64,000 bases of DNA, from the NCBI GenBank assembly GCA_021774795.1, contig JAJFIR010000014.1, positions 186,001-250,000 on the forward strand, read 5' to 3'. Of this stretch, positions 1-64,000 are shown piece after piece (position 1 is the stretch's first letter; each line of letters opens with the position of its first letter). The notes under the pieces were generated by a model, which had not been told where the DNA came from, did not search any database, and saw only the letters and a program-made list of their open reading frames with translations. The translations under genes were made by a program, and so were the position numbers. Origin of the DNA: Emcibacteraceae bacterium. GTDB lineage: Bacteria; Pseudomonadota; Alphaproteobacteria; Sphingomonadales; Emcibacteraceae.

Positions 1-1
1 C

Positions 2-322
2 CGTGTTATCGGATTAACAAGCACGGGTTACGTAAGAAAAAGCAATTTATATGTACTTAAGCAGGAAAATATTGAAACAAAAGAAACCCAATCATTATCG
101 GTTACCGATGAAACCCAGATTTCGTCACAAATTGCCGTAGGTGCCGAAATGATATCCGAAAGCACATTGATAGAAAAAAGCACCCGAACGACGCAGATTA
201 TGCAAGCCAAAATGAAAGGTTATGAAGGTGATGGTTGCGGCGAATGCGGAAACTTTACAATGGTTCGAAATGGTACATGTCTAAAATGTGATACTTGCGG
301 TTCAACAAGTGGATGTTCCTGA
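2..322 (+). CDS. nrdJ: Vitamin B12-dependent (class II) ribonucleotide reductase, C-terminal end (partial)
   Basis: The reading frame is open from the first complete codon of the window and ends at TGA 320-322, so only about the last 106 residues are present. The tail carries the pattern GDGCGECGNFTMVRNGTCLK followed by CDTCGSTSGCS. This cysteine-rich zinc-ribbon-like tail is the hallmark C-terminus of alphaproteobacterial adenosylcobalamin-dependent ribonucleotide reductases (family knowledge); its cysteines are thought to re-reduce the active site. The enzyme makes deoxyribonucleotides for DNA synthesis in the cytoplasm. The start and catalytic barrel lie upstream of the window. Confidence 0.93.
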   Translation, partial: RVIGLTSTGYVRKSNLYVLKQENIETKETQSLSVTDETQISSQIAVGAEMISESTLIEKSTRTTQIMQAKMKGYEGDGCGECGNFTMVRNGTCLKCDTCGSTSGCS

Positions 323-487
323 AATAATAAAAATAATAACTAAATAGGCCTTGGACCAATTTAATTATGTTCTGCGGCGATGAATTTTACTAAATTTTTA
401 CCTAATTGGAGCAAGCTATACTCTTAAACATTCAATGTTTCTCGTGCATCTTTCAAATGAACGGTAAATAAGGGCAAGGCGAACCAA

Positions 488-2272
488 ATGACAGAACAGT
501 CAAACGCGGCACCATTTCTTTTTAGAAATAAGAAGCCCACGCTTACTTCGCGTTCTAAGTCTTTTGACGTAACAAGCCCGATTGCCGACGGCATTGCAAT
601 TGTAAATGTAGAGGAAAACGATCAATTTCGACTTATTTCTGCTAATGAAAAATTTCTGGAAAACGTCTATGTGGATGATGAGCAGCCCGTCGGATCGTTC
701 ATATCCGAGATATTCTGGGGTGAGAATTTCGAAGAGAATCAATTACAGGCTCATCTATTAAAAAGCTACAATCAAAAAAAAGCCCGTGCTTTTATCTGGC
801 TCCTGGTCATTGATGGCGTATCCCGCTCGTTTATATGCAAAATAATACCGCTGCAAAATAATGACGGCATCATTGGCAACATAACATTGACCACATCCGA
901 CTATGATGAAACCGAACAGCTTGAAATTGAAGTAGAACGTTATAATTATATTGATACACTCACGGAATTGCCAAACAGGTTTAAATTTCTCAAAATGCTT
1001 GAAGAAAGCTATGGCAGTAGCTCGCAGTCAAATACATCATATGATGATCCCAATATTCCGGAAGCGGCTGTTTTATTTGTAAATATCAATAAATTGCAAA
1101 CTATCAACGAGAATTTTGGATACGAAATCGGTGATAATGTGCTAAAAGCCGTTGCAAACCAATTAAAAGATAACCTAGCGGAAAACACTTTTTTAGCGCG
1201 CTTTACAAATGACAAGTTTGTAATTTTCATTACCGACGAACATTTTGAAAACATAAAACAGGATGCCCAGGTCCTTGCGCAATCGATACATCACAATATT
1301 ACCAATTTAACTTCAATTACCGACACCGGTATCAGACTTTCCTTATCCATCGGAATCGCAACCGGACCCGCTTCGCCAGCTAAATTGGAGCAATTAATGC
1401 AAAACGCCCACATGGCGATGAGACGAACCAACGATAATATAGGAAACCAAACTATAATATTTAATCAGGATCTAAAATCACAAGTTGAAACTAAGTTAAA
1501 ACTTGAAACGGAATTTCGCGAAGCATTAAAATGTAACGCTCTTGAACTTCATTACCAACCACTGGTAAATTTGCAAAATGGTGTGATATGTGGCTTTGAA
1601 GCATTGGCGAGATGGAATAATTCTCAGCGTGGTAATATTTCCCCTCTCGAATTTATAGCGCTTGCGGAAGAAGTTGGGCTGATCATCCCCTTGGGAGAAT
1701 GGGCACTAAATACGGCCTGCCAACAGCTAAAAACCTGGATCGACGCGACACCATCTTTTTGTAATATGTTTATGGCGGTCAACATTTCGAGCACGCATAT
1801 TATCAAAGGCAATATTATGGCACTCACGCGTGATGCCTTGGCTAAAAGCGGACTGGAGGGTGGCTGTCTCAAGCTTGAGTTAACGGAATCAACAATCATG
1901 GAAAACTCGGATATTGCCCGAAATATTCTTTTAGATTTAAAAACGCTTGGCATTTCGTTGGCGGTAGATGATTTTGGAACTGGTTATTCGTCGCTTTCTT
2001 ACCTAAGTCGTATACCTGCCGATACTCTGAAAATTGATCGGTCATTTACCAACAAAATCGATACAAGCGATGAAGGGCATAACATCGTTAAAGTTATAAT
2101 AAGTTTAGCCAAATCATTAGGAATGACTGTAATCGCCGAGGGTATCGAAACGAAAGAACAAATGGCAAAGCTAAGAAACCTGGGTTGTCATTATGGCCAA
2201 GGGTATCTGTTCTCCAGACCAATTCCGGCTGATCGGGTGCCACAATTTATTAATGATCATCCGGTTAAATAA
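488..2272 (+). CDS. EAL-domain c-di-GMP phosphodiesterase with degenerate GGDEF domain
   Basis: 594 residues. Residues about 25-135 look like a PAS-type sensory domain. Residues about 150-330 are a GGDEF domain that begins with a recognisable YIDTLTELPNR, but the signature loop reads TNDKF (240-244) instead of GGDEF, and the usual Asp of DxDxFK is replaced (NINKLQTINENFG). Diguanylate cyclase activity is therefore unlikely. Residues about 345-585 are an EAL domain with the catalytic set intact: FEALARW, NIS, LELTES, DDFGTGYSSLSYL, KIDRSF and AEGIE. The inferred role is hydrolysis of c-di-GMP, with the GGDEF part possibly acting as a GTP or regulatory module. No transmembrane segment is seen, so it should be cytoplasmic. 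It stands alone after nrdJ, 165 bp downstream. Confidence 0.9.
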   Translation: MTEQSNAAPFLFRNKKPTLTSRSKSFDVTSPIADGIAIVNVEENDQFRLISANEKFLENVYVDDEQPVGSFISEIFWGENFEENQLQAHLLKSYNQKKARAFIWLLVIDGVSRSFICKIIPLQNNDGIIGNITLTTSDYDETEQLEIEVERYNYIDTLTELPNRFKFLKMLEESYGSSSQSNTSYDDPNIPEAAVLFVNINKLQTINENFGYEIGDNVLKAVANQLKDNLAENTFLARFTNDKFVIFITDEHFENIKQDAQVLAQSIHHNITNLTSITDTGIRLSLSIGIATGPASPAKLEQLMQNAHMAMRRTNDNIGNQTIIFNQDLKSQVETKLKLETEFREALKCNALELHYQPLVNLQNGVICGFEALARWNNSQRGNISPLEFIALAEEVGLIIPLGEWALNTACQQLKTWIDATPSFCNMFMAVNISSTHIIKGNIMALTRDALAKSGLEGGCLKLELTESTIMENSDIARNILLDLKTLGISLAVDDFGTGYSSLSYLSRIPADTLKIDRSFTNKIDTSDEGHNIVKVIISLAKSLGMTVIAEGIETKEQMAKLRNLGCHYGQGYLFSRPIPADRVPQFINDHPVK

Positions 2273-2342
2273 ATCTCTCGAGTTTTATAGGTGAAGCGGG
2301 CATACTGCTTACTTTTCTTCCCTAACATAATGCGAGCTTAAC

Positions 2343-2720
2343 ATGGAAAAAATATACAAACGCCAACCGACCATTCGAACATTGCCAACTCAAAGTAATA
2401 TAAATTCAAACGGTCATATTTTTGGTGGCTGGATTTTATCGCAAATGGATTCCGCTGCGGGTATCGAAGCGATCCGGCGTGTTAAAGGCCCTGTTGCTAC
2501 TGTCGCCATAGAGGCGATGAAATTCCTCGCTCCCGTTAATATCGGTGACTGGCTTAGTGTCTATACAGATATCACAAAAGTTGGGCGCACTTCCCTAACC
2601 ATACATATTGAAGTTACCGTGGTCAGGCGCGGACATGAACAGGAAATCAAAGTAACAGAGGGCGACTTTGTTTTTGTTGCGCTCGATAAAGATCACAAAC
2701 CAACGGCCGTTGAAAAGTAA
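2343..2720 (+). CDS. Acyl-CoA thioesterase, YciA-like hot-dog fold
   Basis: 125 residues, the size of a single hot-dog domain. The motif NSNGHIFGGWILSQMDSAAG is the active-site stretch of the YciA/BACH acyl-CoA thioesterase family, in which the Asp acts in thioester hydrolysis. VAIEAMKFLAPVNIGDWLSV fits the central helix and strands. It should hydrolyse acyl-CoA to free acid and CoA in the cytoplasm; chain-length preference cannot be read from sequence. It follows the EAL gene by 70 bp on the same strand and converges on the alkaline phosphatase gene, whose stop is directly adjacent. Confidence 0.88.
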   Translation: MEKIYKRQPTIRTLPTQSNINSNGHIFGGWILSQMDSAAGIEAIRRVKGPVATVAIEAMKFLAPVNIGDWLSVYTDITKVGRTSLTIHIEVTVVRRGHEQEIKVTEGDFVFVALDKDHKPTAVEK

Positions 2721-4061
2721 TTAGTTTAACAAATAACTCTTCATCACACCAAAAATATCTGTTTGCCTAATTGTGCCGCGAAGCGGGTTATCCCGCGGTA
2801 AACCATGGGAAAAAACAGGCACATTTATACCTGTATGCGCCTGATCACTAATATTATTGGTGCCGTAATAAACCGATAATTCGTTGCCACCGTTCGTCAG
2901 CAGCATTTCATACAAGCCGGGGATATTTTCCTCAGTTCTCTTATAATTCTCATAATAGGGATGATGAATTGTTTGAGTAGATCCGCCGTGATCCGCCGTT
3001 ACAATGACAAGAGTATCACCTTGCATTTTGGCAAATTGAGCAACCATTTTTACGGTTCTGTCAAACGCCAGCATCTCACCAATAACCCCACACGGATTTG
3101 CGGCATGCGATTGTTTATCAATTGACGCGCCCTCTATCATCAGGAAAAAACCTTTTTCATTAGTTTTAGATTTTGCCGCCAATTTACTCAAAGCAGCGTT
3201 TGTCATTTCTTCGAGTTTCGGTATTCCATCATGATTGGGATTAGCTTCACAAGCGCGTGCCTGCGGGAAAATCACATTATTATCATCCTTGAAAAACCCG
3301 AGGATGCCGCCTCCAGCTTCAAGTTTTTTAGGCATGCGACCCCCATGTCCCTGCCATTCTATCGGCATATGATAATCTGAAAATATCCCCCACAGCTTCT
3401 CATTATCATTATCCGCATTAATATTTAGAAGCGAAGCGCGATCCTTAAATATAGTATAACCTTTATCCAGAGCGATTTGTTCGATGGTTTTTTCGTCCCT
3501 TATCGCCGGTAACAACCGCTCACCACCACCCAATAAAATATCAATATCCAGGTCAATCATTTGCTCTATTATGGAAATATCACCTTCGCACGGTGCGTCA
3601 CCCGGTTTCATACAATATCTGTTGGTAACATGTGCGGCAAATGATGCGGGTGTCGCGTCTGTTATCACCGCGGTCGTAACCAATCCTGTATTCAGTGAAC
3701 TCCTTTTGGCAAGCTCCAAAATTGTCTCAATTGGTGCATCATATTTTGCCGTTGTTGCGATACGTCGGACTGCCGTGCGTTGTCCGGTCGCTAATACTGT
3801 ACCACCGCTCGCAGAATCCCCGACGAAAGCAATTAAATTCGGATCACTTTCCCGTAGCGCATTTACGATCGCCGTCCCGTGAAAATCCATAGTATCAATA
3901 TAAAGACCGGCACCACTATCGAATTGGTAATTACGGGCCAGGGTAATTTCTGCCATACCCATTCCGTCACCGACAAGCAAAATGACGTTCTTTGGCGCAG
4001 CAACGGTTATCTGCTGTGCTGATAATATTAAAACTGAAACGAAAATTAAAATTCGGCGCAT
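2721..4061 (-). CDS. Alkaline phosphatase (PhoA family), exported
   Basis: 446 residues. An N-terminal signal peptide (hydrophobic ILIFVSVLILSAQ then AAP) indicates export to the periplasm. The alkaline phosphatase family landmarks are present: the metal-binding VGDGMGMAE, the nucleophile region VGDSASGGTVLATGQRT with Ser after Asp, EGASIDKQSHA (metal ligands Glu, Asp, His), TADHGG, and a C-terminal HTG. It should release phosphate from phosphomonoesters. It is the downstream copy of a tandem pair of about 45% or higher identity by eye with the next upstream gene, 80 bp away, and the pair probably arose by duplication. The predicted signal peptide has no lipobox, unlike its partner. Confidence 0.92.
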   Translation of the reverse strand: MRRILIFVSVLILSAQQITVAAPKNVILLVGDGMGMAEITLARNYQFDSGAGLYIDTMDFHGTAIVNALRESDPNLIAFVGDSASGGTVLATGQRTAVRRIATTAKYDAPIETILELAKRSSLNTGLVTTAVITDATPASFAAHVTNRYCMKPGDAPCEGDISIIEQMIDLDIDILLGGGERLLPAIRDEKTIEQIALDKGYTIFKDRASLLNINADNDNEKLWGIFSDYHMPIEWQGHGGRMPKKLEAGGGILGFFKDDNNVIFPQARACEANPNHDGIPKLEEMTNAALSKLAAKSKTNEKGFFLMIEGASIDKQSHAANPCGVIGEMLAFDRTVKMVAQFAKMQGDTLVIVTADHGGSTQTIHHPYYENYKRTEENIPGLYEMLLTNGGNELSVYYGTNNISDQAHTGINVPVFSHGLPRDNPLRGTIRQTDIFGVMKSYLLN

Positions 4062-4086
4062 GTAATTTTTCCTATCCGATTGTTAT

Positions 4087-4140
4087 CATTAAAATATAAT
4101 CGAACAGAGATAAAAGAGATAGGGAAATATAACTTATCGA
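4087..4140 (-). promoter_or_regulatory. Upstream region shared by both alkaline phosphatase genes
   Basis: The leader of the first phosphatase gene and the leader of the second (about 5519-5561) share the ordered blocks AAAATATAATC, AACA, GATAG and TTATCG on the + strand. The similarity suggests that the promoter or operator was duplicated together with the gene. I could not fit a convincing Pho box (CTGTCAT repeats), so phosphate control is only inferred from gene function. Confidence 0.4.
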
Positions 4141-4141
4141 A

Positions 4142-5485
4142 TTACTGGAAAAGATAAGCTTTCATCACATCATAGATAGTGTCTTGTTGAATGATACCTG
4201 TTACCGGAGCACCGTCCGGCAAACCATACGAATAAATTGGTACATTCACACCTGTATGTGCTTGATCATCCGTATTATTTGTCCCGTAATAGGCCCCTAA
4301 TTCATGGCCGCCTTTTGAAAGGAGCAGTTGATAAAGACCGGGCATATTATCCAGTGTTCTTGCGCCCCTGTAAAATTCAGGCTTATAAATTACCTGCGTT
4401 GAAGCACCGTGATCAGCGGTAACAATCACCGCCGTATTGCCTTGTTCCACCGCAAAATCGACAGCCATCTTGACCGTACGGTCAAACGCCAGCATTTCAC
4501 CGATCGTACCACATGGTTTTGCAACATGGGCCTGCTTATCAATAGACGCCCCTTCGATCATCAGAAAAAATCCTGTATCGTTATCGTTTGCAAGATTATT
4601 TAGCGCGTATGTGGTCATTTCCTCGAGCTTCGGAATTCCGGCATGGTTTGGGTTAAGCTCACATCTCTCGGCTAATGGAAAAATTATATTACCTTCTTCG
4701 TCAAGCGACACAACTTGTGCACCCAGTCCGCCGGCACCCTGCCATTCAACGGGCATATGGGAATTTGAAAACACACCGAATGTTTTTGCGTTTACCGGCA
4801 GATTATTAAAATCTTCCATATCTTTAACAACGCTATAACCAAGATCAATTGCTTTTTGGTGGATCAGCGTTGCATTTTCGTCGACAGCGTCAAGCAGCTC
4901 CCATCCGCCGCCAAGCATTACATCAACGTTATTATCCAGCATTTGATCAACGATCGGGTTATCACCATATTCTTCGCAAGCGGCATCGCCCCTTTTCCAA
5001 CAATATCTATTTTCAGCATGAGCCGCAAAAGATGCCGGTGTCGCATCAGTAATCGCCGATGTCGTCACAAGTCCTGTTTTAAAGCCTTTTTCCTTCGCTT
5101 CTTCCAATATGGTTTTTATATGCGCGCCGTCCGTTGCAGTCGTTGCCACATGGCCGTCGCTGGTTCTTTGTCCCGTTGAAATTGTCGTCCCGCCGCTGGC
5201 GGATTCACCGACAAATTGGTATTTACCAGGATCATCTTTCATCAATTGTTTAACGATAACCGACCCTCGAACCTCCATCGTGTCCACGTATAAACCATCA
5301 TCACCGTCAAATTCATAAGCCCGCGTAAGCGCGATTTCCGCTTCCCCCATCCCATCGCCAATTAATAAAATCAGGTTTCTAGGCCCGCCACTACTCGTGT
5401 CCATATTTTCTTCTGTGACAGCAATGTTTTCTACCTGCCCACACGACATTAGAGATAAAGCAGCAATGATAAAAATACGATGCAT
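4142..5485 (-). CDS. Alkaline phosphatase (PhoA family), predicted lipoprotein
   Basis: 447 residues. The N-terminus ends in a lipobox (SLMSC, Cys15), so this copy is probably a lipid-anchored exported phosphatase. Family motifs are intact: IGDGMGEAE, ESASGGTTISTGQRT, EGASIDKQAHV, TADHGAS and HTGVN. The residue before the catalytic Ser is Glu rather than the usual Asp, a conservative change that the neighbouring paralogue does not share. Together the two genes look like a duplicated pair with one soluble and one anchored product, and similar leader sequences suggest shared control. The upstream tRNA-Lys terminator separates it from the tgt operon. Confidence 0.91.
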   Translation of the reverse strand: MHRIFIIAALSLMSCGQVENIAVTEENMDTSSGGPRNLILLIGDGMGEAEIALTRAYEFDGDDGLYVDTMEVRGSVIVKQLMKDDPGKYQFVGESASGGTTISTGQRTSDGHVATTATDGAHIKTILEEAKEKGFKTGLVTTSAITDATPASFAAHAENRYCWKRGDAACEEYGDNPIVDQMLDNNVDVMLGGGWELLDAVDENATLIHQKAIDLGYSVVKDMEDFNNLPVNAKTFGVFSNSHMPVEWQGAGGLGAQVVSLDEEGNIIFPLAERCELNPNHAGIPKLEEMTTYALNNLANDNDTGFFLMIEGASIDKQAHVAKPCGTIGEMLAFDRTVKMAVDFAVEQGNTAVIVTADHGASTQVIYKPEFYRGARTLDNMPGLYQLLLSKGGHELGAYYGTNNTDDQAHTGVNVPIYSYGLPDGAPVTGIIQQDTIYDVMKAYLFQ

Positions 5486-5571
5486 GAAAATAATTCCTCT
5501 ATTTTGTCCCCGGATAAGAAAATATAATCTAACAACAACAATAGCGATAGTAATTTATCGCTGGAAACAAT

Positions 5572-5604
5572 AAAACCCCACAGCCAAACGGCATATGAGG
5601 TTTT
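5572..5604 (-). terminator. Terminator downstream of tRNA-Lys
   Basis: Read on the minus strand, AAAACCTCATATGCC pairs with GGCTGTGGGGTTTT around a GTTT loop. The stem has about 14 pairs with one bulged T and some G-U pairs, and closes with A-T pairs that give a short U run. It lies 3 bp beyond the CCA end of the tRNA. Confidence 0.65.
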
Positions 5605-5606
5605 TA

Positions 5607-5682
5607 TGGTGAGCCCGACAGGGTTCGAACCTGTGACCTACTGATTAAAAGTCAGTTGCTCTACCAGCTGAGCTACGGGCCC
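5607..5682 (-). tRNA. tRNA-Lys (anticodon TTT)
   Basis: 76 nt including an encoded CCA. The acceptor stem is GGGCCCG with CGGGCTC, with discriminator A. The anticodon arm is ACTGA-CTTTTAA-TCAGT, so the anticodon is UUU. The T arm carries GGTTCGAACC and the D arm GCTCAGCTGGTAGAGC. All four stems fold. Confidence 0.98.
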
Positions 5683-5762
5683 TCAAGAGGAGGTGAGCGG
5701 AACATAAGGCCACTCATGCCAATGGTCAATAGTAATTTTACCACTTTGCTATTTTTATTTAA

Positions 5763-6902
5763 CTAAAGCGCATCTACGTCACCCCGCGCCCGAGTTTTAT
5801 GAAATTCATCCACAAAATCATCAAGTGATTTAGCCGATATCGCGCCCCGCAGTCCGGCCATTAAATCCTGATAATAAGTCAGATTATGTTCGGTGAGTAA
5901 CATCGGTCCCAAAATTTCACCACTACGAATTAAATGAGAAATATAAGCCCGACTATAATCCTTACATGCGGAGCAGCCGCAATGCGCATCAATTGGTCTG
6001 GGATCATCAATATGGCGGGAATTTTTCATATTCACAGTGCCACGGCGCGTAAAAGCCTGACCCGTGCGTCCGGAACGCGACGGCATCACGCAATCAAACA
6101 TATCAATGCCCCTCTGCACAGCACCAACAATATCATCCGGTTTACCCACACCCATCAAATACCGTGGTTTGGCCTTGGGCATTTGGGGCATTGTGTAATC
6201 CAATACTTCAAACATAACATCTTGGCCTTCACCAACAGCCAGGCCCCCAACTGCGTAACCATCAAAATCAATTTCCTTAAGGGCCGCCACGGATTGACGG
6301 CGAAGGCCTTCAAAAACGCCGCCTTGCACAATTCCAAAAAGCGCATTGTCACGTGCGTGATCCGAACCATTATGAAATGCGTCATATGATCTTTTTGCCC
6401 ACCGCACCGAAAGCAACATGCTTTTTTCAGTTTCTTTCCTTGTCGCGGGATAAGGCGTACATTCGTCAAACGCCATTACGATGTTAGCACCAAGCAGCCG
6501 TTGGATTTCCATACTGCGTTCCGGGCTCAACATATGCTTACTGCCATCAATATGTGACTGAAAGGAAACCCCCTCTTCGGTAATTTTTCTGAGTTTCGCG
6601 AGCGACATTACCTGAAAGCCGCCTGAATCAGTAAGTATTGGTAAAGGCCAGTTCATAAATTTATGAAGGCCACCCAGATTTGCGATACGTTCCGCCGTCG
6701 GCCGCAGCATTAAATGATAGGTATTGCCAAGCAAAATATCCGCGCCCGTCTCGCGCACAGTTTCAGGTTTCATTGCTTTAACAGTTGCCGAAGTCCCCAC
6801 GGGCATAAAGGCAGGCGTTCTGATTTCACCGCGAACGGTTCCTATAACACCTGTGCGGGCCTTACCGTCCGTTTGCGTAATCTCCATTGAAAAACCGCTC
6901 AT
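5763..6902 (-). CDS. tgt: tRNA-guanine transglycosylase
   Basis: 379 residues, full length for bacterial Tgt. It exchanges guanine-34 of GUN anticodons for preQ1 in queuosine synthesis. Visible landmarks are [12 protein letters not shown] near residues 90-105 (substrate-base recognition), [32 protein letters not shown] (nucleophile region) and the zinc site [17 protein letters not shown]. The start ATG overlaps the queA stop codon (ATGA), so the two queuosine enzymes are translationally coupled, with queA first. Confidence 0.97.
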
Positions 6903-7939
6903 AGCTGGTCTTCACGAAACAAAAGACTGCTATCCCCGTATGAATAGAAACGGTACTTACTTTCAATTGCGTGTTTATACGCCTTTTTCATATTATCAAA
7001 TCCTGCAAAGGCACTTACTAACATAAATAATGTCGATTTTGGTAAATGAAAATTAGTCATTAATATATCTATACTGCGAAATTTATATCCCGGTGTAATA
7101 AATATATCCGTCGCATCGCGGTACGCATGTGTCACACCATTATTATCTGTTGCGCTTTCAAGCAGCCTAAGAGAAGTAGTTCCCACCGCAACAATTTTGC
7201 CGCCCTTCGCGCGGGTTTCATTAATTAAATTGGCCACATCTTCGGATACTTCCCCATACTCCGCATGCATTTTATGATCTTCGGTGTCGTCTGCCTTTAC
7301 CGGAAGGAAAGTCCCCGCACCCACATGTAGTGTCACATAAACACCTTTTACACCCTTTTTATCGAGTTGTGATTGTAACGCTTTAGTAAAATGAAGCCCC
7401 GCAGTTGGCGCGGCAACGGCGCCATCATTTTGACTGTATATTGTCTGATAATCATTTTTATCACGGTCATCTATCGGCCTTTGCGACGCGATATAAGGTG
7501 GTAGCGGCATCACACCGGATATATTTAAGGCTTCGCGCAGGTCATCGCCAATTTTATTAAACTCTATTGTTACTTCACCGCCGTCGCCTTTTGACACTAG
7601 GCTCGCGTCGAGCGACCCTTCAAAATTAATTATATCATCTGATTTTAGCTTCTTGGCGGGTTTTGCAAACGCTTTCCAGACACCTCCCCCCATATTCATA
7701 TGGAGTGTGATTTCAATTTTTGCATCGCGTCTTTTACCTTTTAACCTTGCCGGAATGACACGAGTATCATTAAAGATCATCAAATCACCAGCACTGAGAA
7801 AGTCTGATAAGTTGGTGACCATTCGGTCGGTTTGGTCTTTACCTTTAACCACAAGCAAACGCGCCCCGTCACGTGATGCGGCGGGGCGTATTGCGATGAG
7901 TTCTTTTGGTAGCTCAAAATTAAATTGATCGACTTTCAT
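6899..7939 (-). CDS. queA: S-adenosylmethionine:tRNA ribosyltransferase-isomerase
   Basis: 346 residues, the usual length for QueA. It transfers and isomerises the ribosyl group of SAM onto preQ1-modified tRNA to give epoxyqueuosine. Family signatures seen are [49 protein letters not shown] and [19 protein letters not shown]. It lies between the cyclophilin genes (11 bp) and tgt (4 bp overlap), consistent with a single reverse-strand transcript starting at gyrA or coaD. Confidence 0.97.
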
Positions 7940-7950
7940 AAAATAAAAGC

Positions 7951-8427
7951 TTATTCGGAGTCAGCAGCAACCTGCATTTTTACTATTTTATCGGGTTCGC
8001 CGTTCATGCAAAAATCCATGCCTTCACCGCGCTTTAACTCGTCAACAAATTCCATGCCTTCACTTACTTGGCCCCAAACAGTATATTGACCATCCAGAAA
8101 ACCAGCATCACCAAAACAGATAAAAAATTGGCTGTCGCCACTATCCGGGTCTTGCGACCGTGCCATTGAAGCGGCACCGCGTTGATGCGGTTTATCGGAA
8201 AACTCTGCTGTAAGTTTATGACCTGATCCGCCCGTACCCGTGCCGTCAGGATCACCGCCTTGTGCCATAAAACCGTCAATTACCCGATGAAATGTCAAGC
8301 CGTCATAAAAACCGCTGCGGGCTAATTCTTTAATGCGTGCCACATGACCAGGGGCAACATCATCGTGCAAATCAATAATCACCCTACCGGCTTCCAGGTC
8401 CAAATATAGCGTATTTTCTAAATCCAT
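7951..8427 (-). CDS. Peptidyl-prolyl cis-trans isomerase, cyclophilin type (cytoplasmic)
   Basis: 158 residues with no signal peptide. Cyclophilin active-site motifs are present: FHRVIDGFMAQGGD (Arg, Phe, Met, Gln), ASMARSQDPDSGDSQFFI and a Trp-bearing YTVWGQV. It should catalyse proline isomerisation during protein folding in the cytoplasm. It is a close paralogue of the gene directly upstream (19 bp away), from which it differs mainly by lacking the leader, so the pair provides one cytoplasmic and one periplasmic isomerase. Confidence 0.94.
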   Translation of the reverse strand: MDLENTLYLDLEAGRVIIDLHDDVAPGHVARIKELARSGFYDGLTFHRVIDGFMAQGGDPDGTGTGGSGHKLTAEFSDKPHQRGAASMARSQDPDSGDSQFFICFGDAGFLDGQYTVWGQVSEGMEFVDELKRGEGMDFCMNGEPDKIVKMQVAADSE

Positions 8428-8446
8428 TTTTTATCCTTAGTTTATC

Positions 8447-8998
8447 CTAATTTTCAACGTCTGCGGCAACGCGCATCGTTACAATTTTATCTGGATCGGT
8501 GAAACCTTCACCTTCACCTCTTTTAATTTGATCAACGAATTTCATTCCTTTAATCACCTCGCCCCATAAGGTATAATTTCCGTCAAGGTTAGGCCGGTAA
8601 GCAAAAGTTATAAAAAACTGGCTGTCCGCACTATTCGGGTCACTGGCACGCGCCATTGAAACCATGCCTTTATAATGAGGAAGGTCGGAAAATTCCGCAT
8701 CAATGTTTTGACCAGAACCGCCGCCCCCGGTTCCCGTTGGGTCACCCGTCTGGGCCATAAATCCGTCTATTACCCTGTGAAATAGAATCCCGTCATAAAA
8801 CTTTTGCCGGGTTAACTCCTTTATTCTTGCCACATGGTTTGGGGCGACGTCAGGAAACATGCGTATGACAACACGCCCCGTTTCCAGTTCGAGATATAGA
8901 GTATTCTCCAAATCAACTTCTTCATCCTGCGCCAACAATGCTTGTGGCGATACAATCATAATTAAAAGGGCTATAAACGCCTTAAAAGTTATTTTCAT
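8447..8998 (-). CDS. Peptidyl-prolyl cis-trans isomerase, cyclophilin type (exported)
   Basis: 183 residues. Residues 1-23 form a signal peptide (KAFIALLIMIVSPQALLAQ, cleavage likely after LAQ), so the enzyme should fold proteins in the periplasm. Cyclophilin motifs are FHRVIDGFMAQTGD, MARASDPNSADSQFFI and YTLWGEV. It follows coaD by 22 bp and precedes its leaderless paralogue by 19 bp, in the order common in alphaproteobacteria (coaD, PPIase, PPIase, queA, tgt). Confidence 0.94.
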   Translation of the reverse strand: MKITFKAFIALLIMIVSPQALLAQDEEVDLENTLYLELETGRVVIRMFPDVAPNHVARIKELTRQKFYDGILFHRVIDGFMAQTGDPTGTGGGGSGQNIDAEFSDLPHYKGMVSMARASDPNSADSQFFITFAYRPNLDGNYTLWGEVIKGMKFVDQIKRGEGEGFTDPDKIVTMRVAADVEN

Positions 8999-9020
8999 AA
9001 TAAAGTTCCGTTACTTGATT

Positions 9021-9530
9021 TTAATCTTTGCCAAGTTTAGCCAACACGTCATTGCGAATGGCCGGTGTGACAAACTTGTCAATTTTACCGTCATATATTG
9101 CAATTTCTTTCACAAGTCGAGAGGCAATCGCTTGCAGAGAAGGATCAGCCATCATAAAGACGGTTTCAATATCAGCATTAAGCTGGTCATTCATCGCGGT
9201 CATCTGAAATTCATACTCAAAATCCGATGCGGCACGAAGTCCCCTGATAATGACAGAAGCATTTATTTGCTCAGCATAAGTCATAAGTAACGTATCAAAA
9301 CCGGTGACTTCTATGGTAGCACTTTGTCCATTGTTTAAATGTGCAGTCTCCCGACGGACGATTTCAATCCGTTCTTCGAGCGAGAAAAGTGTCTTTTTCG
9401 AAGGGTTTGTGGACACACCAACAATTAAATGATCCACGAGTTTAGCACCCCGTTCAATGATATCCATATGACCCAATGTTATCGGATCAAACGTTCCAGG
9501 ATATAAGCCAATCCTTTTTTGAGCGGCCAT
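9021..9530 (-). CDS. coaD: Phosphopantetheine adenylyltransferase
   Basis: 169 residues. It carries out the penultimate step of coenzyme A synthesis, joining ATP and 4'-phosphopantetheine to give dephospho-CoA. The nucleotidyltransferase motif YPGTFDPITLGHMDIIERG (residues about 8-26, T/HxGH type), the RGLRAASDFEYEFQM helix and the C-terminal SSR/LVKEIA-like region (ASRLVKEIA) are all present. It lies 4 bp downstream of gyrA and is probably cotranscribed. Confidence 0.97.
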   Translation of the reverse strand: MAAQKRIGLYPGTFDPITLGHMDIIERGAKLVDHLIVGVSTNPSKKTLFSLEERIEIVRRETAHLNNGQSATIEVTGFDTLLMTYAEQINASVIIRGLRAASDFEYEFQMTAMNDQLNADIETVFMMADPSLQAIASRLVKEIAIYDGKIDKFVTPAIRNDVLAKLGKD

Positions 9531-9534
9531 ACGA

Positions 9535-12294
9535 TTACTCCTCAGAAGTTTCGTCTTCTTCAGAAGGCATGGGACTTTCTTCCGTGCTTTGCTCTACACT
9601 ATCCTCGTCTGTTTCATCTTCACCTTCCAGATCTTCATCATCGTCTGTTTCTTGTATACGGTCAACAGAAACTATATGTTCCTCCTCACCGACTTTAAAG
9701 AGCGTCACGCCCTGGGTGTTACGCCCTGCGATCCTTACATCATGGACCGGCACACGAATAAGTCGCCCGTTATCAGTGACCATCATCAATTGGTCCTGCA
9801 CATCAATTGGGAACGCGGCTATCACATCACCGTTTCTATCCGATGTTTCGATATTGATAATACCGCTTCCACCCCGGCCGGTAACCCGATACTCGTAAGA
9901 TGAGGTGCGTTTTCCGTACCCGTTGACAGTAATACTTAAAATAAACTCTTCTCGTTCTTCAAGCGCGGTCAGACGTTCTTCGTCAATTTCGTTTGGTTTT
10001 TCCGGTTCTTCGCCTCGTCTTTTCGCTGCTGCGTAACGCAGATATGCGACTTTTTGCTCCTGATCCATATTGACATGATGTAAAATTGACATTGAAACGA
10101 CTTCATCACCTTCTACAAGCTTAATGCCGCGCACACCGTCCGAATTTCGACCTTTAAACAGACGTACTTTTGTTGCTGGAAAGCGAATACATTTACCACC
10201 CTTAGCCGCTATTAATACGTCATCTTCTTCAGAACACGCCGCCACACCAATAAGTCGGTCGCCTTCGGATAACCGGATAGCAATTTTGCCGTTAGCGCGA
10301 ACATTCGAAAAGTCAGAAAGTAAATTTCGGCGCACATTTCCTTTTGACGTCGCAAAAATAGCGTGCAGTTCACCCCAACTGTCTTCGTCTTCCGGTAATG
10401 GTAATATCGTCGAAATTGTTTCGCCTTGTGCTAGCGGTAACAAGTTAATCAGCGCCTTACCTTTTGACGTCGGTGACCCAAGCGGCAACTTCCATACTTT
10501 AAGTTTATAAACTTGACCAAAATCACTGAAAAACAAAATCGGCACATGGGTATTGGATACAAAAACATTGCTTAAAATGTCTTCTTCTTTTGTGGTCATC
10601 CCACTGCGGCCTTTCCCGCCGCGACGCTGTGCGCGGTATGTATCAAGCGCGACACGTTTTATGTACCCCGTGGTTGTAACCGTAACCACCATGTCTTCCT
10701 GTTGAATTAGGTCTTCATCTTCAAAACCAAATGCGTCTGCTGCAAATTCGGAACGTCTTGGCGTTGCGAACTCTTCTCTATATGCAACAAATTCTTCTCT
10801 CATTATGTTATAAAGACGAACACGACTTCTTAGAATATCAATAAAGTCTTCTATTTTCTCTGATAGTTCCTTGAGTTCCCCGCCAATATCATCACGCCCG
10901 AGTGCTGTTAAGCGGTGGAGGCGTAACTCAAGAATAGCGCGCACTTGTTTGTCGGAAAGTTTATATTTCCCATCAACGATCATCCGGCCCGGTTCGTTAA
11001 TCAGTTCGATATAGCCCGCAACTTCAACGGCGTCCCAGTCTTCAGCGAGCAATACTTCGCGCGCTTCCGCCGGGTTTGGAGCCTTACGGATCATCGCGAC
11101 AATTTTATCAAGATTATTAACGGCAATTACAAGCCCCACCAACAAATGAGCGCGGTCCCGCGCCTTCGTTAATTTAAACTTTGTCCGTCTTGTGATTACT
11201 TCCTCACGAAAACGGATGAAATGCTCAATAATTTCGCGCAGGTTTAATACTTGCGGGCGCCCACCACAAAGGGCAAGAACATTAGCACCAAAGCTGGTTT
11301 GTAGCGGTGTATATCTAAATAGTTGGTTTAAGACGACATCTGCCATAGCATCACGCTTAACTTCAACAACCACACGTACGCCGTCACGGTCACTTTCATC
11401 GCGAATATCAGATATACCTTCAATGCGCTTGTTTCGCGCCGCATCGGCTATATTTTCAATCATTCGCGACTTATTCACCTGATAAGGCACTTCAGTGATG
11501 ATTATTGCTTCACGGCCCTGTTTAAATTCTTCGATGTGAGTGCGTCCCCGCATCACAACTGAACCGCGGCCGGTGAGCTCCGCACTTCGGGCACCTGCAC
11601 CACCCATAATAAGACCACCGGTTGGAAAATCTGGTCCCGGGACAATATCAACCAATTGTTCGATGCTTATTTCAGGATCATCCACGTAAGCACAGCAAGC
11701 ATCCAAAACCTCGCCCAGGTTATGTGGTGGAATATTAGTTGCCATACCGACAGCAATCCCGCCAGCACCATTAACCAGCAAATTTGGAAAACGAGCAGGT
11801 AGAACCGTCGGCTCATGTTCGGATTCGTCATAGTTTGCTTGAAAACTAACGGTATCCAGATCGATATCTTCCAGTAATCCACTGGCCGTTTTCGCCATAC
11901 GTGCTTCCGTATAACGCATCGCAGCAGGAGGGTCCCCGTCCATTGATCCAAAGTTACCTTGGCCATCAATAAGTGGTAATCTTAACGAAAAATCCTGAGC
12001 CATACGAACCATGGCATCATAAATTGCACTATCACCATGAGGATGATATTTACCCATAACATCCCCGACCACACGGGCGGATTTACGGTACGGCTTCGTC
12101 CAATCATAATTGTTTTCATACATAGAGTATAAAATACGTCGGTGAACTGGTTTTAAACCATCTCTGACATCCGGAAGTGCCCGAGATACAATTACACTCA
12201 TGGCGTAATCTAGGTAAGAGGTTTTCATTTCCTCTTCAATTGTAATATTGGAAATGCTCGAATCTGGTGTTTCGGCAACAGTATTTTCGGTCAA
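9535..12294 (-). CDS. gyrA: DNA gyrase subunit A
   Basis: 919 residues. It is the breakage-reunion subunit that introduces negative supercoils together with GyrB. The N-terminus has [20 protein letters not shown]. The quinolone-determining region [20 protein letters not shown] keeps the Ser and Asp typical of the susceptible type, and the catalytic Tyr lies in [10 protein letters not shown]. The GyrA box [10 protein letters not shown] opens the C-terminal DNA-wrapping pinwheel, and the protein ends in a long acidic, Glu/Asp-rich tail. It begins the reverse-strand run gyrA-coaD-PPIase-PPIase-queA-tgt. Confidence 0.98.
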
Positions 12295-12300
12295 TATCTG

Positions 12301-12949
12301 GCCCTTTTATAATACTTAATTTTTAACATCCCCCATATGTCACGCGTTACACAACATATGGTAAACCTGACACCAATTTTATACAAAATATTGCACCCTA
12401 TAGCAAGCAATTGGGCAATAAAAAAAGACATTTTTTGAAATAAAATTGATAACTGATAAATAACAAAAATAACCTTTTAATATCAATGGGTTATTTTTGA
12501 ATTTTCTCGGTGAAAATATATATATTTTCACCCGCCTTCTTGTCAAATTCGGTGGTGATATTTTCCTATCTGTTTTTAAGATAAAATTGATTAGTTTTAT
12601 GGTTATCTTTAAAGCTTTGAACCCAGGTCACATCATGCTTCTTAGACGGTTCTCCCTCCAAAGCATCGATCCCCGCCCCTTGCGCTGATCTTCATCTTTG
12701 ACCATTAGAATTTCAATCAAATCATTTTTAATGACAGAAAGGCCTCTTAAGGCGCAGCAAACAGTCAAAACATATATCTTTAAGTACACCATCCAAATAC
12801 GCGTCAGAAGGCCCTAAAATGAATTTATCGACCTTTTTATCACCAAGAAAACAATCCTATACTTAGTGACCAATTAAACAATCGAAAAGTATCCGGCAAA
12901 CTCTTATACAATTTTATCTTTCCGCTATTATCTAAGACACTATCAGTCG
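12301..12949 (-). other. 649-bp AT-rich region upstream of gyrA, no convincing gene
   Basis: It should contain the gyrA promoter at its left end, where CCATATGT and ACATATGG form a spaced inverted repeat (about 12332-12360), but no -35/-10 pair is convincing. On the minus strand two short open stretches in different frames lie at about 12645-12880; they encode acceptable peptides but have neither start codon nor ribosome-binding site, so they may be a decayed small gene. A perfect 24-bp palindrome is listed separately. Confidence 0.5.
12519..12542. repeat. Perfect 24-bp palindrome
   Basis: GGTGAAAATATA is followed immediately by its reverse complement, with no spacer. The centre is alternating AT. 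It could be an operator for a dimeric regulator or a cruciform site. No T tract follows, so it is unlikely to be an ordinary terminator. Confidence 0.6.
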
Positions 12950-13600
12950 TTAAGAAATTATATCTGAAAAATTCTTGCGAAGCGTAACGTCAAGTTCATA
13001 TCCAATCTGCCTAACCGAAGCATATTCTGGCCCATGTTCCGGCACCCGGTAATTTCCATTATTCATGAAAATTAAACCGCCCGGATTATCGCGTTCTAAG
13101 GAAGCGAAATTCAGGTTCCAATTTGGACTCACATGTGAACCTCCAGCTAAATTCCTCATCCCCAAAACAAAATCTCTCCTGGACATTTCCTTATTCTCCG
13201 AAGGGCTTCTAAAAACACTATTATTCCACCATTCTTTGAATCGTAAATCCGGATAGATAAATGGGCCTTCGTGCAACATTGGTGAATATTTTCCGCCATT
13301 TGCTCCGAAAGAAGCCATGCAGAGAAGAGCATCTGGCATTAAATTGTTCCCAATCAGTGGCCCGGCTGTATCCTTAAATTGGACTTTCTCTTTATTTCCA
13401 ATTAATGTTAATAACGATTGATTTTTTTTACCATGATCATAAACGAAGGTTGCAATGTGGGTAGATAGAGTGATTGCTTCACTCACATGACCCTCATCAT
13501 AATTCCTCATTGATAATTTTAGAGAGTTGAAACGCATCCTGAAACTCTTACGTATTTCAGCATCCGTTTTCGGTATATTTCTTTCGCAGCTCATTTTCAA
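12950..13600 (-). CDS. Hypothetical protein, 216 aa
   Basis: I do not recognise the family. It has no signal peptide or membrane segment and looks soluble. The N-terminal third is helical (residues about 8-60, with the stretch SEAITLSTHIATFVYDHGKK), and the centre contains Trp/Gly-rich segments (KEWWNN, MSRRDFVLGMRNLAGGSHVS). The distribution of conserved-looking glycines and aromatics suggests a real globular protein rather than a chance reading frame. It sits alone beyond the ssb terminator and is probably transcribed separately. Confidence 0.7.
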   Translation of the reverse strand: MKMSCERNIPKTDAEIRKSFRMRFNSLKLSMRNYDEGHVSEAITLSTHIATFVYDHGKKNQSLLTLIGNKEKVQFKDTAGPLIGNNLMPDALLCMASFGANGGKYSPMLHEGPFIYPDLRFKEWWNNSVFRSPSENKEMSRRDFVLGMRNLAGGSHVSPNWNLNFASLERDNPGGLIFMNNGNYRVPEHGPEYASVRQIGYELDVTLRKNFSDIIS

Positions 13601-13616
13601 TTTTCGCGTGGTTTAA

Positions 13617-13641
13617 TAAAAAACCCCGCACATGCAGGATT
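13617..13641 (-). terminator. Rho-independent terminator of ssb
   Basis: On the minus strand AATCCTGC pairs with GCGGGGTT around an ATGT loop, with two G-U pairs, and is followed directly by TTTTTT. It lies 12 bp after the ssb stop codon. Confidence 0.75.
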
Positions 13642-13652
13642 TTACTTAGTTT

Positions 13653-14135
13653 TTAAAACGGGATTTCGTCGTCAAAATCTGAACCACCACTTGCTGGGGC
13701 TGATCCGCCCCCCTGACTTCCACCGCCAGTATCACCACCGCTGTAGCCTCCGCTATCGCTGCCGCCAAATCCGCCGCCTTCATTACGACTATCTAGCATG
13801 GTTAGTTCGCCGTTGAATTTTTGTAAAACGACTTCTGTCGTATATTTTTCGACACCTGCATTATCAGTCCATTTACGGGTTTGAAGGGCTCCCTCAACAT
13901 AAATTTTAGAACCTTTTTTAAGGTAATTTTCCGCCACTTTACAAAGGTGATCATTAAAAATTACTACTCTGTGCCATTCGGTCCGTTCGCGGCGCTCGCC
14001 CGTTGTACGGTCCTTCCAGGTATCAGAAGTAGCAACACTTAATTGAACAATCGGCGATCCGTCCTGCGTATGACGCACTTCTGGATCACGTCCCAAATTC
14101 CCTACCAAAATTACCTTATTTACACTTCCGGCCAT
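13653..14135 (-). CDS. ssb: Single-stranded DNA-binding protein
   Basis: 160 residues. The OB-fold occupies residues 1-110 (VNKVILVGNLGRDPEVR, WHRVVIF, YVEGALQTRKW). A Gly/Ser-rich linker follows, and the protein ends in the acidic tip DFDDEIPF that recruits replication and repair partners. It coats single-stranded DNA during replication, recombination and repair. It diverges from uvrA across a 202-bp region that contains an SOS box, which implies LexA control of one or both genes. Confidence 0.98.
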   Translation of the reverse strand: MAGSVNKVILVGNLGRDPEVRHTQDGSPIVQLSVATSDTWKDRTTGERRERTEWHRVVIFNDHLCKVAENYLKKGSKIYVEGALQTRKWTDNAGVEKYTTEVVLQKFNGELTMLDSRNEGGGFGGSDSGGYSGGDTGGGSQGGGSAPASGGSDFDDEIPF

Positions 14136-14240
14136 GCCATTCCCTTTTATTAAAATCGAATCTATAATGCCTCACCATAGCCACTGATTGTCATTCAGGC
14201 AAAACCTTTTTATGCCCATTTTATAAGCCATTGCAATGAA

Positions 14241-14255
14241 GAACAAAATAAGAAC
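14241..14255. promoter_or_regulatory. LexA (SOS) box between ssb and uvrA
   Basis: The sequence GAAC-AAAATAA-GAAC matches the alphaproteobacterial LexA operator GAAC-N7-GAAC exactly. It lies 106 bp upstream of ssb and 83 bp upstream of uvrA, in their shared divergent region. Both genes are classic DNA-damage-inducible targets. Confidence 0.8.
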
Positions 14256-14337
14256 TTTACTTATTGATAAAAACCCTTAAATTGCACTATTAAATGTAAT
14301 AAAGGGTCACTCCGAAAATATAAAAAGGTCTTTTTGA

Positions 14338-17184
14338 ATGCTAACTGAAATTTCTGTGCGCGGTGCTCGGGAGCATAACCTAAAATCCGTAGATGTCGAT
14401 ATTCCCCGGGACAAATTAGTGGTTATTACTGGCCTTAGTGGTTCCGGAAAATCATCATTAGCATTTGATACAATTTATGCCGAAGGTCAGCGCAGATATG
14501 TAGAAAGCTTATCCGCCTATGCCAGACAGTTTCTGGAAATGATGCAAAAACCGGATGCCGACCATATAGAAGGTCTCTCACCTGCCATATCCATTGAACA
14601 AAAAACAACATCGCGAAACCCGCGTTCCACTGTCGGTACTGTTACGGAAGTATATGATTATATGCGCCTTCTATATGCGCGCATTGGCATTCCTTATTCA
14701 CCGGCAACAGGTCTTCCAATCACCAGTCAAACTGTCAGCCAGATGGTTGATAAAATTATGGAAATGCAAGAAGGCACAAGGCTTTATTTATTAGGACCCA
14801 TCGTTCGCGGAAGAAAAGGTGAATATAGAAAAGAATTTGCGGAGCTTCTAAAATCGGGCTTTCAACGGGTTAAAGTGGACGGTGAATTTTACGAAATCGA
14901 AGAAGTCCCTGCACTTAACAAAAAAATAAAACACGATATTGAGGTCGTCGTCGACCGGTTAGTGGTTCGTTCTGATCTTGAGACCCGTCTGGCCGATAGT
15001 ATCGAAACTGCGCTTGAACTTTCAGACGGACTTGCGGTCGTTGAGGTATCCGGCGGGGAAAATGATGGTGAACGTGTGCTTTTTTCCGCGAAATTTGCCT
15101 GTCCTGTGTCCGGCTTTACGATCGAGGAAATCGAACCTCGGCTGTTTTCATTCAACAATCCTTTTGGAGCATGCCCCACCTGTGACGGCCTTGGTCAAAA
15201 GTTATATTTCGACCCCGAGCTGGTGGTTCCGGACAAGAAATTATCGCTCTCTAATGGCGCGTTGGCGCCATGGGGTAAATCCAATTCACCCTATTATGCT
15301 CAAACATTGGAAAGTATAGCTAAACATTATGGCTTTAAAACCAATCGACCCTGGGGAAAGTTGTCTGAAAAAGTTAAAGATGTTCTTCTGCACGGTAGCG
15401 GTGAGGAAGAAATCGAAATCACCTATAAAAGTGACAATATAAAAAGTTATAAGGTAAAAAAATCATTCGAAGGCGTAATCGGCAACATTAAACGCCGGTG
15501 GCGCGAAACCGATAGCGGCATGATACGTGAAGAGCTTGCCAAATATCAAAGTGCCACAACATGTGATGCCTGCGAAGGGCATCGCCTTAAGCAGGAAGCC
15601 CTTGTTGTAAAGATCAACGGCAAACATATCAGTGAAATTACAGAACTGTCGGTGCGCAGATCATATGAATGGTTTCAAGGTTTATCAAAGAAATTAACCG
15701 ATAAAGAAAATGAAATCGCGTCGCGGGTGTTAAAAGAAATAAGCGAACGCCTCGGTTTTTTAAACAATGTTGGCCTTGATTATCTCAATTTATCCCGAAC
15801 CTCTGGAACGTTATCCGGCGGCGAATCTCAGCGTATTCGCCTTGCCAGTCAAATTGGGTCGGGCCTTACAGGTGTTCTCTATGTGCTTGATGAACCATCG
15901 ATTGGACTTCATCAGCGGGACAATGAACGCCTTCTCAAAACACTAAGAAATCTGCGCGACATGGGAAATAGCGTACTTGTTGTTGAACATGACGAAGAAG
16001 CGATAATGGCCGCAGATCACGTGATCGATATGGGCCCTGGTGCCGGTGTTCATGGCGGCGAAGTGGTAGCGCAAGGTACCGCAAAACAAATCATGAGAAA
16101 TAAAAAAAGCTTAACGGGTCAATATCTTAGCGGGAAACTTTCGATACCGCTGCCGGTGGAACGCCGCAAAGGTCATTTCGCCGGAAAAAAACGCAAAGAA
16201 ATCGTTATAAAAGGGGCGGGTGGAAATAATTTAAAAAACGTCACCGCAAAATTCCCGCTTGGTGTGATGACCTGCATAACCGGGGTTTCCGGCAGCGGGA
16301 AATCAACATTAACAATTGATACCCTTTATAAAGCAGTCGCCAGAAAATTAAACCGCAGTCGTGTCATTCCCGGCAAACATAAAGAAATCACCGGACTTGA
16401 GCATATCGATAAGATCGTTCAAATCGATCAATCGCCAATTGGCCGCACACCGCGATCAAACCCGGCGACTTATACCGGAGCATTCACCCCGATCCGCGAC
16501 TGGTTTGCGGGACTTCCCGAAGCTAAATCACGCGGTTATAAAGCAGGGCGTTTTTCGTTTAATGTTAAAGGTGGCCGCTGCGAAGCTTGCCAAGGGGACG
16601 GTGTGATCAAAATTGAAATGCACTTCCTGCCCGATGTTTATGTCAAATGTGACGTTTGCAACGGCAAACGGTATAACCGAGAAACGCTGGAGATCAAATT
16701 TAAAGGAAAATCAGTTTCTGATATTTTGGACATGACAGTAGAAGACGGCGTTAAGTTTTTCGCAGCCATTCCAAGTGTGCGTGACAAAGTTAAAATGATG
16801 CAAAAAGTTGGTCTTGATTACATCAAAATAGGTCAGGCCGCCACTACCCTGTCCGGCGGTGAGGCGCAGCGCGTTAAATTATCAAAAGAACTTTCAAAAA
16901 GATCGACCGGGCGCACGTTATATATTTTGGATGAGCCAACCACCGGTCTCCATTTTGAAGATATCAAGAAGTTACTGGAGGTCATTCAGGCACTAGTCGA
17001 TATGGGTAATACAGTCATTATTATTGAACATAATCTCGATGTGATAAAAACGGCCGATTGGATTATCGATATTGGTCCAGAAGGCGGCAGCGGCGGCGGA
17101 AAAATAATTGCCGAAGGCACGCCAGAGAAGGTTGCAACCGTTGCTGAGAGCCACACAGCGCATTATTTGAAGGAAATACTGTAA
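14338..17184 (+). CDS. uvrA: Excinuclease ABC subunit A
   Basis: 948 residues, full length. UvrA is the damage-sensing ATPase of nucleotide excision repair. It has two ABC modules: Walker [10 protein letters not shown] near residue 35 with signature [11 protein letters not shown] and Walker B LYVLDEPS; and GVSGSGKST near residue 640 with [11 protein letters not shown] and [12 protein letters not shown]. Zinc-binding [17 protein letters not shown] and [16 protein letters not shown] stretches are present. The start is the first ATG of the frame, with [15 protein letters not shown] typical of the family. The SOS box upstream supports damage induction. Confidence 0.98.
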
Positions 17185-17292
17185 AATTCTTTCTTTAGTT
17201 AACTTTTTGTTAACCTTAACAGGATATTATCAAGATATTACAGATGCCCAAACTACTGTAATACCATAATACTCAACTTACTCCATTTTGAT

Positions 17293-17327
17293 ACGCCTGC
17301 TTGCCCAAAGCAGGCGTTATCATTTTT
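17293..17327 (+). terminator. Probable terminator after uvrA
   Basis: ACGCCTGCTT pairs perfectly with AAGCAGGCGT around a GCCCA loop, followed by TATCATTTTT. It lies 109 bp after the uvrA stop, so it is somewhat distant but is the only strong hairpin before trmFO. Confidence 0.65.
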
Positions 17328-17419
17328 AACCCAATAAATTTAAATCCAGCACTTATTTTCATTTGTTATTCTTGCAAATAATGCTATCAGCGTGAAAAAT
17401 AATTGCGTTGGATCATTAC

Positions 17420-18793
17420 ATGAATAAACCATCCGTACATATCATTGGCGGCGGCATGGCCGGAACCGAAGCGGCCTGGCAATTGCTCGCGCGGGACATA
17501 CCCGTAATACTGCACGAAATGCGCGGCGTAAAATCCACAAACGCCCACTCCACGGACGGATTAGCGGAACTCGTATGTTCAAACAGCTTTCGTTCCGATG
17601 ATATGGAAAATAACGCGGTTGGCCTTCTTCATGAGGAAATGCGCCGTATGGGATCCCTTATGATGGAGGCTGCCGAACATACTAAAGTTCCGGCAGGAAG
17701 CGCACTTGCAGTTGACCGCGATTTATTCAGCCAGTATGTGCAGGAAAAACTTGAAGGCCACCCATTATTCACGTTAGAACGCGGTGAAGTGGACACCGTT
17801 CCGCCGGAAGAGTGGGGTAATGTAATTATCGCCACCGGTCCCCTCACCTCCGACGCTTTGGCAAAAGCCGTTCTTGAAATTACCGGTGTTGACGAGCTGG
17901 CTTTTTTTGATGCCATAGCCCCGATCATTTATAAAGACACGATTGATTTTGATAAGACGTGGTTTCAATCACGTTATGATAAGGGTGAAGGCGCGGATTA
18001 TATCAATTGTCCCATGAATAAAGATCAATATTACGCCTTTATAGATGATATCACCGACGGCGAAAAATCGGACTATAAAGAATGGGAACAGGATATCCCG
18101 TTCTTTGAAGGCTGTATGCCGATCGAAGTTATGGCTAGTCGAGGAAGGGAGACATTATCATTTGGTCCGATGAAACCGGTGGGGCTTGTTAATCCACACA
18201 GCGAAGAAAAACCATACGCGGTTGTGCAGTTAAGACAGGATAACAAACTAGGGACCATTTATAATATGGTCGGGTTTCAAACCAAACTTAAATATAACTT
18301 CCAGAAAGAAATTTTTAGAAAAATTCCCGGTCTTGAAAGTGCTGAATTTGCCCGCCTCGGAGGCCTGCACCGAAATACATTTATCAATAGCCCAAAATTA
18401 CTTGATGATCAGCTCAGGTTAAAATCCATGCCGCGACTTCGGTTTGCCGGACAAATTACCGGCGTTGAAGGATATGTTGAAAGCGGGGCTATAGGCATGC
18501 TCGCCGGGTGCTTCCTCGCCGCCGAACATTTGGACCATAATATCACGCCGCCGCCAATCGTTACAGCGTTCGGTGCACTGATTAATCATATAACAGGCGG
18601 TCATATTGAGGGCGCAGGGATGGCCAACACGTTCCAACCGATGAATGTAAACTTCGGTATCATGCCACCGCTAGACACAAAAAAAATTGAAGTGAACGGT
18701 AAAATGGTGAAAATAAAACGAAAAGACAGAAAACCACTAAAATCAAAAAGGGCAATTGAAGCCTTCACAGCCTGGTTAGATCAAACCAAATAA
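17420..18793 (+). CDS. trmFO: Methylenetetrahydrofolate-tRNA-(uracil-5-)-methyltransferase
   Basis: 457 residues from ATG 17420. An in-frame TTG at 17408 would add four residues, but neither start has a strong ribosome-binding site and the ATG leads directly into the dinucleotide-binding strand. TrmFO makes ribothymidine-54 in tRNA using folate and FAD. Seen are the FAD-binding [15 protein letters not shown], the [20 protein letters not shown] stretch, and the C-terminal [18 protein letters not shown]. The last 18 bp overlap the convergent squalene/phytoene synthase-family gene. Confidence 0.96.
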
Positions 18794-19618
18794 AGCACTG
18801 AAAAATAAACGGCACTGGCGCTGAAACATACCTGCTCTTTCATTAAATTGAAACGGATTATAACCCGCTTTCTTAATCATATTTAAATAGCTGCGGCTCA
18901 ACGCTGATAACAGAAATAACGACCTTATTTCCGGCTCGATCTGTTTTTTATCTTGGGCGAGTTGATCCAGATACTGTTTCGCCGACTGGCATAAATCTTT
19001 AATCAGTTTATTGATATTTTCATTTTCCATTTGTCCAAAAATATCCCGCTTGCCAACACCGTATTGATCCATCATATCTTGTGGAAGTGAAAGTTTTTTG
19101 AGTGAAATATGATAACGGATCGTCCGCATACTGCCGATCAGTCCCCATACCAAACCCATATCGTAAGTCAAAGATAATGATGGAGCGTCCTGGACCCCAA
19201 TTATTTGCGCAGCAAGTTTTGATAGATTACCGGATGTTTTACCAAGATAGTTTTCAAAATCATTAAGTGTTTCTGGATTTTCATCATAAATATCCGCTGC
19301 TCTCGCATCAATAATATCGATGAAGGATTGCATGGGAATATTTTTACTTTGCACCGCTTGGTGAAGCGGCAGCACTATTTCATGGTTTCGCGGATTATTT
19401 TCGTATATGCCTTCAATGGCCTCGCGCCACCACTGAAGCCTTATTTCGCCCAGCATCGGCTCACTCACCGCCTCACGTATTTTGGCCACTTCATGATTAA
19501 AGGCGTAAAGAGCGAATAAACCCTCTCTTGCGCTCGCGGGGGCAAAAAGCGTCACTAAAAACCGGTCATAATCGTAATTTTTTACCAGTTTTGCGCAGTA
19601 TGTTTCAATTTCTGACAT
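18776..19618 (-). CDS. Squalene/phytoene synthase family protein
   Basis: 280 residues. The N-terminal [25 protein letters not shown] and [12 protein letters not shown] match the conserved first part of squalene/phytoene synthase-like proteins. The Asp-rich motifs of true synthases are weak: the first region reads [10 protein letters not shown] rather than DxxxD, and ARAADIY holds only part of the second. It may therefore resemble the NDUFAF6-like subgroup (assembly factor) rather than a working prenyl synthase. This is inference; the family assignment itself is firm. It converges on and slightly overlaps trmFO, and no terpenoid genes are nearby. Confidence 0.82.
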
Positions 19619-19662
19619 AATCCCTTAAATGGCCGAATTTAAAAAAAGATACAAGAGTCTTT

Positions 19663-19691
19663 TTGACGCATGGTTAAATTACTGTTAAGTT
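19663..19691 (+). promoter_or_regulatory. Candidate sigma-70-type promoter for the small membrane protein pair
   Basis: TTGACG is separated by 17 bp from TAAGTT. The -35 is good and the -10 is poor. It lies about 100 bp upstream of the next start codon and downstream of the divergent synthase gene. Confidence 0.35.
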
Positions 19692-19791
19692 TACATTAAT
19701 TCTAAAGAACGCCTGTGGGCGAATTTTAAGAAAAAGACGAAAAAAGATAATAAGGGACTAAAAAACTTAAAACTAACGAGAGGGTAAAATA

Positions 19792-19941
19792 ATGGCTAAA
19801 ATTTTAGAATCATTACAACTCACCATCATCGCAGGAATCGTCCTTACTGTGATTATGGTTTTCGCGACTGAAGCAATATACAACGGTCAAATGAGCGCTC
19901 CTGAAAAGGCTGCGTCTGATATGATGCGGCAAATGAACTAA
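19792..19941 (+). CDS. Small single-pass membrane protein, 49 aa
   Basis: The frame from ATG 19792 to TAA 19939-19941 gives 49 residues. A good ribosome-binding site, GAGAGGG, lies 7 nt upstream. Residues about 8-27 (LQLTIIAGIVLTVIMVFATE) form one transmembrane helix, followed by a polar tail ending DMMRQMN. It is separated by only 14 bp from the PuuD-like gene, which has its own AAAGGGAG site, so the two are almost certainly cotranscribed and may form a complex. Confidence 0.75.
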   Translation: MAKILESLQLTIIAGIVLTVIMVFATEAIYNGQMSAPEKAASDMMRQMN

Positions 19942-19955
19942 AGGGAGAATTTATT

Positions 19956-20438
19956 ATGACACACGAATTCGGACTATTTTTAATCCGTTATCTTCATGTA
20001 ATCAGTGGTATTATGTGGATCGGCATTCTTTGGTATTTTAACTTTGTACAAATCCCAAGCATGCCTAAAATTCCTGATGAGCAAAAACCGGCGATCGGTA
20101 AAGTTATCGCCCCGGAAGCATTATTCTGGTTCCGTTGGGGCGCCTTCTTCACGGTGCTATTCGGCCTTTTACTGGCGATGATGAATGGCTACCTTATGGA
20201 TGCTCTATTGCTTAAGGAACCCAACATCGGCATCGGTATGTGGCTTGGTCTTATCATGGCTTTCAATGTCTGGTTCATTATATGGCCAGCACAGAAAGTC
20301 GCGCTTGGTATTGTAGAGGCGGATGCCGCCGATAAACCGGCCTGCGCAAGACGAGCAATGCTGTTTTCAAGAACGAACACAATGCTTTCTATACCGATGC
20401 TTGCGAGCATGATTTCAGTGCAAAATCCAATTATGTAA
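19956..20438 (+). CDS. PuuD-like (urate hydroxylase-type) integral membrane protein, short form
   Basis: 160 residues with about four transmembrane helices. RYLHVISGIMWIGILWYFNFVQ resembles the first helices of the membrane domain of PuuD-type urate oxidases, with His residues that could ligate haem. True PuuD proteins are about 400 residues with eight helices and a C-terminal cytochrome c; this protein has neither the second half nor a CxxCH motif. Urate oxidation cannot be claimed. An electron-transfer or accessory membrane role with the 49-aa partner is possible. Confidence 0.7.
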   Translation: MTHEFGLFLIRYLHVISGIMWIGILWYFNFVQIPSMPKIPDEQKPAIGKVIAPEALFWFRWGAFFTVLFGLLLAMMNGYLMDALLLKEPNIGIGMWLGLIMAFNVWFIIWPAQKVALGIVEADAADKPACARRAMLFSRTNTMLSIPMLASMISVQNPIM

Positions 20439-20460
20439 GATATTAATACATAAACAAATT

Positions 20461-20491
20461 AAAGGCCGGGTCATTGATCCGGCCTTTTTTT
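20461..20491 (+). terminator. Rho-independent terminator
   Basis: AAAGGCCGGGTC pairs with GATCCGGCCTTT (one G-U pair) around an ATT loop, followed by a run of T. It closes the small membrane protein operon. It also lies between convergent genes and may end rlpA transcripts from the other side. Confidence 0.85.
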
Positions 20492-20508
20492 ATGATTACC
20501 GTGAAACA

Positions 20509-21039
20509 TTAACGTGAACCAGTAATAACTTCGACCCGAACTTCGGTAAGACCGGCTTGCACAAAATCCAGAATTTGTGCCGCGCGGTACGAAACATCAA
20601 TGATGCGACTTTTGACAAAAGGGCCACGATCATTGACCCGCAAAATAACCGATTTATTATTCCTTAGATTGGTTACCAAAACACAGCTCGGCAGCGGCAG
20701 CGTGGTGTGGGCCGCGGAAAGCGCGTTCATATTAAATGTTTCACCATTTGCGGTACTTTTACCGTGATGATTTTTTCCGTAAAATGACGCTGTTCCTACT
20801 TTAACATAATCTGGGTTATATTTTGGTGTGTAGCTAACCCCACGTATTTTATAAGTACGTCCTACTTTTCCCTGTTCAAACCTGCATTCGCCAATCGGCT
20901 CTTGCGGAGGTGCATTAACCGTTGGAGACGGTATTGATTGCGTCGGAATTCTGCTATTCATTCCCTGATTAGGTGTGCTGCTACAAGCACTTAAAATAAA
21001 AATAAGAAATAAAAGACAGCTCGCGCGAAAATAAGTCAT
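20509..21039 (-). CDS. rlpA: RlpA-family septal ring lytic transglycosylase-like lipoprotein
   Basis: 176 residues. The signal peptide ends in the lipobox LSAC (Cys19), so the product is a lipoprotein. Residues about 75-170 form the double-psi beta-barrel: GTASFYGKNHHGKSTANGE, FNMNALSAAHTTLPLPS, VTNLRNNKSVILRVNDRGP and IDVSYRAAQIL. The catalytic-type Asp of NDRGP is retained. It has no C-terminal SPOR domain, so it is the short form. It should act on peptidoglycan at the septum or in daughter-cell separation. Confidence 0.9.
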   Translation of the reverse strand: MTYFRASCLLFLIFILSACSSTPNQGMNSRIPTQSIPSPTVNAPPQEPIGECRFEQGKVGRTYKIRGVSYTPKYNPDYVKVGTASFYGKNHHGKSTANGETFNMNALSAAHTTLPLPSCVLVTNLRNNKSVILRVNDRGPFVKSRIIDVSYRAAQILDFVQAGLTEVRVEVITGSR

Positions 21040-21201
21040 TCAATAATATCCGACCTAATTAAATTGTTCTCCCCCATGAAGGAAAACGTCGATAAGTGAT
21101 ATTAACCAAAAACCTCCTAAATAAAGGTTAAACTAATTTTCAAGCCCGTTTCAAATCCAAATCGGCTGCTGTTTCTGAACCTAGGCAGACATTTCGTAAT
21201 T

Positions 21202-21641
21202 TCACCATATGCTGCTATTTGGCCAACGTTTGGAAAGATATTTATCACCCCCTAAAACTCGGCCCGAGGCAGCAAGAAATAACACGAATTGAGCAACAAA
21301 TAATGTACCGTCATATCCTGTAAAGAATTTGTTCTGTAAAAGCATATAATTCAGGCTCATAAACATGGCCATGCAAGCCCAAGTCTTGATACGGTACCAA
21401 AAACGAGTGACAAGCCAACCAGAAACTCGACCCAAGAAACAAGAAAGGCAAATATCTGGGGGTTTGGGACAACTACATTTATTATAAATGGTTCATAAAA
21501 TTGAGTGGGCTTTGATCTTTCAATAGAAGTAAGCAATCCACCTGCCCGTCCGCCATCAATTGAAAGCTTGTTCCAACCAGCTCTTAGCCAAGTCAGTCCG
21601 ACCCATAACCTTAATGCTAATATAGTTGCTCGCCGTATCAT
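21202..21641 (-). pseudogene. DoxX-family membrane protein gene broken by a frameshift
   Basis: Translation from ATG 21641 gives a DoxX-like start (ALRLWVGLTWLRAGWNKL, then FLVSWVEFLVGLSLVFGTVS) that stops at 21357. The missing remainder continues in another frame to 21202 (MAMFMSLNYMLLQNKFFTG, FLAASGRVLGGDKYLS). Adding one base near 21375 would restore a continuous protein of about 145 residues with four helices. This is either a recent inactivating deletion or a sequencing error. Intact family members are small membrane proteins of uncertain, sometimes quinone-related, function. A different intact DoxX gene lies at 45986-46423. Confidence 0.75.
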
Positions 21642-21803
21642 TTTGAATATCCATTAATATCTGACGGTACATTGACAGTAGCTCACCGGCGTCTCGAGAG
21701 CGATCACGAAGTAATAGATTGCAACCTGTTGCAATTCGGGAAAGAGACCCTATGGCCAATAAACGCCGAAGATGTTCCACGTACTCATTATTTAAACGGG
21801 CAT

Positions 21804-21832
21804 AGGCCTCTCTTAATCCACAAGAGAGGCCT
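21804..21832. terminator. Stem-loop between the DoxX pseudogene and the secreted repeat protein
   Basis: AGGCCTCTCTT and AAGAGAGGCCT form a perfect 11-bp stem with a 7-nt loop. It lies 21 bp after the stop of the gene on the minus strand. There is no clear T tract on either side, so termination is likely but not certain. Confidence 0.55.
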
Positions 21833-21852
21833 TCTCATGGTCGAGATAGTCT

Positions 21853-22245
21853 TTAAGGAAATAATTCAGTTAATGTCGCTTTTGCATCATCGTCCAGCAT
21901 ATGGTTGAAGTTAGCTATCAATGTCGCCAGTGACTTTGCCCTTTCTGGCGCTTGATCACTTGCCTGGATACGAGCCATCGCTTCCTTGCCTTCGGCGTTT
22001 GCAGCATGGGCTATATTGGCCACAGCAGTGGCCATATCTCTTATGCCTTGGGGTAAGCTGTCATTGCTGGAAATTTCTGTCAATGCAGCCTTATTTGAAT
22101 CAGATGGGAAATGATTTATTGAAGCAACAATATCAGCGATCTGTTTAAGTGCTCCCATAGCATTCGTATCCTGTGCCGCCGAGTACTGTGTAAAAACCCC
22201 AAGTAAGGCAATAGCAATAAGATTTCTTAGTAGTGTTAATTTCAT
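21853..22245 (-). CDS. Small secreted protein with internal helical repeats
   Basis: 130 residues from ATG 22245, chosen because GGAG lies 7 nt upstream and a signal peptide follows at once (LLRNLIAIALLGVFTQYSAAQ). A longer frame from 22290 lacks these features. The mature part contains about two and a half repeats of roughly 36 residues with the pattern I-A-x-I-x-x-[IA]-x-[HA]...K-x-A-[LM]-x-x-I...L/A: INHFPSDSNKAALTEI, ANAEGKEAMARIQASD and MLDDDAKATLTEL. I do not recognise a family. The stop is followed by a stem-loop. Confidence 0.7.
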   Translation of the reverse strand: MKLTLLRNLIAIALLGVFTQYSAAQDTNAMGALKQIADIVASINHFPSDSNKAALTEISSNDSLPQGIRDMATAVANIAHAANAEGKEAMARIQASDQAPERAKSLATLIANFNHMLDDDAKATLTELFP

Positions 22246-22543
22246 GATTATCTCCATTAGAATGAGCAACGATTGTTTATAGTTTATCAACAGTACTCTA
22301 ATCTCGTTAGTGGGTCAAAACTGATGAATCTAAGATCGGTACTAACTTCGTCCTAAAGTGTCAATTAAACCCAAGGCTTGCTCACTGAAAATTATGTCAC
22401 ACATTGTGAGGCGAATAAATATCTTGCAATTAGCTCCGTTATACTAGAGCTTTAGCTCCATCAAATATATATGTGGTGGTACAATGAGGGCGCATGATAC
22501 CAAATTTACTATTTGACCGAAATATCAGAAAGGTTTTCATTAA

Positions 22544-23404
22544 ATGAACATTAGATCTAGTATATTGACAGTCTTAATAACTATTTTCACTGTATTTATT
22601 TCCGGGTCGGCCGTGGCGGCAAATTGCAGCACCGCACCGGACATGCTTGAAGAAATACTGAAACGTGGAAAAATCCGCATTGGCTGGATTAATTCAAAAC
22701 CATTTCAATACCGTAACGAAAAAGGCCAGCTTGAAGGTGCATTTATAAATGCAGGAAACATGCTTGGCGAAGAATTTCTAAAAGTTGAAGTCGAATGGGT
22801 CGAAGCCAAGTGGGACACGTTCATGGCGGGATTGCAATCGGGCAAATTTGATATTGTTATTTCGAATGTGGCCCGCCGCCCGAACCGGGCTGTATCCGCC
22901 TGGTTTACCAAGCCGGTTGTTATCGGCGCGCAAACATTTTTGGTGCGAAAAGATGCTAATATCACCCAGTTATCTGATATTGATAAACCGGATAGTAACA
23001 TCGTTGTTCGCCTTGGTAGTGCCGCTCACATTACTTATACCGAAAACGACAAAGATTTTTTCAAGAATGCAAATATAAAATCCGTGGCGCCTCCCGCACT
23101 TCCTGAACAAGAAGTCGCTAGTGGCCGCGCAATTGCCATGGGCGCAGGGTCGGTTGAAACACAGCAAATAGCGCGCGCCAACCCGGATTGGGCGAAAGTC
23201 GTGGTATTGCCTGAATCTCCTAGATCGGTAGGCGCCGGCTTTGTTATGCAGCAATGTCAACATAACTTACTGCATTATATGAATACATTTGTTGATACGA
23301 TAATTGAGACGCAATTTATGGTAAAACAAGCTGAACTATTCCCCGACATCGTACTTGACGCAATTGTCGCACCAACACAATTGATCGGTGATTTGTCACG
23401 TTAA
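22544..23404 (+). CDS. Amino-acid ABC transporter substrate-binding protein (SBP_bac_3 family)
   Basis: 286 residues. The signal peptide (SILTVLITIFTVFISGSAVAA) ends near residue 26. The mature protein starts MLEEILKRGKIRIGWINSKPF and carries the family pattern of polar amino-acid binding proteins: WDTFMAGLQSGKFDIVISNVARRPNRA and the hinge ITQLSDIDKPDSNIVVRLGS. It captures ligand in the periplasm for the permease encoded 36 bp downstream. The ligand cannot be read from sequence. AAAGG 8-13 nt upstream supports the start. Confidence 0.92.
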   Translation: MNIRSSILTVLITIFTVFISGSAVAANCSTAPDMLEEILKRGKIRIGWINSKPFQYRNEKGQLEGAFINAGNMLGEEFLKVEVEWVEAKWDTFMAGLQSGKFDIVISNVARRPNRAVSAWFTKPVVIGAQTFLVRKDANITQLSDIDKPDSNIVVRLGSAAHITYTENDKDFFKNANIKSVAPPALPEQEVASGRAIAMGAGSVETQQIARANPDWAKVVVLPESPRSVGAGFVMQQCQHNLLHYMNTFVDTIIETQFMVKQAELFPDIVLDAIVAPTQLIGDLSR

Positions 23405-23440
23405 ATTAAACTTGAAACATCCGATGGTAGAGCAGTAAAT

Positions 23441-24184
23441 ATGGAATTTGAATTTCGTTTTGATATTGTATGGAACAATTTTCCGCTATTGCTTGAAGGT
23501 GTTCAGACCACAATTATTTTATCGCTTCTGACCATGCTTCTCGGTACCGTCATCGGATTGTTTGTGGCAATAGTCCGCCTACGTGCTAGAAAAATATTTA
23601 CAGTTCCTTTAATCATATATGTCGAAGTATTTAGAGGAACTCCGGGCCTCATTCAAATCGTTTGGATTTATTATTGTTTACCTATTGTAACGGGTCTTCA
23701 ACTGGATGCCTTTACTTCTCTGGTGATTGCGATGGCTTTAAATGTGGGTTCCTACTTATCGGAAGTGTTTCGGGCCGGCATTCAAGCCGTCAATAAAGGG
23801 CATATTGAAGCAGCCGCTGCTCTGGGATTTCGACCGGGACAAATTACCCGTAGAGTAGTCGTCCCCCAAGCTGCCTACAGAATGATCCCGGCTATTGGTA
23901 ATGTGTTTGTATCGGCGATCAAATTATCTTCCCTTTGTTCGGTACTTGGAATGGCTGAACTGATGTATCAGGGACAAATTATTATCGCCAATTTCTTTAG
24001 GCCAATAGAAGTATTTACCGTTGTTGCATTAATTTATTTGATTATGGCCTACTCGACATCGCTGTTTATGATGTATCTCGAATGGAAACTCGCTTGGGTT
24101 AGACGCGAGAATGTTCCTTTTTTCGAAAACTTTAAACAGATAAGCCGATCTGCTTTTCAGATAAAACCGCAGGGAGATTTATAA
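23441..24184 (+). CDS. Polar amino-acid ABC transporter permease (HisM/GlnP type)
   Basis: 247 residues with about five transmembrane helices. The family signature EVFRGTPGLIQIVWIYY and the EAA loop AAAALGFRPGQITRRVVVPQA, which docks onto the ATPase, are present. A single permease gene suggests a homodimeric channel. Its TAA stop overlaps the proposed ATT start of the ATPase by one base, so translation should be coupled. Confidence 0.95.
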   Translation: MEFEFRFDIVWNNFPLLLEGVQTTIILSLLTMLLGTVIGLFVAIVRLRARKIFTVPLIIYVEVFRGTPGLIQIVWIYYCLPIVTGLQLDAFTSLVIAMALNVGSYLSEVFRAGIQAVNKGHIEAAAALGFRPGQITRRVVVPQAAYRMIPAIGNVFVSAIKLSSLCSVLGMAELMYQGQIIIANFFRPIEVFTVVALIYLIMAYSTSLFMMYLEWKLAWVRRENVPFFENFKQISRSAFQIKPQGDL

Positions 24185-24186
24185 TT
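24171..24186 (+). promoter_or_regulatory. Shine-Dalgarno and proposed ATT start of the ABC ATPase
   Basis: AGGGAG (24171-24176) is followed after 7 nt by ATT (24184-24186), the first codon after the preceding in-frame non-start ATA. No ATG, GTG or TTG exists in this frame before TTG 24238, which has no ribosome-binding site and would remove the first beta strand of the protein. Confidence 0.6.
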
Positions 24187-24978
24187 ACGTTTTCTACTAC
24201 CATAAAAGATCCTATTGCTGCCGTTAGCATTAAAGACTTGCATAAATCATTTGGAAGTCTTGAAGTCTTAAAGGGAATTGACCTGGAAGTCGCACAGGGC
24301 GAAGTCATCTGCATTTTGGGTGCTTCCGGTTCCGGCAAGTCAACCTTGCTCAGGTGCATCAACCAACTCACCATTCCAGACCGGGGGACCATTCGGATAA
24401 ATGGTGAACAAATTGGATATGAGCTTGCCACCAATGGCGATTTGAAAAAAGCCCCCCAGACAAAGCTTGCCAAACAGCGTAGCCGCATTGGATATGTTTT
24501 CCAGCAATTTAACCTTTGGCCACATCGTACCGTGCTCGGCAATGTCATAGAAGCACTAAAAATAGTAAAAAAAATGGGCACTGATCAAGCGGAACAAATT
24601 GCAATTGATAGAATTACCGAGGTGGGGTTATTGGATTGGAAGGACGAATATCCCGCAACATTATCAGGAGGGCAACAACAAAGGGTCGCCATTGCAAGAA
24701 TGCTCGCTATGGAACCGGATGTGATGCTCTTTGACGAACCAACTTCCGCACTTGATCCTGAACGCGTTGGGGAAGTTATTGAAGTCATGAAGGCATTGGC
24801 TGCAAAAGGACATACAATGATCCTGGCAACTCATGAACTTAATTTCGCCAGAGATACGGCGGATAGAGCCATTTTTATCGATGAAGGTGTGATCGTCGAG
24901 CAAGCCCCTGCCCAGATATTTTTCAGCAAACCGAATTCGCAGCGGCTCGGTTCTTTTTTAAAACGAATGAGTATGTAA
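24184..24978 (+). CDS. Polar amino-acid ABC transporter ATP-binding protein, probable ATT start
   Basis: 264 residues if started at ATT 24184. Starting at TTG 24238 would give 246 and lose AVSIKDLH, part of the conserved VxxxxLxKxFG strand. Walker A is GASGSGKST, the signature LSGGQQQRVAIARM, Walker B VMLFDEPTSALDPE, and the switch His lies in LATHELNFA. It powers import of the amino acid bound by the upstream SBP. ATT is a rare initiation codon best known from infC; here it could limit ATPase synthesis relative to the other subunits, or it could reflect a mutation of ATG. Confidence 0.9.
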   Translation: MTFSTTIKDPIAAVSIKDLHKSFGSLEVLKGIDLEVAQGEVICILGASGSGKSTLLRCINQLTIPDRGTIRINGEQIGYELATNGDLKKAPQTKLAKQRSRIGYVFQQFNLWPHRTVLGNVIEALKIVKKMGTDQAEQIAIDRITEVGLLDWKDEYPATLSGGQQQRVAIARMLAMEPDVMLFDEPTSALDPERVGEVIEVMKALAAKGHTMILATHELNFARDTADRAIFIDEGVIVEQAPAQIFFSKPNSQRLGSFLKRMSM

Positions 24979-24982
24979 AAAT

Positions 24983-26395
24983 ATGTGTAGCGACCTAACT
25001 GATACCTTCTCTCCTGAATGGACATTGGCAAAATATGCTCATGATTTATCATTTTGCGAGGTCGATGATGAAACGAAACAGCAAATTTCAAAAATGATTT
25101 TTGATGCGGTTATTATATCGATTGGCGCATATAATAAAAAACATGCTTCGGGTATGATCAATGAAGATTTTATTCTGGAAAACTATCGCAGCGATCGTGG
25201 ATCAACACTTTGGTCAGGTCGCGGTAAATTACCGGCAAACTTCGCAGCACTTTGCAACGGAACCTGGGCAGAAATTCTCGACTATCAGGATGTTGTCGTT
25301 GACCCACGAAACAACGGCCATTTGGGAGTAACAGTTATTCCGGCAGCCATGGCCGTTGCAGAACGAGAAAAAAGCAGCGGTGCTGCGTTAATTACCGCTG
25401 TTGCAGCCGGTCTCGAAGTGGCAATTGCCGTCCTCAGGGCCGTGGGTCGCAAGCATCGCAGCGACGGCCGCGGATTTCGCACAACAAGTATTGCTGGCCC
25501 ATTGGGTGCTGCTGTTGCATGCACTAAATTGCTTGGTCTCGAAGTAAAACAAACCTTAAATGCTATGGGCATCGCTGGCGCGTGCTCCCCAAACGGACTT
25601 ATGCCTTCATTATCTCCCGCGAATGGCACTTTTGGTATGGACAAAGATTGGGTCAACGGCCAAGCGGCACAACTGGCCGTTAATGCTGCTGATCTTGCGA
25701 AAAGAGGAATGACGGCAAGTGACCGAGTAGTAACCGGGGAAATGGGTATACTGGCCAGCCACAGTCACGGCGACGCTCACTCGCTAATAGCACCTGCTTC
25801 CGGCACACCAAACATAAGCAATATATCACTAAAGAAATACGCATGCTGTTACGGAGTCCATAGTGCTATGGAAGCCGCAAAGAATCTTTGCTTAAGCAGT
25901 CGACTTTCACCTGATGATATAGACAAAATCATCGTTCGCGTAAAAACGGATAGCGCAAAGACACTCGCTACTCGAAACATCACCAGTCACATGGCGGCAC
26001 GCTTCAGCCTTCCTTATGCTGTCGCCTCGGCTATTGTCCGAAAAGATAACTCTTCAATGCATGACTTTGAAGAACCGGCAATTTTTGATCAAACTGTTCT
26101 CGCACTAATGAATAAAGTAGAAGTTGTCGCTGATCTTGAGTTAACAGAATTTCACACTCAAACTGGCGGTTTTCCTGCTCAGGTGGAAATACAAACAGGC
26201 AATTTGAAATTAAGCGAAAGGGTGGATTATCCAATGGGTTCCTCGCAGCGCCCAATGTCATGGGATGATATTGAATTGAAATTCACCGAGCTGACAAACG
26301 ATCATTTTGCAAGTAAACAACAACAAAATATCATGATTGCTATCAAAAAAATCTCAACAATGCACGATATTTGTCAATTATCTCAATTATTATAA
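24983..26395 (+). CDS. MmgE/PrpD family protein
   Basis: 470 residues, the usual length. The family includes 2-methylcitrate dehydratase and cis-aconitate decarboxylase. Landmarks are the helical N-terminal domain with SGRGKLPANFAALCNGTWAEILDYQD, then HLGVTVIPAAMAVAE, and the C-terminal lid with GVHSAMEAA. It begins 4 bp after the ATPase and so belongs to the transporter operon, suggesting that it acts on a carboxylic acid derived from or carried by the transporter; the substrate is not identifiable. The last 45 codons are duplicated 3 kb downstream (29293-29427). Confidence 0.9.
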   Translation: MCSDLTDTFSPEWTLAKYAHDLSFCEVDDETKQQISKMIFDAVIISIGAYNKKHASGMINEDFILENYRSDRGSTLWSGRGKLPANFAALCNGTWAEILDYQDVVVDPRNNGHLGVTVIPAAMAVAEREKSSGAALITAVAAGLEVAIAVLRAVGRKHRSDGRGFRTTSIAGPLGAAVACTKLLGLEVKQTLNAMGIAGACSPNGLMPSLSPANGTFGMDKDWVNGQAAQLAVNAADLAKRGMTASDRVVTGEMGILASHSHGDAHSLIAPASGTPNISNISLKKYACCYGVHSAMEAAKNLCLSSRLSPDDIDKIIVRVKTDSAKTLATRNITSHMAARFSLPYAVASAIVRKDNSSMHDFEEPAIFDQTVLALMNKVEVVADLELTEFHTQTGGFPAQVEIQTGNLKLSERVDYPMGSSQRPMSWDDIELKFTELTNDHFASKQQQNIMIAIKKISTMHDICQLSQLL

Positions 26396-26441
26396 TTTTT
26401 ATATTTAGGGAAAGTGTTGCGGTGACCAGTTGGGATCATCA
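26261..26441 (+). repeat. Left copy of a ~180-bp direct repeat (MmgE/PrpD 3' end plus downstream)
   Basis: The last 45 codons of the MmgE/PrpD gene and about 46 bp beyond the stop recur at 29293-29472 with roughly 20 mismatches by hand count. The two copies flank the sensor kinase gene. The distal part of each copy contains the intergenic repeat (AAAGTGTTGC..TGACC.GTTGGGATCATC), here continuing to about 26463 with CTCAAAGCGGACATTCA. Confidence 0.85.
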
Positions 26442-26634
26442 CTCAAAGCGGACATTCACAATAATCATAAATGCATCGACATTTTCCTTTTCAATAATTA
26501 GATTCTAATTGTATTAGGGTCAAATTAACATATATTAACTATATATCTTACTGGGGTGTTAATGTAGTAAGAAATTCTATATTTCATGAAATATACTTTT
26601 TTGAGTGTCTAAGGCTGCTGGGGTTAAATGAACT

Positions 26635-29049
26635 ATGAATAATATCAATCAACAACTAAGTATCTTGCTTCTTAAACACCTGATTGCTGCATTATTGATA
26701 GTAACGACAATTGGAACTGTTGCGGCACAAAGTAATTCAGAAGAAATACTTTTAACAGAAGAAGAGCAGGTCTGGATTGCTGAGCATCCTGTCATTACAG
26801 CTACAAGCAATACTGCCCTCGCACCATTTGATTTTATGAGCGCTGGTCAACCTGCCGGACTTTCTATTGATTATTTAAACCTTATAGGAGCCAAGGTTGG
26901 TATCGTAATCGATTATGTAAATTTTGGCACCTGGTCAAATGCATTAGAAAAGGCAATGAATAAAGAAATAGACCTCATGCACACTATTTCAAAAAACGAA
27001 GAAAGAGCAAAATATTTAAATTTCTCAGCCCCTTATTTTAATGTTCCAATTGTCAACTTTGGGCGCACTGGCTCACAAAGAATTTATAGTATTGGCGATC
27101 TTGCGGACAAAAGAATTGGCATCATTAAAGATCATATAATAGGGGAAGCTTATAAGAAAGATTATTCTTATTTTAATCTCATTGAATTTAATACTCACAC
27201 AGAAGCAATAACAGCATTATCTCAAAACAATATTGACGTTTACACAGGGGATAAGGCATCTATTGAATTTTTTATAAGGCAAAATAATATCCAGAGGATA
27301 GATATCATTGGCAATGATTTTGTCTTGGAAAACAACATAATGGATCAACGCATTAGCGTCCATAAAGATAATCCGATTTTAATGGCAATTATTAATAAAG
27401 GTATTGCCGCAGTATCCAGTGAAGAACTTAATGCAATTACTGAAAAATGGATAAAATCGGATCAAACCACTCAAGGTTTAAGACTTACTTTGGAAGAGTT
27501 GGATTGGTTAGCCGACAATAAGATTATAAAAGTATCTGCCGATAAAGATTCATTTCCTTTAGAGTTCATAAACGAAGAAGGGGAAATTAGCGGTATTTCA
27601 GGTGATTTCTTAAATGAAATATCTAAACGGTTAAGTGTTAAATTTGTCTGGGCAGGTAATCAAAGCTGGCATGATGGACTTTTGAAAATTCAATCTCGCG
27701 ATGGTGATATTGATATGGTGTCAGGGGTAACGCCAACGAAAGAAAGACAAACTTTTCTTGAGTTTTCAGATGTATACTTGAATGCGGAATTTGTGATAGT
27801 TTCTCGTATTGAAGGTGCTGTTTATCCGAATATAAATGCTCTTGATGGCAGGACTCTTGCGCAAGTACATGGAACTGCAGTAGTTAGTTACCTCCGTGAA
27901 AATTATCCTAACATTAAAATTATCGAAACAGACACCCGTAGAGAAACTCTTGAACTTGTTTCTTCAGGGAGTGCCGATGCAATGGTTGCAGACGTTACAA
28001 GGGCACTATCGAATATTTCTAATTATGGATTTGAAAATTTAAGCATTGTTGGAACTACTCCATATTTGGAGTCCACTGCAATGGGGGTTTCAGACCAACT
28101 ACCACTTCTGAGCAGTGCAATTCAAAAGGCTATAACTGATATTAATCCAGCAACTAGAAGTGCAATATTAACTAGATGGTTTACACAACGGATTGAATCC
28201 AAGGTTGATTATGGTCCTCTCTATTATGTAATTGGTTTAGCTGCCATCATTATAATTTTATCATTTATATGGGTTGCAAAACTTCGTCAAGAAATCTTAA
28301 AGCGTGTTCAAGCTGAAACTAAGGCTAACATAGCAAGCCAGGCAAAAAATGATTTTCTTGCTTCTATGAGCCATGATTTGAGAACTCCGTTGAATGCTAT
28401 CATTGGGTTCTCAGAAACCATTTCAAATGAAATATTCGGACCTATAAATAATAAGAAATATGCTGATTATATTGATGATATCCATTCATCAGGTAAATAC
28501 CTACTCCATCTCGTTAATGACATTCTTGATTTATCAGTTCTTGAGGCAGAAGGAAGAAAATTGGATTATGAGGTTTTTGACGGCGAACAGCTCATTTTTG
28601 AATGTAAAAATATTGTCTTTAAATTAGCTGAAGATAAAAATATTGATATTGTTATAAATAATTCAGAAAAGTTACCTAACGTTTATGCAGAAAGAACCGC
28701 TTTAAAGCAGATATTAATGAACTTAATTTCAAACGCTATTAAGTTTACGCCACCCAACGGGAATATAACTATCAGTTCTAATGTCTCCAATGATAATTAT
28801 ATTTTCCAAATTTCAGATACCGGGTGCGGCATATCGGAAGAAAACATTAAGATAATTGTTAAACCCTTTATGAGGGCTAAACATTCTCCGTACATTAGCC
28901 ATGAAGATGGGGCGGGATTAGGTCTCTCTATTGTAAATTCTTTAGTTGATGCTCATAGAGGTGAATTGAGGATCGAGAGTATAATAGAGGAAGGAACAAT
29001 AGTTACGGTTTCCTTGCCGCTGCAGAATGCTTTTAATAAAGTTAATTAA
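26635..29049 (+). CDS. Sensor histidine kinase with two periplasmic SBP_bac_3 domains
   Basis: 804 residues. It has an N-terminal signal/anchor helix (about 11-31), two tandem solute-binding type 3 domains (about 40-275 and 280-520), a transmembrane helix near 528-548, a HisKA domain with SMSHDLRTPLNAIIGFSE (phospho-acceptor His580) and a HATPase domain with NLISNAIKFTPP, ISDTGCGISEENI and GAGLGLSIVNSL. The layout is that of BvgS/EvgS-type sensors without receiver or HPt modules. No response regulator gene is adjacent, so its partner is elsewhere. The gene is strongly AT-rich and bracketed by direct repeats of the MmgE/PrpD gene end; it may sense the ligand of the neighbouring transporter. 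Confidence 0.92.
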   Translation: MNNINQQLSILLLKHLIAALLIVTTIGTVAAQSNSEEILLTEEEQVWIAEHPVITATSNTALAPFDFMSAGQPAGLSIDYLNLIGAKVGIVIDYVNFGTWSNALEKAMNKEIDLMHTISKNEERAKYLNFSAPYFNVPIVNFGRTGSQRIYSIGDLADKRIGIIKDHIIGEAYKKDYSYFNLIEFNTHTEAITALSQNNIDVYTGDKASIEFFIRQNNIQRIDIIGNDFVLENNIMDQRISVHKDNPILMAIINKGIAAVSSEELNAITEKWIKSDQTTQGLRLTLEELDWLADNKIIKVSADKDSFPLEFINEEGEISGISGDFLNEISKRLSVKFVWAGNQSWHDGLLKIQSRDGDIDMVSGVTPTKERQTFLEFSDVYLNAEFVIVSRIEGAVYPNINALDGRTLAQVHGTAVVSYLRENYPNIKIIETDTRRETLELVSSGSADAMVADVTRALSNISNYGFENLSIVGTTPYLESTAMGVSDQLPLLSSAIQKAITDINPATRSAILTRWFTQRIESKVDYGPLYYVIGLAAIIIILSFIWVAKLRQEILKRVQAETKANIASQAKNDFLASMSHDLRTPLNAIIGFSETISNEIFGPINNKKYADYIDDIHSSGKYLLHLVNDILDLSVLEAEGRKLDYEVFDGEQLIFECKNIVFKLAEDKNIDIVINNSEKLPNVYAERTALKQILMNLISNAIKFTPPNGNITISSNVSNDNYIFQISDTGCGISEENIKIIVKPFMRAKHSPYISHEDGAGLGLSIVNSLVDAHRGELRIESIIEEGTIVTVSLPLQNAFNKVN

Positions 29050-29292
29050 CTGGATCAATTCAGCTTTTCTCGAGCGACTGTTTCTGGCCCAGACTGTGTG
29101 AATAGGCAATATTTGGATTGTTACTCTTAAAACCTGCTTTATTTCTCTGGTACTGGATCTTTTGTGATGCATTTGGGCTTTAGGGCACAACTTTGATAAT
29201 TGGCACTCCAGTTCAATATTGCGGCTTGCTTCCCTCCTCAAGACGACGGTTTGACTGAATTCGGCTGAGATAACCGTAGATATACATAAGAC

Positions 29293-29427
29293 CGGGATGA
29301 TATTGAATTGAAATTCCTTGAACTGACAAGCGATCATTTTGCAAGTAAACAACAACAAAATATCATGATTGCCAGCAAAACAATTTCAACTATGCAAGAT
29401 ATTTGCCAGCTATCTCAATTATTATAA
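29293..29427 (+). pseudogene. Duplicated 3' fragment of an MmgE/PrpD gene
   Basis: 45 codons, open in frame to TAA 29425-29427, translate to a tail nearly identical to the end of the MmgE/PrpD protein at 24983-26395 (both contain DHFASKQQQNIMIA and end DICQLSQLL). Homology begins abruptly at about 29294, with no upstream coding sequence or start. Changes relative to the intact gene include several synonymous ones, so the copy is not brand new. Confidence 0.85.
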
Positions 29428-29490
29428 TTTTTATTTTAGGGGAAAGTGTTGCATTGACCGGTTGGGATCATCAACCTAATCAGCCACTTG
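29428..29490 (+). repeat. Intergenic repeat, copy B
   Basis: GGAAAGTGTTGCATTGACCG followed by GTTGGGATCATC matches copy A after the MmgE/PrpD gene and copy C at 40222-40278. It is collinear with the duplicated gene tail, so it was copied as part of the same segment. The rightmost part (AAAGCGGACA in other copies) is degraded here. Confidence 0.75.
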
Positions 29491-29555
29491 ATGTTTGTTA
29501 TTTTGACCTATTTACATGATTGATATACACTCCTCTCAACTCAGCGGAGAACAGG

Positions 29556-31220
29556 ATGATAATTTTTCGTATTTCAAATAAAGCATCGATTTTGATAGCT
29601 TCAATATTCTTGTTAATGAGCTGTGATCAGGATACATCCTCATCATTGCCTGTAACCGAACCACAAGTTAAGCGCCCAAATATATTGCTGATCCTTGCCG
29701 ATGATTTAGGATTTTCGGATATTGGTGCTTTTGGCAGTGAAATATCAACGCCAAACTTGGACACGCTTGCCGCAGACGGCGTGCGTATGACAAACCTTTA
29801 TGCAGCGGCGACCTGTTCCCCGACCCGCTCAATGATCATGAGCGGCGTGCCTAGTCACCGTGCCGGCCTTGGCAATATGGTCGAATTAAGAAAACCCAAT
29901 CAAATGGATAAAACGGGCTACGAAGGATATTTAAATCATGATGTGGTCTCTATCGCTACACTGCTTCGCGATGCAGGTTATCACACTTACATGGCGGGTA
30001 AATGGCATTTGGGTTACGCAGATGATCAATCGCCAAAGGCACGAGGGTTCGAGCAATCATTTGCCCTTTTGAATGGGGGCAGCGGACATTTTGATAACAG
30101 TCCCCCCAATCCGCGCGTCAAAAAAGTAATCTACCGTGAAAACGAACAATTGGTTGATTTACCGGAGGATTTTTATTCCAGTCAGTTTTATGCTGATAAA
30201 ATGATCGATTATTTAAAAACCGGTGAAAATGATGACCAGCCTTTTTTTGGTTACCTCACCTTTACCGCACCCCATTGGCCGCTTCAGGCACCGCAAGACT
30301 ATATTGATAAATATGCTGGGAAATATGATGAAGGTTATAATGTCTTAAGAGAAAGACGCATTCTAAAAATGCAGGAATTAGGTCTGGTCGATCCGGACGC
30401 TAAGGTGCAAGCTTCTTATGTGCCTGCTACATTGGATTGGAACAGTTTAAGTGCGGACACCAAAAAAATTAGAAGTCGTGAGATGGAAATTTATGCGGCC
30501 ATGGTTGATAATTTGGATTACCAAGTTGGACGGTTGCTTGATTATCTGGATCAATCAGGTCAGCGCGATAATACGTTGATTATTTTTATGTCTGATAATG
30601 GTGCACAGCTTGGCCTTTCGACATCACCAGATTGGGTTGAGGCCAATTTTGATACGTCATATGAAAATATGGGCAAACAAAGATCATTTGTATATTATGA
30701 TGCCCATTGGGGAGAAATGAGTGGCGGCATATCCCGTCTTTCTAAAAAGTTCCCTACAGAAGGCGGCATCAAAGTTCCCGGCATTATAAATTTTCCTGGC
30801 AGACTTGAAAATTTAAAAGGCGGGCTTAATGATGAGTTTATGACGGTGCTTGACCTCGCACCGACCTTTCTTGAACTGGCAGGAACAAGCCATCCCGGTA
30901 CCACATATGAAGGTAGAGAAGTTCTCCCTCATGTGGGATCATCTGCGGCCCCGTTCTTGAATGGTACATCGGACACCATCCATGATGAAGATTACATCAT
31001 GGTATGGGAACTTTTTAACATGATCGGTGTCCGCAACGGTGACTTTAAAATGATCAAAGTACCAAAGCAATTTGGCACGGGTGATTGGGAATTATTTAAT
31101 CTTGCCAGCGATCCCGGTGAAACCACTAACATTCGTGATCAACATCCCGAACAACTGCAAAAAATGATCAAGGCGTGGGATGATTATGTGGTTGAAAATG
31201 GCGTTGTCTTAGGCGAATAA
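29556..31220 (+). CDS. Sulfatase (arylsulfatase family), predicted lipoprotein
   Basis: 554 residues from ATG 29556, preferred over the upstream TTG frame start because GGAGA precedes it and a lipoprotein signal follows (IASIFLLMSC). Type I sulfatase landmarks are RPNILLILADDLGFSDIGAFG (metal-binding Asp pair), the modification motif CSPTR at Cys87, MAGKWHLGY and SDNGAQ. The Cys must be converted to formylglycine, so a formylglycine-generating enzyme or anSME should exist elsewhere. It should release sulfate from an organic ester in the periplasm or at the outer membrane; marine algal polysaccharides are a plausible but unproven source. Confidence 0.93.
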   Translation: MIIFRISNKASILIASIFLLMSCDQDTSSSLPVTEPQVKRPNILLILADDLGFSDIGAFGSEISTPNLDTLAADGVRMTNLYAAATCSPTRSMIMSGVPSHRAGLGNMVELRKPNQMDKTGYEGYLNHDVVSIATLLRDAGYHTYMAGKWHLGYADDQSPKARGFEQSFALLNGGSGHFDNSPPNPRVKKVIYRENEQLVDLPEDFYSSQFYADKMIDYLKTGENDDQPFFGYLTFTAPHWPLQAPQDYIDKYAGKYDEGYNVLRERRILKMQELGLVDPDAKVQASYVPATLDWNSLSADTKKIRSREMEIYAAMVDNLDYQVGRLLDYLDQSGQRDNTLIIFMSDNGAQLGLSTSPDWVEANFDTSYENMGKQRSFVYYDAHWGEMSGGISRLSKKFPTEGGIKVPGIINFPGRLENLKGGLNDEFMTVLDLAPTFLELAGTSHPGTTYEGREVLPHVGSSAAPFLNGTSDTIHDEDYIMVWELFNMIGVRNGDFKMIKVPKQFGTGDWELFNLASDPGETTNIRDQHPEQLQKMIKAWDDYVVENGVVLGE

Positions 31221-31237
31221 CAGCAACGGGGAACGAT

Positions 31238-31290
31238 TTAAAGCATGTGCTGCATTGATTAGCTGAAATCACCTCCCAAAGCAGTTATAC
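31238..31290 (+). repeat. Intergenic repeat, degenerate copy E
   Basis: GTGCTGCATTGATTAGCTGA followed by AATCACCTCCCAAAGCAG resembles the consensus AAAGTGTTGCATTGACCGGTT..GATCACC.CCCAAAGCGGACA. It lies just after the sulfatase stop. The match is partial and could be chance. Confidence 0.4.
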
Positions 31291-31384
31291 AGTTTAGTAT
31301 TCATTTTTGTGGCTGTGGAATAAAATGCCATGAGATAATTGTCCGTAATAATGATCTGCCCCCCACTTTTCAGTAATATTATTT

Positions 31385-32512
31385 TTACAATAAATAGTTT
31401 TTATAAATTTCGAAGAAAATTGATTTACCTTTTTCTATAAGCTCATCAGGAAAATCATAATCCGAATTATGTATTTGCGGGTTGTTCTCTCCTGCACCAA
31501 AGGCAAACATTGCTCCTTTAGCCGATGCGCTGATAGCACCAAAATCTTCTGCCCAACGAAACGGTTCTGCTAACCATTTTACGTTATGGTTTGTTGCCTT
31601 TGCTGCTTTTGCGATTTGGTCTGCGCATTCATCGTCATTAAAACTTGCGTCAAAAATTTCGGTCCAACCAATATCATATTCTAAACCATTCTTCTTCGCA
31701 GTCTCATCAACGAGTTTTTTTGCAGAACTCACCAACAAATCCATTGCTTCATTGGTTTCGCTTCTTAGATTGACCATTAAAGTCGCGTATGCGGGAGTAA
31801 CTCCAAATGCCTTTTCACCCATATTTGCATGGACGGTCGTCGTCATGACCAATTCATCCTTGTTAATTGTCGCAGATATTTTTGGAAATTCCTGGAGCAG
31901 CTCGGCTAAAGCCAAAGCAGGACTGTTTCCTGTTTCCGGATATGCGGCATGGGCGGTACTTCCAAATAAATCCGTAATCATCCCACGTGATGCGCAATTA
32001 AACGCCCCTGATCGCACCATAACGTCCCCCATTGGATGACCGGGAAGGTTATGCAGTGCAAAGCAATAATCAGGATTAAGCAATTTATATTGCGGATCGG
32101 CGACAATCGCCCTGGCGCCCTCGCCCGTTTCTTCCGCCGGCTGAAGCAGTATGACAACGCTGCCGCGTCTGGGGCGGCACTTCGCTATCTCTATTGCAAG
32201 TCCATATATAATGGACATGTGACCATCATGGCCGCATTTATGAGAAACGCCGGCATTTATTGAGCGGTAAGAAAAATCATTGGTTTCTTCGATGGGCAGT
32301 GCATCAAGTTCAGAACGAAATAATATACATGGGCCTTCTTTTACGGCGTCAAACCGCGCCGCAACCCCGCAACCACCGATACCGGTAATCAAAGCATCTG
32401 GTTTTAACTTTTTCAATTTATCCGCTAACATCGCCGCAGTTTTGAATTCTACCCCAGAAAGTTCGGGGTTTTGGTGAATATTGCGACGTAATTCTATTAA
32501 TTGATCTTTCAT
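31385..32512 (-). CDS. M20-family amidohydrolase (hippurate/N-acyl-amino-acid hydrolase type)
   Basis: 375 residues. The dinuclear metal site of M20D amidohydrolases is visible: SHKCGHDGHM, QPAEETGEGARAI and HNLPGHPMGDV. The family frees amino acids from N-acyl or N-aroyl conjugates in the cytoplasm; no signal peptide is present. It is the last of three reverse-strand genes (NhaC antiporter, class IV aminotransferase, hydrolase; gaps of 45 and 63 bp), a combination suggesting uptake and breakdown of an amino-acid conjugate. Confidence 0.92.
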   Translation of the reverse strand: MKDQLIELRRNIHQNPELSGVEFKTAAMLADKLKKLKPDALITGIGGCGVAARFDAVKEGPCILFRSELDALPIEETNDFSYRSINAGVSHKCGHDGHMSIIYGLAIEIAKCRPRRGSVVILLQPAEETGEGARAIVADPQYKLLNPDYCFALHNLPGHPMGDVMVRSGAFNCASRGMITDLFGSTAHAAYPETGNSPALALAELLQEFPKISATINKDELVMTTTVHANMGEKAFGVTPAYATLMVNLRSETNEAMDLLVSSAKKLVDETAKKNGLEYDIGWTEIFDASFNDDECADQIAKAAKATNHNVKWLAEPFRWAEDFGAISASAKGAMFAFGAGENNPQIHNSDYDFPDELIEKGKSIFFEIYKNYLL

Positions 32513-32575
32513 TATCGGGATATCCTCAACTATTCTCTGGTGCTATTTCTGGACCTATTCGATTTTAATATTAAA

Positions 32576-33508
32576 TTAATCGGGGCAATCTCGTTGGATA
32601 AGATTGTGATAAAGTTCTCGAATTTTAAAGAACATGGACCCTGGTTTAGCGTCACCAATATCGCGTCCATCAATGGAGATAACAGGAACTTGAGCACCAA
32701 AAGTACCAGTGACGAATGCTTCATCCGCGCTATATGTATCGACCAATGAGAAATTTTTCTCTCTGACAATAATACCGTTTTCCCTACAGACATTTATTAC
32801 CTTCGCTCTGGTAATGCCATTCATGCAATAATCGCCCGTTGATGTCCAAAGTTCACCTTTTCTGACAATAAAAAAGTTTGTGGAATTGCAAGTGTTTACA
32901 AACCCATGTGGATCCAGCATCAGGCCTTCATCCGCACCCGCTTTATAAGCCTGGATCATTGCAGTAATACAGTTAAGTTTACTATGCGAATTTAAACGAG
33001 GATCTTGAACGTCGGGAGCACCTCTGCGAACATGAACGGTGAATAGATTAATACCTTTTTTGACGGGTTCCAAACTGGCTTTTTTATGCTCAGCAATTAT
33101 AACTATAGTCGGGCCATAAATACTTAATCTAGGGTCCTGAAACGGGGTGGTTTTGCTGCCACGGGTTACCATCATCCTGATATGGACACCATCATACATG
33201 TCATTTTCAGCAATCGTTCTATATAAAGCGGCCTCAACCTCTTTTTTACTCATTTCTATGTCTAAATCTATTGCTTTCGCGCCTTCGAAAAGTCGATTAA
33301 TATGATCTTCCACAAACACAAGCTTTCCGTTATGCAGTCGTAATCCTTCCCAAATGCCGTCACCAAGCATAAAGCCACTGTCAAAAACTGAAACCTTTGC
33401 TTCATTGCGTAAGAAAAATTCGCCATTCACAAATATTTTTACCGTATCGTTTCTTGCATCTTCTTCGCTTGCATGCGTTGCCGCAGAACTTTTTCCTGAA
33501 CTGGTCAT
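32576..33508 (-). CDS. Class IV aminotransferase (D-amino-acid/branched-chain type)
   Basis: 310 residues, PLP fold type IV. The catalytic Lys lies in LNSHSKLNCITAMIQAYKAG (the KxxN-like stretch after HSK); the phosphate-binding elements are TCNSTNFFIVRKGEL and GITRAKVINVCRENGI, and the N-terminal region VFDSGFMLGDGIWEGLRLHN is typical. It transfers amino groups between an amino acid and a keto acid in the cytoplasm. Branched-chain versus D-alanine specificity is not decidable here. It lies between the hydrolase and the NhaC antiporter in a presumed operon. Confidence 0.92.
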   Translation of the reverse strand: MTSSGKSSAATHASEEDARNDTVKIFVNGEFFLRNEAKVSVFDSGFMLGDGIWEGLRLHNGKLVFVEDHINRLFEGAKAIDLDIEMSKKEVEAALYRTIAENDMYDGVHIRMMVTRGSKTTPFQDPRLSIYGPTIVIIAEHKKASLEPVKKGINLFTVHVRRGAPDVQDPRLNSHSKLNCITAMIQAYKAGADEGLMLDPHGFVNTCNSTNFFIVRKGELWTSTGDYCMNGITRAKVINVCRENGIIVREKNFSLVDTYSADEAFVTGTFGAQVPVISIDGRDIGDAKPGSMFFKIRELYHNLIQRDCPD

Positions 33509-33553
33509 TACGTCTCTATCCTTAAGTTAAATTTCGTCCGAACGTTAGCTGGT

Positions 33554-35071
33554 TCAATAATCTGAACCAGAAGGTTTCGCGGCACCGGAGTTAATAAATT
33601 CTGTAGCAGAGACAGACACACCATTAACAATGATTTGTTCGTCTGCTTCCTCCCAGCTTGTAAGTTCTTCATCACTTGCAGTCGGCATAAACCACCCTGT
33701 CATACCCCAGAAAATATCGATCAACGGTGCAATCCAGTTGGCAAAAGCAAATGGCGCATACGAAAGCGTAGGAATACCCAGTGTACCACTAACAAAAACA
33801 GCTCCGGAATTCCAGGGAATTAAAGGTGCAGTCATTGTGGCACCATCTTCCAGTAACCGGGATACGTTCGCTGATGACAGCTTCATACCTCTAAATACCG
33901 GCGTAAACATCCTCCCCGGTATTGTATAGGCCACAAACGCGTTACTGGTCAGGTTAAAGCCAAATGTCGCCAACAACGTAGCTAAAACAAGTTTACTACG
34001 GCTGTTAAGCTTTTTTATCAACGGATCAAGAATAGTGCTTAAGGCACCCGTTTGTTCGAGAACTCCACCAAAAGCCAGTGCAATCATAACCAGTGATATG
34101 ACCCACATCATAGACATGATACCGCCTTTACTTAATAGCTGATCAATTTGCGTAACACCGGTTTGACTGTCATAACCCAACATTAGCACGTTCAGGACAT
34201 CCGCTAGTGTTGCGCCCTGAACAGCAATTGCAACAATTCCTGCTGTAACGACGCCCATAAAAATACCGGGGAGCGGCGCGATTTTCCTTATTATGGTAAT
34301 TAATATGACTAATGGCGGTGCTAAAAGCCACCCATTGAAAATAAAAGTCTGGTCCAGGGTATCCGATAATAATTCAACGCCCCCGGATTCTGCAATATCA
34401 CTTGTATATTCTTTGCCAATTAAAAAATATATGATAAGCGCAACCAATATTGACGGAATTGTCGTTGGCAGCATGTTGCGGATATGGGCATATAAATTGG
34501 TTCCTACAATGCCGGCTGCAAAATTCGTTGTGTCAGACAGCGGTGACATTTTATCACCAAACCACGCGCCTGAAACGATTGCGCCAGCACACAAATATGC
34601 AGGAATTCCCATGCTTTCACCGATCCCTAACAGGGCTAAACCAAGTGTACCTATGGTTCCCCAGGAAGTTCCCGTTGCCACTGAAATGATGGCACAAACG
34701 ATACATGTCATAGGCAAAAAAGTGCTTGGTTCAAGAATACTCAATCCGGTTTTAGTGAATAATGGGACGGTACCGCTCAAAATCCAGGATCCAATCGTCA
34801 TCCCGACCGCCATAAAAATACATATTACCGGTATAGAACGGGTAATAGAAACTGATATGCCTTTTTGAATATCTTGCCATTCATTACCCTGAATAATACC
34901 AAATAATGAAGCAATCGCCACACCCAATATCAGCGGTATATGAGGTGCTCCACCTACAATTAAAATCTGATAACTTAATAATCCTAATGTTAACAGGAGT
35001 GGGGCGATTGCAAGGATATATTTTATTGCGCCTGACCGGTTAATGACCTTACGCATTGTATCTTTGTACAT
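33554..35071 (-). CDS. NhaC-family Na+/H+ antiporter (first copy)
   Basis: 505 residues from ATG 35071. A longer frame to 35254 would add 61 residues of non-membrane, AT-rich sequence overlapping the divergent gene, which I reject. There are about 12 transmembrane helices. ATGTSWGTIGTLGLALLGIG, GAWFGDKMSPLSDTTNFAA and TAPLIPWNSGAVFVSGTLG are NhaC/YheL-type motifs. It should exchange sodium for protons, or may carry an organic ion, as some members are thought to exchange substrates. It heads the three-gene catabolic-looking set. Confidence 0.88.
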   Translation of the reverse strand: MYKDTMRKVINRSGAIKYILAIAPLLLTLGLLSYQILIVGGAPHIPLILGVAIASLFGIIQGNEWQDIQKGISVSITRSIPVICIFMAVGMTIGSWILSGTVPLFTKTGLSILEPSTFLPMTCIVCAIISVATGTSWGTIGTLGLALLGIGESMGIPAYLCAGAIVSGAWFGDKMSPLSDTTNFAAGIVGTNLYAHIRNMLPTTIPSILVALIIYFLIGKEYTSDIAESGGVELLSDTLDQTFIFNGWLLAPPLVILITIIRKIAPLPGIFMGVVTAGIVAIAVQGATLADVLNVLMLGYDSQTGVTQIDQLLSKGGIMSMMWVISLVMIALAFGGVLEQTGALSTILDPLIKKLNSRSKLVLATLLATFGFNLTSNAFVAYTIPGRMFTPVFRGMKLSSANVSRLLEDGATMTAPLIPWNSGAVFVSGTLGIPTLSYAPFAFANWIAPLIDIFWGMTGWFMPTASDEELTSWEEADEQIIVNGVSVSATEFINSGAAKPSGSDY

Positions 35072-35234
35072 TTTTCTTATGATATCCTTTAACAAGGGGT
35101 CTAGTTGAGCTAATAATTTAAGTAAATAACATATCGTCGAAAGATTGACGACATTATAGCTAAAATAAAAATTTTTACTCAATTTTGATTTTGTGCTATA
35201 ACTTTTTTTTATTATTAGATAATAGGAGAGCATC

Positions 35235-36044
35235 ATGAAGTTCCGGTTTCTCACCCTTGCAGGTATTGTAATGACTTGCTTTATTAACTCACCCGTTTTT
35301 TCACAAGATATATATGAAATGCAGAAGAGACAATTAGAGCAAGAAAAACAGAGACAACGTGAATTTGAAGAACAACAAAGGCAAACAAATCAACAAATAC
35401 AAAATATTTTAAACCAGAGAGGAAGAAGCCAGAATAGTTTTGGAAATGTAATTCTTGATGCTCAACGTCAAAATCAACAACAACGCAATGATCAACAAAT
35501 CAAAAGATTTGAAGAACAGGAACAGCAAAATGAACGTTTTCGGCAACAACAGGAAGCTCAAAGGGCTAGCGATCGGGAAATTTTGAGAAAAATGATGGAG
35601 GACGCGAACTCCACCAGCCAACCTTCGGTGCAAGCGGACACAGGTGGAAGGTATGTTCCCCCACAACCCACCGACACCTCGCAAGAAGCTGCCGGATATA
35701 CCGAAGAACGGGCAGAAGAGTATTTTGAGAACAACTCACCCGTAACATCAAGCACAAGAACTGACCGTGCAACCGTTAATATTGATGACCTTGATGGCTC
35801 AGATGAAGGAGGTCTCATCATCAATGTGCGTGACGATGATCCTGCCCCGGCCCAACCAGCCGCACCAGCACAAAGATCCTGCGGATGCTATCAACCCTAT
35901 TATATGATGGATTTACTTGGCTTTTGTCGCATCGATTCAAGTTGGAGTCTGGATAATCCCGGCAAATCGCCGCCAGCGGAATTGTACCGTGTTGAAGTTT
36001 GTAGAAATCCGGACAGATCGCCAGCAATGGATGAATTTCACTGA
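35235..36044 (+). CDS. Secreted Gln-rich coiled-coil protein of unknown function
   Basis: 269 residues, with AGGAG-type site AATAGGAGAGC just upstream. Residues 1-23 are a signal peptide ending VFSQ. Residues about 27-118 are a charged, Gln-rich coiled coil (repeats of RQ/QQ/EQ). A low-complexity acidic/Pro-rich linker (120-215) and a small C-terminal module with cysteines (SCGCYQPYYMMDLLGFCRID...VEVCRNP) complete it. No family is recognised. It is 45 bp upstream of two paralogous secreted FecR-domain proteins, so the three are probably one operon; the coiled coil could make it a scaffold or spacer at the cell surface. This role is inference. Confidence 0.75.
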   Translation: MKFRFLTLAGIVMTCFINSPVFSQDIYEMQKRQLEQEKQRQREFEEQQRQTNQQIQNILNQRGRSQNSFGNVILDAQRQNQQQRNDQQIKRFEEQEQQNERFRQQQEAQRASDREILRKMMEDANSTSQPSVQADTGGRYVPPQPTDTSQEAAGYTEERAEEYFENNSPVTSSTRTDRATVNIDDLDGSDEGGLIINVRDDDPAPAQPAAPAQRSCGCYQPYYMMDLLGFCRIDSSWSLDNPGKSPPAELYRVEVCRNPDRSPAMDEFH

Positions 36045-36089
36045 TATTAATCGACGGTGTAAAAGAAGATTAAACAAAAGGGGAAAAGC

Positions 36090-37757
36090 GTGACGTCAAA
36101 AGTTATTAAATTCTTCGCTCTTACAGCCATATTATTATGTACCTCTGAGACCGCTACATTCGGGCAAGCCATTCCCGCCGAAGAATTTCCCCTAAAAAGC
36201 GAGGAAGAACTAAGAGAAATTCTAAGGTCAGCCAAATCATTTTTTGAATTGGAGCAAACATCCAACCTCATTAATAGTATGGATCGTTGTGGACGTTTCG
36301 CCAATGACGCTGCAGAGGCGCTCACAAATATGCGAAGGATCAAAGCTAATTCAGAGGGAAATGTTACGCGAGCGATACAGATTGAATATGAAGAGCAGAG
36401 GGGAAAAAACGAAGTCGCTTTGTTTGATTACAAAAGCTGTTTTACCAGAAACCTTTCAGGTATGCGCGAAATGATGGCGCGAGGCATTACTACCTATGAA
36501 GCTCATAAAGCAGAATTTGACCGACAGGCAACAAATTACACCAACGTCCCCGACATGGCGAGTTATATATTAGCAGTTGAGGCCGCATTGCAAAGACTTG
36601 TTATAGCTGAAACGCAACGTGATTTCGATAACTCCAAGAGGGGCATTGGGAGAAGACCAGACGATACCATTGCAATAGTAAAAAATGTACATCGTGATGT
36701 TCGTGTTTTGCCAGGTGGGCGCGGTAATGATTGGAAACCAGTCGGGGTCAATTATGGGCTGCGACTACGCGACGAAATACGGACCGGGCCGCGTGGTCGG
36801 GTTCGTTTTGTCTTAAATGATCACTATGTAGATAGTAGCGGAAGAGAATCGGGACCAACGATAATAAACATGAATTCTAATACGCATATCAAAATGGAGC
36901 GTTATGCAGTATCATTTAACGATCCCAAAAAGAGCGAAAGTGTACTTGGGCTTGTCAAAGGGGCATTACGTGCGTTCACAAGAAACTTTGGTATTAATCA
37001 TAGTGTAAGAGTTGGTGGAGGTAATGTTACTGGTGGAATTCGCGGCACCGAAGCAAGTTTTGAATATGACCCGAATACCGATGTATTTAACATGCATGTT
37101 GATCATGGTGACGCGTTTATAGAACATAACGGACAGGAAATCTCGGTCGCACCGAAAACATCGCGAACAGTTGCATTCGGCAATTTAAGTCCTGCGCGGC
37201 CGCTTACTGAAGAACAATGGGCGAATATTGTCGCCAACACCGGTGACGGGTATGCGGAAACGGCAGAAACCAGTCGGTTGGCGGCATTAAGCCTATCTGA
37301 AATTGACGCAGAGCCAAGGATTGCGCAGCCCGCAACACCGGTTAATGTAGATGAAGAATTTAGACGGGAAATGGCGAAAATTTATGTAAGGTCATTTCTT
37401 GAAAGTATAAGAGATTACGATGAAAATTTGTATTTAAGTTTAGCAGTCGGACAGATCAGAAATTCATATGACATAAGCACGCAAACTAAAACATTTCGTG
37501 AATTTGTCGATGGCCGAGGAGAACGCCCCCTTAACTGGACCCATCAGTGCGCAGTTTGTTTGAATGACGACAAGAACACGTGTCAGGTTCAAGTCTATGT
37601 TGATGCCGTAGATCCCACGCAAAGCAAAAGTTTGATTTTCTGGTACGAAGAAAGTGACGATAATAGTGTTGGAAGGGCAATATCGAAAGCGGCTCTCGCA
37701 CAAGGTGATGATTTAGTGAGATTTCAATCACTTAATCCCGTTTGTGAAGTAAATTGA
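36090..37757 (+). CDS. Secreted FecR-domain protein, paralogue 1
   Basis: 555 residues, GTG start preceded by AAAGGGGAAAAG. The signal peptide covers residues 1-26 (LTAILLCTSETATFGQ). Residues 28-190 form a helical domain with Cys67 and Cys117. Residues about 198-360 resemble a FecR domain (LRLRDEIRTGPRGRVRFVL, NTHIKM, LVKGALRAFT, GIRGTEASFEYD, VDHGDAFI). Residues about 440-555 are a C-terminal domain with a CAVC pair and further Cys. Unlike classical FecR regulators it has no cytoplasmic or transmembrane part, so it acts outside the cytoplasm. It is the first of two tandem paralogues following the Gln-rich gene. Function unknown. Confidence 0.8.
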   Translation: MTSKVIKFFALTAILLCTSETATFGQAIPAEEFPLKSEEELREILRSAKSFFELEQTSNLINSMDRCGRFANDAAEALTNMRRIKANSEGNVTRAIQIEYEEQRGKNEVALFDYKSCFTRNLSGMREMMARGITTYEAHKAEFDRQATNYTNVPDMASYILAVEAALQRLVIAETQRDFDNSKRGIGRRPDDTIAIVKNVHRDVRVLPGGRGNDWKPVGVNYGLRLRDEIRTGPRGRVRFVLNDHYVDSSGRESGPTIINMNSNTHIKMERYAVSFNDPKKSESVLGLVKGALRAFTRNFGINHSVRVGGGNVTGGIRGTEASFEYDPNTDVFNMHVDHGDAFIEHNGQEISVAPKTSRTVAFGNLSPARPLTEEQWANIVANTGDGYAETAETSRLAALSLSEIDAEPRIAQPATPVNVDEEFRREMAKIYVRSFLESIRDYDENLYLSLAVGQIRNSYDISTQTKTFREFVDGRGERPLNWTHQCAVCLNDDKNTCQVQVYVDAVDPTQSKSLIFWYEESDDNSVGRAISKAALAQGDDLVRFQSLNPVCEVN

Positions 37758-37774
37758 TAAAACAGAGAGGTTCT

Positions 37775-39493
37775 ATGAATAAATTTTATGCATTTATATC
37801 GTTATTGTATTTATGTTCGGTTTTGGGTACATCCTTATCTAGAGCGCAAGCAATTCCTGCTGAAGAATTTCAGAATATGGATCTTGATGAGTTGGAACGG
37901 GAGCTAAAGGCAGCAAAGTATTTTGCAGATTTAAATCGAGCTTCGTTTTTTATAAACGGGAGCGAAAGGTGCGGCACTTTTCTGGATGATGCGTCAGAAT
38001 CCTTACAAAATATGCGGCAGATAAGGGCGGATTCAGCCGGTCAGGTTACGGAAGCAATTCAAAGAGCATATCAGGAAGAGCAGGACAAAAATCAAGTCGC
38101 CTTGTTTGATTATAGATCCTGTTTCACCCGTAACATGGCGGGATACCCGGAATTGACGGAAGTTGGTATCACGACATACGAAACGCATAAGACAGCATTT
38201 GATAGAACTAAAGATAACTATTCAAATGTACCAGATATTTACAACTATATTGCCGCCCTCGAAAACGCCATTGAGAATTATACTGAAACTGATGAAGGCG
38301 ATTTTATCGGTGAGCTAGCTAATGTTCATAACACTGTAGACGTTTTGCAGGGCGGAAGAGGAAGCGAGTGGAAAACGGTATCAAGAGGATATAAATTACG
38401 TGTTAAAGACGAGCTAAGAACCGGACCAAGAGGACGCACCCGCATCCTTTTTGCCGATCGTTATAACGCTGGGAATGCTGGACCTACTGTTATTAATATT
38501 GGTAGCGGATCGCAAATTCGGATCGAAGATTTCACTGTAAATTTAACCGCTCAAGCAAACCGTCGGGGTATAATTAGTTTAATCAGAGGAAAAATGCGCG
38601 CCTTTACAAGAGGATGGGGATTTGGCAGCAGTTTTCAGGTGCGAACAGGAGCATCTATTGCAAGCTCAGGCGGTACAGCAATTAATATTGGTGGCGATAC
38701 GCAAATTGGTACGAATAATGATGACGGGTTGTTAAGACAGATAGGCCACTATTTTCAAAAAATGTTCATGGCTTACGCACAATCAAATACTGGTGTGTAT
38801 GGCACAGAAGTCGCGATTGAATATTTTCCTGACACTGATTTATTAAATGTCCATTTAAATCGCGGCAATGCTGTAATATTATTTGATGGGGAGCAAATAC
38901 CGATGGAACCGAACACGGGAAGAACGGTGGCATTTGGTAATATCAGTCCGGTTCGAACCGTGAGGGAAGATGTATGGAATTCATTCGTGCGTGAAACAGG
39001 CGACGGATATGTTGAAACAGCTCAGACTTTAGGTATAGAAAACGCAGAACCAATTGAAAGCCTGATTAAACCAAATGAGAGTTATACCAATGACAGGTAT
39101 AATGCCGAATTCCATGTTTGGCGCTTACTTGAAAGTATGTCCACATATGATCGGGGTACTTTTTCCCGCTTGGCATCGGGACAATTAAGAAATTCATACG
39201 ACGAAAGCATGAAAACCAAAACATTTCGTGAATTTATTGATTTTGATGGCCAGCGCCCCAAGACCTGGACACCGAAATGTAGCGTTTGCTGGATAGATGC
39301 AGATGGTACAAAAGTATGTCAGGTGCAAATTTTCGTTGAAGCAGATAATCCGGATCAAAATAAAGACCTTTTATTCTGGTTATACAATATTGATGCCGGT
39401 GATTTGGCGGTTACGATCAATCGGGCAAGCCTAGCAGAAGGCGTGGAATTAAGCTCATTCAATTCACATAACCCAGTTTGTTTTGCACAATAA
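37775..39493 (+). CDS. Secreted FecR-domain protein, paralogue 2
   Basis: 572 residues from ATG 37775, chosen over TTG 37754 because AGAGAGG lies just upstream and a signal peptide follows (FISLLYLCSVLGTSLSRAQ). It is collinear with paralogue 1 from AIPAEEF through VALFDYRSCFTRN, the FecR domain (LRVKDELRTGPRGRTRILF; LIRGKMRAFTRG; GVYGTEVAIEYFPDTDLLNV) and the C-terminal Cys domain. It has an extra ~40-residue segment inside the FecR domain (SSGGTAINIGGDTQIG, then LLRQIGHYFQKMFMAYA), probably an inserted amphipathic helix. The gap to paralogue 1 is 17 bp, so they are cotranscribed. Function unknown. Confidence 0.8.
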   Translation: MNKFYAFISLLYLCSVLGTSLSRAQAIPAEEFQNMDLDELERELKAAKYFADLNRASFFINGSERCGTFLDDASESLQNMRQIRADSAGQVTEAIQRAYQEEQDKNQVALFDYRSCFTRNMAGYPELTEVGITTYETHKTAFDRTKDNYSNVPDIYNYIAALENAIENYTETDEGDFIGELANVHNTVDVLQGGRGSEWKTVSRGYKLRVKDELRTGPRGRTRILFADRYNAGNAGPTVINIGSGSQIRIEDFTVNLTAQANRRGIISLIRGKMRAFTRGWGFGSSFQVRTGASIASSGGTAINIGGDTQIGTNNDDGLLRQIGHYFQKMFMAYAQSNTGVYGTEVAIEYFPDTDLLNVHLNRGNAVILFDGEQIPMEPNTGRTVAFGNISPVRTVREDVWNSFVRETGDGYVETAQTLGIENAEPIESLIKPNESYTNDRYNAEFHVWRLLESMSTYDRGTFSRLASGQLRNSYDESMKTKTFREFIDFDGQRPKTWTPKCSVCWIDADGTKVCQVQIFVEADNPDQNKDLLFWLYNIDAGDLAVTINRASLAEGVELSSFNSHNPVCFAQ

Positions 39494-39528
39494 TGTGAAT
39501 ATCATCACTTTGCTTACACACGAAATTA

Positions 39529-39960
39529 TTATGAGGTTGGAACGCAAAAGAATTCTCCAGTCATTCTGGCGTAAACCGAGCCTTTACGGTCCTGATGATC
39601 GATTTTAAAATTAGATATACCACCTGTCCCCTTTTTATTGGCTCGTTTTCCATATTCCATGCCCTTTTCCCGGCAAGCTTTTATAATTCCTCTTTTAGCA
39701 AACATTGCCGTATCTTCAACAATGTCTAACATGTCGGCCTGATAGTTATAGGCCCATTTTTCCTCAAAAGTGCATTTCAATGCATCCTGATTCTGTTCAG
39801 GATTTGGGCTTATACCTATTGTGGCTTTTTTGCAAGATATTGTGGTTCCTGGAGTGAAGAGGACGGTGCCTGAACCGCCAACATCTTGTGACCAAACTGG
39901 TAAAGAATGATTTCCAAGTATTATAGCTGTCAACACTAGTTTAAAATAATACCTCTTCAT
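39529..39960 (-). CDS. Small secreted Cys-containing protein of unknown function
   Basis: 143 residues from ATG 39960, with AAGGA 7 nt upstream. The ATG directly before it would add one Met, and longer frames add unlikely sequence. The signal peptide is FKLVLTAIILGNHSLPVWSQ. The mature protein has four Cys (SCKKATIG, LKCTFEEKW, KACREKG, FFCVPTS), which could form two disulfides. No family is recognised. It converges on the FecR paralogues (35 bp between stops) and shares their style of secreted, Cys-bearing product, so it may belong to the same function. Confidence 0.65.
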   Translation of the reverse strand: MKRYYFKLVLTAIILGNHSLPVWSQDVGGSGTVLFTPGTTISCKKATIGISPNPEQNQDALKCTFEEKWAYNYQADMLDIVEDTAMFAKRGIIKACREKGMEYGKRANKKGTGGISNFKIDHQDRKGSVYARMTGEFFCVPTS

Positions 39961-40391
39961 CATAAAATCCTTACCTGCTAAATTATCTAAAATGATCATT
40001 GCCGACATAATATGTTACAAAAAATAAACTAATACAAACACTCCTCTTGTCACTTCTTAAGCGTCGACCATCGTTCTATAATTAGATTTGTTTGTCTTTT
40101 CTACTTCCGGGGCCAATTCATTATTTCAATTTTTGTCCATTCCTACATCACCTTCTTCTGCTCTGATATATATTTTATTCGCGTTCTATAACTCATATCA
40201 ATCACTCTATTTCTATATTAGAGTAAAGTGTTGTATTGACCGGTTAAGATCACCGCCCAAAGCAGACACTCAATAAGTGTTTCATTTATAACATTTGAAT
40301 TACTAAATTCTCAGCTATGGAATGTTAAGGCCAACTTTTTTGTGAAAATTGACTTTAAAATTATATAATTGATTCTATCAGCGTAGATTAT
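39961..40391 (+). other. 431-bp intergenic region with repeat copy C
   Basis: AT-rich and without a convincing gene; a short forward frame at 40088-40276 has no ribosome-binding site and runs into the repeat. The repeat copy lies at 40222-40278. The start of the small secreted gene and its promoter must lie at the left end. Confidence 0.6.
40222..40278 (+). repeat. Intergenic repeat, copy C (most complete)
   Basis: GTAAAGTGTTGTATTGACCG, GTTAAGATCACCGCCCAAAG and CAGACACTCAATAAGTG in sequence give the fullest version of the repeat family. It matches copy A (26410-26463) and, in its right half, copy D (45099-45146). Confidence 0.75.
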
Positions 40392-40985
40392 TTAGGCACC
40401 ACTAGTTTTTTTAATTAGTCCAAGTTGCATTAGCGCTGTTACACCGTCATCCAGACCAATCTCTTCAATGATTTTACCTTCTTTGAGTTTCAATACCGTT
40501 GTGCCTGTAAATCGCATCACGCGTCCAGTAGATGCTGGCAATGACCCAGCTAAGAAGTCACTAAACTCGGGGCCAGTGTGTGTGCCTCCGCCGTCCCAAC
40601 GCCCAACCACATAATCGCCTTCGGCAATAAGGTCAGCAGCACCCCAAAAGTTGAGGTCTGGAAACGCTTCACGAAAGTCTGCCATGAATGCTTTAATGTC
40701 CGCGTGACCTTTACGTGGTTCATGTAACGAATACTGAAGATACATGTCAGGTGAGGCAAGTTCGTCGATAATATTGGGATCGAAAGTTTCTCCCCAAAAA
40801 TTTGTAAACCAACGACCAATGATGGCTTTGTTCTTGTCTTCTATAGATTGTGTGGCACGTGTTTGAGCTTTCCCAAACTGAGAAAATGCTACTAATCCTC
40901 CTGAGGTCAATAATCCTGTCCTTAGTGCTTTTCTGCGATTGAAGTTGCGCGCAGTGTTGACGTTGGTGTTTTTATCTTTAAGCAT
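40392..40985 (-). CDS. SnoaL-like/ester cyclase family protein with twin-arginine signal
   Basis: 197 residues. The N-terminus carries NRRKALRTGLLTSGGLVAFS, a twin-arginine-type signal, so the folded protein is probably exported by Tat. Residues about 50-190 fit the NTF2-like SnoaL fold (MYLQYSLHEPRKGHADIKAF, DLIAEGDYVVGRWDGGGTHTG, GKIIEEIGLDDG). Members bind small hydrophobic ligands or act as cyclases or hydrolases; the reaction here cannot be stated. It stands alone on the minus strand. Confidence 0.82.
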   Translation of the reverse strand: MLKDKNTNVNTARNFNRRKALRTGLLTSGGLVAFSQFGKAQTRATQSIEDKNKAIIGRWFTNFWGETFDPNIIDELASPDMYLQYSLHEPRKGHADIKAFMADFREAFPDLNFWGAADLIAEGDYVVGRWDGGGTHTGPEFSDFLAGSLPASTGRVMRFTGTTVLKLKEGKIIEEIGLDDGVTALMQLGLIKKTSGA

Positions 40986-41450
40986 AGTTATAATCCTTTT
41001 AAGTTATAAATTACCGAGCCATGAAGGATGCTTCTGTAAGATGCTTTTATTAAGATTTTCCTACGTCGTCTGTCCGTATCTTGTCACGTATCAAAAGGAT
41101 AGTTAAGAATATCAGATAATTATTATGCTCTGTTGAATTTTTTATCATCGACCGGGTGACGACCTCAAATGGTCGACGCAACACTTTAACCAAGATAGAC
41201 TAGATTTATCATTGATCAAGCGTTCCACGCATAAAATCCGTTATCTCACTTCAACTTTTATTTGTATAAAGTGCATTGTTATGATATTTCATTGTTCTCA
41301 TTTCTCTGCACACCGTAGAATATCTATATAGGTGTTCAAGTATATGACTTTTGTTTTGCAAGTTTATTATCCTATGAAATAGTACAATAATTATTTTGCC
41401 CGGTTGTTTTACGGGCATTTCACATTCAAACCCTAGAGAGGGATATAACA
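40986..41450. other. 465-bp intergenic region with inverted repeat-family copy F
   Basis: AT-rich divergent region between the Tat-exported protein and the small secreted protein. It should contain both promoters, but no clear -35/-10 pair was found. The repeat copy at 41144-41190 is on the minus strand. Confidence 0.6.
41144..41190 (-). repeat. Intergenic repeat, copy F (inverted)
   Basis: On the minus strand it reads GTTAAAGTGTTGCGTCGACC, then ATTTGAGGTCGTCACCCGGT, aligning with copy A (GGAAAGTGTTGCGGTGACCA, GTTGGGATCATCACTCAAAG). Its right half is diverged. Confidence 0.65.
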
Positions 41451-41906
41451 ATGATTAAATTAATTAGTCTGTCTATTGTAATGGCAGCAATCGGCCTAAC
41501 CCAACTAGCTACTGCACAAGATTTGCCACAAGCAGGCAAAAGAGGCAATATTGACTATGTAGAGGTTCAATACATAAAATATAAAAACGGTATGGGCGGA
41601 GCGGCAGGCCGGATCATCAGGGAAAAATTTATGCCCGCTGCTGCTAAAGCCGAAATTCCGTCACCCATTACGTTACATATGCAAACCGGGCCATGGAATG
41701 CTATTAATTTCTGGAATTATGGTGATTCCATGGGTAACCTTGATTACTTCATGACTCCGGACAACGCAAAATTTTGGGCCGCTTTGGCTGAATTAAACGG
41801 CGGCATCGAAAACGCCCGCAAAATATTCGCCGATTATAATGCCACCATTGATACCATGCAACGGGAACTCGCCCATAGACATTTACCACCGGCCGAGGAC
41901 AACTAG
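41451..41906 (+). CDS. Small secreted protein of unknown function
   Basis: 151 residues with AGAGAGGG just upstream. Signal peptide residues 1-22 (LSIVMAAIGLTQLATAQ). The mature part (YVEVQYIKYKNGMGGAAGRI, FMPAAAKAEIPSPITLHMQT, FWNYGDSMGNLDYFMTPDN) has the length and alternation of a dimeric alpha-beta barrel (NIPSNAP/ABM-like) protein, but this is a weak impression. It is transcribed alone, just left of the GC-rich island. Confidence 0.7.
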   Translation: MIKLISLSIVMAAIGLTQLATAQDLPQAGKRGNIDYVEVQYIKYKNGMGGAAGRIIREKFMPAAAKAEIPSPITLHMQTGPWNAINFWNYGDSMGNLDYFMTPDNAKFWAALAELNGGIENARKIFADYNATIDTMQRELAHRHLPPAEDN

Positions 41907-42007
41907 AAAACAATATCATATCACCGAATTTGGTAAAAGTTAAAGTCTCAAAACCCTTGGGAGACATATCTCTTGTCGGATCGTCTGGATGTGTGTAGCT
42001 TAGCCTG

Positions 42008-42976
42008 ATGGACGTTCTGACAAATATACTGAAAACGGTAATCCCATCGGGCGGCGGATTCGGTCGCAGAAACCCTCCTGCTCAGTGGGGAGTGACGGTA
42101 CCGAAAGGTGATCTAGCGATCGTTCACATTGTGGTTCGTGGGCAGTGTTGGCTGTCGTTGGCTGATGAAGAAAAGCCGTTAAATTTGAGCGCGGGACATG
42201 TTGCCTTGTTGGCGCATGGGGACGCTCACGCCGTGGGCAGCTCCCCTGACTCGATATCAGACGCGCCCCTGCGCGAGCGCAAATGTTCGCTTGCGAATGT
42301 CGGCGCGGTCGGCACCTCCGGTACAACGATGGCTTGCGGCTTTTTCAGCCTACATGATCGTGAGCGGCATCCGCTTTTATCAGCGTTGCCGCCTTTGGTG
42401 TACCTCAATAAGAGTGACGCCGGTCAATGGCTCAGTACGACAATACGGATGATTGCCAAAAATTCTGGCGGCCCGGGCGGCGATGCTCTGCTTGATCAGC
42501 TTGCCGGCCTTCTCTTCATCCAAACGGTTCGAGCTTACATCGAGTCTGGCGAGTTGTCAGGGCCAGGTTGGCTAGCTGCGCTGCATGATCCAGCGATTTG
42601 CCCTGTCTTAAAACATATTCACGAACGTCCCGCAGCGAACTTGACGGTCGGATCACTTGCCGTGCATGCCGCCATGTCACGGACGGCATTTGCAGAGCGT
42701 TTTAAAGCTGTCATGGGCGAAGCACCGATGACCTATGTGAGGCGGTGGCGTATGCACCATGCAGCGCATCTATTGCGAACAGAAGGACTGTCGGTCCTAG
42801 ATATCTGTGAGCGCGTCGGCTATCTCTCCGAAGCGACCTTCGCCAAAGCGTTCAAACGCGCTTTGGGCTTGCCCCCGGCCGCATATCGCCGGAATGCGAT
42901 ACGCGCATCATTTGATCCGGAGAAGGCGCGCGCTGGCCTGTTGGGGTCTGTTATCCCCGTGAGTTCCACCTCGTAG
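42008..42976 (+). CDS. AraC-family transcriptional regulator (cupin N-terminal domain)
   Basis: 322 residues. Residues about 10-190 are a cupin-type ligand domain (VHIVVRGQCWLSLADEEKPL, SAGHVALLAHGDAHAVG). Residues about 205-305 are the double helix-turn-helix of the AraC family (LAVHAAMSRTAFAERFKAVM, GEAPMTYVRRWRMHHAAHLL, DICERVGYLSEATFAKAFKR). It probably controls the following small membrane proteins. The coding sequence is strikingly GC-richer than its surroundings (37 of 60 bases in 42301-42360 against 23 of 60 in 40441-40500), a sign of acquisition by transfer. Confidence 0.92.
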   Translation: MDVLTNILKTVIPSGGGFGRRNPPAQWGVTVPKGDLAIVHIVVRGQCWLSLADEEKPLNLSAGHVALLAHGDAHAVGSSPDSISDAPLRERKCSLANVGAVGTSGTTMACGFFSLHDRERHPLLSALPPLVYLNKSDAGQWLSTTIRMIAKNSGGPGGDALLDQLAGLLFIQTVRAYIESGELSGPGWLAALHDPAICPVLKHIHERPAANLTVGSLAVHAAMSRTAFAERFKAVMGEAPMTYVRRWRMHHAAHLLRTEGLSVLDICERVGYLSEATFAKAFKRALGLPPAAYRRNAIRASFDPEKARAGLLGSVIPVSSTS

Positions 42977-43416
42977 AAAAACCCGACTATTTGGTGGCTT
43001 GTACTTTGCCAGACACCCTTTCTGGCGATAGACTAGGTCCGATCTCGGCCTGTTAGCCAATTCCAGCATGACGGACGCGAACAGGTCCGGACGCCAGTTA
43101 TGACCGCTAACGATGATTTTTTCCTAAATAGCAGACTGACACTGAATGATGTGAACAATAGGATGGTTCTTGCGTAGGCCGTTGTAAACCAAAAAAAGCC
43201 GGGTTAGGCCTGCTGTTCACCGAGCCTGAACAAGTTTTTTTGAACCTGTAGGAAAATATCTGCGGTTCACAGATGGTTCCAGATTGTTTTTGGCTTACAA
43301 ATGTTCGGACGATGCGACAAGAAATATGTTTGCCGCGACATGGGCGGATGTGTGACTCACCTCTATTATCCAATTACTAGTCAATGAAACGGGTCCATAA
43401 AGTAAAGAGAATTTGC
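42977..43416 (+). other. 440-bp intergenic region inside the GC-rich island
   Basis: No gene is supported; a reverse-strand frame at 43107-43373 has no ribosome-binding site. The region is less GC-rich than the AraC gene. No clear operator or promoter was identified. Confidence 0.5.
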
Positions 43417-43734
43417 ATGAAAATCGACTTAAACAAAATCGGCGCAGATTTCTACTTCCTCCCGGGAACAGGACACATCGTCACCCTGTTCTCCGCAGTA
43501 CAGCATCGAATACTCGACGGCATAAGTTATTGGATGTGTCTGGTGACCGTCGTAGCCACGGATTGGCCTTTCATTATTTTATTTATTACCTCCGGTTTCC
43601 TGATATTTCCGAATAGTTTCTTCGGCCCGACATCGGCAGTTCTGGCAATTTTTTTTAGCGCATTCGGGCGGCACAATCGCGAAAAGTCGTTACGCGCAGG
43701 AAAGACAGCTCCGCTATCGGAGGGTTCTGTATGA
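43417..43734 (+). CDS. Short membrane protein, likely truncated relative of the next gene
   Basis: 105 residues from ATG 43417. About three transmembrane helices. Its start (MKIDLNKIGADFYFLPGTGH) and end (FGPTSAVLAIFFSAFGRHNR) match the start (MKANAHKIGAVFYAIWGVLH) and end (MAPPIAVLAIVFSMIGYLNR) of the next gene, but about 50 residues from the middle are absent. It overlaps that gene by 4 bp (ATGA). It could be a shortened paralogue or a degenerating duplicate. Confidence 0.6.
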   Translation: MKIDLNKIGADFYFLPGTGHIVTLFSAVQHRILDGISYWMCLVTVVATDWPFIILFITSGFLIFPNSFFGPTSAVLAIFFSAFGRHNREKSLRAGKTAPLSEGSV

Positions 43735-44195
43735 AAGCCAATGCTCACAAAATCGGTGCCGTATTTTACGCGATTTGGGGCGTCCTCCATGTCGTCAGCG
43801 GGTGGATGATGCTTAATACACTTGCATCAGAGGGCGGCACAGCGGCCCTCGGAACGCTAGGCAACGGCGTGCCAGCCGAACAGTTGACCCAGAACGTTCA
43901 AAGCGTTGCCATGAGCGCACTCGGCCTGTTGTTCTGGGATCTCGTATGGTTTGGTGTATTGGTCACGATTCTTGCCGTCACACTGAACTGGAAAAACAGT
44001 GTTGCGGCCTTCTGGATCACCCTCGGCATCGTGCTCGCGACGGACACAGCCTACATGTACGCCATCGTTCTTCCCGGCTACATCGCGTTCCCACGTGGTT
44101 TTATGGCACCGCCAATTGCTGTTCTGGCTATTGTCTTTAGCATGATCGGCTACCTCAACCGTCGCTCGCTCGCCGGGTCCAGCCATACCGCTTAG
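43731..44195 (+). CDS. Small integral membrane protein, four helices
   Basis: 154 residues with four predicted transmembrane helices (about 8-28, 64-88, 92-112, 124-144). I do not assign a family with certainty; the layout resembles DoxX-like or DUF-type inner membrane proteins. Start ATG 43731 overlaps the preceding stop, so translation is coupled to the shorter relative. It is GC-rich like the AraC and MipA genes and is probably part of the same transferred block. Confidence 0.7.
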   Translation: MKANAHKIGAVFYAIWGVLHVVSGWMMLNTLASEGGTAALGTLGNGVPAEQLTQNVQSVAMSALGLLFWDLVWFGVLVTILAVTLNWKNSVAAFWITLGIVLATDTAYMYAIVLPGYIAFPRGFMAPPIAVLAIVFSMIGYLNRRSLAGSSHTA

Positions 44196-44263
44196 CAAAC
44201 CTCGCCCGGGACTCTACGCCCCGATCAAGTCAATCTCTTAGTCGCGTATAGGAGCCTCTAACA

Positions 44264-45091
44264 ATGCAAAAATTCACTACTACAATCAATTTCACTGCTA
44301 CGGTCTTAGTTCTCTCCCTCCTTCTGTCAGGCGTCGTGTCGGCGGAATCTAATGGCGTTAAGGGATTCATCTCTGTCGGCCCGGCGGCCATCCCTGACTA
44401 TGAAGGTTCGCAGGACTACGAGGCGGCTCCGCTCATCTTCGGGCGCATGCAATGGCAGGAGTATTATCTTGAAGTTCAGGGAACGCGTGCGCGGGCGAAT
44501 CTGCTCCCACAAAGATTTTTCTCGTTCAGTGATACGCTATCCATTCAGGCTGGCCCGACGTTGAGTTACCGGCGCGAGCGGGATGACGTGGAGAACGTCC
44601 GCGTTGACAGCTTGCGAGATATCGATGCGACCATTGAGCTGGGTGGCTTTGTCACGCTTCAGATAGTGAATGTGTTTCGGGAACAAGACGCTTTAACGGG
44701 CCGCGTCGAAGTTGTCGGCGACGCCACCAATACGCATGACGGCCATTTGATCACGCTACGCGGTGCTTACGGTATGCCGCTTGGCCGGAGATGGAAACTC
44801 GGCGTGGGCGTTGAATCCACCTATGCTTCCGAAGAATACATGAGCACCTATTTCAACGTCGATGCCAACAATGCGGCCCGAAGTGGACTTGCGGCCTTCG
44901 CCGCTAGCGATGGCTTCAAGGATATAGGGCTCGACCTCTTTCTCCAATACGACGTCACTGAACGATGGGGCGTGCTCACCTTTATGCGTGCCTCACGCCT
45001 TATTGGTGATGCCGCCGACAGTCCAATCGTAGACCGGGAAGGTTCGGAGAATCAATTTTTCGGCGGCGTTGCGGTCAGCTATCGGTTCTGA
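44264..45091 (+). CDS. MipA/OmpV family outer membrane protein
   Basis: 275 residues, with TAGGAGCC 9 nt upstream. Signal peptide 1-27 (LVLSLLLSGVVSAES). The mature protein has the MipA/OmpV features: GPAAIPDYEGSQDYEAAPLI near the start, alternating beta strands, the SYRRERDDVENV strand, YGMPLGRRWKLGVGVESTYA, and a C-terminal aromatic residue in VAVSYRF, typical of outer membrane barrels. Members of this family scaffold peptidoglycan enzymes or act as porin-like proteins. It ends the GC-rich block; repeat copy D starts 8 bp after its stop. Confidence 0.9.
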   Translation: MQKFTTTINFTATVLVLSLLLSGVVSAESNGVKGFISVGPAAIPDYEGSQDYEAAPLIFGRMQWQEYYLEVQGTRARANLLPQRFFSFSDTLSIQAGPTLSYRRERDDVENVRVDSLRDIDATIELGGFVTLQIVNVFREQDALTGRVEVVGDATNTHDGHLITLRGAYGMPLGRRWKLGVGVESTYASEEYMSTYFNVDANNAARSGLAAFAASDGFKDIGLDLFLQYDVTERWGVLTFMRASRLIGDAADSPIVDREGSENQFFGGVAVSYRF

Positions 45092-45098
45092 GGCATCG

Positions 45099-45146
45099 GT
45101 GGTGAAAGGGATCACTTGAAGTCACCACGCAAAGCGGACACTGAAT
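45099..45146 (+). repeat. Intergenic repeat, copy D
   Basis: GGTGGTGAAAGGGATCACTT, GAAGTCACCACGCAAAGC and GGACACTGAATAA match copies A and C, most clearly in AAAGCGGACACT.AATAA. It directly borders the right end of the GC-rich block. Confidence 0.65.
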
Positions 45147-45226
45147 AAATATCATTCTTTCACCCTTTCTCATTTCTTTAAAGACGAGTAAGCTACCTGT
45201 ATTCAACAAAATAGAAGGGAAAATTG

Positions 45227-45727
45227 ATGAAAAAGATATATGCAAGTCTTATTATGATAATTGTAACCATGAACGTAGCCGCACAGGAATTTAATCCGAA
45301 CTTTGTCGCGCCTTCTCATGAAGTGAGGATAAAGGAAGAAGTGAAGCTGATTATCCAGCGATACTATACTTATTTTTCGGCCAATCAGATGAATAAATTT
45401 CCAACGGAAACGCACACAATACCGTGGAAAATACTGGGAACCGACCGCCTTTATTTATCGGCGGACGCATCGAACGAAAATTATTTTAACTCGTTTGCGG
45501 CCATCAAAGAAAATGATCCGGATTATGATCGCTCGGTTTTCACAATTCAGAATATTTGTGTACTATCCCCGCGTGCGGCAATAGTCAGTGGATTTAACAC
45601 AAGAAAACGCGCCGATGACAGCATCATAACCATGATGGGAACAGCCTATATCCTTGAACAAACGGAGGCAGGCTGGCGAATAAACAGCTTTGCCAGTATG
45701 TCACTTGACAAGATTGTAAGCTGTTAA
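45227..45727 (+). CDS. Small secreted protein, NTF2-like (uncertain)
   Basis: 166 residues from ATG 45227, preceded by GAAGGG. Signal peptide 1-19 (SLIMIIVTMNVAAQ). The mature part (VKLIIQRYYTYFSANQMNKF, IPWKILG, AAIVSGFNTRKR, GTAYILEQTEAGWRINSFAS) has the length and pattern of SnoaL/DUF4440-type NTF2-like domains, which is inference. The gene is flanked by repeat copies D and G in opposite orientations. Confidence 0.7.
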   Translation: MKKIYASLIMIIVTMNVAAQEFNPNFVAPSHEVRIKEEVKLIIQRYYTYFSANQMNKFPTETHTIPWKILGTDRLYLSADASNENYFNSFAAIKENDPDYDRSVFTIQNICVLSPRAAIVSGFNTRKRADDSIITMMGTAYILEQTEAGWRINSFASMSLDKIVSC

Positions 45728-45749
45728 AAAAATGGGCTAGCTGGCGGGA

Positions 45750-45789
45750 AGTATTCAATGTACGCTTTCGGCCCAGACTGTGTGAAAAC
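45750..45789 (-). repeat. Intergenic repeat-related element G (inverted)
   Basis: On the minus strand: GTTTTCACACAGTCTGGGCC then GAAAGCGTACATTGAATACT. The second half resembles CAAAGCGGACACTCAATAAG of copy C. The plus-strand 17-mer GGCCCAGACTGTGTGAA (45770-45786) is identical to 29086-29102. Confidence 0.55.
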
Positions 45790-45985
45790 AGCTAGGGGAA
45801 GTTTCGAAAACTTGTTATAAAAAAGCACGTGAGCAGCATCAGTTTACGCCGAATTTGACTATTTTTTTATTTTCCTTAAACTCAGTATCACAATAGAAGA
45901 GGGAAAAATTACTCCTGAGACCTATCAATAATAATCGGTTATCTGGCTCGGGAAAAAGTATCAATCAATTGAAGGGAGACAATTA

Positions 45986-46423
45986 ATGGAAAATTTTATG
46001 AAAAATCATGAAGGGCAGACCTATGCGTTACTTCGCATGGTAACAGGCTTTCTTTTTCTTTTTCATGGATTACGGTGGTGGCTTGGATGGCCGGGCGGCG
46101 GGGAGCCGTTTGTCGGGCCTTGGCATATCGTTTATATCGGCGCACCAATTTTGATATTTGGCGGGCTTTTTGTCTGTGTCGGTATGTTTACGCGCTGGGC
46201 GGCATTTTTATCGTCGGGTCTTATGGCCTGTGCTTATTGGGGATATTACGGAAATAAAGCATTTATGGTGCCGGAAGGCAGCAGTGATTCAGCTATTATG
46301 CTAATGTTTCCATATGTAAATAAAGGTGAGCTGGCAACAATGTTTTGTTTTGCCTTTCTATTCATTGCGTCTCGCGGCAGCGGAATTTGGAGCATTGAAA
46401 GCGCCCGAAAAAATTCCGGATAA
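45986..46423 (+). CDS. DoxX-family membrane protein
   Basis: 145 residues with GGGAG 10 nt upstream. It has four transmembrane helices with the family start LLRMVTGFLFLFHGLRWWLG, the ILIFGGLFVCVGMFTRWAAF second helix and a final FCFAFLFIASRGSGIWSI. DoxX-like proteins are small membrane proteins, some linked to quinone chemistry; no specific role is readable here. It is a stand-alone gene converging on the RidA pair. Confidence 0.85.
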   Translation: MENFMKNHEGQTYALLRMVTGFLFLFHGLRWWLGWPGGGEPFVGPWHIVYIGAPILIFGGLFVCVGMFTRWAAFLSSGLMACAYWGYYGNKAFMVPEGSSDSAIMLMFPYVNKGELATMFCFAFLFIASRGSGIWSIESARKNSG

Positions 46424-46484
46424 GATTCGCTGAATTTCTGAATATGTCAGGGTGGTGATAAACGATTTTTTTGATATCAAAAAA

Positions 46485-47048
46485 TTATTTCATTACCGCC
46501 CGGACTTCTATTTCATGGTGCATATTTATAGGAAGTGATGTGACCGATAAAATCGTACGGGCATGACTACCAACTTCTTCACCAAAAATCCGTACCAGCA
46601 TGTCTGAAGAGGTATCAGCAAGGATTTCTAAATGCGGATAATTTTGTGGCGACGGCGATAATGTATTCACATGTATAATCTTGCCTATCTTATTCAAATC
46701 CCCACCAGCGGCATATTTAAGCCGGTTAATCGCCGAAATAACGCTAAGTTCAGTCGCATAAATTAGTTCATCCAAATCCGTTTCATCGGTTACAAGCCCG
46801 GTCATCCAGGTTCCATCAGGCCTTTGGGCCGCTGTCGACGTAAGATAAATATCTTTATCAACGACGACATATGGTTGATAAGGGCCAAAAACTTTTGAAA
46901 GTGGGGGTAATTCACCGTCCTTGAAACCAAGCCTTACCAGTTCTTTCGCTAGCCTATTTTCAAGAGTATCTTCTGCTTGATCGCTCGATGAATTACTGCA
47001 AGAGGCCAAAATAGTGATCAGCAATATAGAAAATATATATTTCATCAT
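46485..47048 (-). CDS. RidA/YjgF-family protein, predicted lipoprotein
   Basis: 187 residues. The signal peptide ends in a lipobox (TILASC, Cys17), so the product is lipid-anchored. Residues about 55-187 are a RidA fold: YVVVDKDIYLTSTAAQRPDG, AINRLKYAAGGDLNKIGKII and the C-terminal SHARTILSVTSLP...IEVRAV. The Arg of HARTILSV and the Glu of EIEVRAV occupy the places of the two catalytic residues in enamine/imine deaminases. Cytosolic RidA is the norm, so export is unusual. Start ATG overlaps the stop of the upstream paralogue (ATGATGA). Confidence 0.85.
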   Translation of the reverse strand: MMKYIFSILLITILASCSNSSSDQAEDTLENRLAKELVRLGFKDGELPPLSKVFGPYQPYVVVDKDIYLTSTAAQRPDGTWMTGLVTDETDLDELIYATELSVISAINRLKYAAGGDLNKIGKIIHVNTLSPSPQNYPHLEILADTSSDMLVRIFGEEVGSHARTILSVTSLPINMHHEIEVRAVMK

Positions 47049-47644
47049 TTGAGATATGCAATCAAATTAAGTTTAAACGACTCATTATTCGCAGAGGAGA
47101 CAAGCCCGATAGCAAATCTGGTGTGGCTTCCAACAGTTTGTCCAAACACCCGCACCATCAATGTTGAGCATTCGTTTGATACCAGGGCGTAATCAATATA
47201 TTCAGGCTCACTTAAAGTCAGGTACCTGATATTTGCTATTTTTCTTATCCGGCTGAGATCACCGCCAGCGGCATTTTTAATAACGTTAATGGCACCCACG
47301 CAAGCGAGCCTTGAAGCAACATAAAGGTCTTCCTGACTGACGTCCGTCGGCACCCTGCCCTTTAATGCCGTGCCGTCGGGACGAAGCGCTGAAACTTCTG
47401 CCGTGTGAATAACTTTGCCCACCAATACATAAGGATGATGAGAGGTAGCATCATCAGCAATATCCAGATACTTACCGTCTTTAAAACCTAAATCCAAAAG
47501 TTCCTTTTTATAGGCCACATCAATAGTCATTTTATCCCTATAATCTGCTTCATTATCCATATCACCTGACTGCGCGAACGCTTTCGATTGAAAAGACAAC
47601 ATTGAAACGATCAAGATGACGCTGATTTTTATAACGTTTGTCAC
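47045..47644 (-). CDS. RidA/YjgF-family protein, secreted
   Basis: 199 residues with a signal peptide ending SKAFAQ (about residue 25). The RidA fold spans about 65-199 (YVLVGKVIHTAEVSALRPDG, AINVIKNAAGGDLSRIRKIA, SHTRFAIGLVSS). The Arg of the active-site pattern is present, but the Glu position reads Asn in FKLNLIAYLK, so classical deaminase chemistry may be lost. It is upstream of and overlaps the lipoprotein RidA by 4 bp; the two are a duplicated, cotranscribed pair and could form a mixed trimer in the periplasm. Confidence 0.83.
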   Translation of the reverse strand: MTNVIKISVILIVSMLSFQSKAFAQSGDMDNEADYRDKMTIDVAYKKELLDLGFKDGKYLDIADDATSHHPYVLVGKVIHTAEVSALRPDGTALKGRVPTDVSQEDLYVASRLACVGAINVIKNAAGGDLSRIRKIANIRYLTLSEPEYIDYALVSNECSTLMVRVFGQTVGSHTRFAIGLVSSANNESFKLNLIAYLK

Positions 47645-47741
47645 GTATTATTTCCTCCAATAAACAAGAATAATTAAACTGTATATTATTTAAGTTCACT
47701 TGTAAATTTGAGCATTACATGTTGTTGGAAAAGACAAATTA

Positions 47742-48275
47742 TCATCGCTTTCTGATGTAGTGACTTTGAACAAGAGATTTTAATAAAACTACTGTACTAC
47801 TATGGTTGAAATTGAGGGGGCTTACTAGTTTTCCAAAAAGCGGTTTACCGCCACCCAGCAAGATTGGAACCTGCGTGATAATCAATTCGTCGATTAAATC
47901 TTCCTTCAGGAAGTTTTGTACTGTTATGCCGCCGTCAATATAAAGGTTTTCATATCCTTTTTCATTTATCGGTTTTATTACATCGGTCAAATTACCATTT
48001 ACGAGTGTCGTTTTATCATCATATTGTTCCGGTATACTCTTTAATTTATTGCTGAGGACAAATATGTGTTTTTGATAGGGCCATTCGCCGTTAAATCCAC
48101 ACACCATATCAAAAGTATTTCTTCCCATTACGATTGCATCTATGCGGTCCATAAATTTCCCAAAACCAAGATCTTCGCCTTTGGGAATGGGAATAGCATT
48201 TAGCCAATCAATGCCATCATTCTCGTCAGCGATATATCCGTCTAAACTAGTACCGATATAAACAATATTGGACAT
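47742..48275 (-). CDS. Dihydrofolate reductase-like (RibD C-terminal domain) protein
   Basis: 177 residues. MSNIVYIGTSLDGYIADENDGIDWL is the usual start of DHFR-like proteins of the RibD C-terminal family, followed by IVMGRNTFDMVCGFNGEWPY and the nucleotide-binding YIDGGITVQNFLKEDLIDEL. It probably reduces a small pteridine or flavin-precursor-like substrate with NAD(P)H; none is identifiable. It diverges from a TetR regulator across a strong palindrome and is its most likely target. Confidence 0.88.
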   Translation of the reverse strand: MSNIVYIGTSLDGYIADENDGIDWLNAIPIPKGEDLGFGKFMDRIDAIVMGRNTFDMVCGFNGEWPYQKHIFVLSNKLKSIPEQYDDKTTLVNGNLTDVIKPINEKGYENLYIDGGITVQNFLKEDLIDELIITQVPILLGGGKPLFGKLVSPLNFNHSSTVVLLKSLVQSHYIRKR

Positions 48276-48317
48276 TAAACTTTCCTTCTAATTTTGTTGA
48301 ATTAATATTAGATTTAC

Positions 48318-48350
48318 ATTATTAATTCTACATTGTAGAATTAATAATGT
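48318..48350. promoter_or_regulatory. Operator: perfect 16-bp inverted repeat between DHFR-like gene and tetR-type gene
   Basis: CATTATTAATTCTACA and TGTAGAATTAATAATG are exact reverse complements separated by one T. The site lies 18 bp upstream of the regulator start and 42 bp from the DHFR-like start, in the divergent promoter region. Placement and symmetry are those of a TetR-family autoregulatory operator. Confidence 0.8.
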
Positions 48351-48368
48351 TTAATACAAGGAGATTTT

Positions 48369-48932
48369 ATGTCTGTCAAGCCCAAGAAACGTGGAAGACC
48401 GTTTAATTCCAGCAAACAGCTTTCCAACAGCATAATTCTGAAATGCGCTAAATCTATGTTGGAAGAAGAAGGGAAAATACCTGCTATTCGTGGACTTGCC
48501 GCCAAATTGAATGTGGACGCAATGGCAATTTATCACTATTTCGCTAATAAGAACGCTCTGCTCGAAGCCATTGCAAGTTCATTGGTTACAGAAATATATG
48601 AACCCAAAAATGATAGACCCTGGAAAACGGAAATTTATAGCTTGTGCTATAGTTATCTTAAACTATTAAAGGATTATAACGGACTACTTGAAACAATGCT
48701 GTCTTCTACTTGTTTTGGACCATCAAATGTTTTTACTGAAAAGTTTAGCCAAATTACGGATACTTTGGGCCTTTCTCCGGCTACAGCAATAACTGCACGT
48801 GATTTGTTGGTTGATTATCTTCACGGTTTTGCCTTTGCAATGCAATTAAACAAGCGGGACGGCGAAATTGAACTTGAAATGATAAAAGGTCCCATCAATT
48901 TATATTTCGGTGCTCTTGAAAAATATAACTGA
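48369..48932 (+). CDS. TetR-family transcriptional regulator
   Basis: 187 residues. The N-terminal helix-turn-helix (GKIPAIRGLAAKLNVDAMAIYHYFANKNALLEAIA, residues about 38-72) is typical of TetR repressors, and the rest is helical ligand-binding and dimerisation domain. AAGGAG lies 4-9 nt before the ATG. With the palindrome in the divergent region, it probably represses itself and the DHFR-like gene. Its inducer is unknown. Confidence 0.9.
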   Translation: MSVKPKKRGRPFNSSKQLSNSIILKCAKSMLEEEGKIPAIRGLAAKLNVDAMAIYHYFANKNALLEAIASSLVTEIYEPKNDRPWKTEIYSLCYSYLKLLKDYNGLLETMLSSTCFGPSNVFTEKFSQITDTLGLSPATAITARDLLVDYLHGFAFAMQLNKRDGEIELEMIKGPINLYFGALEKYN

Positions 48933-48948
48933 GCCACAAGCTCTATTT

Positions 48949-49323
48949 CTATATAGCGATAAGGGCGGCAGTGACCATGCGGCCTTCCTGTAATAATACA
49001 TTATAGGTTCGTGCTGCGGCCCCGGTATCCATCACTTCAATGGCGATGTCATTATCTGCGAATGCCTTACGTATTTCTTTTGAAATGAACGCCATTCCCC
49101 CGCCCATTCCAATGACCAACAGCTCAATATTATCAGAATTTTCAAGTAAAGGTTTTAATCCTTCAAGCGTGATATCCGAATGTTTTGTGACATTCCAGGG
49201 ATAAAACCCACCAGGCGTTATGAGCATCGAACCCGTAAAACGGCTATCACCCATGCGAAAACCGCCATCGCCATATCCGGCGATAAACGCTTCACTACTG
49301 GATTTTATTTCTGTGAATTCCAT
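48949..49323 (-). CDS. Mth938/NDUFAF3-like domain protein
   Basis: 124 residues, a complete single domain: GYGDGGFRMGDSRFTGSMLI, the PWNV loop, ELLVIGMGGGM and IEVMDTGAAARTYNVLLQEG are hallmarks of the Mth938-like fold. Its homologues in mitochondria assist complex I assembly; bacterial function is unsettled. It follows secF (TAATG junction), the standard alphaproteobacterial arrangement. Confidence 0.9.
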   Translation of the reverse strand: MEFTEIKSSSEAFIAGYGDGGFRMGDSRFTGSMLITPGGFYPWNVTKHSDITLEGLKPLLENSDNIELLVIGMGGGMAFISKEIRKAFADNDIAIEVMDTGAAARTYNVLLQEGRMVTAALIAI

Positions 49324-50273
49324 TATTCCCTATATTGCGGCGGCAATACTTCCTGACCTTCGGCAAGCTTTTCTTCCGGCTCACGTCGCAGTTCAAACCA
49401 AAGTAAAACAGGCGACGCGATAAACACCGATGAATAAGTCCCGACAAAAACACCCCAGATCATTGCCGCTGTAAAGCCATGTACGACTTCACCACCAAAA
49501 AAGAATAAAGCCGTTAACGCAAGCAGTGTGGTCAACGATGTCATTACTGTCCGTGCCAATGTTTCGTTAAGGCTTAAGTTAATCAGATCCGGCATTTCCT
49601 TCTTGCGGAACTTACGAAGATTTTCACGAATTCGGTCATAGACGACTACCGTGTCATTCAGCGAATAACCCACAATGGTCAAAATCGCGGCGATAATGTT
49701 CAGGTTAAATTCAAGTTGGGTAAGCGAGAACATACCAATCGTCAAAGCAACATCATGAACAAGTGCGATAACCGCGCCAAGGCCAAATTGCCACTCAAAA
49801 CGTATCCAAATATAAAAAAGAACGGCACCAACGGCGAGCAACACCGACATAATACCGCTTTGAATAAGCTCACCGGACACAACACCGCCTACTGATTCAG
49901 TACGTTGAAAGGTAATCGCATCGTTTACGCCTTCTTCCAGCGTGGTCTGCACCAACAGCACAACTTCATTTAATGATAATGTCGGGTGTTCTTCAATACG
50001 GATAAGTATTTGGTTTTCCGCCCCAAATGTTTGAATAGAGACATCACCAAGGTCAAGACTGCCTGTCAGGCCCCGGATTAAAGATATGTCGGCCGGTGCC
50101 TCCGTATGGGCTTCTATTAAAAACCCGCCTTTAAAATCAATACCGAAATTAAGACCTTTGGTAAAATACAGACCGATAGAAGCAATAATCAGCAGCGTGG
50201 AAAGCAAATAAGCAACTTTTCGCGCGTTAACGAATGGAATATTGGTATTTTCGGGAACCAGTTTAAGCAACAT
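49323..50273 (-). CDS. secF: Protein translocase subunit SecF
   Basis: 316 residues with six transmembrane helices. FGIDFKGGFLIEAHT follows the first helix, and ILTIVGYSLNDTVVVYDRIRENLRK and TRTVMTSLTT-like (ARTVMTSLTTLLALTALFFF) are characteristic. With SecD it drives proton-motive-force-dependent release of translocated proteins into the periplasm. It lies 15 bp downstream of secD. Confidence 0.97.
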   Translation of the reverse strand: MLLKLVPENTNIPFVNARKVAYLLSTLLIIASIGLYFTKGLNFGIDFKGGFLIEAHTEAPADISLIRGLTGSLDLGDVSIQTFGAENQILIRIEEHPTLSLNEVVLLVQTTLEEGVNDAITFQRTESVGGVVSGELIQSGIMSVLLAVGAVLFYIWIRFEWQFGLGAVIALVHDVALTIGMFSLTQLEFNLNIIAAILTIVGYSLNDTVVVYDRIRENLRKFRKKEMPDLINLSLNETLARTVMTSLTTLLALTALFFFGGEVVHGFTAAMIWGVFVGTYSSVFIASPVLLWFELRREPEEKLAEGQEVLPPQYRE

Positions 50274-50288
50274 TATTCGGTTCTTCCC

Positions 50289-51905
50289 TTAAAGTCTTAA
50301 AACAGCAGGGCGTGTTTTACGAACCCACATAACAATAATTAAACGTGACAAGCTTACGGCGGTAAACACAGACGTAAAAATACCCGCTGCCAACGTAACG
50401 GCAAAGCCCTTGACCGGCCCCGATCCAAACTGGAATAAAATAAGTGCGGCAATAAGTGTCGTCACATTGGCATCAATAATTGTTCCAAATGCCCGTGAAT
50501 AGCCAACATCAATGGCCGACAGCACATTTTTTCCGCTGCGCATTTCTTCTCGTATCCGCTCAAAAATAAGCACATTTGCATCAACGGCCATACCAACGGT
50601 GAGCACTACCCCCGCTATACCCGGCAAAGTAAGCGTTGCACCGAACATGGATAATATCCCAAATATCAGAAATATATTCACCGCCAGCGCAAAATTAGCA
50701 ATCATACCAAACAGACCGTAGCTGAGTGCCACATAAACCATCACTGAAACAAGGCCGATAATAGAGGCAACCTTACCGGCCGCGACACTATCTGCGCCTA
50801 AGCCCGGGCCGACCGTTCTTTCTTCCAGTACTTCAAGCGGAGCAGGAAGCGCCCCTGCCCTAAGCAATAAAGCCAGGTCGCTTGCTTCTTTTGATGAAAA
50901 GCCGCCTGTTATAATCGCTGATCCACCTAAAATAGCGGTACGAATATTTGGCGAACTAATAACTTCGTTATCCAGAACAATGGCAAAAGGTTTACCGACA
51001 TTTGCACGGGTTGCATCGGCAAATTGTTTGCCGCCCTTGGTGTTAAAAGTAATTGAAACAGCAATCTGGTTATTTTCATCCATGGTTTGCGTTGCTTGAA
51101 CCAGATCTTCACCGGACACCATTACTCGTGTTCTAATGGCATGCTTTCGTATTGGTTCGCCGTTCGCATCTTTTTCGTATGATGGTAATATCACTGTGCC
51201 GGTTGGCGGGCGCCGGCCACTATTGATATCGCGCTCTGACAATGTTAAGTCGGTCAAATGAAAATTCATCTGCGCTGTTGTGCCGATAATCTTGAGCAGT
51301 TCTTTCGTATCTTTAATGCCCGGCACCTGGATAAGCACACGGTCCGCGCCATTTTGTTGGATGATCGGTTCTTTGGTTCCCATGGCATCAATACGGCGCC
51401 TTAGCACCTCAATGGATTGCTCGACCGATTGGTTTTTCTTTTCGATACTTGCCGCTTCCGACAGGATCAAGTTAATAACGTTACCTTCTCCGTCTTCAAT
51501 AATGATATCATCACTACCGACAGACGCCAGACTGGCACCCACTTTTACAATCTCTGAACGAATAATTCGTAAAGCGTTCTCCCGGTCTTCTTCATTCACC
51601 AATGTAACGACTAACCTTTCACCACGAGGGACAATCCGGTGATTTATTTTTTCATCCAGCAATTCATCTCGCAGATTTAATCTTTTATCTTCGATCATAT
51701 TCTGGATGACTTCATCCATCACCACACCCATGAGAAGATGAGCACCACCCTGAAGATCAAGTCCTAAGGAAACTTGCTTCGATGGCAGAAAACCGGGAAC
51801 ATTTTCAAGTTGTTCATCGGATAAAAAATTCGGCAGTGCCAACATAATCCCCAAAAGAGAGAAAAATGCGATTGCGGTTACTTTCCAGCGCGGGAAATCA
51901 AGCAT
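50289..51905 (-). CDS. secD: Protein translocase subunit SecD
   Basis: 538 residues. The first helix is followed by SLGLDLQGGAHLLMGV. A large periplasmic P1 domain holds the GTVILPSY region and ILGGSAIITGGFSSKEASDL. The membrane half shows LRAGALPAPLEVLEERTVGP, VGMAVDANVLIFERIREEMR and FGTIIDANVTTLIAALILF. It acts with SecF and YajC at the SecYEG channel. It lies 23 bp after yajC. Confidence 0.97.
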   Translation of the reverse strand: MLDFPRWKVTAIAFFSLLGIMLALPNFLSDEQLENVPGFLPSKQVSLGLDLQGGAHLLMGVVMDEVIQNMIEDKRLNLRDELLDEKINHRIVPRGERLVVTLVNEEDRENALRIIRSEIVKVGASLASVGSDDIIIEDGEGNVINLILSEAASIEKKNQSVEQSIEVLRRRIDAMGTKEPIIQQNGADRVLIQVPGIKDTKELLKIIGTTAQMNFHLTDLTLSERDINSGRRPPTGTVILPSYEKDANGEPIRKHAIRTRVMVSGEDLVQATQTMDENNQIAVSITFNTKGGKQFADATRANVGKPFAIVLDNEVISSPNIRTAILGGSAIITGGFSSKEASDLALLLRAGALPAPLEVLEERTVGPGLGADSVAAGKVASIIGLVSVMVYVALSYGLFGMIANFALAVNIFLIFGILSMFGATLTLPGIAGVVLTVGMAVDANVLIFERIREEMRSGKNVLSAIDVGYSRAFGTIIDANVTTLIAALILFQFGSGPVKGFAVTLAAGIFTSVFTAVSLSRLIIVMWVRKTRPAVLRL

Positions 51906-51928
51906 TATACCAGGTCCGTCATAGTAGT

Positions 51929-52261
51929 TTATTTTTTATCATCATTTGCCGGTGCCGGTTTCCCTTGCACCTGAGTGATTGTCGAACGAATGACACGCAC
52001 TTTTACGTCACTTGCGATTTCAACTTCAACTTCATTGTCATCTATAATTTTGCTAACTTTTGCAACAATCCCACCAGATGTAATAACTTTATCACCTCGT
52101 TTCAAGGCTTCAACCATGGCTTTATGTTCTTTCGCGCGTTTTTGCTGCGGCCTTATAAGCAAGAAGTAAAACACCACAAAAATAAGAACGAAGGGCAACA
52201 GCCCCACTAAGCCGCCACCATCACCACCAGCCGCTTGCGCATAAGCTTCAGATATGAACAT
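51929..52261 (-). CDS. yajC: Preprotein translocase subunit YajC
   Basis: 110 residues. One transmembrane helix (about 20-40, LLPFVLIFVVFYFLLIRPQQ) is followed by the YajC signature QKRAKEHKAMVEALKRGDKV and ITSGGIVAKVSKI. It is the first gene of the yajC-secD-secF-Mth938 operon and diverges from the DUF815 ATPase gene. Confidence 0.96.
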   Translation of the reverse strand: MFISEAYAQAAGGDGGGLVGLLPFVLIFVVFYFLLIRPQQKRAKEHKAMVEALKRGDKVITSGGIVAKVSKIIDDNEVEVEIASDVKVRVIRSTITQVQGKPAPANDDKK

Positions 52262-52388
52262 TTATTTATCCCTCTTTAGATTTAATAAAATTTATCTATT
52301 GGATATAAGCAAAGGGCGATGTAAAAACAAGGATAAATACATAAACAAGCCGTGTACTATTATCTATTTTTTAATTATTGTGAAATAT

Positions 52389-53222
52389 ATGACCGAAGAA
52401 TATCTAAAAAAGATCGCCGATGCGTTAGAACGACTTGCTCCCGATACGCCAACCACACCGACCATAAATGGCGCAAATGCATTTATCTGGCATATTGAAC
52501 CGGATAATTTAATACCGGTGCAAAATGTAAATCATGTGAAACTTGAATTATTGCACGGCATTGATCATGTACGGGATATCCTCGTGAAAAATACCCAACA
52601 ATTCGCAGACGGTTTTCCAGCAAATAATGCCCTGCTTTGGGGGGCCCGCGGTATGGGTAAAAGCTCGTTGATTAAAGCCATCCATGCGACAATAAAAAAC
52701 CTCGCGCTTATTGAAATACACCGCGAGGATATACCCAGTTTGCCGAGACTACTTGATATCATCAGGGGCAGTGAACGTCGTTCAATTCTATTTTGTGATG
52801 ACCTCTCGTTCGATCATGATGACGGCACGTATAAATCGCTCAAAGCTGTTTTAGAGGGCGGCGTCGAAGGAAGACCGAAAAATGTCCTCTTTTACGCGAC
52901 ATCGAACCGTCGCCACCTGATGCCTCGTGATATGATGGAGAATGAACGCTCGACAGCTATTAATCCTTCGGAAGCCACGGAAGAAAAAGTATCACTTTCT
53001 GATCGCTTTGGCCTCTGGCTCGGGTTTCACAGCTGCAACCAGACCGACTATCTTAAAATGGTTGATGGCTACCTGAAACATTATGATATTCCAGTTGAAA
53101 GATCAGTTGCCCACGCAGAAGCATTGACTTGGTCACGCACGAGGGGCGCACGGTCGGGGCGGGTTGCATTTCAATATTTGCAGGATTTAGCAGGTAGAAT
53201 GGGTGTTAATTTAGATAATTAG
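52389..53222 (+). CDS. DUF815-family AAA+ ATPase
   Basis: 277 residues from ATG 52389. An earlier in-frame ATG at 52254 would overlap the divergent yajC start and add an unlikely segment. Walker A is WGARGMGKSS (about residue 83) and Walker B is SILFCDDLSFDHDD; the arginine-rich TSNRRHLMPRDMMENE and FGLWLGFHSCNQTDYLKMV follow. These are DUF815 signatures. The cellular role of the family is poorly defined. Its position beside yajC/secDF is common in alphaproteobacteria. Confidence 0.92.
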   Translation: MTEEYLKKIADALERLAPDTPTTPTINGANAFIWHIEPDNLIPVQNVNHVKLELLHGIDHVRDILVKNTQQFADGFPANNALLWGARGMGKSSLIKAIHATIKNLALIEIHREDIPSLPRLLDIIRGSERRSILFCDDLSFDHDDGTYKSLKAVLEGGVEGRPKNVLFYATSNRRHLMPRDMMENERSTAINPSEATEEKVSLSDRFGLWLGFHSCNQTDYLKMVDGYLKHYDIPVERSVAHAEALTWSRTRGARSGRVAFQYLQDLAGRMGVNLDN

Positions 53223-53224
53223 CC

Positions 53225-53386
53225 TTATGCATCAATAAGATAAACTTTATTTTTAATGTGGTCCTGAACAAGGATTTTAAAATCCTTGTTCTCGGACTGC
53301 TTAAGCGAAGCTGCTTTTTTCGTATCTTTATTTATCGCCTTTGGTAAATAAAATTCGACGTTGTATATGTCAGTTCTTCTGTTCAT
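53225..53386 (-). CDS. Possible small protein, 53 aa
   Basis: ATG 53386 to TAA 53225 encodes a basic, soluble 53-residue peptide beginning MNRRTDIYNVEFYLPKAINK and ending KVYLIDA. The upstream region offers only an A-rich AAAGAT as a weak ribosome-binding site. It lies between the convergent DUF815 gene and the groEL terminator. A perfect palindrome falls inside it, which could instead indicate a non-coding element. Confidence 0.4.
   Translation of the reverse strand: MNRRTDIYNVEFYLPKAINKDTKKAASLKQSENKDFKILVQDHIKNKVYLIDA
53266..53291. repeat. Perfect 26-bp palindrome
   Basis: GAACAAGGATTTT is followed with no spacer by AAAATCCTTGTTC. It lies 44 bp past the DUF815 stop codon and inside the possible 53-aa gene. 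No T tract follows on either strand. Confidence 0.55.
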
Positions 53387-53499
53387 TTTTTTATCTTTAA
53401 GTTAGTTATCAGAGAGAATCGCTATTAATTTTTTATACCCCACAATAATTACAGTTTAATTAAAACCAAATTAAGGCACCTTTATTGCGGACAAAATTA

Positions 53500-53524
53500 A
53501 AGGCCGGAGAAATTCTCCGACCTT
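53500..53524 (-). terminator. Rho-independent terminator of groESL
   Basis: On the minus strand AAGGTCGGAGA pairs with TCTCCGGCCTT (one G-U pair) around an AAT loop, followed by TAATTTTG. It lies 49 bp after the groEL stop. Confidence 0.75.
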
Positions 53525-53573
53525 CATATAGTACATTAAATAGTAGTTGTAAAGTGTTGGTTAATATAGAGGT

Positions 53574-55235
<1,662 letters not shown>

Positions 55236-55260
55236 TTATATTAGTTTAATGAAAGGTCGC

Positions 55261-55548
55261 TTATTCAACGATACCCAAAATGTCAGATTCTTTCATAATC
55301 AACAGTTCTTCACCGTCAACTTTAATTTCTGTACCAGACCATTTGCCGAAAAGCACTTTGTCACCCGCTTTAACATCCAATGCAGTAACTTTACCGTCTT
55401 CAGCTTTATTGCCCGTACCAACAGCGATAATTTCACCTTCGCTCGGTTTTTCTTGTGCTGTATCAGGAATAATAATGCCTCCCGCTGTTTTCATTTCATT
55501 TTCTACGCGACGTACAAGGACGCGATCATGTAAAGGACGAAATCCCAT
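55261..55548 (-). CDS. groES: Co-chaperonin GroES (10 kDa)
   Basis: 95 residues. [20 protein letters not shown], the mobile loop [15 protein letters not shown], and [20 protein letters not shown] are diagnostic. It is the first gene of the groESL operon; the CIRCE element lies 52-78 bp upstream of its start. Confidence 0.99.
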
Positions 55549-55599
55549 ATTCTTTACCCTTTCTTTGGGTTGATAATTAAATTGTCTGTTTCATGTGCG

Positions 55600-55626
55600 T
55601 TAGCACTCTCATACCAAGAGTGCCAA
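55600..55626 (-). promoter_or_regulatory. CIRCE element (HrcA operator) upstream of groESL
   Basis: TTAGCACTC-N9-GAGTGCCAA matches the CIRCE consensus TTAGCACTC-N9-GAGTGCTAA with one mismatch. Just upstream on the minus strand, CTTGACT and CTATTAT could be heat-shock sigma (RpoH) or housekeeping promoter elements, but their spacing (about 12-13 bp) leaves the class open. HrcA repression with possible RpoH activation is the expected control. Confidence 0.88.
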
Positions 55627-55711
55627 CAACTGTACAGAACAGATAATAGATTGAAAAAAAGAGTCAAGTGTCCAACATCAAAAAAACGCATTTTTTTATT
55701 TTTTATCTAAA

Positions 55712-57145
55712 TTAAATCACTAAATAGATAGCAATTGTCGAAAATCCGATCAGTAAAGCATAAGGAAGCTGTGTAATGACGTGGTCCATATGATCACTGC
55801 CCGCCCCGATTGAAGATAAAACAGACGTATCTGAAACAGGCGAAGAATGGTCGCCAAATATTCCGCCACCTACAACAGCGGCCAAGGCTTTATATACAAT
55901 TGGATCATGAGCCACGCCACCGGAAAAACCATAAGCGATCGGTAGCACAAACGGGATCATAAGTGCAAATGCGCCCCAGGAAGTCCCGGTGGAGAAAGAT
56001 ATGGTTGCCGTAATAAAAAAAGTTGATGCCACAAGTAATGTCGGTGTCATAAATCCCTGCGAAGCGGCCATTATAAATTCGGCGGCACCCAAGCCCTTGG
56101 TCACGGTATTAATACAATAAGCCAGTGCGGTGATGATAATAGCCGACATCACACTTTTCGCACCTTTAACACCAATTTCCGTAAGATCACTTAAATCTTT
56201 GACATACCCTTTGAAATAAAGAGAGGCACCCAGATATATCACTGCTGTTATGAAAGCTTCAGATATTTTTAAACTACCGAAAACAAAATAACTGACGATA
56301 ACGGTTCCGAACACAATGATGATCGGTACGGTAAAATCAAACAGCAAACTGGGGTTATCCTGTTTTTGCGCAAAAATATCATCATCATCATCTTCGCTAA
56401 CCATCGGGATAGCACCATCTCTCAGCACCTTACCTTCAACACGGGCACGGGTTTCTGCCTTTTTCATAAACCCAAAATCCGGCATGATCTCAAGACAAAT
56501 AAGCAACGTAAAAAAAATTAGCAACATGGGATAAATATTATAAGGGATCGAACTCGCGAACAACGCAATTGCTTCATCACTATTAGCAACAGGTCCCCCT
56601 TCCGCTGCTATTAATCCACCAAGATAAGCTCCCCATGACATAAATGGCACCAGCACACAAACAGAAGCAGTCGTGGAATCCAGTATATAAGCCAGTTTTT
56701 CGCGTGAAACTTTCGCGGCGTCCGTAAGGGGGCGCATGACCGGTCCAGTCATAAGCGGACTAAAATAATCATCAACAATAAAAAAACCAAGCAACCATGT
56801 CGTAAATTTTACATGCTTCGGCGAGGTACCTTTTCCGGATACTTTGTTTGCAAATGCAACAAGCACCCCAGCCCGTTTAAACAATTCAAACAATATACCA
56901 ATGAACATGATGATCACACATATACGAATAAATTCACCGTCAAGGCTATCTGCTATTAATCTAACAAATCCAGCTGCGGGATCTATTCCCATAAGTGCCG
57001 CGCTTGGGTCAAAATCCATCATTATTACGCCGATTAAACAGCCGGAAAAAAGTGAAAATATCGCACTTCTCGTTAAAAAAGCTGCCACAATAGCAAAGAT
57101 CAACGGTACCAATGACCAAATGCCATAATTAATCGCAGATTCCAT
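55712..57145 (-). CDS. NhaC-family Na+/H+ antiporter (second copy)
   Basis: 477 residues with about eleven transmembrane helices. Signatures include FIVDDYFSPLMTGPVMRPLT, STTASVCVLVPFMSWGAYLG, STGTSWGAFALMIPFVLPIA and GGIFGDHSSPVSDTSVLSSI. A loop of about 25 acidic residues (SEDDDDDIFAQKQD) interrupts the centre. It is only distantly similar to the copy at 33554-35071 and closer to the transporters annotated for sodium or amino-acid linked exchange. It stands alone. Confidence 0.88.
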   Translation of the reverse strand: MESAINYGIWSLVPLIFAIVAAFLTRSAIFSLFSGCLIGVIMMDFDPSAALMGIDPAAGFVRLIADSLDGEFIRICVIIMFIGILFELFKRAGVLVAFANKVSGKGTSPKHVKFTTWLLGFFIVDDYFSPLMTGPVMRPLTDAAKVSREKLAYILDSTTASVCVLVPFMSWGAYLGGLIAAEGGPVANSDEAIALFASSIPYNIYPMLLIFFTLLICLEIMPDFGFMKKAETRARVEGKVLRDGAIPMVSEDDDDDIFAQKQDNPSLLFDFTVPIIIVFGTVIVSYFVFGSLKISEAFITAVIYLGASLYFKGYVKDLSDLTEIGVKGAKSVMSAIIITALAYCINTVTKGLGAAEFIMAASQGFMTPTLLVASTFFITATISFSTGTSWGAFALMIPFVLPIAYGFSGGVAHDPIVYKALAAVVGGGIFGDHSSPVSDTSVLSSIGAGSDHMDHVITQLPYALLIGFSTIAIYLVI

Positions 57146-57224
57146 TAGAACAAATTTCCTTCTTATTTTTCGTCGATATTAATGATGAGAAGTTGAGTTG
57201 TACAGGATTTAGCGACGCTTATTC

Positions 57225-57434
57225 CTAATTCTTTCGGACAAAAGGTATCAATAATAAATACAAGCCAGACACAATCGCAAAAAATAATAATATCAGCTCA
57301 AGCATGCTTGCCCGCTCGAGATTAAATATTACGGAAGGATCTAACCAAAAAGAAAAAAGCAGACAAATGAAACAAATTACTTTGGCAATTAACACTTTTT
57401 TTATCTGCTCCATGTTTATCCATTTTGCTTTCAC
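57225..57434 (-). CDS. Small two-helix membrane protein, 69 aa
   Basis: Two transmembrane helices (about 12-30, KVLIAKVICFICLLFSFWL; 44-64, MLELILLFFAIVSGLYLLLI). The start ATG overlaps the DUF1491 stop by 4 bp (ATGA), so it is cotranslated. No family recognised. A later ATG (57413) would leave the second helix and most of the first. Confidence 0.65.
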   Translation of the reverse strand: MKAKWINMEQIKKVLIAKVICFICLLFSFWLDPSVIFNLERASMLELILLFFAIVSGLYLLLIPFVRKN

Positions 57435-57763
57435 ACAGCGGGCTTATATTGCCCCTTTATATCATCCACCTCAATAACCCATAGGTCTTCATCAAAATCG
57501 CGCTGTTTTCTGATGTAGGAATCCGCTTTTTGTTCGGTCATAAATTCATCGTCAAGTGGCTGATGCCATACTAAATCGTCGGCTTCATCGCGCGTTTGAG
57601 TATAAATTTTACAACCTTTTACCGCGACATACTGTTTAATCAGCACAAGCCCACGTTCTTTATCACCTTTATGTAATACTACCGCTGATAAAAATAAGCC
57701 TTCACAGCGCTTTATCTCCGCTGAAACCCAAACGCTGGATTTTAATCGCGCCTCTAACGCCAT
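57431..57763 (-). CDS. DUF1491-family protein
   Basis: 110 residues. LKSSVWVSAEIKRCEGLFLS, the RGLVLIKQYV core and the end ADSYIRKQRDFDEDLWVIEV match the alphaproteobacterial DUF1491 family, whose function is unknown. It starts directly after the stop of the membrane/coiled-coil gene and overlaps the next small membrane gene, so the three form a tight operon. Confidence 0.85.
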   Translation of the reverse strand: MALEARLKSSVWVSAEIKRCEGLFLSAVVLHKGDKERGLVLIKQYVAVKGCKIYTQTRDEADDLVWHQPLDDEFMTEQKADSYIRKQRDFDEDLWVIEVDDIKGQYKPAV

Positions 57764-59302
57764 CTACTTTTTTGTATTCGCTGGTGTGGCGCGGCCCATT
57801 CCCACTGTTTTATTATTCTTTTTAAGTTCTTCAAGATTGTTAGCAATCTTTTCTCTCTTCTGCGGGCTTATAGGTGCGATTTTTTCAATTTGTAAAAATA
57901 CTCTATCTAAGCCCGCCGCAACATCATCAAATTTACTTGTCACCTTGTCAGATGCGCTAGACACTATTTTTAAATCCGACGCAGCCTTTTTAAGACTATC
58001 CAACACCTTCCCGCTATCAGACGATGCCTGCGACGCTATTTTTAGCTGTTTATCGAGTAGTGCAAATCCATTATCGATAGATTTTTGGTATTTTTCTTGC
58101 TGGCTTTTGACATCTTCATTAAGCGAAACGATGAGTGTTTCTATATTTCCTGTGATCGCACCGTAACTTTTATCTTGATATCCGTCCATTTTATCATGAA
58201 TATCAGATATCTTTTTTGCATATTCTTCAAATCGGCTCGTAAGTTGCTTCGAGATGTCAACAGAAAGCGAAGCACCATCATCGACTATTTTTTGCAACGT
58301 ATTGGATTGCGCTTCGGTTGATTTACCAATTTTCTTCACATAATCATCAAGGGTGTTCACGATAAGCTTGTTTACTTTTTCTTCCTGCTTCTCAACAAGA
58401 ATTTTTGAAAAATCTTTAAAGGAAGAAACCGTTTTATTAAGTGCTGTTTCTACCGACTTAAGTTCAGAGGAATTTTCATCTGCCGGTTTATAATGAAACA
58501 AGTTATCAACCATTTTTACGATCTCGCGGCCTCGGTGATACAAATGTCCCAGAATCATTCTTTGAAGACCGGCTAATGATACTGCAAAACCGATACAAAC
58601 GGATAGTGACGATATTCCCATCAATAATATCTCAAGCGCTTTATCACCAAAGACATCATCTGCGCCCAATTGCAAAACACCTGCTACGGATAATACAAAC
58701 ATCAAAAAACCAATCCCCGTTAACACACGCGATAAAGGTCTCATGAACCAAATCGAAAGGCGGGAATTTAACAAAATTGCCATCTTGAATATGTCGCCCG
58801 CTGGAACCACTGAGCTGACAATCACCGGATTAACTTTTTGCGCTTTGCCCTTTCCGATGAAATTTGTTTTTCTTTTTATGTCTTTTTCGTTTTTTTCAAT
58901 AATGAAATCAGAAAACGGTACGGCAAATTCAGAATAAATAAAGGGAAATTCTGAAAAAGTTTTTAAAAACCGTTCTTTGGTTACTTGGACCGCATAATCC
59001 TTCGTTCGCGGAAGTTCGGCCAAACGACTTTTTAATTTCAGCAGATTTAGTAGATTTACAACCGCAGGAATAAAGAAAACCAGGAGAAACATTAAAAATG
59101 CAAATGTAGACCAAAAGCTGGCGATACCCCATAATGTTCCCGCTGCCAACGCTCTCTCAAACTTTAACGTTATATCTATATCTAAAATGCTCTGCAACGC
59201 GGGCAATAAAAATGGATTTAGAAAATACGACAGAATGAGAGATCCAATCAATGTGATCATAAATAGAAGGTTTCTCGGCAGTGTGTCTTCGTTATCGGTC
59301 AT
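57764..59302 (-). CDS. Membrane protein with MotA/ZorA-like topology and a long coiled-coil tail
   Basis: 512 residues. Transmembrane helices at about 12-34, 58-90, 193-212 and 225-248 enclose a ~100-residue cytoplasmic loop; residues about 255-490 are predicted helical coiled coil (LVEKQEEKVNKLIVNTLDDY, KISDIHDKMDGYQDK). The 2 + loop + 2 helix layout with RVLTGIGFLMFVLSV and a paired final helix resembles MotA/ExbB and ZorA channel subunits, but I see no clear family motif and no MotB/ZorB partner beside it. It is the first gene of a three-gene operon with DUF1491. Function unknown; a membrane-anchored structural or stator-like role is possible. Confidence 0.7.
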   Translation of the reverse strand: MTDNEDTLPRNLLFMITLIGSLILSYFLNPFLLPALQSILDIDITLKFERALAAGTLWGIASFWSTFAFLMFLLVFFIPAVVNLLNLLKLKSRLAELPRTKDYAVQVTKERFLKTFSEFPFIYSEFAVPFSDFIIEKNEKDIKRKTNFIGKGKAQKVNPVIVSSVVPAGDIFKMAILLNSRLSIWFMRPLSRVLTGIGFLMFVLSVAGVLQLGADDVFGDKALEILLMGISSLSVCIGFAVSLAGLQRMILGHLYHRGREIVKMVDNLFHYKPADENSSELKSVETALNKTVSSFKDFSKILVEKQEEKVNKLIVNTLDDYVKKIGKSTEAQSNTLQKIVDDGASLSVDISKQLTSRFEEYAKKISDIHDKMDGYQDKSYGAITGNIETLIVSLNEDVKSQQEKYQKSIDNGFALLDKQLKIASQASSDSGKVLDSLKKAASDLKIVSSASDKVTSKFDDVAAGLDRVFLQIEKIAPISPQKREKIANNLEELKKNNKTVGMGRATPANTKK

Positions 59303-59394
59303 TCTTAACGTCCATTATCTATTCAAACTTTATGTCTATATTAATACAGTCAATTGTTTAATTTATTTATAATATTAAAATTAGTGGATGTAAT

Positions 59395-60603
59395 TTAACC
59401 CGACGTAATTCTTTCGTAAATAGCAGGATAATTAGCGACACTATTTTTCCAATTACGTACTTCTTCTACATAATGCCGTCCCGCTTTATGAAACTTCGGC
59501 CATTCGTCTTTCTTTGCTACTAATTCGGCTATTTTTTTGGCAAGTGCAGTTGGTTTGTCAGCTTCAAACAAGGCACCGGTTTTACCGTCTTCTATAAGTT
59601 CTCTATGGCCCCCTATATCTGATGCTGCAACCAGTTTATGTTGTGCCATGGCTTCAAGTGGTTTAAGCGGCGTCACCAAATCCGTTAAGCGCATTTTTTT
59701 TCGCGGATATACAAAAATATCAACAAGATTATAGTAATCCTGAACCTTATCATGTGGTATACGCCCGGTAAAAATCACCCTGTCACCAAGGCACAGTTTA
59801 TCAGCGCGAATTCGTAAATTTTCTTCTTCCGTACCGCCTCCTACAAGTAACAAGCAGGCATTTGGGACATAATTCAAGATTGATGGCATGGCATTAATTA
59901 AGATATCCAGCCCTTCGTAATCATAAAAAGAGCCGATGAAACCCAACACAGTCATATCTTTTAGGCTTAATTTCTCTACCAAGTCTTCGTTGGCATCGGC
60001 CGGCCCGGAAAATTTGGATATATCAACGGCATTTGGGATAAGTGTAATTTTCTCGTCCGGAATTCCCCGACTGACTAAATCCTGTTTTAGGCCGTCACAA
60101 ATCGTCGTGACAGACGCTGCATTTTTAACCACATGTGTTTCCATCATCTTGGTCAGATTGTACCGCAGATCACCTTCTCTACTAGTTCCGTGACTAACAG
60201 CAGCATCTTCCCAAAACGCTCTTATTTCGTAATGAACCGGTATGCCATGTTTTTTTCCCACTTTAAGGGCCGCCAAGCCATTCAAAACAGGTGAGTGCGC
60301 GTGGATAATATCCACATCTTCCTTTGTTACTATTTCTTCGATCCTTTTTTCCAGCGTGCGAACCACATGCAATTGATTAAGCAACGGTAGTTTACTGAAA
60401 AATCCGCCATTTGAAAATGTTCGGTAAAATTCGAACCCGTCTACCGTTTCACGTTCAACATACGGAGCCGTATGTTTAATACCCGTCACTTGCAGCGTTT
60501 CAAGGCCTAATTTACGTTGTTCGCGTAAAATTTGGAAACTGCGGAATGTATAGCCACTATGCAATGGAATAGAATGATCAAAGACATGTAGTATCCGCAT
60601 CAA
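59395..60603 (-). CDS. Glycosyltransferase, exosortase/PEP-CTERM locus type (TIGR04063-like)
   Basis: 402 residues, GT4/GT-B fold. MRILHVFDHSIPLHSGYTFR, IIHAHSPVLNGLAALKVGKK and EIRAFWEDAAVSHGTSREGD are characteristic of the glycosyltransferase family linked to exosortase A systems. The C-terminal half carries the nucleotide-sugar site (GFIGSFYDYEGLDILI, VTPLKPLEAMAQHKLVAASD, GGHRELIEDG). It overlaps the next upstream glycosyltransferase by 4 bp and should build an exopolysaccharide. Confidence 0.88.
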   Translation of the reverse strand: MMRILHVFDHSIPLHSGYTFRSFQILREQRKLGLETLQVTGIKHTAPYVERETVDGFEFYRTFSNGGFFSKLPLLNQLHVVRTLEKRIEEIVTKEDVDIIHAHSPVLNGLAALKVGKKHGIPVHYEIRAFWEDAAVSHGTSREGDLRYNLTKMMETHVVKNAASVTTICDGLKQDLVSRGIPDEKITLIPNAVDISKFSGPADANEDLVEKLSLKDMTVLGFIGSFYDYEGLDILINAMPSILNYVPNACLLLVGGGTEEENLRIRADKLCLGDRVIFTGRIPHDKVQDYYNLVDIFVYPRKKMRLTDLVTPLKPLEAMAQHKLVAASDIGGHRELIEDGKTGALFEADKPTALAKKIAELVAKKDEWPKFHKAGRHYVEEVRNWKNSVANYPAIYERITSG

Positions 60604-61811
60604 CCGGCCTTCTTTTTTTTATTGAATTCTAATACGGTTTTTTCAATATTTTCGCCTAAAAGTTCCATTGCATGTGGCCAGTTATGATGACTTAAAACTC
60701 TCTCTCTGCTGGCAACCGCAAATTTGTTACGTCTTTGCACATCCGAAAAGATACTCATAATTTCATTAGCATATTCCTCAGGGGTTGTTGCGCCTAATAT
60801 ATGTTCCCCAATCACCGCATCTACGCCGCGCGCAGCTAGATGACTAGAAATAACCGGTAAGCCCATGGCCATGCCTTCTAATATTTTATTTTGTGTTCCG
60901 CGCGCAATAACAAGTGGTGCGACCATAACTTCTGCTGTATGTACATGATCCCTAATATCATCCACTGTTCCTGTAACCGTGACGCCAGGAAGTTCATTTA
61001 ACGCCATTACTGACATAGGTGGAGCGGCACCAATTATTTTGAATGTAACATCCGGATATTTTTCCCTAATAATCGGTAATACATCATGGCAGAAATTTAC
61101 GATACAAACCTCATTGGGATAATAGTCCATTCGTCCGACAAAGCAAATTCTGTTCTTTAAATATTGTGCTTCCGTTGGTTTAAAAAATTCACTGTCGACG
61201 CCGTTTGGAAAATAGCCTGTTGCGACCCCCGTTTTATACTGTTCAAGGGTTTCTACCTCAAAATCTGTCGCACAAGTACATAAATCAAATAGTTTTGCGA
61301 GCCTCTTTTCATCGGCTTCCAGTTTACGGCCCTCAAGAGCGTATCCTTTGCTGATCGGCCATTTTTTATAATCTACGTAGGCGAGCCATTTTTGACTATC
61401 CATGTCACAAAAATCAAGCATCTTGGGAATATCTGTTACATGTTCAACATATTGCGCCGCTGACGAGCTAAAAACAACGACGATGTCAAAATCATACTTT
61501 TTAAGTAATATATTGACTTCTTTTTGCAATTCACCCGAATAAAAATATCCCATCGATGAAGGATCTGACGACAAAAGTCTGGATACCATTCTGATGTTCT
61601 GCACCGTTTCGTTAATCTCACATAAAACGAATTCATGGCAATAATCTTTAATACCCTGACATTGCCCCGTTTCCTCCGCAGATCTTGATAAAGATGCGAC
61701 AACAACTTCATGGCCCGTTTCGTGAAGATATTTGACCATATTAAATGATCTGATTTTATCCCCGCGAGTTGGCGGATAGGGAAAACGGTGACTTAAAAAT
61801 AGTATTTTCAA
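60600..61811 (-). CDS. Glycosyltransferase, exosortase/PEP-CTERM locus type (TIGR03087-like)
   Basis: 403 residues, GT-B fold. FLSHRFPYPPTRGDKIRSFN and FCDMDSQKWLAYVDYKKWPI match the sugar transferase family of exosortase A (EpsH1) loci. Later motifs are CFVGRMDYYPNEVCIVNFCH and GTQNKILEGMAMGLPVISSH. It lies between the TPR protein and the other glycosyltransferase, with a 4-bp overlap downstream, so the three are one reverse-strand operon. Confidence 0.88.
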   Translation of the reverse strand: MKILFLSHRFPYPPTRGDKIRSFNMVKYLHETGHEVVVASLSRSAEETGQCQGIKDYCHEFVLCEINETVQNIRMVSRLLSSDPSSMGYFYSGELQKEVNILLKKYDFDIVVVFSSSAAQYVEHVTDIPKMLDFCDMDSQKWLAYVDYKKWPISKGYALEGRKLEADEKRLAKLFDLCTCATDFEVETLEQYKTGVATGYFPNGVDSEFFKPTEAQYLKNRICFVGRMDYYPNEVCIVNFCHDVLPIIREKYPDVTFKIIGAAPPMSVMALNELPGVTVTGTVDDIRDHVHTAEVMVAPLVIARGTQNKILEGMAMGLPVISSHLAARGVDAVIGEHILGATTPEEYANEIMSIFSDVQRRNKFAVASRERVLSHHNWPHAMELLGENIEKTVLEFNKKKKAG

Positions 61812-61857
61812 AATGTGCTCAAATTCAGTTAGTTATATTTTTTGCTTCTAATATTAT

Positions 61858-64000
61858 TTAACGTAAACTACTTAACAATTCTCTAGCTTTCGAAATATTT
61901 TCAGAAATTCTTCCTGAATTAACAATTTTTTCCAGTTCCTGCGCGGCCAGTTCCGATGCCCCAGAATTATTAAGGGCAATGGCATAATTATAACGCATAT
62001 CATCATTATCTTCAGCGACGTTTATTTTTGCCAATTCTGAAACAATTAAGTTTTTATTTCCCCCCGCCTTGTTGGCACTTTCAAATGATTTAATAGCTTC
62101 TTCAGACTTCCCTTCCGCTAAGTTTAGAATTCCTTGATAAATAAACGCCTGAGCTTTAAGGTTTTCGTCAAGTTTTAACTGACTAGCATAAAGGTAGCTA
62201 CTTTTATAATTACCGTCATGTTCCGCCAATCTGATAAGCTCAATCATTAGCGGCAACTTGTTTTTTACAGTCTTTAGCCCTTTCTCAAGTGCGGGGCGTG
62301 CTTTGTCCGCCTCGCCATTTTTAACATAAGCGTCACTCAAATAAATGTGACTATTTTGGTCTTCATTATCATAGCTTAAACATTGGAGAAAATTACCAAT
62401 GGCGTCAGCGTTATCACCAGAATATAAATTCACTCTGCCCATTATCCTATAGGGTTCACCACGTTCCGGAAAATCGGCGATCATTTTTGTTGCAATATTT
62501 TTAGCTTTACTCAAATTTTCATTTTCAAAATAAAACTCAGCGAGCCTTACACGCGCATCAAGTGATTTTGGGTCAGCACTTATCGCTGTAATCAGATAAC
62601 GCTCGGCTCTTATCAAGTCGTTATTTTTTTGCGAAATATCATACAATAATTCATAAGCAGCCAGATAACTTTCATCCACACTTAAAATTTTATTTAAGCT
62701 TGTAATCGCGTCATTTTCCCTTCCTTGAATAAGTTCAAGTTTGGCAATATTCAAACGCGCATGGTGAAAGTTTCTATCTAAATCAATCGATTTTCTAAAG
62801 TTACTTCTAGCTTCGTCTAATTTTTCCTGTCCCAGATACGCTAGGCCTAAGAGATTAAACCCTATAGGGCTGGTTCGGTCCTGATCAATAATCTTTGTTG
62901 CTAAATCAATGGCCAAATCATAGTTTTCGCTATTAATGGCCTCAAATCCGGTTAAAATCATCTGCTGACTTGCGAAAGAAGATATATTTATTATTCCATC
63001 AATATTTAATTGGACACCGGCTGCTCTACCACCCTCAAAATTCTCTAATGTTAATTGCTTCAAAAAATTAATCTGATCCAGTTTTTGGTTTGCAGCAGCC
63101 GCGAAGTAGTTTGAGCCTTTTTCATAATTTCCAACCTGAATATAGGCATTACCAAGTAATAAATAATCCGTACCATATAACTTGTTTTCATTGACCATAT
63201 ATTCCAATACTGAAACCGCTCGCCTGTTTTCCTTTAAATGAAGCAATGAAGCGGCCAAAAAACGCCTCGCTTCCAAATTATCCGGCTCTATTGCAATCAG
63301 CCGATTTAAGGCATTTTTTACTTGCCCATATGAACCAATGGCATAATTAAGCTTTCCTTTAAGCAACAGTGCGGGTGGAAAATCATCCAGGCCGGTCTTG
63401 GCCATATCCAAATACCGACGTGCCGTCCTTTGATTATTACCTTCCGCCGAAATTGAAGCCGCTAAAAAATTGGCCATAGGATGTGTTTGATCGTTAGCAA
63501 GAATATTTCTCAACACAACCATCGCCTCATTATACCTATTTAAGTTATATAATGTTCCGGCACTTTTAACTTGTGCATCTAAATTATCCGGCTGATAGAA
63601 TGCAGCTAGTCCATAATAATGATGTGAGTAACTTGCCCCTTTTTTTCGATGAATTAAATCACCAAGTAAAAGAAGCATTTCAACATTTTTGCCTTCAAAA
63701 CTGAGTGCGCTCTTAGCATGATGTGCCGCAAGTTCATATTCACCTGCCATATTATAAATATTTGCAAGGGGGGCATCCAGTTCGAAATGGTTGCCGATTA
63801 TGTCTTCAGCATTTTTATAAAAGTTAAATGCATTTTGGTAATCTTTGATACCATAATAGGCATGCGCCAGAACAACATAAATTTCCCCGAGATCTGTTTC
63901 CGGCGCGTCTTCGACAACTATTTCTTCAATGACTTGGTTATATTTATGTCTTAACAAATAAGCCCGGCCAAAATCCGCGAGCAACGTTTCTTTCGAAATT
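61858..64000 (-). CDS. PrsT-like TPR-repeat protein of the exosortase system (partial, 5' end outside window)
   Basis: The frame is open from the window edge (ISKETLLADFGRAYL...), so the start lies beyond 64000 and the piece is at least 714 residues. It is almost entirely tetratricopeptide repeats (about 18 helical pairs, for example LLGLAYLGQEKLDEARSNFR and LYDISQKNNDLIRAERYLIT). Together with the two glycosyltransferases this fits the PEP-CTERM system TPR-repeat lipoprotein (TIGR02917, PrsT), about 900 residues in full. The lipoprotein signal would be in the missing part. Confidence 0.88.
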   Translation of the reverse strand, partial: ISKETLLADFGRAYLLRHKYNQVIEEIVVEDAPETDLGEIYVVLAHAYYGIKDYQNAFNFYKNAEDIIGNHFELDAPLANIYNMAGEYELAAHHAKSALSFEGKNVEMLLLLGDLIHRKKGASYSHHYYGLAAFYQPDNLDAQVKSAGTLYNLNRYNEAMVVLRNILANDQTHPMANFLAASISAEGNNQRTARRYLDMAKTGLDDFPPALLLKGKLNYAIGSYGQVKNALNRLIAIEPDNLEARRFLAASLLHLKENRRAVSVLEYMVNENKLYGTDYLLLGNAYIQVGNYEKGSNYFAAAANQKLDQINFLKQLTLENFEGGRAAGVQLNIDGIINISSFASQQMILTGFEAINSENYDLAIDLATKIIDQDRTSPIGFNLLGLAYLGQEKLDEARSNFRKSIDLDRNFHHARLNIAKLELIQGRENDAITSLNKILSVDESYLAAYELLYDISQKNNDLIRAERYLITAISADPKSLDARVRLAEFYFENENLSKAKNIATKMIADFPERGEPYRIMGRVNLYSGDNADAIGNFLQCLSYDNEDQNSHIYLSDAYVKNGEADKARPALEKGLKTVKNKLPLMIELIRLAEHDGNYKSSYLYASQLKLDENLKAQAFIYQGILNLAEGKSEEAIKSFESANKAGGNKNLIVSELAKINVAEDNDDMRYNYAIALNNSGASELAAQELEKIVNSGRISENISKARELLSSLR

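Follow-up and report, generated by a model that had tools for sequence, protein, structure and literature searches.

Three adjacent genes on the + strand of a 64,000-nucleotide stretch of Emcibacteraceae DNA (the window) form a real conserved unit, which probably encodes an undescribed cell-envelope complex. Gene 1 (35235..36044) encodes a Gln-rich protein of 269 amino acids (aa), predicted from its open reading frame (ORF) and N-terminus to be exported, and is followed by gene 2 (36090..37757, GTG start) and gene 3 (37775..39493, ATG start), which encode the FecR-domain proteins A (555 aa) and B (572 aa), both also predicted to be exported. Exported FecR-domain proteins as such are of an already known kind; the layout, in which a Gln-rich partner is combined with a predicted helical/NTF2-like architecture, appears to be new. 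The reading that we favor, at a probability of about 0.45, is a two-part exported complex, with three genes here through duplication of the FecR gene, that provides the envelope with a structural or binding scaffold and does not regulate transcription.

The ORFs, the common strand and the gaps of 45 bp (gene 1 to gene 2) and 17 bp (gene 2 to gene 3) given in the original prediction were confirmed, and by eye a Shine-Dalgarno-like sequence can be identified before each gene (AGGAGA at 35224-35229, AGGGGA at 36079-36084, and GAGAGG at 37765-37770, respectively). The start of gene 3 is most likely the ATG at 37775 rather than the TTG at 37754 of the ORF list. A and B are indeed paralogues of the expected length of ~560 residues (41% identity over 596 alignment columns, E 3e-152). 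The N-terminus was hydrophobic in these three proteins and in the product of a convergent fourth gene, and beyond the N-termini no 19-residue stretch in any of the four exceeded 1.2 on the Kyte-Doolittle scale. These profiles are consistent with signal peptides, judged from Kyte-Doolittle hydrophobicity alone, and with proteins without a transmembrane helix, and thus agree with the secretion claimed earlier.

In the Gln-rich protein, an arm set apart by its composition (residues 25-130, 35307..35624, +) contains 26% Gln, 34% charged residues, and 3% Pro plus Gly, a composition that suggests a coiled-coil or disordered segment. All four Cys outside the signal peptide (Cys 216, 218, 231, and 256) fall within a C-terminal module of 41 residues (35880..36002, +), so that the predicted pairing of Gln richness with a Cys-bearing C-terminal module stands. 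Pfam matches of this protein (O-antigen_lig, TFIIA, and others) were below the cut-off and typical of low complexity and were rejected. In each genome that carries the unit, the Gln-rich and FecR partners are alike in charge, and attraction between them by charge is therefore unsupported.

The FecR proteins are predicted to consist of three domains, a helical bundle, a PupR-like beta domain, and an NTF2-like domain, and the model and the alignment bear out the proposed succession of a helical N-domain, a FecR-like domain, and a Cys-bearing C-domain in both paralogues. In A, these are the helical N-domain with Cys67 and Cys117 (36186..36629, +; pLDDT 90, alignment), the FecR beta domain (36699..37205, +), modeled with the fold of the PupR juxtamembrane subdomain, and the modeled NTF2-like C-domain with the pattern CxxC-x7-C-x53-C (37344..37745, +). 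The corresponding domains of B, all with approximate limits, are the helical N-domain with Cys66 and Cys116 (37868..38284, +, aligned to A), the FecR domain, into which ~40 residues are inserted in comparison with A (38330..38947, +), and the C-domain with Cys 502, 505, 515, and 569 (39071..39481, +, aligned to A). The spacing of 50 in the N-domain Cys pair and the CxxC..C..C pattern of the C-domain were present in all four homologues. The full-length model, built from 4 sequences, is of middling confidence (pLDDT 65, pTM 0.36). For Pfam FecR (PF04773), with a cut-off of 24 bits, A (P0002) and B (P0003) scored 19.5 and 21.3 bits, below it, and the homologue from genome G004 scored 32.1 bits, above it; the homologue from genome G569 gave no match at E 1. 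Model residues 225-388 superimposed on residues 111-251 of PupR (6ovk_R) with a Z of 14.5 and an rmsd of 2.9 over 138 aligned residues (Foldseek E 2.4e-5). C-domain residues 419-540 were modeled as H-H-H-H-E-E-E-E (DSSP) and matched NTF2-like PDB folds, among them the CaMKII hub and the PBP5 N-terminal region, at a Z of ~9-11 over ~100-110 residues, with VirB8 as a Foldseek match only. Because the Foldseek E values of these matches were 0.04 or worse and no Pfam family was over the cut-off, the predicted NTF2-like likeness is one of fold only; unlike that superfamily, the C-domain carries four conserved Cys, including a CxxC. The helical N-domain had no Pfam match at E 1 and lacked a clear relative in the PDB, with no Foldseek match reaching E 0.001; its best PDB match (Z 7.5, rmsd ~10) is under the informative level for helical bundles, which does not imply a novel fold. 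Sequence searches with A3 and P0007 against the PDB gave no match at E 1.

The family is known from three genomes, the draft assembly that contains the window (G000) and two other alphaproteobacterial MAGs with full-length FecR homologues, G004 of the same genus and G569 of another order. Between genomes the FecR proteins are 24-29% identical. In all three genomes, the gene immediately before the FecR gene, on the same strand and after gaps of 45, 2-11, and 90 bp, codes for a Gln- or Gln/Asn-rich protein that ends in a four-Cys module, and the homologues are thus found clustered and not each alone. The counterparts of gene 1 lie at 1-600 of L007/L036, where the contig end cuts off the N-terminus, and at 6984-7805 of L035, directly upstream of the FecR gene; the signal peptide of the G004 protein is not visible. 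Composition and the Cys module are all that the Gln-rich partners share, and BLAST gave no significant match between the window protein and its G569 counterpart. The four-Cys pattern, found in all three partners, is a loose one; it occurred in 4 of 394 distinct frames of at least 150 aa and in 10 of 1053 of at least 90 aa (counts that include antisense frames and those truncated where a locus ends), and 4 of 41 FecR-only loci carry a non-Gln-rich frame (at least 90 aa) with it. Of those 10 frames, only the three unit partners are Gln-rich (Gln makes up 12-23% of their first half versus 7% or less in the others), and none of the 41 FecR-only loci contained a Gln-rich frame with the pattern in the flank covered (up to ~1.5 kb on each side). 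Of the 13 genus genomes, 2 have full-length homologues, as does 1 of the 27 genomes from the order of G569 (the sets overlap), and since 11 of the 13 genus genomes lack the unit, it does not serve a core envelope function. The contig scans required exact matches to a few degenerate peptides and therefore missed distant homologues, and the HMMs, built from the same four proteins that they recover, are informative only as absence elsewhere, here across 41 FecR-only matches with locus sequence.

The convergent fourth gene (39529..39963, - strand, 144 aa), which the original prediction had counted as part of the system, was dropped from it. It had no homologue in 196 relatives beyond its own genome, and in the other two units' loci nothing matched it at an E value below 0.4; it is probably unrelated, and the evidence therefore covers three genes and not four. 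The visible flanking genes differ between units, the region upstream of the G004 unit being off the contig. The flanking antiporter has its best match elsewhere in the genus at 42% identity and so does not mark an orthologous (empty) site. Among the 43 window proteins scanned with Pfam, those with a signaling role are a GGDEF-EAL protein (488-2272), a kinase with SBP_bac_3 sensors (26635-29049), and regulators of the AraC (42008-42976) and TetR (48369-48932) types, none of which is encoded next to the unit.

The unit shares the juxtamembrane subdomain fold with the PupR/FecR anti-sigma regulators but differs from them in having neither an anti-sigma domain nor a transmembrane helix, in an NTF2-like model in the place of STN plus an extra helical N-domain, and in that no linked ECF sigma factor or TonB receptor was found at the unit. 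The N-terminus of the FecR proteins is signal-peptide-like and leads into the helical bundle, with no anti-sigma domain found. In a Pfam scan of 43 of the 66 window ORFs that are 120 aa or longer, neither an ECF sigma factor nor a TonB-dependent receptor was detected, in keeping with the earlier observation that neither is nearby. STN gave no Pfam match at E 1 in the FecR proteins and none in the 43 window proteins, and the NTF2-like model in its position, at moderate model confidence, argues against it. CHASE2 was absent from all three unit genomes (the search control being positive in 2 of 14 named genomes), and CHASE2 signaling was rejected as the system. Canonical FecR signaling is therefore unlikely here, given that neither an anti-sigma domain nor a transmembrane helix was found, and neither a CHASE2 partner nor a linked sigma factor or receptor.

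NTF2-like domains often contain ligand pockets, and the FecR proteins might accordingly form a periplasmic sensor that binds a ligand or an outer-membrane protein and signals via an unlinked membrane transducer, a reading that we consider unlikely. Possible precedents are LysM-FecR proteins (COG4254), which carry a predicted signal peptide and whose genes adjoin those of CHASE2 kinases, with no anti-sigma part described in the relevant section (PMC5192318), and the FecR-domain protein SMc02177 of S. meliloti, predicted to be noncytoplasmic, which adjoins the periplasmic SMc02178 and whose genes lie near the cyclase gene cyaD1 (PMC5498481). The original prediction had regarded FecR domains outside sigma factor or TonB systems as anomalous; no such partner was found here among the scanned window proteins, but in view of these cases a FecR domain outside such systems is less unusual than that. 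Unlike the LysM-FecR proteins, the unit proteins had no LysM match (Pfam, E 1), and a Gln-rich protein takes the place of CHASE2. The S. meliloti pair, likened here by description only, is tied to a cyclase/Clr cascade; in the portion of the paper that deals with them, a cleavable signal peptide is reported for SMc02178 and not for SMc02177, and both proteins are required to control secondary infection, and their genes are dispensable for plant-signal perception (PMC5498481). This dispensability speaks against a sensor, as do the absence of CHASE2, of a sigma factor, TonB receptor, or STN match in the scanned window proteins, and of any window signaling gene adjoining the unit, and PupR needs both of its subdomains to bind PupB (PMC7186176), of which STN is apparently missing here. 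MtxA was discarded as a FecR relative, FecR being unmentioned in the excerpted text of its report (PMC4439547). No system with this layout was described in the literature among the matches listed, as the original prediction had supposed.

It is doubtful that the unit builds a surface fiber or biofilm matrix, with the Gln-rich protein as the subunit and the FecR proteins as periplasmic escorts. FapC-type subunits combine export and Gln/Asn richness with Cys at the C-terminus, and the Gln-rich protein may resemble them in its exported, low-complexity arm, which in G004 has more Gln/Asn and a lower helix propensity than in G000 and G569. However, the G000 and G569 arms are 32-34% charged, with many helix-prone residues, and are not prion-like, and no outer-membrane channel gene lies inside the unit. 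When the proteins of the unit were compared with Pfam, no Fap match appeared. An autotransporter adjoining the G004 unit was rejected as a partner, since 7 of 13 genus genomes encode it, including 5 without the FecR unit, and it has a 49%-identical relative on another contig in G000.

We regard it as similarly improbable that the unit is a variable envelope trait, spread horizontally and used in encounters with other bacteria or a host, for instance as a surface lock or decoy. The patchy distribution and the same-genus copies (24-28% identical), which are no closer to each other than to the other-order copy (27-29%), would fit it. Against it, the FecR protein matched no phage, plasmid, or viral contig; a defense or phage origin was rejected, with no PADLOC match for six proteins and no PHROGs match for eight; the GC and GC3 of the unit resemble those of most neighbors sampled; no integrase was found by Pfam among the 43 window proteins; and the only tRNA of the window is ~30 kb away. 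That unrelated exported genes are neighbors by chance is very improbable: the family is known from only three genomes, with partners sharing only composition and Cys module, but order, strand, and short gap were kept in all three, and the 41 FecR-only loci lack the Gln-rich module frame within the flank covered.

We infer the interaction, the localization, and the "envelope system" function of the unit. In the scaffold complex, duplication of the FecR gene would have given rise to A and B in the window, and the proteins would be exported by Sec and acquire disulfides in the periplasm. A and B may pair via the NTF2-like domain or the helical bundle, leaving the beta platform, without an STN subdomain, as a putative protein-docking surface. 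The Gln-rich protein would be docked by its Cys module with the arm extended as a tether or spacer, and the whole assembly would act as a structural or binding scaffold of the envelope. A bolder proposal, to which we give little weight, is a so far undescribed surface or matrix assembly system of Alphaproteobacteria, in which a Cys-rich FecR/NTF2-like escort-scaffold would assemble a fast-evolving Gln-rich fiber or tether via the four-Cys module, the PupR docking fold having been detached from signaling.

For now, this is a rare orphan family of three genomes, in which the pair of Gln-rich and FecR genes has been kept in two taxonomic orders. The FecR/PupR docking fold is built into an exported, Cys-rich architecture with a consistent partner, an architecture that is unlikely to operate in the manner of the textbook iron-citrate pathway. 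Should the proposed binding hold, the two partners would shed light on the role of non-regulatory FecR-domain proteins, for which they would be a tractable pair.

The three-gene unit lies on the + strand and consists of a gene for a Gln-rich protein of 269 aa (35235-36044) followed by two genes for FecR-domain proteins (A, 555 aa, 36090-37757; B, 572 aa, 37775-39493), which were 41% identical in BLASTP. As originally predicted, the genes are separated by gaps of 45 and 17 bp, and each product has a hydrophobic, exported-type N-terminus and no transmembrane stretch beyond it. Each gene is preceded by a Shine-Dalgarno-like sequence; promoter-like sites (16 versus 12.7 ± 3.8 in shuffles) and terminator-like sites (8 versus 4.8 ± 2.0) were not counted as evidence. 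GC and GC3 of the unit resembled those of most sampled neighbour genes. Elsewhere in the window, GC rises to 0.48-0.53 at 42000-46000, versus roughly 0.39-0.43 on both sides, including an AraC-family gene (42008-42976; GC 0.57, GC3 0.57), and this stretch is possibly a recent acquisition. Divergent from the unit is an NhaC-type antiporter gene (33554-35140) whose best match outside its own genome was 42% identical, in genus genomes; with no close orthologue in the genus, the antiporter side of the unit seems species-specific as well. A tRNA-Lys gene adjoins a tandem pair of alkaline-phosphatase family genes (2721-5682), and histidine kinases whose sensor domains are of the solute-binding type (SBP_bac_3-like) are encoded at 26635-29049 and, by a reading of the translation only, on another contig of the same genome (L031, 8587-11022).

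In all four FecR proteins compared, the N-domain carries two Cys precisely 50 residues apart and the C-domain carries a CxxC and two further Cys, the third of these Cys not falling in one alignment column. AlphaFold2 models, built on four sequences, were confident for the N-domain (pLDDT 90, pTM 0.76) and middling at full length (pLDDT 65, pTM 0.36). The middle domain resembled the juxtamembrane subdomains of PupR (6ovk_R 111-251; Z 14.5, rmsd 2.9, 138 aligned) and BDI_1681 (4m0n, Z 14.4), and the C-domain (419-540) resembled many NTF2-like domains (Z about 9-11; Foldseek alone, E 0.04 or worse). Apart from the helical N-domain, for which no clear PDB match emerged, the parts of the unit have known folds. 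Pfam, NCBIfam, PHROGs and PADLOC contain no model that spans the architecture, nor was it described among the literature matches listed.

According to excerpts of the PupR study (PMC7186176), the juxtamembrane and STN subdomains are both required to bind the signalling domain of the receptor, and the contacts run via the linker and the STN part. PupR also has an anti-sigma domain and a membrane helix; both are absent from the FecR proteins of the unit, in which the place of STN is modelled as an NTF2-like domain. In the 43 of 66 window ORFs (at least 120 aa) scanned with Pfam, sigma factors, TonB receptors and STN domains were all lacking, and within that set the prediction of no sigma factor or receptor nearby held. 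CHASE2, the reported partner of LysM-FecR proteins (PMC5192318), is absent from all three genomes carrying the unit, namely its own (G000) and two MAGs, from the same genus (G004) and from another alphaproteobacterial order (G569). For these reasons we prefer to read the unit as an exported complex with a scaffold or binding role and not as a regulator. The three products may form a complex, probably exported and possibly held by disulfides. With lower probability, the FecR proteins may instead be periplasmic sensors which bind a ligand or outer-membrane protein and pass their state to an unlinked membrane transducer.

Besides A and B, no further copy was found in the same genome, and among 196 relatives the only other match was in G004. 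Profile searches of overlapping genome sets hit 16 of 385 class genomes, 3 of 27 from the order of G569, 6 of 346 from the unit's own order and 42 of 349 from the phylum sample. Full-length matches were confined to G000 and G569 for the class, G569 for its order, G000 and G004 for the unit's own order, and G000 for the phylum sample. The remainder centred on the FecR domain, mostly at model positions 180-310 (a few started at 130 or ended at 402), and N- and C-domain HMMs matched none of 41 FecR-domain-only loci examined. A pattern scan of an 84,980-species collection recovered two relatives only, the records of the two alphaproteobacterial MAGs; an earlier scan with protein A (P0002) alone recovered none. 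Viral contigs, plasmids and phages gave no FecR-protein matches. The FecR proteins are 24-29% identical between genomes, and same-genus copies (24-28%) resemble each other no more than they do the other-order copy (27-29%), a pattern that fits horizontal spread or fast divergence.

The Gln-rich/FecR gene pair is conserved across the three genomes, with a Gln-rich or Gln/Asn-rich, four-Cys gene directly upstream of the FecR gene in both MAGs as well. The window protein has the module CGC-x12-C-x24-C. In G004 the contig starts within a Gln/Asn-rich gene ending CC-x10-C-x27-C, its N-terminus and upstream region lying off the contig, 2-11 bp from the FecR gene depending on the choice between two ATGs; the Gln-rich counterpart in G569 has a hydrophobic N-terminus and ends CGC-x11-C-x18-C, its gene preceding the FecR gene by 90 bp. 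Within the final 80 residues of each reading frame, the four-Cys pattern occurred in 4 of 394 distinct frames of at least 150 aa (63 sources): the three partners and one frame in locus L022, on the - strand with the FecR match on +. Among distinct frames of at least 90 aa in the loci examined, 10 of 1053 had the pattern, and only the three partners were Gln-rich (12-23% in the first half versus at most 7% in the others). Four of the 41 FecR-domain-only loci had the pattern in a frame that was not Gln-rich; Gln-rich frames with it were missing from all 41, for flanks of about 1.5 kb at most per side. Shuffled C-termini regained the pattern in 118-134 of 20,000 trials each. The window and G569 Gln-rich proteins shared no significant BLAST similarity, and the visible flanking genes differ across the genomes. 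The original observation was borne out, and a chance arrangement of the three genes is unlikely. Partners were similar in charge within each genome, which lends no support to simple electrostatic pairing.

A fourth gene (39529-39963, - strand), convergent with the three + genes and encoding an exported 144-aa protein with four Cys, had been predicted to belong to the system; this was not upheld, as it is an orphan with no homologue among the 196 relatives, and comparison with the G004 and G569 unit loci gave nothing below E 0.4. An autotransporter of 1,082-1,094 aa (L007, a G004 unit locus, 2533-5817; L031, 4955-8203), its gene convergent with the FecR gene in G004, is represented by relatives in 7 of the 13 genomes of the genus and was rejected as a partner, not being tied to the unit.

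Among exported FecR-domain proteins the unit stands as a rare orphan variant, of moderate interest until its function is measured.
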